Positions 1 to 64,000 of a stretch of 64,000 bases of DNA are shown one piece after another (positions within the stretch are counted from its first letter, which is position 1; every line of letters starts with the position of its first letter). Position numbers and translations under genes: made by a program. The notes under the pieces are model-generated. The model did not search any database. It saw nothing but the letters and a program-made list of their open reading frames with translations, and was not told the origin of the DNA. Location of the stretch: NCBI GenBank assembly GCA_000934385.1, contig KN880510.1, positions 40,397 through 104,396 on the forward strand. The letters are read 5' to 3'. The stretch is from Cylindrobasidium torrendii FP15055 ss-10 (taxonomy: Eukaryota; Basidiomycota; Agaricomycetes; Agaricales; Physalacriaceae).

Positions 1-1427
1 AAGTGGGTTATCCGTGGCTGCAGACGATTTAGCTAAGTAGACATGACTGTTGGGGGGAAAGAACTTACTGGAGTTGCATTCGCGAGTGATGGTGTCAAGT
101 GAAGCAATCAAATCTTCAACCTGTGGTCCGAGGAACTGTGGGGCAGTGCGCAGAGAGTAACGATCCTGCCTCAGGGTCCCATCGTCCTCCTCAATAGTCA
201 TTTCTTCTTCATGCAATTGAGCAAGCTTGCTGCCCTCCAAAAGACGCCAGATAATATCTGCGGATTCAATCTTGTCAAGTTTATCAGCCTTTGCGGGTGT
301 GTACAAATGAAGAAGCCTACTTGACCAGGATGGGGGCGCGCGACCTTGTGGATAAATGGGTCGAACGAAGCCCGAGTTCCCTTGAGAGCTTCGACTGCCA
401 TCGCAGTACAAACTTGCGCGAGAAGGGTGAGGTGTACAGCATCGTTCAGGGCCAATGATCCCACTGCAGCAGAGAAAGCTGTTCCGTTCAGAATCCCCAG
501 TGGCTCCTTGGAAGCCAGAAACAGAGGCTCGATACCATGATCTTTGAGTGCCTTCGCCGACGATACCATTTTGCGGTGCCCGGACTTCCTGTCCCCATCA
601 AATACACGAATGGAAGGGTTTCCAACCAACGCTCCGGCGATGTAAGAGAGAGGTTGCAAATCTATCATTTCGTTGGCACAAAACAGGTTTGTCAAAGGGA
701 GTCAGCGTACCTCCAGAAGCCGATATGCTACCACGAACGGGCACGACGGGAATGATGTTTGCATCCAGGAGTTCCTTCATCTTTTCGATGAGTTCCCACC
801 GCACACCGGAATGACCTCGAATGAGCGAATTCATCCTAACAAGGATGGCCCCTCGGACCCAAGCCTCGGGCATCGTTGTTGAGCCCATAGGATCCAACAG
901 CGGCAGAGTCTCCAAAGGCTCGTCAGACGATGGGATAACGCCGCTGTGCTGCATTTGCAGTAGACTGTGTCCCAGTGCAATCGGCAGGTCCGTCCGGGTA
1001 TCTGCGCTGCCGCCAAAGCCAGTAGAAACACCATACACGCTGAGGCCACGGTCGACTTTGTCAGAAATAGTGAATCGACTCTTGTTGACACGCTTTCTAA
1101 CATCGGGGGCGTCGCTCAGCTTTACAGAGGCGCCATACCGCGATGTCGCAGTCACCGCAGCGATGGATAATGATTGTCCATCGATTGAAACAGGCTTGCC
1201 ATTTCTAAGTTGCGCGTGAGCAGACAAACGCGATACTGTAAGTTTTGAACACACCTATGAGCTTGAAGTTCTTTCAATGAGTCGACGAATTTCCGCGTCA
1301 GTGTCGCTTTCTTGGGTTTTTCATTCTGTGCAGGAATCGCCAGTTTGAGAACCTCGCGGTTGTCGAAGAATGAAGACGGGAGAGTGGGCGAGCGAACGGG
1401 GGTTCGAGGTTCTGAGAGGATACCCAT
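1..1427 (-). CDS. PAL: Phenylalanine ammonia-lyase, 5' part of gene (3' end outside window)
   Basis: Converts L-phenylalanine to trans-cinnamate and ammonia, a cytosolic entry to phenylpropanoid metabolism in basidiomycetes. Exons on the minus strand are 1427-1255, 1204-711, 661-321, 270-69 and 17-1, with introns of 49-51 nt. Splicing the second intron restores [13 protein letters not shown], whose Ala-Ser-Gly (about residues 220-222) forms the MIO electrophile of the aromatic ammonia-lyases. Upstream are the conserved [15 protein letters not shown] stretch with the active-site Tyr and the [12 protein letters not shown] region. The model runs into the ECNSTTDNPL motif at the window edge, so about half of the usual 700-residue protein is present. 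Histidine ammonia-lyase shares the MIO fold, but the insert pattern and length fit fungal PAL. The start is the first Met of the open frame. Confidence 0.93.
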
Positions 1428-2752
1428 TATGATATAAGTAAAGGTGTGTTAAAGGAAGTTGAGGAAGGTCAAATGAAGAAGAAAGAAGCTTGAAAGTGCG
1501 TCGAAATTATGAACAGCAGTCAGCAAACCTCTGGCTCATTATATAGTCCATACGGTCACAGCTACTCTTCTGGGGCAGTGAGTCAACAGAGCAGGAACAC
1601 TGCAGTGCCTTCAACCGGATGAAGGAGAGGACGATGATACCCTCCCGAGTTGGTCGCTCAAAATCGCATTGAATATCGGTGATACCCTGTACAGCCCCAT
1701 AGTTTTCCGTTTCCTTCACAGGGAGTCGCGTTTCGTGCAATGATATTGGTGTTAGAACAAGTTTCGACGGCCATGTCGCGACAACCGTGAGCAATACTGA
1801 GGGTCATCGGTCTAATACAAGACCAATGGACTTTTGAGCCGACGGACTTGGACGACAGATGGTCCATATTCAGTATTGGATGCAACGTCCTGGGACCACG
1901 GAGAATTGGGTGAACAATGGCTGTGATGGTTCGAGGTAGAAAGGCGCGTCTGCACGTGGATTGAGGGCGCTTATCCATAAACGGCATCGAGTTCGCAGGC
2001 TGTGGCGATTTAATCCTGGTGTCCAATTCGTTGTATCCAACTCACTCTCTGAACATCGGGTGGAAATGGAGAGCGTTATTGGCCACTCAGTGACTGGTCA
2101 TTTGGTGTATCCCGATGAGATCGAGTTGGATGCTTACACCGTCTCGGCGGCGCTCTTATGATGAGGCACTATGGCACTTGAGAGGCTCTCACGGAGACAG
2201 CATAGAATTCGAAGTATCATACCGGCGCACCAAAAGCCCGAGCCTCGAGTCGTTTTCGTACTATCGATGTCATTATTCATACTGATCTCAATGAAGGGCT
2301 GACGCTTGTAAGTTACTTGTCCAAGCTTCGAACGCCACCACTGCATACCGCCGCAGAGGACCGTTTTCCAAGTCAGCGAACTCGTTGCCTACGCTCAACT
2401 CACTATGTGGGTGTCAAACTCAGGCCAGACTCACACAGAAATCAGCATACATAATATTTCAGTCAGATTGTACATTCTCGCAGCTGCCCATCGACACGGG
2501 AGCCGGATTCAGCGTATCATTTCGCCAATTTAACAACACAAAGATAGTCAGCGTAAATAACAAGGTTCCCAGGTCAATCAAAAGGTAAGGAGGCGACAAT
2601 GGCAAGGAATGAATGAGGGGATAAACAACATTCAGGTCGAGTAAGAAAACAGTTCAAACAAGGAAATAAGATTGAGGTGGTCCGCGTGGAAAAAGCAGGC
2701 GAAGCATAGCTATTGACAACTTTCGAGTGGAGGAACGTCGCGTGAATCGTAC
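1428..2752. other. Intergenic region, no supported gene
   Basis: This is the 5' side of the PAL gene and the 3' side of the AT-hook/zinc-finger gene. Short open frames occur on both strands, but none shows a recognisable motif, plausible splice pattern or family resemblance. It probably holds the PAL promoter and the 3' UTR of the neighbour. Confidence 0.5.
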
Positions 2753-2792
2753 TCAAGAGGATGCCAAGGGCTGGGCCTGTTGTACTGGTTGC

Positions 2793-2830
<38 letters not shown>

Positions 2831-4753
2831 TTGTTGCTGATGCTGCTGCTGCTGGGCCTGCTGCTGTTGATGGAATGCGTGGAAGTGTTGCATTTGAGCG
2901 ATATGCTGAGCTGCCTGAAGGTGTTGGACAGGCATTGGCTCGGGCATAAGACCCTTGTGGTCTGGGCCGACCATACCTGGCGGCGGGCCCATCATGTGTG
3001 GCGGGATCATCATGTGAGGAGGCGGGATCATCATTCCTGGGGGAGGATGCATCATCATGTGCATAGGGTGCATCGGTGCGCCCATGGGTGGCGGCGGGTG
3101 ACCAGCAGGACCAGCTGGGGGCGCGACAAAACCGCCATTTTGAGCGGGAGGAGGGGGCGGGGGTGGCTGCTGCTGCTGCTGTGGCTGCTGTGGCTGGCTC
3201 TCGGAGGCAGAGGACGTGGAAGGACCGGCAGAGTCAGCCTGCGCGTCTTGCTCTAGCGCAGACCCATTGACGGGCGCAGAGACCGAACCTTTGGAAATGC
3301 TGGGATCAATGTGAGGCGGTGGGACAGAGACGGAAGATGGTGGACGACCCCGCTGATTGGGTTTGCGGGTCTGCAAATTGCGCTTGCCGCAAGCGTTCGT
3401 TCGCTCGTGGCGGAGGCGGGCATCCGCTCGAGACAAATCGGTACCGCAAAGTTGGCACCGTTTTGTTTCGTCCATATTCTTGAGGTCAGGGTGGGCGGCG
3501 GACGACTTCATATGGCGTTCGACGTCGTTGCGACGTGTAAACGTCTTGGTGCAGCCTTCGACCTGGCAAGGGAAGCGGTCTCCAGTCTTGCGCTTTTTGT
3601 TGTAGACAACCTTGCTTGGCGAGATGGTGCTTGTTGGGGGGCGTCCACGCTTCTTGCCTGTTTGCGCATTGCCGTCGTCTTCCTCTTCATCAAGCTCGTA
3701 CACATCTTCTGGAAGTGGGTTCTTCCGCGGGCGACCAACCTTTCGCTTCGGCACCGGTTCAACTTCTTCTTCACCCTCCTCATCCTGTTCCCAGTCCATT
3801 TCATCGTCATCCGTGTCATACTGGACCTTTTGAGTTGCCAGACGCGCTCGGGTGGCTGCTTTGCGCGGCGTATGGGCCGTACGGCTGGAAATCGAATCCT
3901 CCAGTGGCTTGGGCTTGGACGGAGAGGAACCGGCTTGCCCGTCCCCTGGACTATTTTCGCCTGTCGGAGCCCGCCGAATGACGCGAGGAGCAATGGTGGG
4001 ACCAGAATTCGCGTCGCTATCGGCAGCTGGGTCTCCACTAATAGGTTCATCGTTGATAGCAGACGTGGGTTCAGCCGGTTCAGTGGTATCCTCGGGCGAG
4101 TATGCACCGTTGGCATCGATATTCGAATTGTCCACTGGTTGTACAGGGTCCTGCTCTGACGCGGCGGAATCCATTGGCGTGCCAGGCGCAGTAGCTTGCT
4201 GATTGGCCTGAGAAGGACCGTCGATCATGCCTTTTGGCGGCGGGAGCGCGGCTATTGACGGGAAATTGTAGTCGTTGATACTGGCGCCTAGAGGGATCTG
4301 ATGGTACGGAACGATGAGCATGATGGCGGGCAAATACCCTGAAGGAGGCACGCACTGTTTCTTTATGCATGGATGTCGGCGGCAGATAGTCCGTGGCCGC
4401 GGGAACAGGATGCGCCTGCGACTGTCCGTGGAGGTCATTGTTGTATGACATTGGTTCATTGGAGCCATCTTGTATGTGACCGTTCACTGACGACGAGGGC
4501 AACTCTGCGGCGCGTCCTTGTTGTTGCTGCAGAGCGGCCATGGGACTTGCGTTTGTTGGACTTGCTGACCATGGCGCCGTACTTGCCATAAGTGTAAGGG
4601 GGAATGGCGCTAGTACAAACAGAGTGGTACACACCTATATGTCTCCGCTCCCACACCCTGTCGCGTAGCAGCTTCGTGATTATTCTGCGCGTTAATATCC
4701 TGGTTTGTCGCCGGCGCCGGCATAACAGGCGCGAGGGCAGCAGCGGTCGACAT
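2753..4753 (-). CDS. AT-hook and C2H2 zinc-finger DNA-binding protein with poly-Q tail
   Basis: Predicted nuclear chromatin or transcription factor of 629 residues. Exons are 4753-4635, 4581-4356 and 4297-2753. Three AT-hook cores are visible (KVGRPRKN, KKRGRPPT and QRGRPPSS), which bind the minor groove of AT-rich DNA. Between the second and third is a C2H2 finger (CQVEGC...HMKSSAAH) followed by a second Cys/His cluster (CQLCG...H). An acidic stretch precedes the second hook. The C-terminal third is low complexity: proline- and methionine/histidine-rich, ending in a long CAG/CAA-encoded glutamine run at about 2780-2880. The start MSTAAALAP was preferred; an in-frame Met lies 19 codons upstream. 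Specific targets cannot be inferred. Confidence 0.82.
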
Positions 4754-5717
4754 CGTGGATGATGATGGGGAGAGGGAAAGAAGCACGCGCGATTGCCGGG
4801 CAGGGCCCAAAACGAACGCAAATTGGGTGGGTCAGTATGTAAGCGCCACTCGCCACACAGGCGCCACGCTGTGAAGGGATCCCCGTTTCCAAATGTGCAG
4901 AGATGGCCCTGGCCAGAGTTCTCCGGGTTTGTTTCTGCGTCGACCCTTATCATACCGCATTTCACTTGGCCACAATTCTTTCGGCCGGCGCGGTGTGGCG
5001 AGCCAATAATCATCCTCATTTGCTTCTCAGGTTGAGTAATGCAGTAGCCCACAGCATGTGTGCTCGACGCTCGTTACCTCCTTCAGGCTGTCTTCTGCGC
5101 CACCCAAGGTACCGTGTACTACGGTGCCCAGGCTGTTGATCACGCCACAATTGAATGCCATTTCTCCTCTCGAATACGGGAAAAGGGAATGTTGGTCATC
5201 CGTTTGGGGAGTGCTTATATCCTTTTCCCGCCCTGCTTTCCGCTGTGCTCTATCAACGGGGATTGGCTGTATTTATGGGCCTGTACAGTGTCCCCGTCTG
5301 TTCGGCAGGCCTCTCCAGTGGGGAAAATGCACACAAAGCGCATTTGCGCCATCTCAATCTAGCTCCGCCTCCATGCGCCACAGCTGCTATCCATCCAACT
5401 TAGCACGCCCGGGTTTTCATTTCTAAATTCAAACGCTGATGGCAGGCTGATGGAGAGATTAGACGGACGCCACAATAATTAGCGTGGCGTCGCGTCTTCA
5501 ACCCCGTCAGGCCATACTAGTCGGCTGACAACCCTCCAGTTTACATTCCAATCGGATCTTCTCCTCGGAGAAACGATAATGCCGCAGAAAAGAAGTGTGG
5601 CAATTATTACGCCACCGATCAATGGTCTACACATTCAGGGACCGGGACTGACGGAGCGATGATCCGGTCCGACCATTTCGTTTTGCTCTTCGACATCGAC
5701 GAGGAGACCTTGCCAAC
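4754..5717. promoter_or_regulatory. Divergent promoter region between the zinc-finger gene and FCF1
   Basis: About 960 bp separate the two divergent start codons. Open frames here are short and unsupported. The stretch most likely carries both 5' UTRs and promoters. I could not assign specific elements. Confidence 0.4.
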
Positions 5718-6575
5718 ATGGTGCGCTCTACCATGGAGCTCGAAATCCAGGCTGACAAGGCCTTTGCAGGGGAAAGCCAAGAAAACGAGAAAATTTGCCG
5801 CTGTCAAGCGCATGATCAGCCCGAACGACATTCGACTGTATGGGCTAAATCTCACTGGAACACATCTCGTGGGACTGAGGTTGTCATTTGTTTAGGAAGG
5901 AAAATCAGGCCAAGGAAGAGAAGAAGAAGAAAGAAGTCGAGGAACAAGCAGTGCGACGAGTGTGCGTACTGGATTGCCTTGATCCGCCCAATGTTGGCTC
6001 ACTTTTGTTTTCATTCAGCGCCCCGGTCGCATCTTCACTGTTCCTGGCCCATAACACTGCTCTTGCGCCTCCGTACCGCGTTCTTATTGATACCAACTTC
6101 ATCAACTTCTCCCTCCAGAACAAACTTGAACTTGTTTCTGGTATGATGGATTGCCTCTTTGCCAAATGTCTGTTCTACAACCACACTACTCTCTACCCTG
6201 CTCATGTTATGTTACACAGGCATTCCTTGTGTGACAGACTGTGTCATGGCCGAACTCGAAAAGCTTGGTCCTAAATACCGTGTTGCACTAAGGTATACCT
6301 TCATTAATTTCCCAACACCCTTCACTCATGCCTTTTGCCGTCATAACAGAGTAGCGCGCGACCCCCGCTTCGAGCGTCTTACATGCACACACTCCGGGAC
6401 CTACGCCGATGACTGCCTCGTTCAGCGTGTACAACAGCACAAGTGCTATATCGTCGCAACATGCGATCGCGAGCTGCGTAGGCGGATACGAAAAGTACCA
6501 GGCATTCCGCTTATGTACATCGTTCGGAGGCGCTACGCTATCGAGCGTCTCCCGGACCAGGGAGCCCCAGTGTAG
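5718..6575 (+). CDS. FCF1: rRNA-processing PIN-domain endonuclease Fcf1/Utp24
   Basis: Nucleolar PIN nuclease of the small-subunit processome that cleaves pre-rRNA around the 18S 5' end (sites A1/A2). Exons are 5718-5720, 5770-5837, 5896-5961, 6019-6167, 6220-6292 and 6350-6575, giving 194 residues, close to the roughly 190-200 usual for the family. The protein begins MGKAKKTRKFAAVKRMI, as eukaryotic Fcf1 does. PIN acidic residues are visible in LIDTNFINFS, VMAELEKLG, TYADDCLVQ and ATCDREL. Exon 1 contributes only the ATG codon. Reading through the first intron would give a long N-terminus unlike the family, so the ATG-only exon is preferred. The start is divergent from the zinc-finger gene; the end converges on TRL1. 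Confidence 0.95.
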
Positions 6576-7477
6576 AGCTGTCTCGAGACTCCATACCATC
6601 ATGTGCGCACAATTTTCGCATAACCTGCTCTCATTCATACTGATTTTCACACCAGAACCTTCTCTGTATAATCGGCTTTAGAGCAGCCCTCTGTATCATT
6701 AAGTTATCTTTCGCATTCAAAAGCATTTGTTGTCGTATGTGTATGTGTATGGTTTCCCCGAGTGCGGCTCGAGGTTTTTAGTGGACATCAGTCACTTCAT
6801 ACCTGCTGTACGTCAGTCCTCGGACAACTTCCAACACATCTAAGTTAGCTTCAGTGTCATGTCACACAGCGGTAAGCGAGCTCAGACAGGCCTTATGAAC
6901 GAACCCACCACTCAACGGTGCGATTTGTGCGGCAGCATCATGTAGCGATTTGGATAAGTGACCACGTTCCCACCACGTTCAAACATCCAACATTGAGCCC
7001 TGTATCATTCCTCATTCACGCATACTAGCATATCGAAATGACCAGGAACTGGCTCTTGCACGTTGAACTTGGAGTGCGGCTGCTAAGCAGAAATTGGCGG
7101 TCAACAAGCGGTGCCTCCTGCTAAAACCTAGGTGTTACTGACGGACGTTCATATCAGTCTCCCTCTGGAAGCTTGTATGCATGAACGATGTCTGATAAAT
7201 GATTGCTACTCGCCAAAGTAGGCCTGAGGCTCGACGTTGAGAATATTATCGTAAACAAGAAGACTCAGGGATCACCCGATGCAGGTGTATCACAGTGGTA
7301 TCGCGCCAAACTCCTCTACACCACGGACTGTTGAGGCGCGCGCTCAACATCTGGGGGCGACAAGCGTCTGTAGCTGCGTCCGGAATGCCAACATAATTGA
7401 TGAGTAGGGTGAGTATGAGATGTGAATGATACTACAAATACAGTGCGGTTTAAAACATTGCTATGTTCGATAACTTA
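6576..7477. other. Convergent intergenic region, nothing recognised
   Basis: About 900 bp between the 3' ends of FCF1 and TRL1. I see no open frame with a family signature and no tRNA-like fold. A small non-coding RNA cannot be excluded by eye. Confidence 0.4.
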
Positions 7478-10024
7478 TTATGAAAAGAGTCCTGTGATTC
7501 GTCCCTCGACAACAACATCGCCTAATGCCTTTGACTTGACCTCCGGCCCAGCCTTGCCTTTCCTAAAGTTCTCCACCAGCGTCTTTGCCTCGAACGGATT
7601 GACAGAGTCAGTCAGCGTCGCAATCGTGATATGAAGGCGTTCCCAGGCTTCCTGAGGCAGCTCCTTCACGAATTCAGCGCCCTTTTGCTCCGTATCCCTT
7701 CCGTCCGCCACCACTGTCATATTATCCACGGTCGCCGCCATAATCCTGTCATTCCAGACCATGTTCTTCAACTTGATTTGGAAGAGAGGCGGGAGCGGCG
7801 CGGTATGTAGCGCCATGCAGCGGTCCCAAAGAGCTTGCGCCTCCGGTAAGCCCTTGGAATGTACGACGGTCGCATGTGTTGTAACCTTAACACGCTTGCC
7901 CTCCTTTAACTTTTCCCAAAATGCCTCTCCAGACATGGGACCCTCGAACGCTTGCAGCGCGTTCATCTCCGGGACCAAACCAAAGTATCGTGGGGGCTTC
8001 GCTGCCTTCTTCTTAGCAGGTTCCGCCGTCTTGCCTTTTCCTTTGCCTGTCGTCTTTGGCGCGTATCCTGTGGCCTTTTCGATACCGGAGGCGATCTTCT
8101 CTTCCGAGGGCATCTCCAATCCAAGGACCTGCACGCATCCCTCGACGGCGCGTCGAATGCTTTGCTCCATGGTCTCATCTATCTCCATATCCACGCATGC
8201 GTCGACCTCAGATTGAGCCAGCTCCTGCGTATCCTTGATAAACTGCCAGATAACTTTCTCATGTGCCTTGGTGATACTGTCGCCGTGAAGTGACTGGTGG
8301 TTATCCCCTCGCAGGAGAACGCGGTCGCCGCAAATACGATGCAACATGGCCGGAGGATGTGCAGACAGAGCCGAAGACCAGTTCAACGCGAGAAGGCGAG
8401 CGGGTGGGGAAAATTCCGCGCGAAGGTCGCGAAGCTGGTCGCGGTGCTGCTTGAGGTGGTTGTTCTTGTCCGCAATAACAATGTCATTCTTCTGCATTGC
8501 TTGCTTGACATTCTTCAAGAAGACGGGCGCAGCTTTCTTCGCAGTAACATCGTCGCTTTGCGTGTGTCCCCAGCCGAAGATATGGGCGAGAGCAACAGCA
8601 ACAGTAGTCTTGCCTGTAGGGGAATTACATCGGTGGGGTCAATAAAGGGTTGAACACATACCACAACCAGGAATCGCGACGGGCACTATTATAGTTTTAC
8701 CAAAATTCGTCAGAGCGGGAGAGGCTGGACGGGAACTCAAATCGACTTCGTGCCCGCCGGCCCTCATATACTCGAGGAAACGTTCACGAGTCGCAATGAT
8801 ACCATGTCCTTTGGAGTACTCTGAGAATTGTTTCCTGTCGCGCTTGATTTCCTTTATGATCCAATCGACGTAGTGTTGGGTCTCCCGCCGGCGCATCTTG
8901 GACTTGGGCAGGGCACTTTTTCTCGGCAGATCCATCGAGAGCAACGACTTCGTAACTTCGCGCCAGTCACGGTACATCATGTAGGGCTCATCAAACTTGA
9001 TCTTGAAGAAAAAGGTCGATCCGGGCGTGTATGGCGATTTTGATTTCTGCTTGTTCGTGGGTGGCTCGGTAACGTGTGTGCGAACAACGAAGCCCTCGAC
9101 AGTTTGTCCGTTCCAGTGGCCAACCTCTCCAACCTTGGCTGTGAATCTCTTGACCTCCTCAACGGTGTCCATGGTCTTGCACAGTGTCTTGATGAAGCCC
9201 CACTCGTCAGCGAACGCATCCACAACATCCTGGGGCATGGTCTTGAACTCCTTCGTGCAGGTGTTGATGCCGTGCAAGTGGAGACCAGTCAACTCCGGAG
9301 GAACAGCCAAGACGTGCTCTTCAAAATCATCATCGCATAACTATGAACCATGAGGAAGTGACACTGGGTGCGAGAAATGGGAACGGACCTCGGCGATGGC
9401 CGTCCAATTGTTGTCCCATAGTACCTGGGCCATTTCTGCCTCAGTGCGACCCTTCTTGTCGAAGTACCGGTGGAGCCAAGCTTCGCCGGCACCAGAGTGT
9501 GTGGTCTTGCCTGCCATTGGACCCAAGGCATGCTTGGAGGTGACGATGAGCTTTTCTGGGGTGAGTGCGCCGATGAAGATAATGCAGCCATTTGACTTGA
9601 GCGAAAGCGTGTACGGCGCAGCAGTGTGGTGTTCAATGGAGTCCCACTGAAGAGCGAGTCAGTAATGAGCAGGGAGCAAGCCATGGGTACGCACCGTTGT
9701 CCACGGCACTTCGCCGATATTAAAAAACTTGTCGTAACCGCGGCAAACGATGCGGTAACTGGGCTCTTTTCCGGGGACATCCACTGTAAATAGGCCGCGT
9801 ACGAGCGATGGAAAAGGAGATGGAACATCGTAGTACTTGAATTCGTCCATCTTCCAGCTGCGAACTTTGATTTCGGGGTCGGATGGCGCGTCGTACACGG
9901 ACGATTTGACGAGCGCCCTCCGACCGGTTTTGCGTGCAGAAATTTCCATAAGATCCTTCACAAGTTGTACATCCTCGGGAAGGGCCTTTGGGTGGGTCGT
10001 GACAGTATGCTTCGTGTTCGACAT
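7478..10024 (-). CDS. TRL1: Fungal multifunctional tRNA ligase
   Basis: Heals and seals tRNA exon halves after intron removal and, in fungi studied, joins the HAC1-type mRNA in the unfolded protein response. Exons are 10024-9695, 9646-9389, 9340-8662 and 8613-7478, giving 800 residues, similar to yeast Trl1 (827). All three modules are visible: an N-terminal adenylyltransferase with the lysine nucleophile in LKSNGCI (about K127) and PEKLIVTSKHALG; a polynucleotide kinase with P-loop GCGKTT (about 421-426); and a C-terminal cyclic phosphodiesterase with two HxT motifs, HAT (about 669) and HIT (about 750). The start MSNTKHTV was chosen. The frame stays open upstream, with an Arg/Ser-rich stretch that may be untranslated leader. 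Confidence 0.95.
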
Positions 10025-11233
10025 CTTCGTTGCGAAGGAGGTCGAGAAGGGATGTCTTGTAGATATCGGTGGTCGATATAGATGATTGTACGCCCGTGAG
10101 TTGGGCGTTCTGGCTGAGAGGCGCGTGAATGCTCTGAAGAAAGCCACGGCCACTATTCGTAGCCCAACTGGTGGGCTGTGATCAGAATCCGAGTCATGAT
10201 CGATGGCTCGAATTGGATAGCCATCCTCACAGTCTGACGCCGCCCAACTCACGATTTCTGTCACTCTCTATCACCTGCAGCGCCCTCAGGTGCTCCAGAT
10301 GTACTCAAATTTGTGTAAAGCTGGACAGAATAGCACGGGGATTCAGAATCGAAAATATGACTCGGTAGCAGCTGCACAGGAACGCTGTGTATGAATCTAC
10401 AGCAAGTTGCTCTGCAGTTGAGATACGTGAGGTCAAGAACAGTTGTGATTGGTGCGATTTGAAGCAATGATCATGCCACTCTAGTGCAAATACGGTGAGT
10501 GCAAGGATACATACGGCACTCATGGGAACATGACAACTGACCAACGAGCACGTAAAAGATACTCGCATCATGCACGAGCACGCAGGAAATCTTGATTCCT
10601 TCCTGTCTTCCTTCTTCATGGCGCACAGCTTCAAAGAACATAAAGGGCTGCAATAAAACTTGTACTAGTAAGCTCTGAAAGCCTTGGACTTATGAGGATT
10701 TTCACATGGAATATCGCATTCAAAGAATATAACTATCTCTTGGAAGAGTGCATTTGAAGGTATTGGTTGTAAGTGTATAGCGGGCCTATAGTCATATCAG
10801 TACTGAGAAGCGACAGCGACTCGCTTATCAACTAATCCATAGATTCTCTTGCCGTACTTTGTCGTGCAATTATCCACGTCGGTTGTATCGAAATGAGAGT
10901 ATGACTATTTTTTAAAGAGACCTCATGGATGTCTGGGGGACTGAAAAACACGAGGAAGACAAGAACGCGCCTAATGACAGCCCGATCGCGTTGCACGGAT
11001 ATCACGTGATCGAACCACCACTGTACCGGGGGGCCGGTACACAGTACGGTACGGTACACCCCCGGAGCCCCTAAATTGGGCATGGGTACCGGTACTGTAC
11101 CTCCCAGGGAGCATAGGTCCGCCGCCCTAGTCTGCCGCCCTCAGTGGGCACTGGGTTCTTGAGACTTGGGTCTGGGTCCGGGGAAGTTGGAAGTTGGAAT
11201 CTTCAACCCGAAAAGCAAGAAAAACAAATTGCT
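10025..11233. other. Intergenic region upstream of TRL1 containing a palindromic GGTACC cluster
   Basis: No gene is supported. Around 11000-11130 there is a dense set of GGTAC/GTACC words and a TCACGTGA palindrome (listed separately). The rest presumably includes the TRL1 promoter. Confidence 0.4.
11022..11129. repeat. Palindromic GTACC/GGTAC cluster ending in CCCTA, possible hAT transposon end
   Basis: Within about 100 bp the words CCGGTAC, GGTACGGTAC, GGTACCGGTAC and GTACC recur on both strands, next to ATATCACGTGAT just upstream. The stretch ends in CCGCCGCCCTA, a CCCTA terminus like the one on the clear MITE at 53076-54006. Subterminal GGTACC-type repeats and TAGGG/CCCTA ends are typical of hAT elements. 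I could not find the matching TAGGG end nearby, so this may be a solo fragment. Confidence 0.35.
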
Positions 11234-11317
11234 AGCCCACCGCGAGGGTCGAACTCGCAGCCTTCAGATCGCCTAGTCATAAGAGTCTGACGCTCTATCC
11301 GATTGAGCTAGGCGGGC
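11234..11317 (-). tRNA. tRNA-Lys (anticodon CUU) with a 10-nt intron
   Basis: The minus strand folds into a cloverleaf. The acceptor stem pairs GCCCGCC with GGTGGGC (one G-U), discriminator U. The D arm is GCTC...GAGC. The anticodon stem TCAGA/TCTGA has mature loop CTCTTA+A, anticodon CTT. The T arm is GCGAG/CTCGC with loop TTCGACC. The intron tgactaggcg sits in the canonical position between nucleotides 37 and 38. Mature length is 74 nt before CCA. The A and B boxes look functional. Confidence 0.95.
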
Positions 11318-12567
11318 TGTATCGAGGCGGCTCATGAATGGCCTTCTTTCAAATGGCGGTACTACTCATCGACATCGGCCCATTCGGCCCCATCAATTGG
11401 CAATAACATCCTGCTACATGCTTAACACTATCATCATGGTAGCACGAGTCCTCTGGCCCTTTGAAAAAACACGATAGTCTGTCAACCTTCCTTCCACGAA
11501 TGCTTTGAATTCAGCAGGTCAGTTCGCTCGAAACTTGCTGTTGAGTTGGCTGTTCTTAAATGGTTAAAATCTAATGAAGTTGCTCACAGTTCGACTTAAG
11601 CCTATGGGGGCGCTATGTTGGGGGCTCTTTGATTCAGTCACATTTCTGAGTCCAGCCCACTCTTCGTCGTATTTCGTCTTGCAGTTGTTCTCGAGTCGAA
11701 GGGGTTTTCATCGAGAAAGCCCGAATATGTTACAGTATTCGAATATAGCATGGCCACGAATGTAAGCCCTACGACATTTCGCCTCTGGGGTCGTCGTTTA
11801 CGCAGAGTAACTCATGTAGGTCCATATCAAGCAACATATATATTATAATCTCCACGCATGGCTTTTTCTCGGAAGTGCGCTACTTGCCTCAAGCCAGAGG
11901 GGTATTGATCCGCGTCTAGATCTCAGAGTCCGGCGACGATGTCTCCACACCAATGCGTTACCTCGTATTTTTTGCACTTTACATAGGCGAGAACTATCTT
12001 GCTGATCACTGAATATGTTTACTACCGTGGGCTCGCACAGCTTACAGGACAGTGCTGCGGCAGGAAGAACAGCACGGAAGCTTCGCCTATTGCGTCTACT
12101 TACTACGTGGGCTTTTCATTGTTTCGCACTTGCCCATATCCGTACATCCGGAGGCGATCAAATCACGAGATGTCTTTTCCGTTCATCCCTCCTTTCCGAG
12201 GTGGTATTTCTCTTGAAGCTCCCCCGCAAAACTCTTGATTTCAAGGGAAAATATGGGCCTGACGTAGGTGCTATACGATACGGAGCAACCACGGCGACAG
12301 GTCCTACACTCGGATTGGCCATTTTTAATTACCCTCTCCCTCGTGAGGTATAGACACCCAAAAGATAGAGAAACCCGACTCTTCCAGGCATCTCTAGACA
12401 TCGATATGATGTCTGACGCCATGGTATCTTGGCCACAACCGGGGAAACAGACATACGGGGTTCCACCCGCCTTCATAGTGCACAGTCTTGTTGGACCGTT
12501 GGATCTGCGGCAAAACGTAGGAAACACGCAGTTCCTGCGTCGAACATCTAGAACATATTGTGTGAGG
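11318..12567. other. Intergenic region upstream of the TmpA-like gene
   Basis: No recognisable gene. From about 12268 the plus strand is open in the frame of the downstream protein, so part may be 5' UTR or a longer N-terminus of the TmpA-like gene. Confidence 0.35.
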
Positions 12568-14740
12568 ATGGATATAAATGCTAGCTGGGACTCAATGGGA
12601 TGCTATCACACTACCCACCCCTCGAGAACGACTTTGCCACGACCAGACGGAACGTCGACGATGCTACAAGTGCCTGAGAACGATATCGAGCGACCCCCTC
12701 TCAGGATGTCTACGAGCACGTTATGCGACGCGGAGAATGGGGATGGAACCTACGTCTTCACCCGTCAACAGACGGTGGCGGCAGAGGATACACCGGCCCA
12801 TTCGAAGGAGGCCATCACCAGCGACATTTCGTTGACTGCAGTCTCTACACCTCATGCAGCCAAGCTCGATGCTGTATCTCCTCCAGCGACACGTAAACGT
12901 AAAGTTCGCAAATTCAACAAATGGATGGCTTTCAAGTTATGGTTTAACACATATAGGTACGCTGGGGATGCTAATATACTATCCGCTGACTCTGACGCCG
13001 TTACAGGAGATTATGGACCTTTGTTGTCATCTTTAACATCGTTGGCCTTGTTCTTGCCGCTACCAGTGTATGGCATTACCCTCGACGTTATACAGGCGCG
13101 TTCGTCCTCGGAAACCTTCTTGCCTCCGTCGCCGTTCGTAATGAGCTCCTTGGACGCGCACTGTATCTCATCGTCAATACTCTTTTTGCCAAGGTGGACA
13201 AGCTTCTTTAAAGTCTAATTTGTCTGTATTTACCCTTTGACAGTGGACTCCCTTGTGGTTCCGACTGGGTTGCACATCCTTCCTCCAACATCTTGGCGGG
13301 ATTCACTCTGGTTGCGGCGTCTCTGGTCTGGGATGGCTTGTGTTCCGGATTGTCCTCATCGCCACAGACGTACGAAATATGCATGGCGCCGTTGTCGTGA
13401 TGGGAGGTGTCACTAGCCTGGCCATTGCCACTACTATCCTCGCTGCCCTGCCGTGGATTCGTAATACATACCACAAGTTAGCCCCTACAATGCTTTTAGT
13501 CGGACGATAAGCTAATCATTTTTGCAGCATGTTCGAGTGGCATCATCGTTTCGTTGGCTGGTACGTTCAATTCCTTGTCTGAGCGATTAGCTTATTGAGA
13601 GTCCGTCTCTAGGTTCGCTTTGATATCAAGTATGTGGATTCTCGGTCCAAAGGGATATGCGCTCATGTAGCTCACTTCAGCCTGGGTATTTGTTATCCTC
13701 GGCGATAGCTACAACATCGATGAACAGAGATGGGATGCGGACTCGACAATAGTGAAGCAGCAAACCTTTTTCTTTTGCTTGGGCATGACTTTTTTGTGAG
13801 TCTGGCAGACACACTTGGGACCATTTCTTCTCATGCACTATAGCATCATCTTTCCCTGGACGGTTACTCGTAAGGTTGCAGTGGAGGTCGAAATCGTAAG
13901 TGTCATAACTTCAATCGCTTGGAATTTGCACCAACCAATATGTTGTAGCCGTCGTCGAAAGTGGCGATTCTAAAGTTCAAGCGTGGTATGCAGCAAGGCA
14001 TGCTCGCAAGGATTTCTCGAGGTCCCATTTCTGAGTATCATGCCTTTGGTATAATCTCGTGCGTCGAGGCGTAACGCCAAATCGTTCATAATTGACTCTA
14101 TGTGTAGCGAGGGAACACACACTGATGCTCACTACCTGGTATGCGGTGTCCAAGGCGATTTCACCCGCGGGTTAGTCGAAAACCCTCCGACACATGTATG
14201 GACGAGGGAGCTCAAGGTGACTGCACTCTCCAATACATCAAAGCTCTACAAACGCGGAATTCGTATCGTCACTGGTACCGCTATTGGGGCTGCACTGGCG
14301 ACCTGCATCCAGAGCAAGGATTGGTAAGTATTCCCCGTTGGCAGCTCTCGCGTATCTGAATCTCCATCAGGTATCTCATTTGGGTCGGCTCAGACCAACA
14401 GAAGACATTCGGGCCATCCATCAACAAGATGATTGCTGATCACGTCGAGCCCGAGCGTAGGACACTCTGGGACTCCAAGGAGAGGGGTGCGCTCAATGAA
14501 CATGGAATCCTACTCCAATTAACTAATCAACAGGCGGACGCCCCGACTTGATGAAGCTTTTGACGGAAACATACGATTCCTGGGGCGCAGAGGTTGTGTT
14601 CATCACCTCAAATTGGACAGGTAACAAGACGATGATGGAAGGATGCAAGTCTGAAGGCATTCCGGCTTTTGTGAGTACAACTCCTCACCTCGTTTTCTCC
14701 GCTGAGCCATCCGTCACAGGGCACATTGTGGGATTTCTGA
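12568..14740 (+). CDS. TmpA-like integral membrane protein
   Basis: Resembles the fungal TmpA family of membrane flavoprotein-like proteins (TmpA affects asexual development in Aspergillus nidulans). Twelve exons: 12568-12956, 13007-13193, 13244-13476, 13528-13560, 13613-13629, 13681-13795, 13844-13895, 13949-14058, 14108-14323, 14371-14486, 14534-14670 and 14720-14740. They encode 541 residues. After a polar N-terminus ending KVRKFNKWMAFKLWFN come several hydrophobic segments (FVVIFNIVGLVLAATSVW, LVFRIVLIA, LAIATTILAALPW, FFFCLGMTFF). The soluble C-terminal half contains GIRIVTGTAIGAAL, LIWVGSDQQKTFG and the end GIPAFGTLWDF. Substrate and redox partner cannot be inferred. The start is uncertain because the frame is open upstream; other in-frame Mets lie at about 12268 and 12598. 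Confidence 0.78.
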
Positions 14741-15051
14741 ATACCAATCAATCTTCATGGACAAATAATTATATATATATAATCAGCACGTTCAGACATG
14801 CCGCTTACACTCGCTTATGATCGTTACCCACATATGTGCATAATTCAAAGGGCTTTTATCATGACTTTTGAGCAGTATCCCCAGTGGCTTATAAGATAGT
14901 CCGACTTTTATAGCAGGAGAGCGGTCTCCGAAAACGCCGATCTCGATCACGGATAAAGTCCCGAAGTGCCAAAAAATTAGAGCAGGCGAGTTCGAGTCAA
15001 CCAGCAACTTCGACTTCGACCACATTTCCGCTGCGTACGCCGGGACTCACG
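14741..15051. promoter_or_regulatory. Promoter region of CPA2 with a short TA-rich tract
   Basis: 310 bp between the TmpA-like stop and the CPA2 start. An (AT)n tract lies at about 14765-14782. No specific binding site was assigned. Confidence 0.35.
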
Positions 15052-18000
15052 ATGAGCGTGTTCCGAAGCGCGTCGTCGGTGCTGCGACAATTACCGCGGA
15101 TATCCACCCGACCATTCTCGACGTCCAAACCCTCCTTATTTGCATGCACTGGGCCCGCGCGTGCAGTCGCCGCGCCAGCCGTCGGCGACTATGCGTCTAG
15201 CGGTGACGAGAGCGTCCTGAACTCCCCCTCAGAGATTGCTCGTCGAATTTCCGCCAAGGTGCTTCCCAAGATGCCCAAGCCTGACGTGAAAAAGGTCGTC
15301 GTCGTCGGTAGTGGTGGCCTCAGCATTGGCCAGGCAGGAGAATTCGACTACTCAGGCTCGCAGGCACTCAAGGCTCTCAGTGAAGAAGGAGTGCAGGCAG
15401 TCCTCATCAATCCCAATATTGCAACATGGCAAACCTCGCACCAGCTCGCGCATGAAGTGTACTTCATCCCGGTCACTGCGGATTATGTTGCATACGTACT
15501 CGAGAAGGAACGGCCCGACGGTATTTTGCTCACCTTTGGCGGACAAAGCGCGCTCAATGTTGGTATTGCACTGGACAAGATGGGCATCCTCGAACGGCTG
15601 GGCGTACAAGTCCTTGGCACACCCATTCGTACGCTTGAAATTTCTGAGGATCGTGACCTATTCGTACAGGCGCTAAAGGGTGCGCCGCCTGACACATCCC
15701 GCGTCCAATGGCTTATCATTTTCCAGAAATCGATATTCCCGCCGCGCAGTCCACGGCTGTCTCGTCTGTCAACGCTGCCCTTGCTGCCGCCGAAGAAATA
15801 GGCTACCCGGTTATCCTCCGCTCTGCTTTCACTCTGGGTGGCCTCGGTTCTGGCTTCGCCAATAATGCAGATGAACTTCGTGATCTTTCCGCCAAATCTC
15901 TTTCGCTTAGTCCTCAAGTGCTTATCGAGCGTTCAATGAAAGGCTGGAAGGAGTTGGAGTATGAGGTCGTTCGTGATGCTGCCGACGTACGCCTTTCCCC
16001 TCCTCCTCCGACGCGTTTTCTGACTCATGCCAGAACACAATTATTTGCTGCAACATGGAAAACTTTGACCCCCTTGGAACACATACAGGAGACTCTATCG
16101 TTGTTGCGCCATCACAGACGCTTCCCGATGACGAGTACCACATGCTCCGCAGTGCTGCCCTCAAGACTATCCGCCATCTTGGTGTCGTCGGCGAGTGTAA
16201 CATTCAGTACGCGCTCAACCCCACATCCCGTGAATACTGCGTGATCGAGGTCAACGCCCGGTGAGTTGCACGTTGTCTTGTTCCTGGATTTAATTCTCAC
16301 CTCTTTCTAGGCTGAGTCGGTCAAGGTACATCTAGTTTTCTAGAGAGCCACTCAACGCTAACGAACTACTCAGTGCGCTCGCATCCAAGGCTACAGGATA
16401 CCCGCTCGCATACACCGCCGCCAAGATTGCCCTCGGACACACTCTTCCTGAACTCCCCAATGCTGTCACCAAGACCACCACGGCTTGCTTCGAACCTTCG
16501 CTGGATTACATTGTCACTAAGATCCCCAAGTGGGATTTGGCCAAGTTCTCCACACAGGTCGACCGTGAGGTCGGTTCATCTATGAAATCCGTCGGAGAAG
16601 TCATGGCTATTGGTCGCACTTTCGAGGAATCTCTGCAGAAGGCTATTCGTCAAGTCGACCCTCGCTGGAAGGGCTTCGAGGCTTACATCGAGCCGGAGGA
16701 CCTTGACCGTGTTCTTAGCCGACCAACGGACATGCGTCTTTTTGCTATCGCCTATGCTATGTACAACAAAGGTTACACGGTTGATAAGCTGCACGATTTG
16801 ACCAAGATCGACAAGGTTTGTAGGGCTTCTATGATATTCGTCTGCATGCTAACACCTCTCAAGTGGTTCCTCTACAAGATCGAGAATATTGTGAACACTC
16901 GTAATGAAGTCAAGGCCGCAGGCTCTGTCGAAGCTATCGGACACGACCTCATGCTCCGGGCCAAGCGCATGGGCTTCTCTGACTCTCAAATTGCGGATCT
17001 CGTTTCCTCTAAAGAGGACACTGTTCGTGCCGCTCGCAAATCGCTTAACATTACTCCCTTTGTCAAGCGCATCGATACTCTCGCAGCCGAGTTCCCTGCG
17101 CACACGAACTACCTCTATACCACGTACAACGCATCGGAACATGATGTCGACTTTGAGGAGCACGGTACAATGGTTTTGGGTAGTGGTGTGTATCGCATTG
17201 GCAGCAGTGTCGAGTTCGATTGGTGTGCCGTCACTTGCGCTCGCAAGCTTCGCGACATGGGCAAGCGTACTATCATGATCAACTACAACCCAGAGACGGT
17301 GTCCACCGATTTCGACGAGGCAGATCGCCTTTACTTCGAGGAGCTCGGTTACGAGCGCGTCATGGATATTTACGAGCTCGAGAACTCACAAGGTGTTGTT
17401 GTCAGTGTTGGTGGTATGTTATCCCTTTCTGCTCGTTCCCAGTACTCACGCTTTCATAGGTCAACTTCCACAAAACATTGCCCTCCGTCTGAAGGAGAAC
17501 GGTGTCAATGTCCTTGGCACCGACCCCAAACAAATTGACAACGCAGAAGACCGCCACAAGTTCTCTGGTATCTTAGATAGCATTGGTGTTGACCAGCCCG
17601 ACTGGGTTGAGGTTACCAGCGTTGATGCCGCCAAGGAGTTCGCCAACAAGGTTGGGTCAGTAAAAGCACGCCCCCTCTTCTTAACAATCACTCACCATTG
17701 GTCTAGGTACCCCGTTCTAATTCGCCCGTCCTACGTTCTGTCCGGAGCTGCCATGAACGTTGTTTACGAAGAGTCTGCCCTCGAGTACAACCTTTCCGCC
17801 GCGGCCGATGTGTCCCCACTTCACCCAGTTGTTATTACCAAGTTCATCGACGGCGCACAGGAGATTGATGTTGATGCTGTCGCTCACAAGGGCAAGCTGC
17901 TCGTTCATGCCGTGTCTGAGCACGTCGAAAATGCCGGTGTCCACTCTGGCGATGCTACCCTTGTCCTGCCGCCATTCTCGTTGACCGATGTCGACCTTGA

Positions 18001-18977
18001 CCGCCTTAAAGTTATTGCCGAGAAGGTCGCTGCTGCATTCGAAATATCAGGTCCATACAACATGCAAATCATCAAGAAGCCTTCATCGAACAACGAGGAG
18101 CCCGAGCTCAAGGTCATCGAATGTAACCTGCGTGCATCACGTTCATTCCCCTTCGTATCCAAGATTCTCGGTACCAACTTCATCGATGTTGCGGCTGCTG
18201 CCATTGCGGACACAAACGTCCCTGAGCCTGTGGACCTCATGAAGGAGAAGCGTGACTATGTCGCCGTCAAGGTTCCCTTGTTCTCTTGGACGCGTCTGGG
18301 CGGTGCGGATCCCTTCCTAGGTGTCGGTGCGTACCCCTCTCGAAATACTTTGTCTACTATGCTGACGTTGGATAGAAATGGCATCCACTGGTGAAGTTGC
18401 GAGCTTCGGAAAGGATATTCACGAAGCGTACTGGACATCGTTGCTCAGCACCACTGGCTTCAAGGTTCCCGCCGCGGACTCTGGTGTCCTCATCGGTGGT
18501 GACATCACCAAGCCGGAGATGGCGACTGTGGCAAAGGGACTCGTCGACCTTGGCTTCAAGTTGTACTGCTCCTCGCGAGAGGTCGAAGAATTCTTGACAA
18601 GCCTCCCTCATGTCCCTGCGAAACGAATCTTGTTCCCTACAAAGGACAAGAGAAAGCTCCGGGAGGTGTTTGACGAATACGATATCCAATGTGTTATCAA
18701 CTTGGCCAAGAGCCGGGCGACGACTTTCACGGATGAGGATTATGTTGCTCGTCGGTGAGTTTTCTTTCTTTCGTATCCAAAGTTCTTGGTACTGATGCGA
18801 TTGGCTAGAAATGCGGTTGACTTTGGCTTGCCTTTGCTCAACGACGCGCGGAATGCTCAGCTCTGGGTAGAGAGTTTGGCGAAAAAGATTCCTGAGGGTG
18901 GCTTGAAAAAGTACCGCGAGGAGCATATACCCAGCGAGGTGAAATCGTGGAGGGAGTTTGTTGGTCACCGTGCGTGA
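15052..18977 (+). CDS. CPA2: Arginine-specific carbamoyl-phosphate synthase, large chain (mitochondrial)
   Basis: Makes carbamoyl phosphate from glutamine-derived ammonia, bicarbonate and two ATP for arginine synthesis; the glutaminase subunit is encoded elsewhere. Ten exons: 15052-15679, 15727-15986, 16034-16260, 16311-16325, 16374-16815, 16864-17413, 17460-17655, 17707-18326, 18376-18754 and 18809-18977. They encode 1161 residues. The Arg/Ser-rich N-terminus ([24 protein letters not shown]) looks like a mitochondrial presequence. The two homologous synthetase halves are visible, with [21 protein letters not shown] in the first ATP-grasp half and [18 protein letters not shown] in the second, as well as [14 protein letters not shown] and [14 protein letters not shown]. 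The C-terminal MGS-like domain contains GVLIGGD and INLAKSRA. There is no fused glutaminase, ATCase or DHOase, so it is not the pyrimidine-specific enzyme. Exon 4 is only 15 nt. Confidence 0.96.
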
Positions 18978-19259
18978 TCTGGTGGTTGAATCCTGGCTTG
19001 AGGCTGGGTGTTTGACGAGTTATCATTTGTATATTACTTGCTTCGTCTAGATGTTCGATTCCAATGAAAAGTAAAAACAGGATGTGCAGCGCGCACCATC
19101 CTATAATCAATCTCTCCTCGCTCAAAACTTGTACACTCTCTATGCGAGGTAGCTCAGCTCTAGCTCATTCATTCACATGTATTTACAAATATTCGGAATT
19201 TTGCTTCATTATTATTTGTTTGGACAACGAATTGGACTTGAGAGCAAAACATCAGGACG

Positions 19260-20699
19260 TTAAAGCTTGCTACTTGAGATATTGACACCATTCTCCTCCA
19301 AGAATATCCGTGACAGGTTGCCGACGACTGTAAAGAACGTTCCATAATATCCAGCCTGCTCAGAGCTTGCTTGACCTTGCGCATTTCGCGCCGCGATTCC
19401 TTGCAAGATGATTGCCAACTGCAGAACGTCAAAACGGGCGCCCTCGGGAGCAAGTTCGACCTACTCTGAACATCATCCAGCTTCTCACAAACAGAAGCTC
19501 CGTGATAGGATACGGTTGCCTAATGAGATTGCAGTACTCTTTCTCCATTACTTCGAAGCGGATGGGCACAACAGACGCAGGTTCGCCTTTGAATGTCGCC
19601 AGAATTCCAGCTTTCCCCTTCGATCCAGGGATATCACGACTGGACATGCCCCACGGCTGGGTCATGTTGGCAAAGTCGGCGAGCTGAATATCATCTGTCA
19701 GTCACCGCCACCCGCTGCGGGGAAAGACATACCGGGCTCCCCAGCGTACACAGTTCCCAGTCAAGGATCCCAATGACTCGCGGCTCCGTCTTGTGGAAAA
19801 TGAGATTGTCCAATTTGTAGTCTCCGTGCACAATACGCGTCCCGAGCTTGGTTTCGTCGGGGAGATTCTTGCTGTACCAACGCATCATATCGTCGAAGGC
19901 AGGGATGTCACCAACATATTTGCCTGAGGCCTTGTCCTTGACCGCTGCTTGCGCCTTGGAGACTTTGCTGAGGGATTTGAGCTGCCGCGGGAAGTACGGG
20001 GTGAACGGGCCAAAGTTATCCAGTCCAATGGCTTTGGGGTTGACGGTAGAAAGCGCGCCCAGTGCGCGGACGGCGCCAAGATAGATGGCCTCCTTCTCAC
20101 TTGCAGAGCTGATTTCCGGCAGGTATGGGTCGGTGAAAATACGGCCATCGAGGAATTCCATTATGTAGAATGGCGTTCCAATGACACTGGAGTCTTCGCA
20201 CAGCACGTACGGCGTAGGAACAGGGACGGGCTCGGAAGTGGACTCAGCACCAGAAGCGCGCAGGGTGAGATTGTGTTTGTGAAGAGCGGCAAGGATGGTG
20301 TATTCGCGCTCGACTTGGTGTGCCGTCTTGGAAAGCAGCGCACCAGCAGGTTTCTTGCGTAGTACGAAACGCTGAGATCTGTGGATAAAGTTAGTTTTGC
20401 CCGGAATGTGCACTTTGGCACGCACTTGGCATCTGTGAGGAAGTACGTTGGATTTGACTGCAATAAGTTAAGTAGAATCCTCACTTCAGGTTGAGCGCCC
20501 TACTTGTCCAAACTAGCAGTATCGATTAAAAAGAGAAAACCAAATCATAGCGGTCGCGCACCTTGAATTGCTTCACCTGCAGCGGGACCGTAATCTCTGG
20601 TACGTTGGCGGCAATGTACGCTTCAAGCTTTCCCACATCGAGGGCCGAGCGTATGCCGCCAAATTCGCCGCCAACTTTCTTTGTGTCGTCAGAGGCCAT
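19260..20699 (-). CDS. APH-family kinase-like protein related to the ACAD10/11 N-terminal domain
   Basis: Predicted small-molecule or acyl-CoA-pathway phosphotransferase of 400 residues. Exons are 20699-20562, 20512-20504, 20457-20426, 20378-19733, 19683-19465 and 19418-19260. The motifs follow the aminoglycoside-phosphotransferase fold: nucleotide loop [10 protein letters not shown], Lys in [30 protein letters not shown], catalytic loop [14 protein letters not shown], metal-binding [17 protein letters not shown]. This is the arrangement of the kinase-like domain fused to acyl-CoA dehydrogenase in ACAD10/11; here it stands alone, as is common in fungi. Exon 2 is a 9-nt micro-exon encoding Phe-Gly-Gln of the nucleotide loop. 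The substrate is unknown. Convergent with CPA2. Confidence 0.85.
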
Positions 20700-21262
20700 A
20701 TGTAGAACTTGTGCAGAGTAGAGATAGACGGCGGTAGAAGGCAAGCAACATTTTCAGGTGATGGGAACTCATAACCGTACCCCGCACCGGCATCAGTGAC
20801 CCCCGCCGTGGCACGGCAGCGGTAACCTCCTCTGCCGGTGCCATGTGCTTTGCCATCAATGAACGGTGCCACTCACGACACAATGCGAGGATTAGATACA
20901 CTGCTGTTCTTTCAGAGGATACTTTGCCTCTCTGTTGCACACCACATCCACATCGGAATGAGTTTGTTCAAACCCAGTTCTAGTGCTTAGAAACGAAACC
21001 GCAGCCCCATGCAACCTGCATGCAACCTTGCGAAGTCTTGACTGCCTCGTTTCAGCCCTGATCTCATCTGGAATAGCATCCAATCCAATTTGTTCGCGGA
21101 ATCCAAGGCCAATCGCCGCCATCAGCGGGTGATCGTCGGGGACGCGCTCTGCATTTGGCCACGTGGGCCTACGGTACTCAGTGACGTGGTCTGGCAAGAC
21201 GCGCCTGACTCTGGACTGCCATCTTGCCCCCATCACACGACTGATACTCAGACTTCAATGTC
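20700..21262. promoter_or_regulatory. Divergent promoter region between the kinase-like gene and the SEL1L-like gene
   Basis: 560 bp between divergent starts. Open frames here are short and unsupported. Confidence 0.4.
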
Positions 21263-24200
21263 ATGAAGACCCCGACATGGCTCGCGGTGTTGGCCCTGTT
21301 CCTTGCCTTTGTCTCCGCTACGACGACGAACGATCACACACGGACAGCTGCTTCAGCCTCCCATACTAGTGGCCAGAAGGTGCGTCTCGCTCAGAGAGTC
21401 TGGAACGAATGGCTGAGTTGAACAGAGGTCATCCACCGAGGATGCAGCCACAGAAGGTTGGAACCTTTTGACTGTGGCTTTCTGATGATGCTAACATCTA
21501 GTAGCAACCCGTGCTTACAAGCAGGCCATGCACACTTTAACCGCCCTTTCTTCCATCCCCTCTCCATACCAACCTCTCTCCGTACCGAGCAATGCCCAAA
21601 CAACGTCCATGCTGTCATCTCTAGGTTCCTCTCTTGGTCCAACCGGAAGCATAATACGAATTGTGGATCGACTGCAGCAGCGTGTACTCCGTGTTCTGCT
21701 CGGAACAGGACCCTCTCGGGCAGCAAGAAGAGCGGAGGAAGACTCGAGATACAAATCCGTCAAGGTCCTCGACCTACTACAACATTCCACCGAGCTAGGC
21801 AATCTCGATGCACTCTACACATTGGGCCATGTATCCTTAGTGCGTTCCCCTGCAGAGTCTCGTTGAAAGTCCTAACGCTCCCTAGTTCCCTCCCACCTCT
21901 CATTTCCCATCAAAGCCAAAGCTTGCTTATGACTGCTTTCTCCAACACGCAGAGCTGACTGGAAATGCAACGTCTCAATCCTACCTCGCATTCTTCTACT
22001 CCACTGGATATAGAGAAGTTGTTCCAGTCGACCAAGCTCGAGCACAACTCTACTACACATTCGCTGCAAACGGAGGCGACAAAGGTGCACAGATGGCACT
22101 TGGCTATCGCTATTGGAGCGGTATCGGCACCCTGGAAGACTGCGAACGGGCTTCGGATTGGTACGAGCATGCGGCTGAACAGTCCATGGCGAAATACCGG
22201 TCAGGACCAGTGGGTGGCTTGACACTGCCGCTCACCCCTACGCGTCTCTCTGACCTAGACGGAGGAATTTATGGACCCGGGGCGAGCGTTGCATCCACTG
22301 GTTTGCAGTCGCACCGGGCCGCAATCAAAGCCAGTGCTTCAAGGCAATCCGGAGAAACATGGGAGGACGTCCTGGACTATTACATGGTGTGTTCTATGCG
22401 TCAGCCCGCTTCCATATCCTCATGCATTGTGTCAGTTCAATGCCGACCGAGGCGAGACCGACTTTGCATACCGTCTAGGCAAGCTGTTCTACCAAGGCAG
22501 CATTTACGCGAGCCCTGGTGGCATTGCATCTGGGAGCGAAGGTGTCGGAGAGATCCCTCGCGACTATGTTCGTGCAAGAGAGTACTTCCAATCTATTGCT
22601 CGTCAGGTTTGGCCTCGCGATCCGGCCAACCCCCTGCACCACCGCACTTCGGCGCCGAGGCAACATGCTAGCGACAACGTCCCTCTTGGACATGCTTCGG
22701 CCAGCGCTGGATACCTCGGCCGGATGTACATGCGCGGCGAGGGTGTCACGAAGGATATGGCCATGGCCCGGATGTGGTTCGAACGCGGTGTGGAACTCAA
22801 CGACCGTGAATGCCACAATGGACTGGGACTTTTAATTCGAGATGGTCTAGCAGGATTGAAGAGCAACAAAGACAGTGCTCTCAAACATTTCGCGGTCGCT
22901 GCTGGGCAAGAGCTTGCAGAGGCACAGGTCAACATTGCCAAGTACCACTACACGGCGGGAGAAGAGGCGCTGGCTGCGACGTACTTTGAGACGGCAGTGA
23001 GGCTGGGCTCGCCATTTGAGGCGTACTTCTATCTTGGAAGGATCCATTCGAACAACTTGCGAAGGTCTAGTACGCAGTCCAGCGCTGCTTCGAGCTCATG
23101 TGCGATGTCGGTGTCATTCTACAAACTCGTCGCAGAACGCGGCTCGTGGGAGAATGACTTATTGAGAGAGGCCGAAGCTGCCTGGGCCGCTGGATCGGAT
23201 CGTGGCATGGAGATTGCGATGTTCAAGTGGTGGTTGGCTGCAGAACGTGGCTCCGAAATTGCTCAAAACAACCTTGCGTACATTCTTGATCAAGGTGGGT
23301 CTTCTGATTGGCATTGCTGAACATTCGCTGAGTTATTACAGACAAGAGTGTCCTTCGTTTGACGCGTTTCCAGCCATTCACACCATCAAATGATACAGCC
23401 CAACTTGCGCTCACCCAGTGGACGCGCGCGGCGGCGCAAAAGAACATTGATGCTCTGGTCAAAGTTGGAGACTATTACTACCACAATTTGGGTGTGGCAG
23501 AACTGTCCGACAAACAACGTTATGAGAAGGCGGCGAGCTACTACCAGAGCGCTGCGGATACACAACTAAGTGCGCTGGCGATGTGGAACTTGGGATGGAT
23601 GTACGAAAATGGGATTGGTGTTCCTCAGGTGGGCTTCGCATTCCTTGGTCGTTCTTCCAACAACGCTGACGGAACTCTGTATTAGGATTTCCATCTGGCA
23701 AAGAGACACTATGATTCTGCGCTGGATACGAACCACGAAGCGTATCTTCCGGTATTCCTCTCAATGGCCAAGCTATATGCAAGGAGTATATGGCACACGA
23801 TGATGGGTGGGCAAGATGGGCTAAATTTCTGGACGGATGATGAAGCTTGTGCGTACCTTCAGTATACCGCCGCTCAATCACATTACTCATTTCGCTGCCC
23901 ACAGTACCCATGGAAGAACCTGAACGTCCAAGACTAGAGGAAGCAGCGACGACAGCAAAGAAAGAAGAGCCAACCTTCCACCCTGATCCAGACGACGGCG
24001 CATGGTATATTGGGAAAGCGCGCGACGAGTTCCGCAAACGCAATGGGATGGACGTTCCAGCACACAACGAAGATCCGGTGCAGTGGGCACATAGACGCCA
24101 GGCGCAGGATGCCGCTGACGATGATTACCTTGGAGAAAATGGCTTCCGCGCAAACGGCGGGGATGATGATGAGTTTTTGGAGACAGCAGTGTTGATGACG

Positions 24201-24371
24201 CTTTGTCTAGCTATTGGGGTGTTGATATATCTACGCACAAGGATGGTTGACCGGCTGAGGAGAGAGGAGCGGGAAGGTAGACAGAGGCAGCCGAATGGGA
24301 ACGGGAACCCAGTCAACGGGAATGGTGCATTCCCGCCTGATGCGCGGGGAGACTGGGCGGTTGTGAGGTAG
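21263..24371 (+). CDS. SEL1L/Hrd3-like ER-associated degradation protein
   Basis: Likely the lumenal substrate-recruiting partner of the Hrd1 ubiquitin ligase in ER quality control. Exons are 21263-21379, 21426-21456, 21502-21839, 21886-22386, 22436-23294, 23342-23628, 23687-23848 (splice edge read as 23686) and 23905-24371, giving 920 residues. The N-terminus is a signal peptide (TPTWLAVLALFLAFVSA). Sel1 repeats recur through the body, for example GNLDALYTLGHV, DKGAQMALGYRYWSGIG, GHASASAGYLGRMYMRGEGV, ECHNGLGLLIRDGL, GSEIAQNNLAYILD and SALAMWNLGWMYENGIG. One membrane segment near the C-terminus (TAVLMTLCLAIGVLIYL) is followed by a basic cytosolic tail, giving the type I topology of Hrd3/SEL1L. 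Other Sel1-repeat proteins exist, but signal peptide, length and the C-terminal anchor favour Hrd3. Confidence 0.88.
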
Positions 24372-24735
24372 TATTTATTAAATGCGTGTCGTGTGGGTCT
24401 ATCTTCTTCTGTATATCGTCAAAAGAACTTGCTTTGCTGTCGATTACCAGCTTGCGAGTTATGTGTGTACTTTTGACTCCAAATCAGGCAAAGTAAAATG
24501 CTACTGACAGACAAGGGAGAACAAACTCTGCTGCGAATGGCCGTATGTATCGCGACTGCATAGCCAGAATAGTAGGCAACAAGGAGTTTCCAGTCTCTGA
24601 TGTATCTTTTTATAACACCTAGTTCACCTCGTCCGTCGAAATCACTCTCACACGATTAACTTGAAGCCGACGATTCTGGCAGTATTCTGGGGGTCGAAGG
24701 GCAATGTCTCGAGGGTGCTCCAGTATGTAAGACAA

Positions 24736-25848
24736 CTACGATTGTCTGCTTGCTACTTCTTCGCGAGTCCTGAATATATGCTTGCGGAAGTATGAAAGCT
24801 CTAGGAGATTGTGAGTGGAAAGCATAGTGGAGAGGTTGTATCGACCTTGTATTGAGCCTTTGATATCGTCCAAAGCACTGGTGGATGGTCACGATTCTGC
24901 ATCGACAGTTGAGAGGACAGACATACCGATGGTTTACAGTCCTTTCGCGAGGCTGCAATGGGTCGTACCATCTGTATGCTAGCTCCTAGAGTAGTGTTAG
25001 CAAATATAACAGAATCCCTCTTGTAGGCGAGCAAACCTTGATTGTAGAGCAGTCTTGACATTGTTAAACGACGATGAACAGGGTCCTGAATGAGAAACAT
25101 ACCGCATATCCTGCACAGCGATGTGAGCAATCGTAGGTAGATGGTTCTAGAAACATACCTGTAGTGCAAATACTCGACCAACGATGGCATCTGCTCGCAT
25201 AAGAATTGGCGGTCGACGTGAACGGAGCTCCCAGCGAGGATAGCCGTGCGTGGTGAGGCTACCCAGCGCTTGACATAGGCGAGAACCTTGGCTTCGACCT
25301 CCTGGATACTTTCTTGCGCGCCAAGGACCTCTTCAGTTAGGCCTGACTGGCGTGGGTTCAGATGGTGAATCAAGCAATGGATGGTATTGGCCCGACTTCG
25401 CCGTGCGTCTTGACGCACCATTTATCCATTCTGAAGCGATGTTAGACAGGCAAGGAGGAGATATCAAGCACGCACCCGTCGAGGTATTTCTTCTCTGTCT
25501 TTATAACGTATCGAATTCCTTCATCGACGAGTTCAAGGTTGCCGTTGGTGATCAAGACCTATGAGCTCTAAGTCTGTAAGTCCAATGGCGAATACGTCTT
25601 CTACGCACTGCAATTTCAATGATTTTATCGTTTTTGTGGTCCAGTCCCGTCATCTCACAGTCCACCCAAACGAGTGGGCCATCCTTCCCAGTCAACGCTA
25701 CGGCGGGATTGTCGGTCATATTGCCCAATGTTCGAATTGGCGATGCAGTCGCGTATTTTGGGACAGCTTTCGGAAAGCGTCTGGCTGTTGTTGCGTAAGG
25801 CCTGGCGTACCGAGCAGCACGAGGAATAAGACGGACAGCTCTGAACAT
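24736..25848 (-). CDS. Oligoribonuclease (REXO2-type DEDDh exonuclease), probably mitochondrial
   Basis: Degrades very short RNA oligonucleotides 3'-5'. Nine exons: 25848-25609, 25558-25476, 25430-25397, 25346-25159, 25110-25103, 25053-25037, 24985-24927, 24877-24846 and 24800-24736. They encode 241 residues. DEDDh residues are visible in WVDCEMTGLD, GSSVHVDRQFL and NHRALDDIKGSI; STIKELAYRWY is also family-typical. The first about 40 residues are Arg/Ala-rich (FRAVRLIPRAARYARPYATTARRF), as expected for mitochondrial import. A second Met (MTDNPAV, about residue 44) could give a cytosolic form. Exons of 8 and 17 nt are needed to rebuild RICDCSTIKEL. The start codon lies 4 bp from that of the divergent PTAR1-like gene. 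Confidence 0.93.
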
Positions 25849-25852
25849 ACAG

Positions 25853-26919
25853 ATGGTCAGAGCGGAACAAGTTGTCGATCAAATTGAAGAGTCATTTGGA
25901 TCCATCATGTCCCTCGAGCTATTGCATCTTTTGGCGGATAGTTTAAAGTCGCTGTAAGTGAGAGCCTTTACGAACCAAGACTAGGCAATTTCGCATTTAT
26001 ATGCTCCAGCGAAAGCATCGAAATTCTCCCGGGATCTGCTGAAGACTGGTCGGCCAACCCAGAATTTCCATTTCTACTCTCCGAAGGGCACCTTGGGATT
26101 CCACAAAAATTGTTGTACAAGCTCTATGTCTTTGCCATCTCTGTCCTGTCTCAGCCCAAATTGCGCATCACAGTGCGCGACATCATCGCAGCTACTGCTG
26201 TCATCGTTCTGGCAAACCCCGCTCACACCACCGCTCTCAACACCAGAAAGACACTTGTATTATCCAACGACCTCGATCCCCATAATGAACTTACGCTTAC
26301 ACGAGCTGCAATCCTAGGATGCAAGGACATGTCCAAGCAGTCCGTCATTTGGCATCACCGTCGATGGCTTCTACAGCATCTGCATTCGCAGGTCCGGCCA
26401 CCATTCGCAGAAAACACCAACCTCGCTATCCCGTGCACAACTCTGAAAGCAGAACTGCATCTCATCGCGCATGCATGCGAGACCTACCCACGAAACTACT
26501 ACGCCTGGGCGCATCGCCTCTTTTGCGCGGACATTCTGTCGCAGCTCGTCACTCAGCAAGTCGACGGCGCCGATGATATCGTACGGGAGGAGTTCCAGTA
26601 CTGTATGAAATGGATCGACACCCACCTCTCGGATTACACTGCGATGAACTATGCATGCCAATTCGCCAACAGATTCCCTTCGGTGGCATCGCAACCCAAA
26701 AGCCCACATCCACTGCTTTTGCAGGCTATAGCACTGCTTCAGACTTACCCTTCACATGAAGCCTTATGGATGTATCTACGCACATGCATATGCATTGAAT
26801 CGTCTATGGCGCGAGTAGAAATGGTAAAGCTGGCGGAGGAATCCCTGCGACAGACAGAGAACTCGGGTCGCTTGGATCAATGCTTGCGTTATATAGAAAC
26901 CTTCACTACTCGACGTTGA
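25853..26919 (+). CDS. Protein prenyltransferase alpha-subunit repeat protein (PTAR1/Ecm9-like)
   Basis: Exons 25853-25953 and 26010-26919 encode 336 residues. Prenyltransferase alpha-type repeats are recognisable: KDMSKQSVIWHHRRWLLQ, CETYPRNYYAWAHRLF, LSDYTAMNYACQF and YPSHEALWMYLR, each built around a W/Y...H-R or W core. The N-terminal LPGSAEDW and the spacing resemble PTAR1, the alpha subunit of type III geranylgeranyltransferase, more than the farnesyltransferase or Rab GGTase alpha subunits. The start at 25853 leaves only 4 bp to the oligoribonuclease start; a second in-frame Met lies at 25910. Confidence 0.8.
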
Positions 26920-27315
26920 ACAAATAAAACCTCACTGAGAATATCAGAGTGTCTTCGTTCGAAAGAGACCAAGAGTGCATCTGGTCACAGATTTTCATCC
27001 TGGAGCTGGGGCAAGGCTTTCGGACAATGCACACGAAAACATGTCAGGGCGTTCCGCAAAGCAAAAATCATATATGCACGCGCAGAACAAGCGGAAAGGT
27101 GAGGTTGCAGTTGAAGATGGAAGGAAAATATAAACGAGCGGAAAAGTACAAGAGAGAGTATACCTACGTACACGACATAAAGTAATAAAAAACAGCGAAG
27201 CGAAGGGAGATAAAATAACCTTATGATATGCTACTGTATGTACACACAAAGAGACTTCAGAAATACGTAGAGCAATCAATGCATCCAGGGTCATGGTGAG
27301 AAATGCGCAAACCAT
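26920..27315. other. Convergent 3' region of the PTAR1-like gene and eIF4G
   Basis: About 400 bp with no supported gene. Purine-rich on the plus strand, i.e. pyrimidine-rich in the eIF4G 3' UTR. Confidence 0.4.
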
Positions 27316-30300
27316 CTATGCCAACAGCGAGAGCAACTTGTCCTTGTCTTCCTGCTCCTGCATCTTCGACGCTATCCGCGTCCGTGTCTCCTCATCGAAG
27401 CCAACACCCTTCATCATAATCGCCATGAGGTCGTACGCCTTGGGCGCGTCAATCGCAATATCCGGCAAAATCTCCACAGTGAACGCGAGTCCGTCCTCGA
27501 ATGCTTTGATCTCCGCCAGGTTCTTCTCGCGTACTCGCTTGAAAAGGTTGCCCACCAGCTCCGCATCGGCTTGCTTGGACTCAATAGCTCTTGACACGAG
27601 TTTGTCAACGAGGAGTTGGTGATGTGCAGCTGGTAACCGCTGGAAGTAGTCGTCCGCTTCCTCAAGATTCCGTACGGCAAAGAACTCCTTGAGATCTTCG
27701 TCAACTTTGCGCTTCGCGTCGGCATCAGACATGGCGGGGGTCTCCTCCACCGGTGACTCTGTAGCGGTGGGCTCGTCGTCGCCGCTCGCCGCAGTTGTCG
27801 ATTCGATGGGTTTGGAACGCGGTGCAAGAACAAGCTTTCTCCGTACAGGCGCCTCCGCAGGTGCAGAGGGCTCTGCCGCACTTTCCGATTGCTGGGAAAG
27901 CATTTGGAACATGTTCTGGGACGAGGAGTTGGTACGTTGGATCGACTCCCGCTTGTCCTTCTTGCCAGAGTAGATACTGCTCTGAGGTCCAAAGGTCATC
28001 GGTGCGCCGGCAGTCTTGTTGATCTGGCCAAACTTGGAAAGATCGCCAGCCTTGGGAGGTGCACCGCGCATTGAGCCTCCAGCGACTGCCCACCCGTCGG
28101 GCCCAATGATAGACTCGGTACGCTCACCACCGCGACGAGAGCCACCGCGAGACATCGACATCGTACGCAGCTGAGACTCCTTGTCCTTGTCCTTCGCTGC
28201 TTGCTCGTGGACGGCAGCGATGGTTGTCGGGGCAACGACTGCAAGGTTGCGCGGTATCCACCTACGCTCGCGAAGTTCGAGAATATCCTACATGATATGT
28301 GATTAGAAAATGGGAGCAGGAAACATAAGAGCAGACGTACCTGCAGCATGAACTGCATGCGCGAGTTGACGTTGTTGCTCTTGCAGAGCTCCTTCATGCG
28401 AGAGAAGTAGACATCCATATGTGCCTTCGCCTTCGGAGTATCAAGCATCTGGCCGACAGTTGTGAGGAGTTTGCAGAGCGACTCGATTTCCTCCTCCTCG
28501 GGGTTCTCGACGTTACCGAGCAGCTTCTTGACACACTCGTGCATAATTCGCTCTGTCAGCATCTGAAGCTTGAAAAGCTCGCCGATGAATTTGATGAGAC
28601 CAAGACCCTGACGTTTCGCCTTCTGCGCAAGATAATACTCGTCGGAGTACAGCGCGATTTCCTCGTCGGCATTCGTGTTGCCATCCGCGTCTTGTTTCTT
28701 CTCGTTCTCGGCCTTGGCAGCATCGTCCTCGCCCTTCTTGGCAGCGGCAGCAGCAGCAGCATTCTCCTTCGCAACCCAACCACGCTCGAAATCCTCTTGA
28801 CAGCGATTGAGCAGGTATTTGCGGAACAGTTGGCCACCGGCAATGGGTTTGCCCTCCTGGTTCTTGATGCTCTCGTCCTGAACCTTTGAGCTGATCTGCT
28901 CCATCATCTTGCGACATAACCGAGCATACATCTCCGAGAATGCGGCCTCGTCTGTTGCCTTCTCGAAGACAAGACGAATGACTTGAATAAGAGTCTGGCC
29001 GTTCTTCTCGTTCTCCGACTTATTCGCCCAAGAGATGATTTGGTCAGAGATTGAGTCGAATTTGTCCATCGTAAGCTTGTTGAGCAAAGATTTGACCTTG
29101 CGGTCGACCATTTCAGGGGAGTTGTCATCGGTGTTCGCGAGGGTTTTGCGATCCCAGCGATTGGCGGAGACCACAAGAGGCGCGACAGGCTCGAGGTTGG
29201 CAATTGCTGCAGCTTGAGCCGCTGCTGAGCCAAAGCCACTGCCATGATTGGGAGCGCGATTGACGTCGTTGCGCTTCTCGCCACGCTTACTGCGAGTGCG
29301 GTTGTTGCCCATCGGCGTGCCGCCGACGCCGCCTTGAGAGGCCGTGCGCTGCATCTGAGCGGGTCGGGCAAAGCCAGATCCGCCACCTCCACCGCCAGAG
29401 CTTGCCTTCATGAAGCGTTCCTCGCTCGAAAGCTTGGATGCCTGCGTGGAAAAGTTGCCCATACTGAAGCCCGATGCCTTGCCGAACGAGCCACCGGGGA
29501 AGGCACCCCCACCAACAGATGCCTGGCGCTGGGGAGCTGAGATTGAAGAGGAAGGCCGATGACGTCCAGAACCGCCGCGAGACATAGGATACGCGGGCTG
29601 CTCATTGGGATCCAGGCCGATGGATTCGAGTGGCGGAAGGTTATCAGGCTTGTCCTTGCAAATGGCCATGAACTGGAGCAGGAAGTCGCGGTCGTACCTG
29701 GAAAATGTCAGTAAAAGCTGGGAATATTTAGCGAAGCTGTTACCTGAACTTCCCATCCGTGCTGCCTGCGTTGAGTTCAATGGCAGGGCTCTTGATTCCC
29801 TCAGGATAGTTGGCGGCGTCGAGTGATTCCAAACGCTTTGCGGTAGCGAGAGCAGAGGGGAGCGCAGGAGAGATGCCAGGACGGTTGGCAGAGGTAAGGT
29901 CGAGAGGGCCGGGACGACGACGAGTGAAGTCTTGCGAAGAGGTATCAATCTTGGGCAACTCCTTCTTGTCGGCCTTGAGCTCGGTTTTGGTCTCAACGAC
30001 TTCGCCGTCCTCAATCTCTGCAGCAGGAGCTTTCGCGGCATCAGCCTCCTTGGCAGACGCTTCTTCCTCTGCCTGGCGAGCGTCCGAATCAGCCTTGGCC
30101 TTCTCTTCGTCCTCCTTAGCCTTGCGGTCCGCCTCTTCCTTCGCCTTGAGCTCTGCCTCTTCCTTTGCCTTGAGCTCGGCAGCCTTCTGAGCCTCTTCTT
30201 TCGCCTTTGCCTCTGCCTCCTCCTTGGCCTTGAGTTCAGCAGCTTCCTTGAGCTTAAGCTCGGCCGCCTCTTTCTCTTGACGCTCCTTTAGCTCGGCAGC

Positions 30301-31924
30301 TTCCTTCTCCGCCTTCTCCTTGTCGGCCTTTGCCTTCTGTTCACGCTCCTCTTTCTCTTTGGCCTCCTTCTCTAAACGCTCCTTCTCGGCTTTCTGTTTC
30401 TCGGCTGCTGCATCGCTCGCCTCTTTTGCCAACCGCTCCTGTTCAAGCCGTTTGCTTCGCTCCTCGACCGACTCCATGCGGACAGCCCGCCGACTGGGGC
30501 TAGGTGGTACAGCGGCAGCCGCCGACGGTAAGGCGTGCGCGACTGGTGCGGGCGATGCGTGCGCCTTATTCGCATTTAGCGCTGCCAAGCTGATTTCTCT
30601 ACCATCGACACTCTTCAGTGATACTGAAACTTTATTTTGCCGCGGCACGAAGTCGCGAGCGGCGGCGTTGAAGGCGGGTGGCCGATTCAGTGATGATGGC
30701 GTTGACGGTGGGGAGGAAATGCTGCCTGATGGTGTATGTGACAGTTGTGGCGGAGGGGATGTATGTTGTGCAGGGGTGGCGGGCGCAGGTGTCGGTGTGC
30801 CAGGTGTGGGCATGGGGATGGGCCCATTCCGCGGAGACATGGCCATTCCCTGTGGAGGTACGCCAGCAGGCATACCGTTTGGCATGTATCCCCAAGGTGG
30901 GTACATGTATTGCTGTCCAGACGGATCTACGTACTGTATTCGTGGTTAGTGCGTGCTGAATGACAGAAACAGCGCCGCTACGCACATAGTAACCGCCTGT
31001 CCACATTTGTGGGGGAGGTGGCATCTGGGCCATTTGCCCAGGCATCTGACCAGGTGGAGGCTGATGGGCAAGACGAGGACTCCCCATGACAGGCTGAGCT
31101 GCGCCAGGTGCGCCGCTTGGTTGCCGTTGCGGTGCATTCGGGGCTTGATGTCTGTAGGATGGCGACTTGGACCCTGAGGCAGAGTTGCCATTTGGGCCTG
31201 CGTTTTGGGGCGGCGGTCGCTGGCCATTTGATGGAACGAAGGGGGTAAATGAGGGCGGCTGAGTGGGTGGTGTGGTGGTAGAAGATGACGCAGTAGGTTG
31301 TGAGGGTGGGAGCGTCGTGGGCCGTACTGCCGGCGAAGACGGCGCAGAGGGCGTCGACGGGGCCCCGCCACCACCTTGGAACATTTTCGCAATGGCGTCA
31401 CGGCTAAGCTTCGCCTTGCTCGCCGGGGCTGTGCCGGCTACGGCTGCCGCCGCGGTCGGGGGTATGGGGCCTTTGGTCTGGATGGGACTTTGACCATTTA
31501 ATTGTGTCGGGCCAGCGGGGACGCTTCCAAACGTTTTGACCTCGATTTTGCTCGGCTGGGCGGGCGTAGGGGCGGGCGACGTTGGGATCGGTGCCTTGGC
31601 GTTGACATCGTCTATCGATCCAAAGGAGACCGCGGGTCCTACGGGCAGTTCAGATGGGCGGGATGCCTGCGCCGCTACCTGAGCGTACGCACCCTGTTTG
31701 CCAGTCGCTGTGCTCACGCTCCTCGGAATGCCAACACCATCCTTAATCGGTACGTTCGGGCCAAGATTGCTTGGTCGGCGAGAATGTGACGGTCCAGTTG
31801 GCGTGGAGGGTGACGGTGCGGGTGATGCGGATCGCGATGATGAGGATGGAGGACCTCGAGCCCAAGCAGACTTTGTTGGAAGTGGGTTGGGAATCTTCGC
31901 CGTAGCAGTTGACGGTTTGCTCAT
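27316..31924 (-). CDS. Translation initiation factor eIF4G
   Basis: Scaffold of the eIF4F cap-binding complex. Exons are 31924-30986, 30933-29744, 29697-28341 and 28287-27316, giving 1485 residues. The N-terminus is a long Pro/Ser/Thr/Gln-rich disordered region. It is followed by a highly charged Lys/Glu/Ala coiled segment with recurring AELKAKEEA (30050-30420). The eIF4E-binding motif YDRDFLL (about 711-717) comes just after the KFR|YDRD splice junction. The MIF4G domain, which binds eIF4A, follows NRWDRKTLAN and includes LLNKL, EKATDEAAFSEMYARLC and the ALYSDEYY region. The C-terminal MA3 domain spans VDEDLKEFFAVRNLEEADDYFQRLP to the end. No W2 domain is present, as in other fungal eIF4G. 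Two partial paralogs lie at 39018-43749. Confidence 0.96.
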
Positions 31925-32762
31925 TCTAGCAGAATGTCAACCTCTGCGTCCTAGCTGCCTTTGCCGCTGCACGCACGAATTTTTATAGTTTATCGAGTTG
32001 GTCGATGTAGATTGCGGTTCGGAGGGGGGAAGCACTTTGTATTTCTGTCTCGTGTGGGTCGGTCGTCAAAAGTGACCTGCCAGCAGGAGAGAAAGCAGAA
32101 GCAAGCACGAGTCTTGTCTTAGAATAAGAACAAGTCTGTCTTCGGATGCTTGGCGAGAAGCGATCCGGTATAAAGTCTGTCCTACAAGCAAGGACGTGGG
32201 ACAAAGACAACTTGTGCCGTCCTGCCCAAAAAATCACCATCCGGACCGGGGTAGACCGATTATGCAGCCAGGTGCTCCGCGGCCAGAGTCACTCAGGCCT
32301 GACGCAGTTCCCGGAAACGCTACAACTTCGAGTTTATTCTGGAAATGGGATAACCTATAGTATTTCCATATTTCCTGCATTTCTGCCAGTCCAGGAGGAG
32401 GCATACTGGTCAGACGCAATTCATTGATGCCATTCGGTTAACCCCGAAAAGCGTATAGCTACCCTGAACTCACGCATTTCTCGGATCCTCCAGACAGCGT
32501 GCAGCCCATACGGCGCGCTGTATTATGTCCTGGAATACTACCCGCCATTTCAATCAACTCTTATTACGCTTTTACGCCACACCTCCCATTCGTGTCACCA
32601 ACGTGGCTCAGGCGATGTTACAGCCAGCGCCTCATCCCTCTGTTTCAAACTATGACTACGTTGATAAGTAAGATAGTATCTTTCCTGCATGCCCAATCTC
32701 ATAGTACTTGAGTAGAGCAACGTCCTGTCATTCCTTCGACGCTTCCTCCACTAGAGTCGTTG
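31925..32762. promoter_or_regulatory. Divergent promoter region between eIF4G and an F-box gene
   Basis: About 840 bp between divergent start codons. Short open frames have no family signature. No motif assigned. Confidence 0.35.
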
Positions 32763-34149
32763 ATGAGAGATGCTTCACCAGAGCATGAAACTATAGTCAG
32801 AGGCCTAGTCCACGCATGTGAGGCCTATATGGACAAACTAGCAGAAGAACTTCGACGACTCCATTCTCCCATCCTCACACCCGATCAGCCAAGCAATCTG
32901 TCCAGCGTTCCAATACCAGTAAGCCCGTCATTTGTATTGCACTTGGTATCATGAGGCTCATAGCTGCTCCCAGATCCTTCGAAATGGCATCAAAGATATA
33001 GGTCGTGAGATAAAACGCACTGAGCGTCTCTTGCTCTCATACAAGCCCGTGCTTGCGAATAACGCCCGCCGGCGCATCCCAATTGAACTTTGGGTCATGA
33101 TCTTCATCTACATTACCCCAGAGATGCCTCGGTGGAATACAGACGGTCCCTTCCTCCTGAGCCGTGTCTGTTCATCCTGGCGTAGCATCGCGCACAGTGA
33201 CCGGCGTCTCTGGCCCAAAGTCATCCTGAGCAACGACAGCAACACTTGGCGAGGAGCGCTCGCCCACCTTTCCGTCCGGGGTATCTCGCCTCTGGTCGTT
33301 GTATTTGACCTCATTAACTCACCAAGTGCACCACTGGACAAATTCTTTGCGGACGAGCAAATCCACAACTTCATTGCATCAACCCAAGCCTGTTGGACCC
33401 AGCTCGAAGTCAACACCACAAGGTACACAAGCTACCACATGACCTGGAAGGAGACCATACACTCTTTGCTCAGCGCATCTATGCCTTTGCTTGAGACGCT
33501 TGTCGTTAATTTCTACGGCTCTTCGACGAATTTTCGGAATATTGGGTGTGTCCAAGTTCAAGTACCTGCCCTGAAGACCCTCGTCCTCGAACACGCTCAT
33601 GCCATCACAAACCTCCATGAACAGTTGACTGGCTTCCCTCCCATCCAGTCGCTCATTTTACGTGGAATGGGCATCAGCTGCGACGGAAATCCGACTATCC
33701 TTGAAACATGGCTTCCTTCCCAGCACTCATCGTTGACTACACTCGTTCTGCGCGCCGCAGAATCAGTAGCATGGGTAGACGGTACACCTCTTTGGCTTCC
33801 GCGCCTGACAACGTTCCATCTTGGAGGAAGCCACGACAGAGGCATCATTCGTATTCTCCGTCGTTTCCATCTACCCTCTCTTCGTCATTTGCAACTCGCA
33901 AACTGGGGCCATGCAGAACCTCTGTATTCACTGGCGTCGTTGTTCACTGAATATTTACCGCAGTGGAAGTGCCCGCTGGAGTCGTTAACCTTTGTCGCAT
34001 ATTACTTCGAGATTCGTGGGGTTTATACGCAGCAAATTGCAACGATGGATGAGCTGGAGAAATTTGCTCGGAGCGTCCCGACGCTAAAGGATCTGAGAGT
34101 CCAGGAGTATCAAGGGATGAGCGTTCCGAATCTGTTAACCTCTGCATAA
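32763..34149 (+). CDS. F-box domain protein
   Basis: Exons 32763-32918 and 32974-34149 encode 443 residues. After a short coiled-coil N-terminus (ERLLLSYKPVLANNAR) comes an F-box-like motif, RRIPIELWVMIFIYI...LLSRVCSSWRSIAHSDRRLWPKVIL. This is the form very common in agaricomycete F-box families. The rest has leucine-rich segments (LETLVVNF, LKTLVLEHA, LTTLVLRA, LRHLQLANW). Probably a substrate adaptor of an SCF ubiquitin ligase; the target is unknown. It belongs to a different subfamily from the tandem pair at 59532-62845. Confidence 0.8.
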
Positions 34150-34326
34150 CATGCTCATCACGGCTAGTTGACACCTTCCTCCTCATCTTTGTGTTTACGC
34201 ATGTTTGTAGATGAAGCCTAGGTGCGCATCATATGTATGTATTTAAATCGTCCAATATCGAACCAAGATACCTGGACGTTCGTAAAGCCTCCTATAAGAA
34301 GACGTCGTTCTCCACTACTTGTTGAT

Positions 34327-36139
34327 CTAAAGTGTGTACTCCTCGTCATCGGCACCGGGGTGCCCCCATCTCACCATATGGGTCGGCCCATGTTGCCAGT
34401 CCTCGACCCTCCTCGCCGCCAGCCTTGACATTGTTGATGACCACGTCCCCAAAAAAGCCGCCCCTCCAGCTTGGATCGCCGCATCAATGAAGACAGGATA
34501 CCTACACGAGCTCAGCAATCGCAGCCTCCAGCTCTGTAAAATGGAAATACGCACCAGGCTCCGTAACGCGCCATCGTCTGGCTGTGGTCCGGGGTGACCC
34601 ACCCTTCGTGCGCGAAAACCTCCGCCCACCAATCCGGGTCGGTCTCATCGCTGGTCACAACGACATGCTCGACTGTAACCCCCGTGCGCTCGAGAACCTT
34701 GGCCTTCTGCTCCTCGACGCGCTTTGCATAGGCAGACACAGGCGCATAGCACTCCTGGAGGGTATACGACCCACAGAGCGCCTTGAAGTCATGGTGGCGG
34801 ACGTGAATCGATATGTACTAGGTAAACGGAGTCAGTGCAACGCGTGTATGGATGAGGAAGAACTGCGTACAGGCGGCGTAGGCGCATCCTCTGGAATTCC
34901 AATAGCCTTCTTCACGTAGGCATTAGCTAGATCGACAATGGCGGGTGTGAAGTGCGCATATTTCCCTACAAAGCGCCAGGCAGGCGCAAAATCCCAGTCG
35001 TATTCATCACCCTACGGATCAGCATCAGTGTGGATATGGGTGAATAGCTGAGGAAACCTACACCTTGGCTTCCCACGTAGTAAAGGTAATCAAAACAAAG
35101 AAGCTGTTCGTCCGGAGGAAGGGAAACACCATGTTTTGGTGATGGAAGAGGTGTGATGAGGTTCTGATTCCTTGTGTCCGAGAACCCGAGGCGCGCGAGA
35201 GACCAGAAACTGGTATGTCTGTGTGCCCAGTGCCCCCCATTCCATCCACTAAACCTGACCCACTTGGGCGCTGTGGTGTACGAGATATCTCATCGACTTT
35301 TAGCAAAAAAACACATATGCAAGACGGGGTGTGCATACCAAGCGAGTAAGCTTGAGGAATCCAACTATCCCGTGGATGTTTTTCGCTATCCTGGGAAACT
35401 TCCCACACGTTCCAACATCCTAACTCATCTATTTGCTTGTCGGCGCTGATGTTCTTGACTTGACTCCACTCCACGATAGGTATGCCCATATCGCGCTGCA
35501 TTCTCGGCAAGTCGAATACTTGACCGAAGTCTACTTCGCTAGCGCTCCCTTTTTCCAGGACATGTGTAGGCGTGAATGGTGGGATGATGGGTGCTCTTTC
35601 AGTGAGGAGGCCGAGATAAATCAAGTTGAACTGCGACGAGGCTGAGCAGACAGACGAAAGAGGGATATAATTCTTACGTAGGTCATAACATCGTTAGCTA
35701 GTTGAATTTGATTAGAAAGAGGTCAAACGACGATTGTAAACGCACTCCATCCTGCAGAAGGCCACGAAGTTATGTACTTGGTATCTGGCCTGAGCGCATC
35801 TACATAGTGAGATGACAAGTCAGATATGGACATAGAACGGGCAGACGACTGACCGCGGAAATGGACTGCTGGTGCGGTCTCTCGCAACACGTTTCGCACA
35901 GTGGGCGCGCTCACTTGTGTGTCTGCCAGATTTGTGTCTGCTGACGAATTGCAGCTGCTCCCCACGCTCTCGAAAAGCGGCTCGCGGAATCTCCAACCTG
36001 CCCCCAGGCAGAAAACAATCACGAGCGCGATTCCCACGAAGACACCGAATCTGGAGCGTCGAAGGATCTGGCCCGCTGAGGCTGTCCGACGATGGCGCTT
36101 GAGGACAACATCTGGCACGAGTTGGCGGTCGGATTTCAT
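34327..36139 (-). CDS. GDP-fucose protein O-fucosyltransferase-like type II membrane protein
   Basis: Eight exons: 36139-35854, 35799-35746, 35697-35678, 35630-35339, 35288-35062, 35011-34871, 34817-34555 and 34501-34327. They encode 485 residues. A cytosolic basic tail (LKRHRRTASAGQILRRSR) is followed by one membrane anchor (FGVFVGIALVIVFCLGAGW), giving Golgi-type type II topology. The catalytic part shows the order of the basidiomycete O-fucosyltransferase-like family as I know it: YITSWPSAGWTNDVMTYFNLIYLG, TERAPIIPPFTPTH, IHVRHHDF, VVVTSDETDPDWW, GTWSSTMSRLAARRVEDW. HVRHHDF sits where related enzymes have an R-x-GDF-like loop. The acceptor is unknown. Exon 3 is 20 nt. The first intron (54 nt) is in frame and stop-free, so its retention would still give an open protein. 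Confidence 0.7.
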
Positions 36140-37381
36140 GAGAAGATGCTAGAGGAGAAGCAAGATGCCTGAATTCAGTTTGGGTTTCGAAACGCGCGCG
36201 GAGCGGTGATAACCTCAGCCCGCTTGACCAGCCTACTCGGTGGGCGCGGGCCTGAGAGGACGAGATAATCTGACAAGGCGCTTGACAAGGACACCAAGCA
36301 TCCAGTTTAGAATGGCAGAATGATTGGTGGGAAATGCGTTGCCCAGTGCGCATTGCAATGACGGCGCGACACAAAGACACCGATCATCCATGATCGACCT
36401 TCCGAAAGTTCATGCTGAAAGCCTCAGAGGCGACATATATTAGCATTCTGGTGATTCCTCCAGGATTACTCTACAGACTACTCAAGTTGTTTCTCAAGCT
36501 GCCACCATCTTCCGACGGGCAAAAAGTGCAGCGTGCACAAGGTGCAACATATCGACTACCCAGTGGACAGTCCAAGGCCACAATTATCGTAGAGTTAGTA
36601 AGGATACCAAAAAAATGAAGCGTGTATGTGCCAAACGTCGCTCTAGTGGGAAGACTGCGCCTCAGTATCAACGTTGAGCTGGCTTAAGAACGATGTCAGG
36701 GCTGAGAGCAACAACCAAAGATGGGAATAGATGATACCAAGGTATCCGAGCCCTACTCCATTCTTTCTCGAAAGACAAGGATGCAAACAGGACCTCTGAG
36801 TTATTGCCGTAGTAGCAACTTCGGTGCCAGTCCGCGTTTGGAATTCAATTTAGAATGTCCAAAACGAGCGCAAAGGTGATCACCAACTCGTGTGGCAGCC
36901 ATTGAAATATTGACTCCGCGGATGCTCCTCTACTAACTAACATAGCTTCTGAGCAGAACAGTAGCAGAACGGTGGGAGAAAATGGAGTCACGGATCCCAA
37001 AAGCTTCGTATCATATGTGAGCGGTTGAAACCATTTAGACTTTGCTATTGGGGACTACGAGTACTTGCCGGATCCATGGTAGCATTGTGCGTCAAGGACC
37101 TCGCCAAACCGTGTAACTGAGCCGTTGAGTGGATCCAAAGGTTCAAAGGTTCAATGTCACTGAGAGTCTGCTCGGCCTAAATCAGCAGCAACTTTTTTGA
37201 CAGGGAGGCAGTCTGGATGGGGGATGCTGATTTTGGCGCTGTCTCACGTCTACCAAAGGTTGTTGTATGTTGTGGAAATGCTGTAGGCCGTTTGCTAAAT
37301 CCCGTGAGATTATCCTGTAGAGCGTATGTGTAGTTTACATTGAAATTTACAGTAGAGTGGGTCCTAGATGATGTCCTGCGC
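36140..37381. other. Intergenic region, no supported gene
   Basis: About 1.2 kb between the start of the O-fucosyltransferase-like gene and the stop of the SWIB gene. Only short, signature-less frames. It includes the O-fucosyltransferase promoter. Confidence 0.4.
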
Positions 37382-38306
37382 CTAGCTGCCATCTTCGTCT
37401 GGGTAGAGATGCCTGCAGTACGGTTTAGCAGGGAACACAAGAAAGATATGGTTAACGCACGCGCCCAGCTTCTTGTTCATTTGGAACATGTCAATCTTGT
37501 CGACACTGAACACTGCCCGAAATTTATCGTCCGCAAGGATTTCCCTTTTGTTGTTTGGGTTTTGGAGTTCCTTGTCCTTGATATACACCCAAAGCTTTTT
37601 CACCACCTGCGGCCGAGACTCCTTCTCGCAGCCAATGATTTCAGCAAGGGGGGCGCTGGGAGTGTCAACCGGGGTCAAGATGGCATCGCAAGGAATTGAC
37701 TGACCTCAGGCGCATCAATTTGCTGAACCCGCCCCCGCCTCCGCCCTCCCGTTTCTTGGCAGGTTCAGCCCGTTTCCTCTTTTTTGTCGGCGCCTCGCTG
37801 GATGACACGTCGCTGTCCATATCCGAGTCGATGGTGTCCGCGCTTTTGTACTTGCCGCGCTTCGTCGGGCTCTTCTTCGCGCGTGTCTTGGTCGCTGGCT
37901 TGGCGGTGCTCCGCCGTGAGCGGGCGTTGAGCTCACTGGACAGCTGGCGCGCGATCTCCGCGTCGCCATCGTCCTTGGTCGCCTTCTTGCCTTCATCGGA
38001 GTGTGACGTCTTGCGTCTTTTGGGGCTGGATGGCCCCTCTTCCACTTTGTCGTCGTCGTCTTCGCCTTCGGCATCCTCCTCCTGCTCCTCCTGCTCGGGC
38101 TCTTGGTCTGCCTGGAATTTCGCAAACTCCTCCTTGATGATAGCCTTGACTTCTGCAGCATTCTCATCCATCCACTCCTCTGTTATGTCCTCGTCCATTT
38201 GGGGCAACTTCTCCCGGACGACCTTCACGCTAATCTGGTCCAGGTCGACGTCAGGCGCATTGAGAATGTTCTGTACGAGAAGTGCGATCCGGGAGGTGTC
38301 AGCCAT
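37382..38306 (-). CDS. SWIB/MDM2-domain protein with N-terminal DEK_C-like domain (Uaf30/Spp27-like)
   Basis: Exons 38306-37705, 37655-37461 and 37412-37382 encode 275 residues. Residues about 5-60 (SRIALLVQNIL...ISVKVVREKLPQMD) resemble the DEK C-terminal helical domain seen at the N-terminus of fungal SWIB proteins. A very acidic stretch and basic nuclear-targeting clusters (SPKRRKTSHS, PTKKRKRAEPAKKR) follow. The C-terminal SWIB domain contains LAEIIGCEKESRPQVVKKLW, ELQNPNNKREIL, VDKIDMFQMNKKL and ends HLYPDEDGS. Related proteins act with Pol I (UAF30 in the yeast upstream activating factor) or as chromatin factors (Tri1); which role applies here is inference. Confidence 0.9.
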
Positions 38307-39017
38307 GGTTCAAGTATACAGAGGCGGGGCGAGATTCGTCAAGGGGCAAGTTGGACTTGGGCAGAAAAAGAGTGTTGTTTCGAGCGCACAGCCACTGATT
38401 TCATTTTTGTCTCCGCGGTTCGAACCCGACGGCGTCCATCTTCACGACCACCACCGCTTGGCAGCAGGGGAAAACCAAGGGAAAACGAATGAATAGTTAG
38501 CAAAGCTGCGAATGTCTTGTCTGCACAGCGCGCACGAACAAAATCGGACGGGAGGACGTCCATGAGGTCGAAAACTATGCCGGCATGCCCACTGTGGCCG
38601 ACTTTTATATTCATACCATCATGGTTGTTCCCATCCTCAAAGGAGTATTCTTCGGCCAGAACGAAAGTGACGTTGCTTCCATATACGTACGTCTGGGGCT
38701 CGGTAGGACCTATACTTCACTGCCACCATTGCGGTTTCTGAATGGATCTGAAGAGGAGGGTTAGCCTTTGTGTGGCACAATGCGGTCGGCGCTTAGGTGC
38801 TTCCCACGCTGGGACCCTTGATCATTCCATCGTGAAGCCATCGAAATTTGGTTCCTTCTTCTTTCCAGGTAACTTGCTACTTTGTACATCCTCTGAACCA
38901 ATACTATGGCGCACATTTCGTGGACTTCGACGTCAACGGGTACGGCTTCAACATCTATTCTATTGATCCCTTGGACAATCTCTCTGAAACTCTCATCTAG
39001 CGGTTCAATTCGGCTGT
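38307..39017. promoter_or_regulatory. Divergent promoter region between the SWIB gene and the first eIF4G-like paralog
   Basis: 710 bp with no supported gene. A GGTTCGAACCC word at about 38419 resembles a tRNA B box but has no cloverleaf around it. Confidence 0.35.
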
Positions 39018-40638
39018 ATGGACGAAGACAATGTCAACATATCCCCAGTGACTGAGTCGTCCGCGCCTATCACAACACAAGCGAAACCATTCAAAATAGA
39101 GTCGTTTGGAAGTGTCCCCGCATCCTCCACTACCTACCACATCGTGGCTCCATCTGCGTTCACCACTGCTCGATTTCTCAGCCCCCTGGAGTCTGTTGAT
39201 TACCCTGAAGGAGTCCACGGTCCTGTTATGGCTGCTAGCAACGCTACTGACCAGCGGGTGAATTTCAGGTGGGTAGGCTCTCTCGCTGCCAGACTGTCCT
39301 GTTGAACAAATCCAGATATGATCTTGACTTTCTACTGCAATTTCAATCAGTCGGCATAGACAAGCCTGACGGGCTTCCTTCGCATTTCCACTGTGTGGCA
39401 CCACTTACGTCCTCTGCGATGGTACGCAAGTTCAGAGAGCTAGTCCACAAGCTATCGGAGGGCAACTTTGACTTCGTCTCCTCCCAATTGATCTCGCTGG
39501 CCAACGAGCCTGGATGTGCGAGCAACGGACAAAAGCTTGCCCATCTCACGCGTGTATTGTCTGAATGCGCGACTCGTCCCTCAATCACACCGGCGTTGGT
39601 CGGGATATATGCTCGCCTGTGCGGGGCAATCATGGAAGGGCTGAGCCCAGCGGTTCAGGACCAGGACATCACCAACACCAGAGGCATCCCTCTGAGCAGC
39701 ATCAATCTTTTTCGAGGATGCCTCCTCAATCAAATAAAGGAAGACTTCGAGCGTTTCTGTTTGCGGACGAAGAGATATTCGCATGCTTCAAATCCAGGAA
39801 GAAACAAGGAGATTGTAGAATGCAAAGGCATCAGGGTTGCTCGATTCCTCGGCGAGCTCTTCAAGTCGAAGATGACGGTAGCAATGGGGAGGTTTGTGCG
39901 TACCCGAGCAAAGATACTCATAAAAGTCGACAACCTCGAGGATACAATTGAGCCGCTCTGCGAGCTGCTCGTAACAGCTGGGGAAAGGCTCGAGGATACC
40001 AGAGCCCAACATTGGGAGAAGTTGAATGATTGCTTTACTCGCATGGAGATGGTCTGTAAACGCGAGGATATCAGTTTGCGTCTGAGAAAAAGGTTGCAGG
40101 TCAGTCTTTCCATCGTCCGGAGTGAAAGAGCTCTCACGCGCTACTGCGTTGTATTAGGGTGTCATTGATTTACGAACGTACGAATGGACGCCTCGAAATC
40201 AATTGCCCAACAACCAGAGTGAAGAGAGTGAAGCCTCCTCCGAATCCGAGTCGTCAATGTGTGCTGCGCCGTTACCGTCCGAGTCAGTGCCCGTGGCCAA
40301 TGCACCTGTTTGCAAGTATCATCTCAAGGGTCCGGGCCAATGCACATTTGGGTGAGTCCTGACGTTACCTATTGATATGCCCGCTCATACAGAAGCAGCA
40401 TACATTGTCGCAAGTCACACCCAGATGCCCTACTGCCGTCCGAGGTTCTCTGTAAATGGGGATCTGGTTGCCGCTACAAGCACAATGGGAAGTGAGCAAC
40501 AATTTTCATTCTTAGTCGCACTCGGCCTCATATAACCTGACTAGATGCATATTTTTGCATGATGCTGCTCTAGGTCCTCATGCCTATTATGTTCGGCGTG
40601 GTGGTATTCTACAGAACGGGATGTATGTCCTGATGTGA
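39018..40638 (+). CDS. eIF4G-derived paralog A: eIF4E-binding motif, MIF4G domain, two CCCH zinc fingers
   Basis: Exons 39018-39268, 39316-40099, 40158-40351, 40399-40491 and 40545-40638 encode 471 residues. The N-terminus keeps short eIF4G-like pieces (KIESFGSVPA, SVDYPEGV). It then has an eIF4E-binding motif YDLDFLL (about 85-91) at the same phase-2 intron junction as in eIF4G (FR|YD). A diverged MIF4G domain (about 120-345) contains EGNFDFVSSQLISLANE, IYARLCGAIMEGLSPAVQDQDI and FLGELFKSKMT. There is no MA3 domain. The C-terminus carries a CX9CX5CX3H finger (C397, C407, C413, H417) and a second CX5CX7CX3H cluster (C428, C434, C442, H446). Intact splice sites and an open frame argue against a pseudogene. 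It could bind eIF4E and RNA to regulate translation; this is inference. Confidence 0.85.
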
Positions 40639-41090
40639 GAGGTTGCTCATGGACGATTCGCAACCCAAACAATGTTTGGATTTGTCTTATTTACATGAAG
40701 TTCGTGTGTTAAACGTGGATATCACTATGTGCTTATTTTTGCAACCAAATTGGACTCGTTGTCGATTCTATACATGTCTTTGCTCCAGCTTTGCTACATA
40801 ATTCCTACGGGAAATGCCGAGAGCTGCGTTTCTTACATACAAGCTACGATCGAGTAGACCACGTCTTTGCAAGTACCATCATGTTGAAAAAGTGCACTCT
40901 CCCTAATGGCCTATATATCGTCTTTCCACTTGCGATACATGTCTTTTTCACTAATTTCATATCAAGTGAATGGCTGGCCGGTGTGCTCATGTGATGGGGC
41001 GTGGACGAGGCCTTTGGTGGTTCTTTTCCCAGACCCGAGTCTTTACTAACTTGCAATACCACCACCACTACCAACACCATCGAACAAACG
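40639..41090 (+). other. Gap between the two eIF4G-like paralogs
   Basis: About 450 bp. No further eIF4G-like coding sequence is recognisable, so the second paralog seems to start directly ahead of its MIF4G domain. It presumably contains its promoter. Confidence 0.4.
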
Positions 41091-43749
41091 ATGATAGAAT
41101 CTCATCTCGATGGCGATGACTCTGCTGGCGGTGTTGCAAGTACAGGTGACCGCTTAAAAATCCTTATGCCTGTCGTTGCCTCCGCCAATCGTCGCTGGGA
41201 TCGCAAAGCCCTCGCAAACGCTGATGACAACTCCCCGGAGGTGGTCGACCGTAAGGTCAAGTCATTACTTAACAAACTCTCATTGCCGATATTCGATTCA
41301 ATTTCTGACCAAATCATCTCTTGGGCAAACAAGTCGGAGAACGAGAAGAACGGCCAGACTCTCATTCAGGTCATTCGCCTTGTCTTCGAGAAAGCAACAG
41401 ACGAGGCCGCGTTCTCGGAGATATATGCTCGGTTATGTCGCAAGATGATGGAGCAGATCAGCTCGAAAGTTCAGGACGAGAGCATCAAGAACCAGGACGG
41501 CAAGCCCATCGCTGGTGGCCAACTGTTCCGCAGATATCTGCTTAATCGCTGCCAAGAAGACTTCGAGTATGGGTGGGCCGCGAAGGAGAATGCTACCGCG
41601 GAGGAGAACTCGAAGCATCAGCTCCTGGGGGGCAATGCGAATGGCGACGAAGAAATTGCGCTGTACTCCGACGAATATTATGTTTCGCAGAAGGCGAAAC
41701 GTCGGGGTCTTGGTCTCGTCAAGTTCATTGGCGAGCTTTTCAAGCTGCAGATGTTGACGGAACGGATTATGCACGAGTGTGTCAAGAGGCTGCTAGGTAA
41801 CGTCGAGAACCCCGAGGAAGAGGGGATCGAGTCGCTGTGCAAGCTCCTTACGACTGTTGGCGAGATGCTCGACACTCCAAAAGCAAAGGCGGACATGGAT
41901 GCCTACTTCTCTACCATAAAGAAGCTTCGCGACAGCAACACCATCCACTTGCGTATCCAGTTAATGTTACAGGTATGTGTTTCCTGCAGTGTAACCCTCC
42001 CATTCTGTTGACGTATATGCAATGCATAGAACATCCTTGAACTCCGCGAGCGCAAGTGGCTACCGCGCAACCTCGCAGTTGTTGCTCCACCAGCTGTCCA
42101 AGAGCAAGCGGCAGATGCTACGGACAAGCAACCTCAGCCAGGCGAAGTGCAGACGATACCAATGTCTCGTAGTGCCTTTCTTTGCGGTGATGAGCCTGAG
42201 GGCGCCGAGTCCACCATCAGCTCCAACCGTTGGCCAGTCCCTAGCAAATCAAAGCGTAGTGCAACCCCCGAAGTTGGCAAGACAACTTCCCGCAAGAAAA
42301 GCAAACGGAAGCGGGGGACGCCACGATCCGACTCGCCATCCCCGAGCGCGGCTCAAATGTCTTCACAGCAGCCACAAAGCCCAACAGTGCCCTCTTCACC
42401 TGAGCAAGCGCCTATGCGGAGAAAGCTTATCCTTGCACCACGTTCCAAACCCATCAAATCGGCAAGTGCGACCAGCGTCGATGTCGAGACCACCGCTACA
42501 GAGTCACCAGGGGAAGAGACCGCAGCCACGTCCGATGCCGACGCGAAGCACATAGTTGACGAGGATTTGGAGAGGCTGTTTGCCTTACGGAACCTCGCGG
42601 AGGTAGACGACTACTTCCAGCGATTGCCAGCTGCACATCACCACTTTCTTGTTGGAAAACTCGTGTCAAAGGCTCTTAAGTCCACGCAAGGGGATGCGGA
42701 GCTGGTGGGCGATCTTTTCAGACGAGTACGCGAGAAAAACCTCGCAGAGGTCAGGGCGTTCGAGGAGGGTTTCGCGTCCACTTTAGAGGTCCTAGTACCG
42801 GATGTTGTGATTGACGCGTCAAAGGCGCACGACCTCATGGTGATTATGATGAAGGGTGTAGACTTCGACGAAGGCACGCGAATGCGGCTAACGTTGAAGA
42901 TGCCCAAGGACAGTGAAAGCCCACTTGCCCGCTTTTCTAGTCCACCTGAGTGCGGGCAGCCGGCGCTTGGATGCACACGACCTCTTGACATTAACGACGG
43001 TGTCCCGCCTGCGCAGGACTTCCACCCTGAATCCCCTGACGAGGGGACGGTCTCGGAGGTCTTGACCACACGAGTCCTAGTTTGGGCACTTTACTCCGAA
43101 ACCGACAAAGATGTCCAGGGCCTTTTCCAGCTCAGTAAAGACATACGTGATGCTGCCGTCGAAACCCCTGCGTCGAGTGCAGCCCATGCACGGATGTGCA
43201 GAGTTTTGGTCGAGAATATCCACCCATGCGTCCAGGATCCCGCCGTAGTGGACAACGAGGGGATGGTCCTTGCAGGCGGAGAACTATTCCGAAAGCAACT
43301 ACGGGATGGCTGCAACCACGCTTTATTGCGCATGTTCCCGGCAGCAAGCGCTGGGACCTACTCCGAGGTCCTTAGCAGGCAAAGCAAAGTTGGGCTCACC
43401 CGGTTTATTGCTGAGCTCCTCAAGGTTGAGGTGCTTTCCAAGCAAGATGTACATCGATACATACGTGGGATGTTAACGGCCCTAAACAAATCATACGACG
43501 AGGACGGCCTCGAATCACTCTGTGTGCTCCTCAACCACTCAGGCAAAGTCCTTGAGTGCTCGCGGATTGGATCCACGCTCGTGAACGATTATTTACTTGG
43601 TATTCAGGAATTAGTTGCGAAAGCCTCGTCTTCTTCACGCATGCAAACCGTGTTGCAAGTAAGCTGAATGCATTGATTCTGCGCCGTTTGCATCATTGAC
43701 ACATTTCTAGAGCACCCTAGAGCTTCGCAGACACGGATGGTCTATATGA
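41091..43749 (+). CDS. eIF4G-derived paralog B: MIF4G - MA3 - MIF4G protein without eIF4G N-terminus
   Basis: Exons 41091-41972, 42030-43658 and 43711-43749 encode 849 residues. The start MIESHLDGDD lies just before RRWDRKALAN, the block that precedes MIF4G in eIF4G. The first MIF4G (to about residue 290) is nearly identical to the window's eIF4G, also at nucleotide level. The linker and an MA3 domain (about 473-590, DEDLERLFALRNLAEVDDYFQRLP) follow. Then comes a second, strongly diverged MIF4G-like domain (about 631-836) with ARMCRVLVENIHPCVQDPAV, GGELFRKQL, LTRFIAELLKVE and GLESLCVLLNHSGKVL. It ends LQ|STLELRRHGWSI, mirroring the LQ|xILELRE junction that follows MIF4G in eIF4G. No eIF4E- or PABP-binding part is present. 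A DAP5-like cap-independent or competitor role is possible but unproven. Confidence 0.87.
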
Positions 43750-44098
43750 TTTATGGAATTTTATGCATAAATGATAGTTTATAGTTCGTACATGAAGTAA
43801 ACAGTATCGATTGGATGGATCTGGGATGGATACATGGAATTGGATTTATTGAAATTAAATAATATGATATCCAGAGGTCTTTTGATAAGTTCTCCTTCGC
43901 TGCGACACTCACGCCTCCGGGGAGAGGGCCAAAATTGGAGTGACATCGCAAGAATGCCACTACACAAAAGAATACAAGGGACGGTAAACAGAAATCCATT
44001 GCGGACGCGAACTTGAGTTCAGTATATAGTGTTTATAACATACAATTAATACAAACAATAGTGTAGCGTTCAAAGATACATAGATGTCGACGAAAATC
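43750..44098. other. Convergent 3' region between paralog B and tricalbin
   Basis: About 350 bp, AT-rich at its left side. No gene seen. Confidence 0.4.
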
Positions 44099-47000
44099 TC
44101 ACATGTGCCCCAATGCTCGAGGGACATGGGCCAAGCGGCCGAGAGAAGAAGGCATATGCACTGGAAGCCGTCGAGTGGGCGCCTGTGACTTTGCCTCTGG
44201 CTGCGACACCGGAGGCTTGTCTTCAAGCTCCAAGCGCAGTCGGACCAGACCTTGTCCTCCTTGCAGTTCGCATAATACATCTGCACTCTTGCTCGAGGCT
44301 GCGCTGCCCGCAGAAGAAATGTGTCTCCCAATCTTTCATGGTTTCAGTCAGTAAGTGTTAAAGTAAGAGGACCAACGACTCACATCAACCTCGCCCTCCC
44401 CAAGAGGCGCATCCTTCCCCAAGGCACGATGATCAAACAATGAAATATGCAGCTTCGATGTTCCTCGCACAGTAGCAAAGCTAAAGGATTCGTTCCTGCA
44501 TAGTTGTCAGAACAAAGACGTTAATCCCCATTGACAAGCGGACACACCACTCAGGCATAGCCGTCTTCCCATTGGGAGACGTTGTCTTGAACTCTTCGTT
44601 TCCAAGCCGCATTTTCAGGTATGGTCTAGCCTCTTCAACAGCGAAGTCCTTTGCGTTGAGCGCTGTGACCTTCAAGCTGCCTACACCAATGAAGTTGGAC
44701 CCAGAGGCTGTTAGATGTAGAGACGAAGCCGACTGCCCCGGGCGGGCTGGATGAGATGCTTGTCCTGGAGGGAGACTCGGGGGTACCGCGGGTGTTCTTG
44801 CTTCTTTCGGGCGCCTCATAACGAGTCCAGTCAACCCACGGATGACACCCTTGCCTGCGTGTAATGGTAGGCCACCGATGGTGGTCATTGTCGTGGTCAT
44901 CGCTCGTCCCGCCGACGAAAAGGTTGAAGTCCTTCGACGCGACTTGATCACCATGCCGGGCTGGAAGAGTAATCTCACCCGGACGCGCGACTTGCCACTG
45001 TGCTCAGCCGATGCGAGGGTGAGGTTGATATCGCGTTCGACCGACTGGAATGGCTCAAGCTCCGCGAGGTTGATGGATGCGCTTCCAAGACTCTCTGCTT
45101 GCTCGATCTGATTCCAATCCCACACCTCGATGACACATTCGGCATCCACTCTAGAAGACTTGGGGCATTGTAAGCATGTATGTATCGTTCGTGCTGGGGG
45201 TACGCACCACAACAGCAGTGAAGTCTTCGTTCCAATGGGGGTTCAAGGTCTTTTTCTTGGTCTGCGACTTGAACACCTTCTGGTCGTTGATTGTCACAAC
45301 TGTGAACGGGTCGGAAGTGCCTATGTCGTCTGAGTCAATCGTTGGCCAATGACCAATGTATCGAAGACTTGCCTGAGCGATCAACGGCAGGTAAGTCGCG
45401 TGCGCGAAGAACAGTCATCCGTAGGGTGCCTTGGTCTATAGTGGTGTTATTGATGAGGCTCAGAGAGCAGAGGCGCGACTGACTGTTAACACTTTCCCGT
45501 GCCTCCAATGTGACCGGTACGGGAACGTAGCGGGCTTCGAGAGTAACCGTAGAGACTCTGTCGCAATCTTCACTCGTCAAGGTGTAGGTCTGGGGGCCCT
45601 CCTGCGTGACGCCCCATGAGTAGTGCACGACAGAAAGATACAACGCACTCACCATCGCCGCTCGTAAGAAAACCTTTGCATCCCCTCGCCACTGCCCGAT
45701 AATATCATCCTTCTCACCCTCGTCGGCCTCATTCAAGCGCAGCCAGACTTGTCCGAAGTCCAATTCCTTGACGAAGCCTTCGCCAGTGTAGTTCCACTGC
45801 ATCTTCTTCCCTCGCGCACGCGTTGTAGCAAAGCACGGCCAGTAACCGTTGTCCAGCAAAACCTCGACACGAGCCTTCTTGGACAGTTCGCCTGACATGA
45901 CATTGAAGATGATGATGCCGGACGCTGCAAGGATAATCAGCAAGTTAGTGCCAAAAGCAAAACCATGTAACACACGTTGCGAGAGCAGCTCCTCAATCGA
46001 CATTTCAAGGCCCGTGTCCTCCTCCTTCGCAATTCCTTCCTGATCGGCTCCCTCGGCGTCATCGCCATTCTGGGACCCATCATAAACCGTTGTCGAGGCG
46101 CGGCTGCTCGCACCGTCGCTATTTGTTTCCACAGCGTCCAAATGTGTAGCAACAGCTGGCCGACCGACAACTTCCCCGTCTTCATCATCCGTCGCATCGC
46201 CCCCGTCTGCATCCTGGTTTGGGTCAACCTGGTCTATCTCATTTGCCGCACCATCGAACTTCAGCCCCTTCAGCTTCATCGCTGGCACGAACTCCGCGCG
46301 ATAGTGTAACAGACCCTTGAACTCGCCGCTTTCGTCCTGGCGTAGTGGATCAGCGGCCGTCTTGGTTCCAGTCGACTTATACGGAAATTTCATGGTATCT
46401 TCGTCACTCTCAACAGCTAAGTCTGCGACGCGTAGTTCAATTGATCCAAGAGAGCGATCCTTTGAACTGCCTTGAGTATATTGCAATCCATGCATACTAT
46501 GTTCGGCGTACCTTTGTCAAATGTTGATAGTCCATGCACTCGAGCAATAGTGTTTCCTTCAGCGTGTGCACCGGAATATATATGAACTGTTTCCAGACAG
46601 GATTGAGGTCTAGAAAGGTCAGATACCTGGCATTTTCGACAGTATTGACACGACGCACTGTTATTGATGACCTCCGTACGCCCCAATGTCACATTTGCAA
46701 CCTGCACACGCGTATAAGGGTCGCTCTTCCCGCCAAGGGCTCCCTCGACGTTCTTCACATCAGTCGCTTTCTCGACGAACAATCGCACAACGCCGATGGG
46801 GGGAGTATAACGTTCAGCACCATGCAAGCTTCCGGCCATATTCAAAGGCTTCCATTCCGCCGAAAGCCGTACTTTGCCTACGCCACCTTCGAGACAGAAC
46901 CAGTCAACAGCGCCTGAGGTTGTAGCCGACAAGACGTCCTCGAGGCCGAGGGTGACCCAACCGATGCGTTTGTCGTCGTCTTGGATTTGAATGGTGATAC

Positions 47001-49012
47001 GCGATTCGGAGCGGTGGGAACATATGTACTCGTGTGACGATTCCCATACAGGTTTGTTGGTATGCTTGAGCGTGCGAGTGCGATGGTTAGGTGCTCGGGA
47101 ATCATCGACGTATACGAAAGCGGCTGGGTTGATGCTGGAGGATGGGTCGAGGTCTTTGGCTTGGTGAATGTTCAGGCGGACAATCCCAACAGCTAATTGG
47201 TTAGCTCGATAGTACGATCGTCTTCAATCAACTCACTGGTGTCCGCAACGTCTTCGCCATCTTCTGGCCTAAGCACTGGGAAGAAAGATACGTCGTATCG
47301 TAGTTCTCCTCGCTCGCGGCCGTCTTTGGTGACTGTCGAAGCCAAGCCGTCCTGGGTGGCATCCTCGAGTAATGGTCGGAGATCGTACTGCACCGTCCCA
47401 AGGTGGCTATTCTTGCGGTGGTCGTTGTAATCCCATAGGTCCAAATCGAGTACCTGCCCCAACGAGCTAACGGGGACGAACTTGGTCTCTGACCAGGTTG
47501 GGTTAAACCTATGCTAATTCGTCAGGAATCATCGCCCAAGGCGGTATATCATACGCACGTGTTAGCCTTGTATTTGGTCCTTGCAAGCTCTGTTCCATGA
47601 TTAAGGCTGAGGCCAACGTACGGGTCAGGCGTGCCGCCGCCAATTTTGGTTCCCTTGATGCCACGAGCAGAATGAACAGTGACTTGGAGGACACCAATGG
47701 CCGAATCCGCAGGCTCTCCAGAGAACATTTGCTGAACGTTGAGCGTGTAAGTATTAGGAGAGTACATCATTGGTCCAAGCGTTGCATGGGTCATGTCGCG
47801 AATTGAGGAGGACATGCCAGGAATCTACAGTCACAGGGTTAGGTCATATTTTCAATGACAAGATAACATGGCTCACGTTGGCGATGTCAAAGCCAAAGGT
47901 TTCCCCGCCGAGAGGCTTCAAGACGTAGTCAATGACTGGTTTCTCGAGGAATGCTATGTCGACCGTTTGAACATGGGGGAATCCTGGCATGAGCTTCATC
48001 CGGACTCGCATCCGCCCACTGAAAGTGATATCCTCCACGAGTATGGGGAAGGTGATCCCTTTGACGCGAACTGAGAGGACAACTTTTGGATTGACTTTGT
48101 CTGCGGCTTCGTTGGGCGTCATATCCGACAAGTCCTTGGGGGTAAATGAAAATCCCCAGTCCATGACCACAATATCCTCTTCTGTGCGCGGAAACGTGTG
48201 AACGGCGTCGATGCGGGGAGCCTTGTTGCCAAGAGTGAACGTGGATAGACGCATGAAGTCGACAAAGCCCGGGGCGCTAGTGGCCAACGTCTGGTCCACG
48301 GATTCCACAATGGATGCTGAAAGCACCGGCTCGTATATTGGCCAGAAACGATCCATGAAGTTATTGATCCAGTGCGCAGACTCTGCCTCGGATTCCATTC
48401 GCGTCTTGACAAGCTCTCGCCGGATGTCATCGCGCGCGTTGCGTCGTGTCCGTCGGATCGATGTGGAATATGCAGTGCTGCAAAAGGCGGACACAATAAA
48501 TAGGGAACCGACGCCTATGTTGAGGCGTCCAAGTATGTAGGTGACTAGCACTGCCTGCACACGGTGAGACTAGCGTAAAGCTGTTGCGCACGACACGCAC
48601 TGTCAAGATAATGCCCGCATTATGGAACCATTCGCCGTAGTAGTGCTCCGAGATGAACGTCTCCAGAGCGCCATCCTTTCTCGCCGCTGCCGCAAGTTGG
48701 TGCCAGCCAACCGTGGTGCAGTCTCGTCTGACCGTTGTATCAAAACCTCCAGGTGGAGCCGTAGAGTGAGTGAGGTCGTTCATAGAATCGGATTTCGTCG
48801 CTGCTGAAGTGAAGTATGAGACTAAATACCCAGCGCAAATCGCATCTGTGCACACCTTCATTAGGTTCAAGAGAAAAGTCAGTGTCCGCGACAGCGGGTT
48901 TGGTCATGGTAAGTGGAGAGCCGGCATGCACGGTGTTGAGGTGCTCTTCTATAATGAGAGGCGCAGTACTATCATCTTTGTCCGTTGCTCGTTCATTGAT
49001 CGAGGGTCCCAT
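44099..49012 (-). CDS. Tricalbin-like ER-plasma membrane tether (SMP and multiple C2 domains)
   Basis: Extended-synaptotagmin/tricalbin family lipid-transfer tether. Fifteen exons: 49012-48856, 48803-48601, 48554-47877, 47824-47559, 47508-47237, 47192-46659, 46609-46512, 46459-45976, 45924-45653, 45601-45484, 45435-45373, 45329-45208, 45158-44548, 44495-44384 and 44332-44099. They encode 1407 residues. A membrane hairpin (about 115-150, VTYILGRLNIGVGSLFIVSAF) anchors it in the ER. An SMP domain (ESAHWINNFMDRFWPIYEP to PGFPHVQTVDIAFLEKP) follows. Several C2 domains come next, with Ca2+-loop-like GGGTPDPYVGL, GGKSDPYTRVQV, TSDPFTVVTINDQ and, in the last, a degenerate EEARPYLKMRL. An acidic low-complexity linker lies near 46000-46300. 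The intron at 45330-45372 has a GC donor (AG|gcaagt). Confidence 0.94.
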
Positions 49013-49700
49013 GGACAGATAGCAATGGTGAAGAACAAAAGGAGAAATTCAGGCCGTGGGCGTGGAGAGCATCGAGGCCAGTGCTTTTATGTATGCATTC
49101 CACCGCTGGTGAATTTGGGTGGCGGTGACCTTGGTCAGCAGTTGAGTTGAACGGCAGCGGGCCATGGTGGTTCGGATGGAGGTTAACGAGTGTATTCGAT
49201 CACCGAGTCGGCGCCGTCAACGGCAGTCCACTCCAGCCTTCCTCGCCTATCCAGCGCATATACTTGGCTACCGTTGTGCTGCGCTGCGTGCCGCAGGTCA
49301 AATGAAGGGCTAAATATGTGTCGAATGCCTACCAGCGAACCGTAGGGCAATCGTACGTCGTTCACTTGGAATTTGCACGCCAATTCACATTCACAAACGA
49401 GTTCGCCTGCATTTGCGGCGCCATCCAAGTCTGGACTCTGTCAATTATGGCCACCTTGTAAATGCGCAATCGTAATTCCGCGGAAAGGGTGTGGGTCCCG
49501 GCATGACGCGTGACGCTGAGGCGCGCGCGATCACAATGCAGATGCCGAGATGCCTTCACGCCGGCCACATTCGTTGTCTAGGTAAAGTTCCCTGCGCATG
49601 GCTCCTCGACCTTTAAATACAACCCGATAACTCGTCTCAAAGCATCACTTCTCATTCACACTACACCCCAACCAACCCACCAACCAACCACTGACCCACA
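49013..49700. promoter_or_regulatory. Divergent promoter region between tricalbin and a small membrane protein
   Basis: About 690 bp. A minus-strand open frame at 49183-49428 has no recognisable features and was not called. The right side carries a TATA-like element and a C/A-rich leader typical of an expressed gene. Confidence 0.45.
49612..49619 (+). promoter_or_regulatory. TATA-like box of the small membrane protein gene
   Basis: TTTAAATA lies about 80 bp upstream of the ATG at 49701. It is followed by a C/A-rich leader (CACCCCAACCAACCCACC) of the kind found in highly expressed fungal 5' UTRs. Confidence 0.45.
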
Positions 49701-50291
49701 ATGGCCGGCTTCTTCTGGTTCCTCATCGGCGCAGGCTCAGCGACTATCTGGGGGCAACACAAGCAGTGGCATGAGCAGCACCCCGAAGTTGGATTCTGGA
49801 GCAACTGGAACGATCGTCGCAAGGGCTTGTCGTGTCCCTCTCAGCAAGCTACGCCTCAAATTCAAAATGAGGCGCAAATGGAGAAGGCACCTCCCACTCC
49901 GGCACACACCTACCAAGATGCCATGATGCAACAGCAGGCTTCCGCTCCTCAGAAGAGCTCCCAGTCCGAGTGGCAGTCGTGGGGACCTTGGGGAAGTAGG
50001 CAGCAACAACACGGAGATTCCTTCAAGCAATGGGACGAGCGCGATTTCCAGAAGATGCGCACCAAGGCTCAAGACGCTGTGTGTTGCTATTCCATTTCTC
50101 TACACAACAGCTGACTCAGTTTTACAGATGGCGGATATGGGTGAAGCAACCCTCGATACTCTTATGGCGACCATCCTGGCTGCGAAGACCGTAAGTCACC
50201 CCAATGGTATTTTCCCCATTTTCACTGACTGCATCTGGCATAGAAATTGGCCGAGCAAAAGGAACGACGTGCTCCAGATGAAAAGCATTAA
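49701..50291 (+). CDS. Small hypothetical protein with N-terminal membrane segment
   Basis: Exons 49701-50078, 50128-50190 and 50244-50291 encode 162 residues. Not recognised. The N-terminus (AGFFWFLIGAGSATIWG) is a short hydrophobic anchor with a glycine-rich core. The middle is polar, Gln/Ser/Trp-rich (SEWQSWGPWGSRQQQ) and probably disordered. The C-terminal part (DMGEATLDTLMATILAAKTKLAEQKERRA) looks helical. The TATA-like box, clean leader and two GT-AG introns support a real gene. The function cannot be inferred. Confidence 0.75.
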
Positions 50292-50423
50292 ATTGGCTTG
50301 TGTTTGCAGGATACTCCGCACTATTCCTCTACAATTCTACTTGACGAATCTAATCACAAAACTGTGTCCCAATTAATCCCTATAAATGGTTCATTATATG
50401 AGTATCCGTTTCAAGTCCTGCAT

Positions 50424-52875
50424 TCAAACGACCGTATTATACGCAGGCGGCGCCTCCCCAGAAACTCCCTCTTGTCCCGAAATCAACCGCTCGTACAAGT
50501 CTGAGCGACCGACGACAGAGTCTACGGTCCGCAACGAGCGCATTCGCGTTGGATCCACCAACGCCGTCTCCACTGCAGAAGCCCCGGAATCCGAATCTGA
50601 CGAGCTTCGCGTAGAAGTCTTAGCCAATGGGAGCGTCTTGCCAGGGAGCTGACATGGACACTGGTGCACGATCTTTGCAGGGTCATCGAACGAGCGCGTA
50701 TAGTTCGGTAGATTCGTCCACTCGGGATTGCACCGGCACTGTGTACAGGAATTAGACCCACTGGAGTGTGGGAAAAGCGGTGTACTCACAGAGAGAATGT
50801 GTATGGGTGTCTGCACGACAATGTCGTATAACTTCTTCTTTCCTGTCTTGGGGTCAATCGCTTCGGGGTCGCCGCTCTCCACACGCATAACGATCTTGAG
50901 GTTGTGGTTGATGATTATATTGCTCTTCTTGTTCTTGTTCGTAAAGTGCAGCGTCTTGCATGACGTCGGAAGGGCCAATCTCTGTTGGAATGTCCATGGT
51001 CCAGGACCCATTGCATTGGACGCCAGTTCAGAGATATCATCATCAGGATTAACGAGCAAGCGAAGGGGTGAGTTCATAAACGCCTCGGGGTCGGCAGATT
51101 CGAGGGGCAATATGGCTGGGCCATCTTTCGCCTCATGTCGCACCGAAAGCAAGACGACAGAGTTGGCAGGCTCTGCGCGCGCTAGCTTTTTGGTATGCGC
51201 TGAGTGGTACTCGATCTTCTCTGTGAATCTGTCAGCCTATGAACCATAGCGCACAACCGACGAACCTTCAATAGAAATGGTTAATCTGTGAAGCTTCACT
51301 TTGTTCAGCGGCATGAAGGTCAAAGATATTGGAATGGTGTCGCCAATATAGAATGAGCGACCGGATACAGTGATGAGATACTGCAGCTGCTGATCCCAGT
51401 GACGTTCAACAATGATATTCTCAGTGTCCTCAGTATCCTCCTCCGTTGGACATGAAACAACGATGACCTCCCGTTCAGTCTCTAATTTGGTAGTAAACGC
51501 TCCAGGCCGGTGTACGACGGCCCTCAACGTCCACTTGACCGAGCCATAGTTCGTCTGCAATGTAGGTGGTGCGTTTCCAGGGATGGCAAACGAGATGGGA
51601 TACGTGTACAGACCTAGGCCACCCGTCAGATGACCACGAAGAATCGCGGAGGTGTATGCACTCGCCTGGACCGAATTCCTTCCAACCATCTCCCTCAGTT
51701 TTCCCTTTTTCATCATCATGGAAAATGTCGCCAAAAATATGAGATTTCCGTTCCTTTGAGCCAATTGCTCGAGGAATCTCGTTGGCCGAGGCCACATTCT
51801 TGACTCGAGGCCGTCCACGCGAGGCATTGTCGACAGAGGGCTCGCGCTCGCGGGATCGACTGAAAGGCGGAGCGACTGCCTCCAGAACGGAAGTCAGACT
51901 GAAGCGCGCGCTTTTTCGTCGTCCTCGTGATTCACTAGGGCTTCGTGGGTTGTCTCCTGGCAAAGGTATTGTCGACAGGATCGGCGAATTCTGGGCAGTG
52001 CTGGGTCCCGACGGCGGCGTATCGGCGTAGTCGCCTACGTTGCGGGAAGACGAACGGTCGCCCCGGAAAGACCTGATGCTGGAGGCAGCGGAGAGGATAT
52101 GCGGGGTATGTGGTGCGGCTGTGTACCGCAAAGGTTATGAGGGGAGGGTGTATGTCAATGTAAGTAGGGTTGCTTACAATGAAAACCTGGATATTCGTCG
52201 ACGGTCTCGAGATGGCCAGACGAGTGAGAGGGGCTAATAGTAGAGCTGTTGCTGCTGCCGCTGGCGGAAGCATGGAAGCTAGAAGAGGAGGCGGCGGGTG
52301 GAGGGTGGAGAGAATATGGCGGAATGTCCACATCGTTCAAGTCTTCGACTGGGCCTGTAGTTACTTCCCGCGTCCGTGGTCTGCCTCTTTCCAACTCTCT
52401 GACTGCCGCGCGAGAACGAGCACGGGGCAGGTTTATGCTATCATCCTCCCAGTCCTTGGCAATGTCTTCATTGACATAGCTGACCCCTGGACCCAAGGAC
52501 GCTCGGCGTTTTGTCGACGAATCTGCTGCGTCGTAGAGCGTCGAGGAGATGGAGAACAACTTTTCAGTCTCTGAGACATCTGCCCTTCGTGCACCAAAGC
52601 CTACAGAAGCGCGTCTCCGTATTAGTAGTGCCTTGATTGTATTGATTGTGATTGAGAACTGTACCTTCGGGCCAACCCATGGCTGATACCGCCTGCAGTT
52701 TGAGTTCGACACTTGATATCTTTGTCGGCTTTACGAGTTCAAGCATCAACAATCCGCGCAGGAGCGACGAACGCGTGTCGGGGAGGCGGCTGCGCGTCGA
52801 CGAGTCATCCGCGCGCAAGAATACAGCCGACTCTGTGAGACGGATCGTAACGTCGTTCTTCTTTGACCCAGGCAT
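50424..52875 (-). CDS. Alpha-arrestin (ART/Rod1-like) trafficking adaptor
   Basis: Likely adaptor linking plasma-membrane transporters to the Rsp5/Nedd4 ubiquitin ligase. Exons are 52875-52665, 52600-52178, 52118-51672, 51613-51266, 51220-50790 and 50738-50424, giving 724 residues. Arrestin N-lobe strands begin at IRLTESAVFLR and RGLLMLELVKPTKISSVELKLQA. A long Ser/Arg/Pro-rich insert interrupts the N-lobe, which resumes at LYTYPISFAIPGNAPPTLQTNYGSVKWTLRAVV. The C-lobe includes YLITVSGRSFYIGDTIPISLTFMPLNKVKLHRL. A PPAY motif near the C-terminus (EAPPAYNTVV) and IPPYS in the insert are candidate WW-binding PY sites. The 51614-51671 intron (weak donor gtccag) was chosen because it restores the conserved LYTYPISF. 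Confidence 0.88.
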
Positions 52876-53064
52876 TTCAAAATGTTGAAAAGACAGCCTA
52901 CAGACCAAATGATAGCAGGAAGCAAAAGGACAAGATCGCTCTTCTCCGCTGAAAAATGTGCAAAACTAATATAGGAGGAAAGGTACCCCGAAATCGCAAC
53001 GGAACTTGGACCACCATCTGGAGTTCGCTCCTGTGCACGTGCATCACGGCAGGCAGTGCCCACA

Positions 53065-53072
53065 GCCTGGCG
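53065..53072 (+). repeat. Candidate left target-site duplication of the hAT-like MITE
   Basis: GCCTGGCG, 3 nt outside the left terminal repeat, matches GCCTGGCC directly after the right terminal repeat (54007-54014) at 7 of 8 positions. Eight bp is the usual hAT duplication length, but the 3-nt offset weakens the assignment. Confidence 0.4.
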
Positions 53073-53075
53073 GCC

Positions 53076-54006
53076 TAGGGCTGCGGGAATAACCCCCTCT
53101 AGGGTTATGACCAGGGAATAACACGTGGTTTCGCCCAAGGCTCGGGGAAAAACCAGTTAATAACGGGAAAAACGTCACGTGAATTGATTGGCACGTGACG
53201 TGGCGCGCGGCACAACAACGAGCGCTGGAGGCGCGTTTGCGGCGCGTCGCAGCTTGCGCCCGCGAGAGGGGATACGGAAGGATCACTGCAGCGTCAAAAT
53301 GCATGAAAAAATATTTCTATATCAAGTCTAGCTTCATACGAGCCCAAAAATGACAGATGACCTTTGGATATTGAACATGTTACATGGCCATCTGGACTAT
53401 TTGCTTGAGACGTGTTGACCGGAGATACTCACACATACGGATGATACTGAAGGATATCGACTATTACTGCTAGAAGACAAAGCGTCCAAGGCCGTAACAT
53501 AGCCCGTCTCTCATGTGCAAATCAGAGATAGCATAACCAAAGGCATAACTTACCCCATAGCGCATCGGGCGATGTACACAATGCCTGCCGTGGCATAAAT
53601 GACCCTGTATATTGATTGTGGACGGTGCGCACCTTACATACACTTTCAATGCAATGAACTCAGTAATCCTGTCTCTCTTCGAAGTTCGCACCGACACTCG
53701 TGATTTGCCGCTTCGCGCACACCGTGGACTTTGCACCACCCCAGGAGCGTGAATGTGTGGCTAAGAACCGGTATGACTGTTCTTGAACATAATGTCCGTG
53801 AATAGCCAAATATCGGGAGGTATGAAGTCGTTGACCAGTTGCCCAATGCCTGTGCCGACTGCCCAGCGGCCCCAGCCCTAATATGTATTGCACGTGATAT
53901 ATTCCCCACCCTCCCTGGGCGCGATGTTAATAACGCATCACGTGACACGTTAATAACTGAGAATAACCGATTTCGGGAAAAACACCCCCTTTTTTCCGCA
54001 GCCCTA
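53076..54006. mobile_element. Non-autonomous hAT-like DNA transposon (MITE)
   Basis: The 931-bp segment begins TAGGGCTGCGG and ends CCGCAGCCCTA, a perfect 11-bp terminal inverted repeat with the TAGGG/CCCTA termini of Ac-type hAT elements. Subterminal words recur at both ends: AATAAC, GGGAAAAAC, GTTAATAAC and CACGTGA. No transposase-like frame is present, so the element would dep depend on a transposase elsewhere. It lies between the alpha-arrestin start and the 3' side of the cupredoxin-like gene. Confidence 0.7.
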
Positions 54007-54314
54007 GCCTGGCCTCATCCTCCGCCAAAAAGACCTCATCATGCGCAAGGTCCTCGTTTCATTTGCTGCGAAATGAAAGCCGAAAAGGCGGTCGAGTACG
54101 ACAGGGTATTTCAGCCGAGCCCTCTCCAGGAATAGGAACACTCCTCATCACTCACAAGCTGTCGCCATCCACACGGCAAAAATCATCGCATTGTCAAAGA
54201 AGGGTCGAGCAAGCAAGATTGGGGAAGTATGTATGTATGTGGCACAAGGTCTGGGTATAATACATCGTGTATACAGCAACAGCAACCAAAAGAAGGAATA
54301 GAAGGAATGAATCC

Positions 54315-55086
54315 TCACAGGAAGAGGCCCGCAACAACAATGGGCAGAACAATGGCACCGGCGCCCAAAACAGAGGCCCGCACACCGGCTGCACCGTCCG
54401 CGCCGGATCCACTGCTAGACGTCGACGACGGGGATCCAGACGTCTGCGTCCGCGAGGTGGACGTCTGGGAGCTCGTCGAATCACTGCCGTTCAGGCGGTC
54501 GGCATTGCGCTGCACCGGGCCCAACAAACGTGAGCAAAATCATAGCGAACGTGTGAACCTTGCACACGCACCACAAATCCATCGAGCGTTTCCCACGAGC
54601 TCTCGTTGACGTTGATGCCCCCGACGCCGCCTTCACCACAGGTGTTGTAGTCAAAAAACCATTGGGTGGTGTTCTCAATGGCGGCGGTGATGGGCACAGA
54701 GAATCGGTAGCCTGGGTCGATTGTGCTTGCGTTCTGGAAGCCCGAATCGAATCCGTTGACGGTCAAATTGGCTGCATTGGCTTTGACGCAGGGAGACGCG
54801 AACAACGACTGCGTGACCGTGTGGTTTCCATTCGTGACTACAACCAGTCAACAATGCGCCGCTGCCAAAGGGCGAAAGAAACCGTACAGTTGAAAAAGAC
54901 GATATCGTTGAGCGCGGCGGTCACCGTCTGCGGGTTGAAGACCGAGTCACTATCCGAGCTCTCTCCCACTTGAATCCAAATCTCTGCACCAGCACTGAAC
55001 GCCGCCGTGGCCAACTGCAATCTGTAGTCAGTACCTCGAATTTTCGCTCAAACACGCCATACAAGCGATAAAAGAGCAAAACGCAT
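54315..55086 (-). CDS. GPI-anchored extracellular cupredoxin-like serine-rich protein
   Basis: Exons 55086-55063, 55014-54888, 54837-54572 and 54509-54315 encode 203 residues. A signal peptide (RFALLSLLATAAFSAGA) precedes a cupredoxin-like domain with VFNPQTVTAALNDIVFFNF, the HTVTQSLFASPC block, DSGFQNAS and a second Cys (NTCGEGG). This pattern is common in basidiomycete extracellular serine-rich proteins. A Ser/Thr-rich linker and a hydrophobic end (SVLGAGAIVLPIVVAGLFL) indicate GPI anchoring to the cell surface. Whether it binds copper is uncertain. The micro first exon (24 nt) was chosen to give a proper signal peptide. Confidence 0.85.
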
Positions 55087-55386
55087 GGTGGCTATCCTCT
55101 CAAAGGTCCGAAAATGATTTCAAATGAAGGTAGAGGACCGAAGACAATGAAGGAGGGCGGAGAGGTGGTGAGAGCAGAGCTGTGAGAGAGGTCAAGATAA
55201 CGCTTGCATTCGGGACGTCGCGCCTGAGAAAAAAAGATAAGTATATTCATGACGCGCCGGGTGACGCGCAGCATGCATCAAAAGTAACATTGGCAGAATC
55301 GGGTATTGGTCGGCTTCATGGTGGTTATACGCTTTACATAGTTTCCTCATCGGTTCGTAGTAAATGTTATAATGCAGAAACGAGCC

Positions 55387-58300
55387 TCAGGCCGGTACAG
55401 CGGACTGTGTATCAGGCGGCCTCTTCGACAGCACACACCCCGATGACTTGGCCTTCTTGCTGAAGAATGACTTCCTCGGGGACGTCTTCTCCTCACCGCC
55501 AGAAAGAGTTCCATCCTCATCCGCGCCGTTGGCTCTAAGCAATCCCGAATTCTCGGCGGGCAAGTCCCCATCCTTGTCGCCGTTGTTGACCGTCAGAAAG
55601 TTCACCAGGATTTGCCAGAGGTTGTTCCCCGTTACACGATGGTCCAGTTCGAAGACACCCAGGTCCGCAATCTTGGCGAGCTCCATCGCTTCTGCTGTAT
55701 CCCTCCGCGACACGATGCTGCTTGGCGGTGGCTTTTCACTTCCATCGAGGACCCACGCCCAGCTCCAGCTTCCTGTCGACGGAATCAACCCCTCACGCAC
55801 ATTCGATCCTTCTCCACCTTTCCCGTCCTTCCTATCGTCCTCTTTCGCCTTTATTGAGCTTTCCAGCACACTCATGTTCTTGATGACCCCCTTTTCCGCC
55901 TTCTTCAAATTACTCGCCCGATGCCTCTCAATTTCTCGCACCCTCCCAGCATACTTCTTCGAATGACTCGCAGATCCGTTGATAAACCGACGCATCGCGA
56001 GCTCAGATATCGTGCCCACAACATTTGTCGGCACTTTCATCGCGTCAAGCTCACTTTCCGGCTCCAACGCCCGAATCACACCCTTGGTCGAAACTCGTTC
56101 TCGAATCATCCTGCCGTCCCAGTCCTATGTACCATGTCAGTGGTTAGGTAGACCGAACGAGATTCTCAACATACCCCGTCGCCGTTCGTGTATACCACCG
56201 CATCCCCTGCATATAGCACCGCCGGTGCTTCAGACGCTGCGGGCGAGGCCTTTTTCGATCTCGAAGGTCCGCCGTCAGCCGCGCTATCTGGCTTGAGCAT
56301 GCGTTCCGAGGCGACCGATAGCGATGCACGCCTCTGCAACGTCGAGAAGGTCTTTGACAACGACTTCTGTAGGGACGACCGCCGTCGACCAGCAGATGTA
56401 GAAGCAACAGATGGAGCGGGTTGAGATGATATTGTGGGGGATGCTTGTTGTTCAAGGTCCGTCATTGTCTTAGGTGCTTCAGTGATTACTGGCTCGATTT
56501 TCTGCTCGGATGGACGACGTGAAGACGATGGTGTGCCCTCAGAGAACAGCGTAGACGCAGGACTTTGTAAGTTTGGTTTCATGCCCGTGACATGTCGACT
56601 GAACGCCGCAATGGCGCGGAAACAGAATTTGGCAGGTGTAGTAAAGGCGAACAAGATAGGAAGGATATGCGCAGTGTCTGGCTCGAGTGAGCATACTAAG
56701 GAGAGGATAGGAATTTCGCGCACCATCGTACACCTGAAGATGGACAGCCGTTGGGTTGAAGGCCTTCGACTCGATGTCACGCAAGGGCGGATACATCTCG
56801 CGAATCTTGTCGTCGCGGATAGGATACTTCTGCGGGTTTGCAGCCATATGTGCTCTGGTGATCATGAGTACTGGACTGAACCTTTGATGAACAGACGTAC
56901 GTGTATATAATCTCGTCTCGTAAAACCTCCTTGTCCCCCGCAATGATATGCAATGGCGGAAGACCCCCAAGATATGACATGGCAGGACTAATGAGAGCTG
57001 GCGTCGTTTGGTCAGAATCGGCCCTATATGCTGCAAAGCAAAACTTACGATGTGCTAGTAGCCTATTCGTTGTGTAGACATGCACTTGGCCTTTGATCGT
57101 CAAGGTCTCCCCCGACTCAGTAGTCATACTTAACGGCGCGTAATCAGAGTCGTTTAATCCGGGGACCGACACCGTCTTTCCAACATTGACAGGGAGTTCT
57201 GTCTCCTGCGAGGTCGTTGGAACCTTCCCTACCGGGTGTATGTCTTTGTCGTGAGGAGCATGATGATCCAACTTGAGGGTCTCCCGGATACGCGAGCGAA
57301 GAGAGGCATGGACTCTTTGTGTCATTTCCTCTGGCGGAGGAGGCCAAAGCGGGCTGGGTTTGTACAATGACAATCCTACAGACGGAATCACATCGGTTGC
57401 TGTGTTGGTATGGACACTCGGGAAAGAGTGCGTCAAACTGTTGATTCATGAGCCATAGTTTCACAGAACGTAGCATGTTATGTACTTACTCGCACCAAGG
57501 TGAAATGAGAACACCGCCGGCTGGCGCGGGAAGACCCAGATCGCGAATGATTTGAAGTAACGCAAGTGAAAGGCCACCACCTGCTGAGTCGCCAGAAATG
57601 ATGATGTGAGCGGGGTTGACTGCGCGATGTTTGGCACCCTCTGGGGGGCTTATGAGGTATAGGTCTGCAGGGAGTCAGCACAGAATCCCTACTTGCAGAT
57701 AGATACAAACATGAGGCCAATGCATCTTGAAGAGCGCAGGGGAAAGGGTATTGCGGAGCCAGACGATAATTAACCGCTGTCAATATTGAGAGACGTGATG
57801 GACGACAGTGTGCGAGGACAGACCGAAAACACGACCGTGGATCTTGCGCGCGAAACGCTGGATGCTGTATCGCTCTTGGTCGACACTGCCGAAGAAATAT
57901 CCGCCTGACTGCAGTTAGAGCATCGCGCGCGCGTAGAATGATGCACGCACCTCCATGGAAATACAAAATACATCTCATTTCATCTAGGTTCTCGTTGTAC
58001 GAGCCATTCGCCGCTGGATCAGACTGGTCGGGGGTGTCGCTCTGCTCCTCGTATCGCTTCTTCGCATCATTCCAATCTCGCTTAGTTGCAATCCATTGCG
58101 CATCGACGCCTTCAACTCCGCGGACGGTCCACCATTTGACGCCGCCCACGACACGGCGGGTATGTTCCTCGCCTCCGAGGACCTTGATGAGCAATTTCGC
58201 AGCTTCATCGCAAGTGGACATGGGCACCAGGACGCGGACGACGAGGACAGACGGTGGTGCAGGTGTTCGAGTATTCAAGAAAGCTGGACACAGTGGTAAG

Positions 58301-58637
58301 TTTGAGGTGCCGGGAGGAGTTCGTGAAGACCATGCCTTGTAGTTCCTCAATGTCATGACTGTTAAACGCGTGAGCCTATTCCCTGGAGCGCATACGTAAG
58401 GACGTACTGTGTCGACATGTCCATGAAGCGCTACATTGAAGTTGAAGTTGGTTGTTGAAGCTGGGGAGGACAATAACGCACCTTGACAATGTTGAACACC
58501 TCATCATACATAAGCTCATCCCGGCGGAGTTGTACTGCGTGCTTTGCCTTGTTGCGCGCGATGTAGTGCTTCACAAGTGTGCCAAGAACGACGTTGCCCA
58601 TGACGAGCCCCGCTTCAGCGGTCAGCGTATTCACCAT
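55387..58637 (-). CDS. Alpha/beta hydrolase (HSL/abhydrolase_3 type) with long C-terminal extension
   Basis: Predicted lipase or esterase. Twelve exons: 58637-58482, 58430-58408, 58358-58336, 58283-57951, 57904-57824, 57776-57711, 57664-57490, 57437-57049, 56997-56901, 56854-56724, 56677-56175 and 56124-55387. They encode 904 residues. The oxyanion motif HGGGYFFGSVDQ, VNYRLAPQYPFP, nucleophile ISGDSAGGGLSLAL and the His region YDDTAHILP place it in the hormone-sensitive-lipase-like family. GLPPLHIIAGDKEVLRDE precedes the catalytic acid. About 380 residues after the catalytic His are extra: a Ser/Pro-rich disordered part, then a charged helical region with KAEKGVIKNMSVLESSIKAK and NNLWQILVNFLTV. 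The intron at 58284-58335 needs a GC donor to keep ELQAFLNTRTP in frame. Confidence 0.85.
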
Positions 58638-59531
58638 CCTTGCTGGCGATGGAACCGATGTGCTTTACCGCAGAGAGACGTTGTCGTTATATACGCGAAG
58701 ATGGTCCGTGGTGGTTCTGACCAGAGTCGACTCTTCGAATGACGGGGAGAGCCCAGCGTTGACAATGCTGTGTTGACTAACGCCCGGTGCCCGGTGCCTG
58801 CGAGCCGTTGTTGGGTTATCGTTTTGCTCGCACTCGGCTTGCGCTAATGCACCTGGACCGAATGCCGGGCCTCCGCTGTGTGTTTGATGATTTGGTGGGT
58901 TCATCTGAGCAAATCCGCGATCTCGTGGTTTGTACCCAAGCATCATGCATGTCGTTGATCGCGGCGTCGATGTCAAGTTGTCAACCCATGCTTTCCTGAC
59001 CGAGGCTACTCGCAATTTCAAGAATTTTGCAAGCTCGAACGCCTAAGCGGACAATCCACCTTATCCTCACCAACACTCCCGGAATCTCTGCGGGCGCAAA
59101 CCAAGTACACGCAGTCTGGGAATTTCTGAGCCTTGAACGAAGCACATCATTCACTTTGAAGTGGTACGGCCATTCGCCGCTGAAGAGTCCTCGCTTTCAA
59201 ATGCCTCAGAATGTATGAATGTATCACCTCAATCGTTGTGATAGTGCTGCGAGTTGGCATTCATGTAGCACAAGAATGAAGTTCAAGATGCAGAGTCTTG
59301 ACAGCGGTGGTGGGTGCTGCATTACATAAGTACATTAAACCTACAAGCTGCTGCGATTGTCAATAATCAGGCAAAATCCCAGTCGGACTTCTACATATGC
59401 TGGACGAGACAGACGGCCTTGAACCTCCGGAACCAACTGTCTTATTGATGAGCCTCGTGCTTCCCAAACCGACCTAAAATGTGCGGGTGCGGCCACTTTG
59501 GCCTTCCCGCTCACCACGACCACTCTGGACA
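58638..59531. promoter_or_regulatory. Divergent promoter region between the hydrolase and F-box copy 1
   Basis: About 890 bp. Minus-strand frames here are hydrolase 5' UTR or spurious. From about 59430 rightwards the sequence is similar to 61390-61456, i.e. part of the F-box duplication unit. Confidence 0.4.
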
Positions 59532-61210
59532 ATGTCGACCGGGCCCTCCTCGTACGTTCTATAAAACGGGAATGGACATCTCACTTTGACGTGCTAAGGT
59601 CTTGCGCCGCCTGCAACTTCAACGCGTTCAAAACTGGCTTGCATGACGAAGCCGCAGAGACAAATCTGTTACGCCCTTTCCTGCAAAACAACGAACCACC
59701 TCTGGAACCCCAGGCCCGCGAGCTCCAGTCCAGTATTCACGCAAGAACGTCAGATATTGAGGCACTTGATTCGTACATCGTGTCCCTTCAACAAACACTC
59801 AATGAAGCCATCGAGCTTCGAAAGAAATGCCGACGACATATTGCCAAAGCCCGGACTATCTTCAGCCCTATGCGCAGCATTCCGGACGATATCCTTGGCC
59901 TTATTTTCGACAGGGTCTATAAAGCAACCTGCAATTCTGTCCAACTCTTCACCGACCAGGAGCCATGGACGTTGGCCCAGGTTTGTCGTCGCTGGCGGAC
60001 ACAAGCATTCGGCATCTGCACTCTGTGGAATGATATTTTCTTCGATATGTCCACTATCAGAAATATGGACTCAACAACACTCGCAATGCTCCTTCGCCTG
60101 CTCCTGAGGAGGTCGAGGGAAGCCGATCTCAATTTGACTTTCGACAACCTGGAGGCTGGCGACGCACCACAGATGCACCTGCTCACAAGACTTTTACAAC
60201 CTCATAGTCACCGAATGGCTTCGTTAGACTTGAGGGGGGATGCTATTGACTACATGATGGAGGCGCTTTCAGGCTGCCCTTACCCGCGTCTTCGTTCCTT
60301 GGACATCAACTTTGGCGACTACCTCGAATGTTTCCCCGACATGGTACCAGACACCCGCGGCCTCATAACCACTTTCCAATACTGCCAGCAGCTGCGTAAC
60401 GTAGCACTATCTGGTGTTCCGACCAACTTCATCGTGCCTTGGGAGTTGTTGGCTACCCTCGAGATCGACGCAGCAGGCATCTGGATTATCCCAAAAGCAA
60501 CATCAATGGTATCTCTTCAGGTGTCGACCGTTATGTCGCTAGAAAATGATCAAGAAGATCTTGTCCCACTCACTACACTTGCACATCTCGAAAACCTCAA
60601 GTTAACGGACAGCGAGCCCCTGCCCGATGGGATTCTTCCTCCACCATTCTTCTTTCTCTCCCGGATCCACGCGCCAAGTCTCACCACCCTGACTGTTGAG
60701 CTGGAAGCAATGGGTGCTGTTACGATGCCCGACTTCCCGCCCCTCCCTCCGACGCTAGTCAATCTGGGTGTGATTGGGAATATGATTTTCGGACGCGTCA
60801 AGCCAAATACGACGCCCACCATTATCCGATTTCTTGAACGTGTACACGGTCATGTCAAGACGCTCTATCTGGAAGGCCACATGGTACGCGCACTCGCCTC
60901 AGCCTGGGACGACAATCCACTGCTATTTCCCGCCATCACAAAATTGCGCCTGCGGTGGGCGCGCGCCTTCGCCGAGGAGGGAATAAGACTACGAAGAGCT
61001 GTCATGGCCAGAGAAGTGTTACGCGAGAGTGGGGTGATAATAGTTCCCCTGGAAGAAATAAGGGTATATCGGGGTTGGTACAGAGGCCAGGACACTCGCA
61101 CCGAGTTCTATAGTACAAGAGAAAAGGAGCCAGATGTGTGGCGGACGGCGTTACCACATTCACAACTAAACATTGAATTCATGGATTATGAAGCCGAACA
61201 TGAATTCTAG
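59532..61210 (+). CDS. F-box/LRR protein, tandem copy 1
   Basis: Exons 59532-59551 and 59599-61210 encode 543 residues. The large frame has no usable internal ATG near its 5' end. Splicing the 47-nt intron (donor gtacgt, acceptor ctaag) supplies MSTGPSS, and this ATG aligns with the start of copy 2. Residues about 45-90 form a coiled coil (SDIEALDSYIVSLQQTLNEAI). An F-box-like domain follows (MRSIPDDILGLIF...VCRRWRTQAFGICTLWNDIFF). Leucine-rich segments extend to a charged C-terminus (REKEPDVWRTALPH). Probably an SCF ubiquitin-ligase adaptor; the target is unknown. Confidence 0.83.
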
Positions 61211-61456
61211 AGTAAGTATGAGTACTTAGGATAAAATTTATGGATCACATCCCTTGTAAAGAGCAAAGCAAAACCGTCTCCCATCTCCTTTCTCCCCCTT
61301 AGCGCATGCCATTTATGAGTGGACGGATCCTAGGCGAACCTCTGAAGACGGTCTCATGAACTACTCAAAGTGAACCTCCGAGATCGATTGCTTGATTGAG
61401 ATGCCTCGTGTTTCACAAACTCTTACGCTCACCACGACCACTGACCAGTCGGCACA
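61211..61456 (+). other. Spacer between tandem F-box copies
   Basis: Copy 1 and copy 2 have matching 3' flanks (TATGAGTACTT...GGATCACATCC) and matching 5' flanks (GAGCCTCGTG / GATGCCTCGTG), so this spacer marks the junction of a tandem duplication. Confidence 0.6.
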
Positions 61457-62845
61457 ATGTCAGCCGGACTCTCGGTGTACGCTCTACACAGCAGAACTGT
61501 CTTCAACCCTATGCACAGCATCCCTGACGACATTCTGGGGCTCATATTCGAGGCAGCAACCTGTGATTCTGTTCAACTCATCACCAACCAGGTGCCATGG
61601 ACGTTGACCCAGGTCTGCCGTCGCTGGCGGGCACAAGCCTCTCGCATCTGCACTTTGTGGAATAGGATTTTCCTCGATATGTCAACTGTCTACAAAATAG
61701 ATTCGGGAACACTCACAATGCTCCTTTGTCTGCTCTTGGAGAGGTCAAGAGAAGCCGACCTCACCATAACTTGGGACAACATGACGGATCAGGATGCCAT
61801 GTACTCGCGCCTGCTCACAGAACTCTTGCAACCTCACACTCGCCGGATGGTCGGCCTGAGCGTCAGAGGGGACACTATCGAGCACGTAATAACGGGGTTT
61901 TTGCATTGCTCTTTCCCGCGCCTTCGTTCACTAAATATCGACCTCGGCGACGACCTCGAATCCTTTCCCAGCGAGGTACCGGAAACCCACAGTCTTATTA
62001 CCATTTTCCAAGACTGCCAGCATCTGCGCGATGTGGCACTGTTCAGTGTTCCAAACAACTTCATCATGGTGCCATGGGAATCGTTGAATACCATCAGTAT
62101 TGATGGCTCAGGCATTTGGATCATCCCAAAAGCAACATCTGTTACATCCCTTCGCGTGTCGACCGTTTGGACTCTAGAAAGCGACCAAGAAGATACTGTC
62201 CCACTCACTTCACTTGCCCATCTCCAGAGCCTCACCCTAGTGGAAGAGCGCCTTGTACGCGATAGGGGTCTTCCTGCGCCATTGTTCCTCCTCTCCCGGA
62301 TCCATGCGCCGAGTCTGACCACTTTGACTATCGGACTCGAAACAATGGGTGCTGTTGTGATCCCCGAGTTCCCGCCCCTCCCTTCAACGCTAGTCAATCT
62401 CGGTGTAATTGGGAACATGACTTTCGGGCCCATTGATCCAGAGACAATCCCCACCATCATCCGATTCCTAGAACGGGTGCACGTCCATGTCAAGACGCTC
62501 TATCTGGAAGGTTACGTCGTTCGTGTACTCGCCTCAGCCTGGGTCAACAATCCACTGCTATTTCCCGCCGTCACAAACTTACGCCTGCGGTGGGCACGCG
62601 CCTTCGCCGAGGAAGGAATAAGACTACGAAGAGCCGTCATGACCAGAGAGGTGTTACGCGAGAGTGGGGAGAGGATAGTCCCGTTGGAAGAAATAAGAGT
62701 ATATCGGGGCTGGTCCATAAGCCAGGATACGCGCATCGATTTCTATAATATAAGAGAGAAGGAGCCAGAAATTTGGCAGACGGAGTTACCACATCTACAG
62801 ATAAACATTCAGTTCATGGATTTCGAAGACCAACATGAATTTTAG
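61457..62845 (+). CDS. F-box/LRR protein, tandem copy 2 with shortened N-terminus
   Basis: Single exon, 462 residues, closely similar to copy 1 along its length (MHSIPDDILGLIF, VCRRWRAQASRICTLWN, the shared GIWIIPKATS, VNLGVIGNM and RLRWARAFAEEGIRLRRAV blocks). About 78 residues that form the coiled coil in copy 1 are absent, and the segment matching copy 1's intron donor is read here as coding (SVYALHS). A deletion of roughly 290 bp in copy 2 explains both. The F-box starts only about 19 residues from the N-terminus. The frame is intact, so it is likely expressed, but partner choice may differ. Confidence 0.82.
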   Translation: MSAGLSVYALHSRTVFNPMHSIPDDILGLIFEAATCDSVQLITNQVPWTLTQVCRRWRAQASRICTLWNRIFLDMSTVYKIDSGTLTMLLCLLLERSREADLTITWDNMTDQDAMYSRLLTELLQPHTRRMVGLSVRGDTIEHVITGFLHCSFPRLRSLNIDLGDDLESFPSEVPETHSLITIFQDCQHLRDVALFSVPNNFIMVPWESLNTISIDGSGIWIIPKATSVTSLRVSTVWTLESDQEDTVPLTSLAHLQSLTLVEERLVRDRGLPAPLFLLSRIHAPSLTTLTIGLETMGAVVIPEFPPLPSTLVNLGVIGNMTFGPIDPETIPTIIRFLERVHVHVKTLYLEGYVVRVLASAWVNNPLLFPAVTNLRLRWARAFAEEGIRLRRAVMTREVLRESGERIVPLEEIRVYRGWSISQDTRIDFYNIREKEPEIWQTELPHLQINIQFMDFEDQHEF

Positions 62846-62875
62846 AGTATGAGTACTTGGGATAGAATTTAGGGA

Positions 62876-63720
62876 TCACATCCTAAATGCATTCCTTTTC
62901 TCCAGACATTGTCGTAGTTTCTTGTCCAGAGCGCCAAAACCTTCGAGACCAGCACTGGCGACACCTAAGTCCGTCAAATTGGGGAACATAGAGGGCTGCA
63001 ACCTCCAACATTCGAGCAGTGCGGGTACCGACATTGGCCCGTCCAAGTACAACGAGCGGATTGACGTTTGGTGGAGGTGCTGCAACAGGGAAACATTATC
63101 GTTCAAACCACCATAGATTGTTAAGCCGAGATTGTTGAGGGTCTGTGGAGGGGCTGGAAATTCATTGATTCCTCCCAATCGACGTGTGTGCCAGAGATGG
63201 TGAGCGTTACTGATTGAGGTGCTTGCAAACGAGAGAGAAGGTACGCGTAGAAAGGGAAATCGCCATCATCGGAAGCCATGATTTCGAGCTTGGTAAGATT
63301 TGGCAGCACGAAAACCGGTGGGAGCGCATCGTCGTCTTCTTCTCTCGGTATCACGGACCCCACTGAAATGACATGTACACGTACAATTGGTGAAGAAGTC
63401 CGGCAAATGACAACTATTCCTATCAAAGGAGGTGAAGTCGATGCAGACGGAGTACAGGCGCGGCAGCGTAAACCCTTCCTTCTCCATCTGGGAGACTGCA
63501 ACCCCTGTGTAATGTCACCTTGAACTTGACGATACGCTCGTTCTCTGCTTTGAGGATAGAAAGTATGGCGCCTATATCAGCTTCAGACTCTGAATCTCCC
63601 CTATGCAGTATGATGGATATGTCATCACTAAATCCTGAAAATCATTTCGAGAGGTTCCGGAGGTTGCCAGCGATCACCACTATTTTGGTAAGTTGGAATA
63701 GGGTGAGAACCACACGCCAT
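62876..63720 (-). pseudogene. Decayed F-box/LRR-like gene, minus strand
   Basis: Family-like pieces occur in order but in different frames: ISIILHRGDSESEADIGAIL, then EGFTLPRLYSVCIDFTSFD, then VFVLPNLTKLEI and YLLSRLQAPQSVTLTI, then INEFPAPPQTLNNLGL and SLYLDGPMS. They resemble the LRR part of basidiomycete F-box proteins, including the APSLTTLT...PPLPPTLVNLGV block of the neighbours. The frame changes are not explained by introns of the usual 42-60 nt, so frameshifted decay is likely. A multi-intron gene with odd junctions is not excluded. The left end converges on copy 2. Confidence 0.5.
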
Positions 63721-63893
63721 GAATGTGAGGGGTTCCCACTGGATTCCCAGGTGATTCTGGACTCATAGAATCAATATGTAGGATTTTGATTTCGGGCACA
63801 CGGCAGGTAACGGTGCGCCCTGGGTGTACCGAGTGCAGACGGAGCGGCTGCGCAAGTGTGCTTGTTCCTGTTGCCCACGGATCAGAGAGAGCC

Positions 63894-63902
63894 TTTATAA
63901 GG
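63894..63902 (+). promoter_or_regulatory. TATA box and pyrimidine-rich leader of a gene starting beyond the window
   Basis: TTTATAAGG is followed by a pyrimidine-rich stretch (about 63916-63945) and an ACCACCATC leader. This looks like a fungal core promoter for a plus-strand gene whose start codon is past position 64000. Confidence 0.4.
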
Positions 63903-64000
63903 CCATGCTAGCATGCATTTCCCTTCGCCTTTCTTTCTAACTCGTACCACCATCTAACGCAGAACATCGAGCCAGAGCGCGCGTCGTCGGGAATCCGGTC

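What the first reader, a model, noticed from the sequence alone, without database searches (positions are those of the whole stretch)
27316..43749. eIF4G locus with two adjacent, inverted, partial eIF4G paralogs forming a candidate lineage-specific translation-control cluster
Seen: full-length eIF4G on the minus strand and, about 7 kb away on the plus strand, two neighbouring genes made of eIF4G parts. One keeps the eIF4E-binding motif and gains zinc fingers; the other keeps MIF4G and MA3 and gains a second MIF4G. Known: truncated eIF4G relatives such as DAP5 and Paip1 regulate translation in animals. Inference: the pair may split eIF4G functions between two proteins. I know of no described fungal system of this form.
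Basis: partly seen in the sequence, partly recalled or inferred. Interest (0 to 1): 0.85.

Follow-up and report, generated by a model that had tools for sequence, protein, structure and literature searches.

The report
Mushroom eIF4G gene with remodelled duplicates
Next to its normal gene for the translation factor eIF4G, the mushroom Cylindrobasidium torrendii carries reshuffled, still intact offspring copies of that gene, one with added zinc fingers and one with two core domains; other mushrooms appear to have made comparable copies on their own, but what the copies do is unknown.

Summary
The window is contig C80 of Cylindrobasidium torrendii FP15055 ss-10. A full eIF4G lies on the minus strand (27316-31924). 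Seven kb away on the plus strand lie two intact eIF4G-derived units. A (38906-40638) has the eIF4E-binding region, a divergent MIF4G and two CCCH-like fingers. B (41091-43749) has MIF4G, a weak MA3 and a second, degenerate MIF4G. Shared introns show DNA-level duplication. B's first MIF4G is young and constrained (pairwise dN/dS 0.15, most amino-acid change on B). A's MIF4G and B's second MIF4G are only 40% and 33% identical to the parent, yet open.

A's fingers were found in no other of 137 proteins, but multi-MIF4G or truncated eIF4G paralogs recur in Agaricomycetes and many look independently born. My best reading is auxiliary eIF4F scaffolds: A an eIF4E-binding, RNA-binding modulator; B an eIF4E-independent, eIF4A-binding scaffold. 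Function and expression are untested. New variant of a known kind.

The parts
27316..31924 (-). canonical eIF4G, 5 exons (31924-31693, 31638-30986, 30933-29744, 29697-28341, 28287-27316), 1467 aa = public P0003
38906..40638 (+). paralog A, 6 exons (38906-38939, 39001-39268, 39316-40099, 40158-40351, 40399 or 40393-40491, 40545-40638), 488-490 aa
39001..39268 (+). A: retained N-terminal eIF4G motif (AVQFG...FGSVP) joined directly to the segment before the eIF4E-binding motif
   Evidence: sequence comparison with canonical AVSFGSIDD...FGSVP
39316..40099 (+). A: eIF4E-binding motif YDLDFLLQF followed by divergent MIF4G (40% identical to canonical MIF4G)
40158..40638 (+). A: IDLR..W.PRN end of the MIF4G module, then two CCCH-like zinc fingers in place of MA3
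41091..43749 (+). paralog B, 3 exons (41091-41972, 42030-43658, 43711-43749), 849 aa as a separate gene
41168..42903 (+). B: MIF4G-linker-MA3 segment copied from canonical 29181-27360 (two aligned pieces, 76% and 80% nucleotide identity)
42960..43749 (+). B: second, degenerate MIF4G (33% identical, first helix missing) ending in LQ|STLELRRHGW
40623..41097 (+). A-B junction: in the public fused model a 344-nt intron, a 14-nt exon (40967-40980) and a 117-nt intron; in the two-gene model the end of A, an intergenic region (TATATA at 40912) and the start of B

Best explanation
Shown: the locus holds eIF4G and two intact eIF4G-derived units made by local DNA duplication, with internal deletion in A, zinc fingers added to A, and a second MIF4G in B. 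B's MIF4G-MA3 is a young copy, or was refreshed by gene conversion. Inferred: these are auxiliary, specialised eIF4F scaffolds. A would bind eIF4E through YDLDFLLQF and RNA through its CCCH fingers, while its MIF4G lacks the NRW segment kept by the eIF4G proteins compared, so A would act as an mRNA-directed eIF4E sequester or recruiter, like an RNA-bound 4E-BP. B would bind eIF4A through its well-kept first MIF4G without eIF4E and act as a DAP5-like, eIF4E-independent scaffold; its second MIF4G would have drifted into another protein-interaction surface.
For: A: PF12152 above cut-off; the eIF4E-binding stretch aligns with eIF4G chain 6fbz_B at E 4e-5 (that it is a fungal eIF4G-eIF4E complex is recalled); fingers pass Pfam in the isolated tail. 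Fold models: A's MIF4G matches DAP5 and then eIF4G chains, B2's matches eIF4G chains first (pLDDT 76 and 78; TM about 0.5-0.66 for those matches). B1: dS 0.60, dN 0.088, ratio 0.146; with 27-30 of 29-33 polarised MIF4G changes on B against five outgroups, B-branch omega is about 0.26 by my arithmetic. Intron positions before AVxFG, at FR|YD and at LQ|xxL are shared. The NRW segment before the MIF4G is present in canonical, in B1 (with one extra R) and in 7 of 7 other eIF4G rows that were cut correctly, and absent from A and B2.
Against: No expression, binding or phenotype data. A+B may be one protein, which would put eIF4E and eIF4A binding in one chain. The finger evidence is weak in full-length scans (16.0-17.8 bits vs cut-off 24.6). 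B's MA3 is below cut-off. Selection is laxer outside B's first MIF4G (MA3 ratio 0.28, linker plus MA3 together 0.42), so partial decay is possible. dS for A and B2 is near or at saturation, so selection on them rests on open frames and fold only. Of the yeast eIF4A-contact sites I could map, neither settles the matter for A: S612 is S in canonical and B1 and E in A, but G or A in 6 of 7 other eIF4G rows; E628 is Q in canonical, B1 and A alike (sites).
Confidence: 0.37

Rival explanations
1. A and B are one gene encoding a 1335-aa alternative eIF4G with an eIF4E site, CCCH fingers, three MIF4G and a weak MA3: a single scaffold that binds cap complex, RNA and eIF4A.
For: The public annotation P0001 is this protein, and it is reproduced exactly from the DNA with GT-AG introns. 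The 117-nt linking intron has a perfect TACTAAC box (2 such boxes on the + strand of the 64-kb window) and the 344-nt one a CTAAT with its A 12 nt from the 3' end. Multi-MIF4G proteins are annotated elsewhere: 17 of the 136 other proteins examined carry two or more.
Against: It needs a 344-nt intron, a 14-nt exon and a 117-nt intron, while the 11 other introns of the three units are 46-61 nt. The gap has GC 0.38-0.50 and negative codon scores in all frames, a weak test because A's own exons score mostly below zero too, and a TATATA at 40912 (18 TATAWA on this strand of the window, so weak). TACTAAC, its branch A 48 nt from the 3' end, could also mark a 5' UTR intron of B.
Confidence: 0.38
2. 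The copies are non-functional duplicates on the way to decay, with no selected role.
For: B evolves far faster than the parent. Many paralog tips are long and copies are scattered by lineage across Agaricomycetes. Linker and MA3 ratios are higher than in MIF4G.
Against: Neutral drift at 0.3 substitutions per site would give about 13 stops in the B1-MA3 stretch; 0 of 500 simulations stayed open. Frames and splice sites of the much more divergent A and B2 are also intact. In Sanghuangporus (four species) and Pleurotus (two) divergent MIF4G copies are shared between species.
Confidence: 0.15
3. The copies are decoys or specialised factors kept by conflict with mycoviruses or other parasites that exploit eIF4G, which would explain repeated birth and fast change.
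For: Apparently recurrent births with acceleration of the copy. IRES activity is reported for fungal viruses (title and start of the abstract of PMC5874917 in the listing). [quoted passage not shown]
Against: No infection data; fast change also follows from relaxed constraint; no positive selection was shown (pairwise ratio below 1).
Confidence: 0.08
4. Assembly or haplotype artefact.
For: Draft assembly with 494 contigs; reads not available.
Against: B1 is only 76-80% identical to the parent at the DNA level and A and B2 have no detectable DNA match to it; they cannot be misassembled copies of one allele.
Confidence: 0.02

Closest known systems
eIF4G1 of fungi (TIF4631/TIF4632 in yeast)
   Same: PF12152 eIF4E region, MIF4G, MA3 and intron positions of the local eIF4G, from which A and B derive
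   Different: A lost most of the long N-terminus and MA3 and has CCCH-like fingers; B has no eIF4E region and carries an extra MIF4G; yeast's two full-length isoforms share one architecture (passages of PMC2817733)
DAP5 / eIF4G2 (p97, NAT1)
   Same: B, like DAP5, lacks the eIF4E-binding region and has MIF4G then MA3
   Different: B has no W2 domain hit and has a second degenerate MIF4G; its first MIF4G is sister to the local eIF4G, so it arose independently
4E-BPs (eIF4E-binding repressors)
   Same: A has the canonical motif that 4E-BPs share with eIF4G (start of the abstract of PMC4164784, listing)
   Different: A also keeps a MIF4G fold and has CCCH-like fingers
Paip1
   Same: small MIF4G protein; Paip1 chains are among the fold matches of A and B2
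   Different: no PABP-binding motif was looked for; A has the eIF4E motif
Other Agaricomycete eIF4G paralogs (for example P0009 Pleurotus pulmonarius, P0021 Lyophyllum shimeji, P0004 Mycena filopes, P0006/P0008/P0013/P0019 Sanghuangporus, P0084 Hymenopellis)
   Same: extra, tandem or truncated MIF4G proteins related to eIF4G; some share a contig with their eIF4G
   Different: no CCCH pattern like A's in any of the 136 other proteins

Membership tests
eIF4G (scaffold of eIF4F) | MIF4G domain of the eIF4G type | tested here: met
   A 57.7 bits, B 213.6 bits with two stretches, cut-off 30.8; best PDB matches by sequence are eIF4G-family chains (eIF4GII for B, eIF4G2/DAP5 then eIF4G1 for A)
eIF4G (scaffold of eIF4F) | eIF4E-binding region (PF12152, YxxxxL+hydrophobic) | tested here: inconclusive
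   met for A (42.6 bits, cut-off 27), not met for B as a separate gene; met for the fused model (41.0 bits)
eIF4G (scaffold of eIF4F) | MA3 domain | tested here: inconclusive
   A none; B 18.5 bits, below the 23.2 cut-off, but 70% identical to the parent's MA3
eIF4G (scaffold of eIF4F) | binds eIF4E, eIF4A and ribosome-bound factors | not testable with these tools
   needs pull-downs
DAP5/eIF4G2 | no eIF4E-binding region, MIF4G plus MA3 | tested here: inconclusive
   B lacks PF12152 and has MIF4G, but its MA3 is below cut-off, and this holds only if B is a separate gene
DAP5/eIF4G2 | C-terminal W2 domain (PF02020; recalled as defining) | tested here: not met
   no hit in B at E 0.1
4E-BP | canonical eIF4E-binding motif | tested here: met
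   A: YDLDFLLQF; match to 6fbz_B, E 4e-5
4E-BP | competes with eIF4G for eIF4E and represses translation | not testable with these tools
   needs binding and reporter assays
CCCH zinc-finger proteins | C-x(7-9)-C-x(4-6)-C-x3-H finger (pattern recalled) | tested here: inconclusive
   one strict match and a second looser one in the A part of P0001; zf-CCCH_4 28.7 bits in the isolated tail but 16.0-17.8 in whole proteins, cut-off 24.6; PDB matches only E 0.04 (YTH1) and 2 (Nab2)
Paip1 | PABP-interacting motifs beside the MIF4G | not tested
   no motif search was made

The most novel reading that the evidence does not exclude
Mushroom-forming fungi repeatedly and independently spawn fast-evolving factors from their own eIF4G, often on the same contig as the parent, recombining MIF4G modules with CCCH fingers, kinases or BTB domains. 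Cylindrobasidium would then have a two-part (or fused) lineage-specific translation-control device, A aiming the cap complex at chosen mRNAs and B running eIF4E-independent initiation, possibly driven by conflict with mycoviruses.
Probability: 0.2. Interest if true: 0.75.

Novelty: new variant of a known kind. Interest (0 to 1): 0.5.

Why it matters
eIF4G is a central, conserved hub of translation. A clade that keeps making and rewiring extra copies would be a natural experiment in how initiation gains specialised scaffolds, and would let one test whether development or virus conflict drives this. It also warns that several mushroom proteins named 'armadillo-type' or 'ARM repeat-containing' in databases are eIF4G relatives, some possibly mis-joined gene models.

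Tried and rejected
Rejected: retrocopy origin (introns kept at homologous places); assembly duplicate (DNA too divergent); A and B2 being recent duplicates of each other (26% identity); other eIF4G copies elsewhere in the genome (P0001 and the A-B DNA as queries matched only this contig; the MIF4G profile also hit C111 and C136, and I did not identify those genes); a finger donor gene in the genome (only the A exons themselves). Led nowhere: A alone as protein query gave no hit among 4655 candidates, perhaps a limit of the word prefilter; residues 1-485 of P0001 gave 20 hits, P0001 and 19 others, mostly long fungal eIF4G-like proteins. The Pfam column of that list cannot show A's fingers, since it does not show them for P0001 either; a pattern search of all 137 proteins found the finger in P0001 alone. 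The placement of A and B2 in the trees is unsure (long branches, warning). NCBIfam gave nothing useful. Paper searches for eIF4G or MIF4G with basidiomycete terms, gene duplication, tandem duplication or mycovirus listed no paper on these paralogs, judged by titles and abstract starts (listings capped at 25 of 33, 25 of 204, 8 of 9). Site models of selection were not possible without DNA of other species. First A and B models and an A end coordinate were off by one or two bases; corrected (A ends at 40638).
Full report
WHAT IS THERE. The window is bases 40397-104396 of contig C80 of a 29.3-Mb genome. Protein search returned two public proteins from a 104396-base contig of Cylindrobasidium torrendii FP15055 ss-10 (P0001, P0003), an agaric of the Physalacriaceae. 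P0003 (1467 aa) equals my 5-exon translation of 31924-27316 minus letter for letter, and P0001 (1335 aa) equals a joined model of the two plus-strand units.

ANATOMY. A (38906-40638) starts with a remnant of the canonical N-terminus (AVQFG...FGSVP against AVSFG...FGSVP), jumps over roughly 540 residues of the parent (positions 114 to 660 of P0003) to the segment YPEG...FR|YDLDFLLQF with the eIF4E-binding motif, then a MIF4G, the closing IDLR..W.PRN, and two CCCH-like fingers in place of MA3. B (41091-43749) has about 26 codons without a DNA match to the parent, then MIF4G, linker and MA3 (a DNA-level copy of canonical 29181-27360 in two pieces at 76% and 80% identity), then a linker and a second MIF4G that lacks the first helix. 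Introns before AVxFG, at FR|YD and at LQ|xxL are in homologous places in canonical and A; the LQ|xxL intron occurs also after each MIF4G of B. This is DNA duplication with internal deletion, not retroposition.

AGE AND SELECTION. Canonical versus B1 MIF4G: 84% amino-acid identity, dS 0.60, dN 0.088, ratio 0.146; MA3 ratio 0.28; linker plus MA3 together 0.42. Against five outgroup eIF4G proteins, 27-30 changes are unique to B and 2-4 to canonical in MIF4G, and 14-22 against 3-6 in MA3; the MA3 asymmetry is not significant with Coprinopsis as outgroup (chi-square 3.2) and is with the other four. If dS is split evenly, B's MIF4G evolves at about 0.26 and its MA3 at about 0.5 (my arithmetic). Drift at 0.3 substitutions per site would leave about 13 stops in this stretch; 0 of 500 simulations were stop-free. 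A and B2 MIF4G are 40% and 33% identical to canonical and 26% to each other, with synonymous sites near or at saturation. Their open frames (0 of 5000 and 0 of 2000 shuffles fully open) and predicted MIF4G folds argue that they are real proteins: A's model matches DAP5 and eIF4G chains first, B2's matches eIF4G chains first, with TM-scores of about 0.5-0.66. The models were built with eIF4G relatives in the alignment, so this is a weak test. B1 looks younger than its neighbours A and B2, so the middle segment was either inserted late or overwritten by gene conversion from canonical.

ONE GENE OR TWO. The joined model needs introns of 344 and 117 nt around a 14-nt exon, while the 11 other introns are 46-61 nt. 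The gap has GC 0.38-0.50 and negative codon scores, but A's own exons score mostly below zero as well, so that test is weak. It holds the only TATAWA between 38300 and 41100 (40912; such words occur 18 times on this strand). For the joined model: GT-AG borders, a GTATGT donor, and a TACTAAC box in the second intron. I favour two genes, about 60 to 40. Transcripts would decide.

RELATIVES. B as query found 1778 proteins with E up to 0.001 among 7999 scored candidates, of which 120 were listed and could be used; the A part of P0001 found 20, of which 17 were new. Of these 137 proteins, 18 (P0001 among them) have two or more MIF4G domains over 150 profile columns, 118 have one and 1 has none. A CCCH pattern like A's occurs in P0001 alone, strict or loose (1 of 137). 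In a tree of 70 domains from 52 proteins that I picked by hand out of the 120, B1 is sister to the C. torrendii eIF4G (100/99), and many paralogs elsewhere sit with proteins of their own genus; a few do not (for example Marasmius crinis-equi P0029), and 31 of 67 inner branches are drawn open for low support. In the larger FastTree, I named 28 species sets, of which 27 had at least two domains; 14 of 27 were monophyletic. Three of these 14 (Somion, Schizophyllum, Ceratobasidium) differ by 0.01 or less and may be one gene or two haplotypes, and Entrophospora is not an agaricomycete. That leaves 10, eight with local support of 0.85 or more and two (Hymenopellis 0.157, Rhizoctonia 0.752) below; Amanita, among the eight, differs by only 0.05. 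Thirteen sets were not monophyletic, among them Cylindrobasidium itself, because A and B2 are long branches of unsure place. The divergent first MIF4G of Sanghuangporus is shared by four species and the divergent Pleurotus copy by two, so some copies survived speciation. Equal contig lengths suggest pairs on one contig in six species (Cylindrobasidium, Pleurotus pulmonarius, Hymenopellis, Fomitopsis schrenkii, Pisolithus tinctorius, Desarmillaria tabescens), leaving out Somion and two unnamed short contigs of equal length. Caveats: public gene models may be split or fused, gene conversion makes old copies look young, and the listing is biased toward proteins like B. Some relatives carry a kinase (P0029, P0010) or a BTB domain (P0108).

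HOW IT MAY WORK. A's eIF4E stretch aligns with the solved eIF4G chain 6fbz_B (E 4e-5), so eIF4E binding is likely. The NRW segment before the MIF4G is kept in canonical, in B1 (with one inserted R) and in 7 of 7 other eIF4G rows, and is absent from A and B2; B2 also lacks the first MIF4G helix. Yeast eIF4G S612, E628 and D595 contact eIF4A (passage of PMC6262856). I mapped the first two through the alignment (numbering inferred; residue types agree). S612 is S in canonical and B1 and E in A, but G or A in 6 of 7 other eIF4G rows; E628 is Q in canonical, B1 and A. These two sites therefore do not tell whether A binds eIF4A. B1, close to its parent, probably does; A and B2 may bind it weakly or not. 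The best reading is an eIF4E-binding, RNA-binding modulator (A) and an eIF4E-independent scaffold (B). All of this function is inference.

LITERATURE. PMC2817733 (abstract and passages) shows that multiple eIF4G variants exist in many eukaryotes, yeast included, so eIF4G paralogy as such is known. PMC11791286 (passages) surveys fungal eIF4E; in the passages seen it does not treat eIF4G paralogs. The listings, partly capped, showed nothing on mushroom eIF4G duplicates.

VERDICT. Real, ordinary in origin (local gene duplication) and unusual in outcome. A new variant of a known kind; interest 0.5, mostly for the recurrent pattern.

Noticed in passing
59423-61210 and 61445-62845 (+): Tandem pair of related open frames, 77.5% nucleotide identity over 1403 columns; they look like F-box/LRR-type genes by eye (no family search run).
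   Followed up: no
44481-46516 (-): Tricalbin-like C2 protein downstream of B (C2_TCB1 67.7 bits).
   Followed up: partly
37382-38309 (-): SWIB-domain gene between canonical eIF4G and A (93.7 bits); an F-box-like frame lies at 32923-34149 (+), below cut-off.
   Followed up: partly
P0029, P0010, P0108 (relatives): eIF4G-like proteins in other Agaricomycetes carrying a protein kinase or a BTB domain; may be real fusions or joined gene models.
   Followed up: partly
A MIF4G model m0d247ad6d382: The mimivirus protein vIF4G (9e5a_B) is a weak fold match (rank 23, E 0.0099).
   Followed up: no
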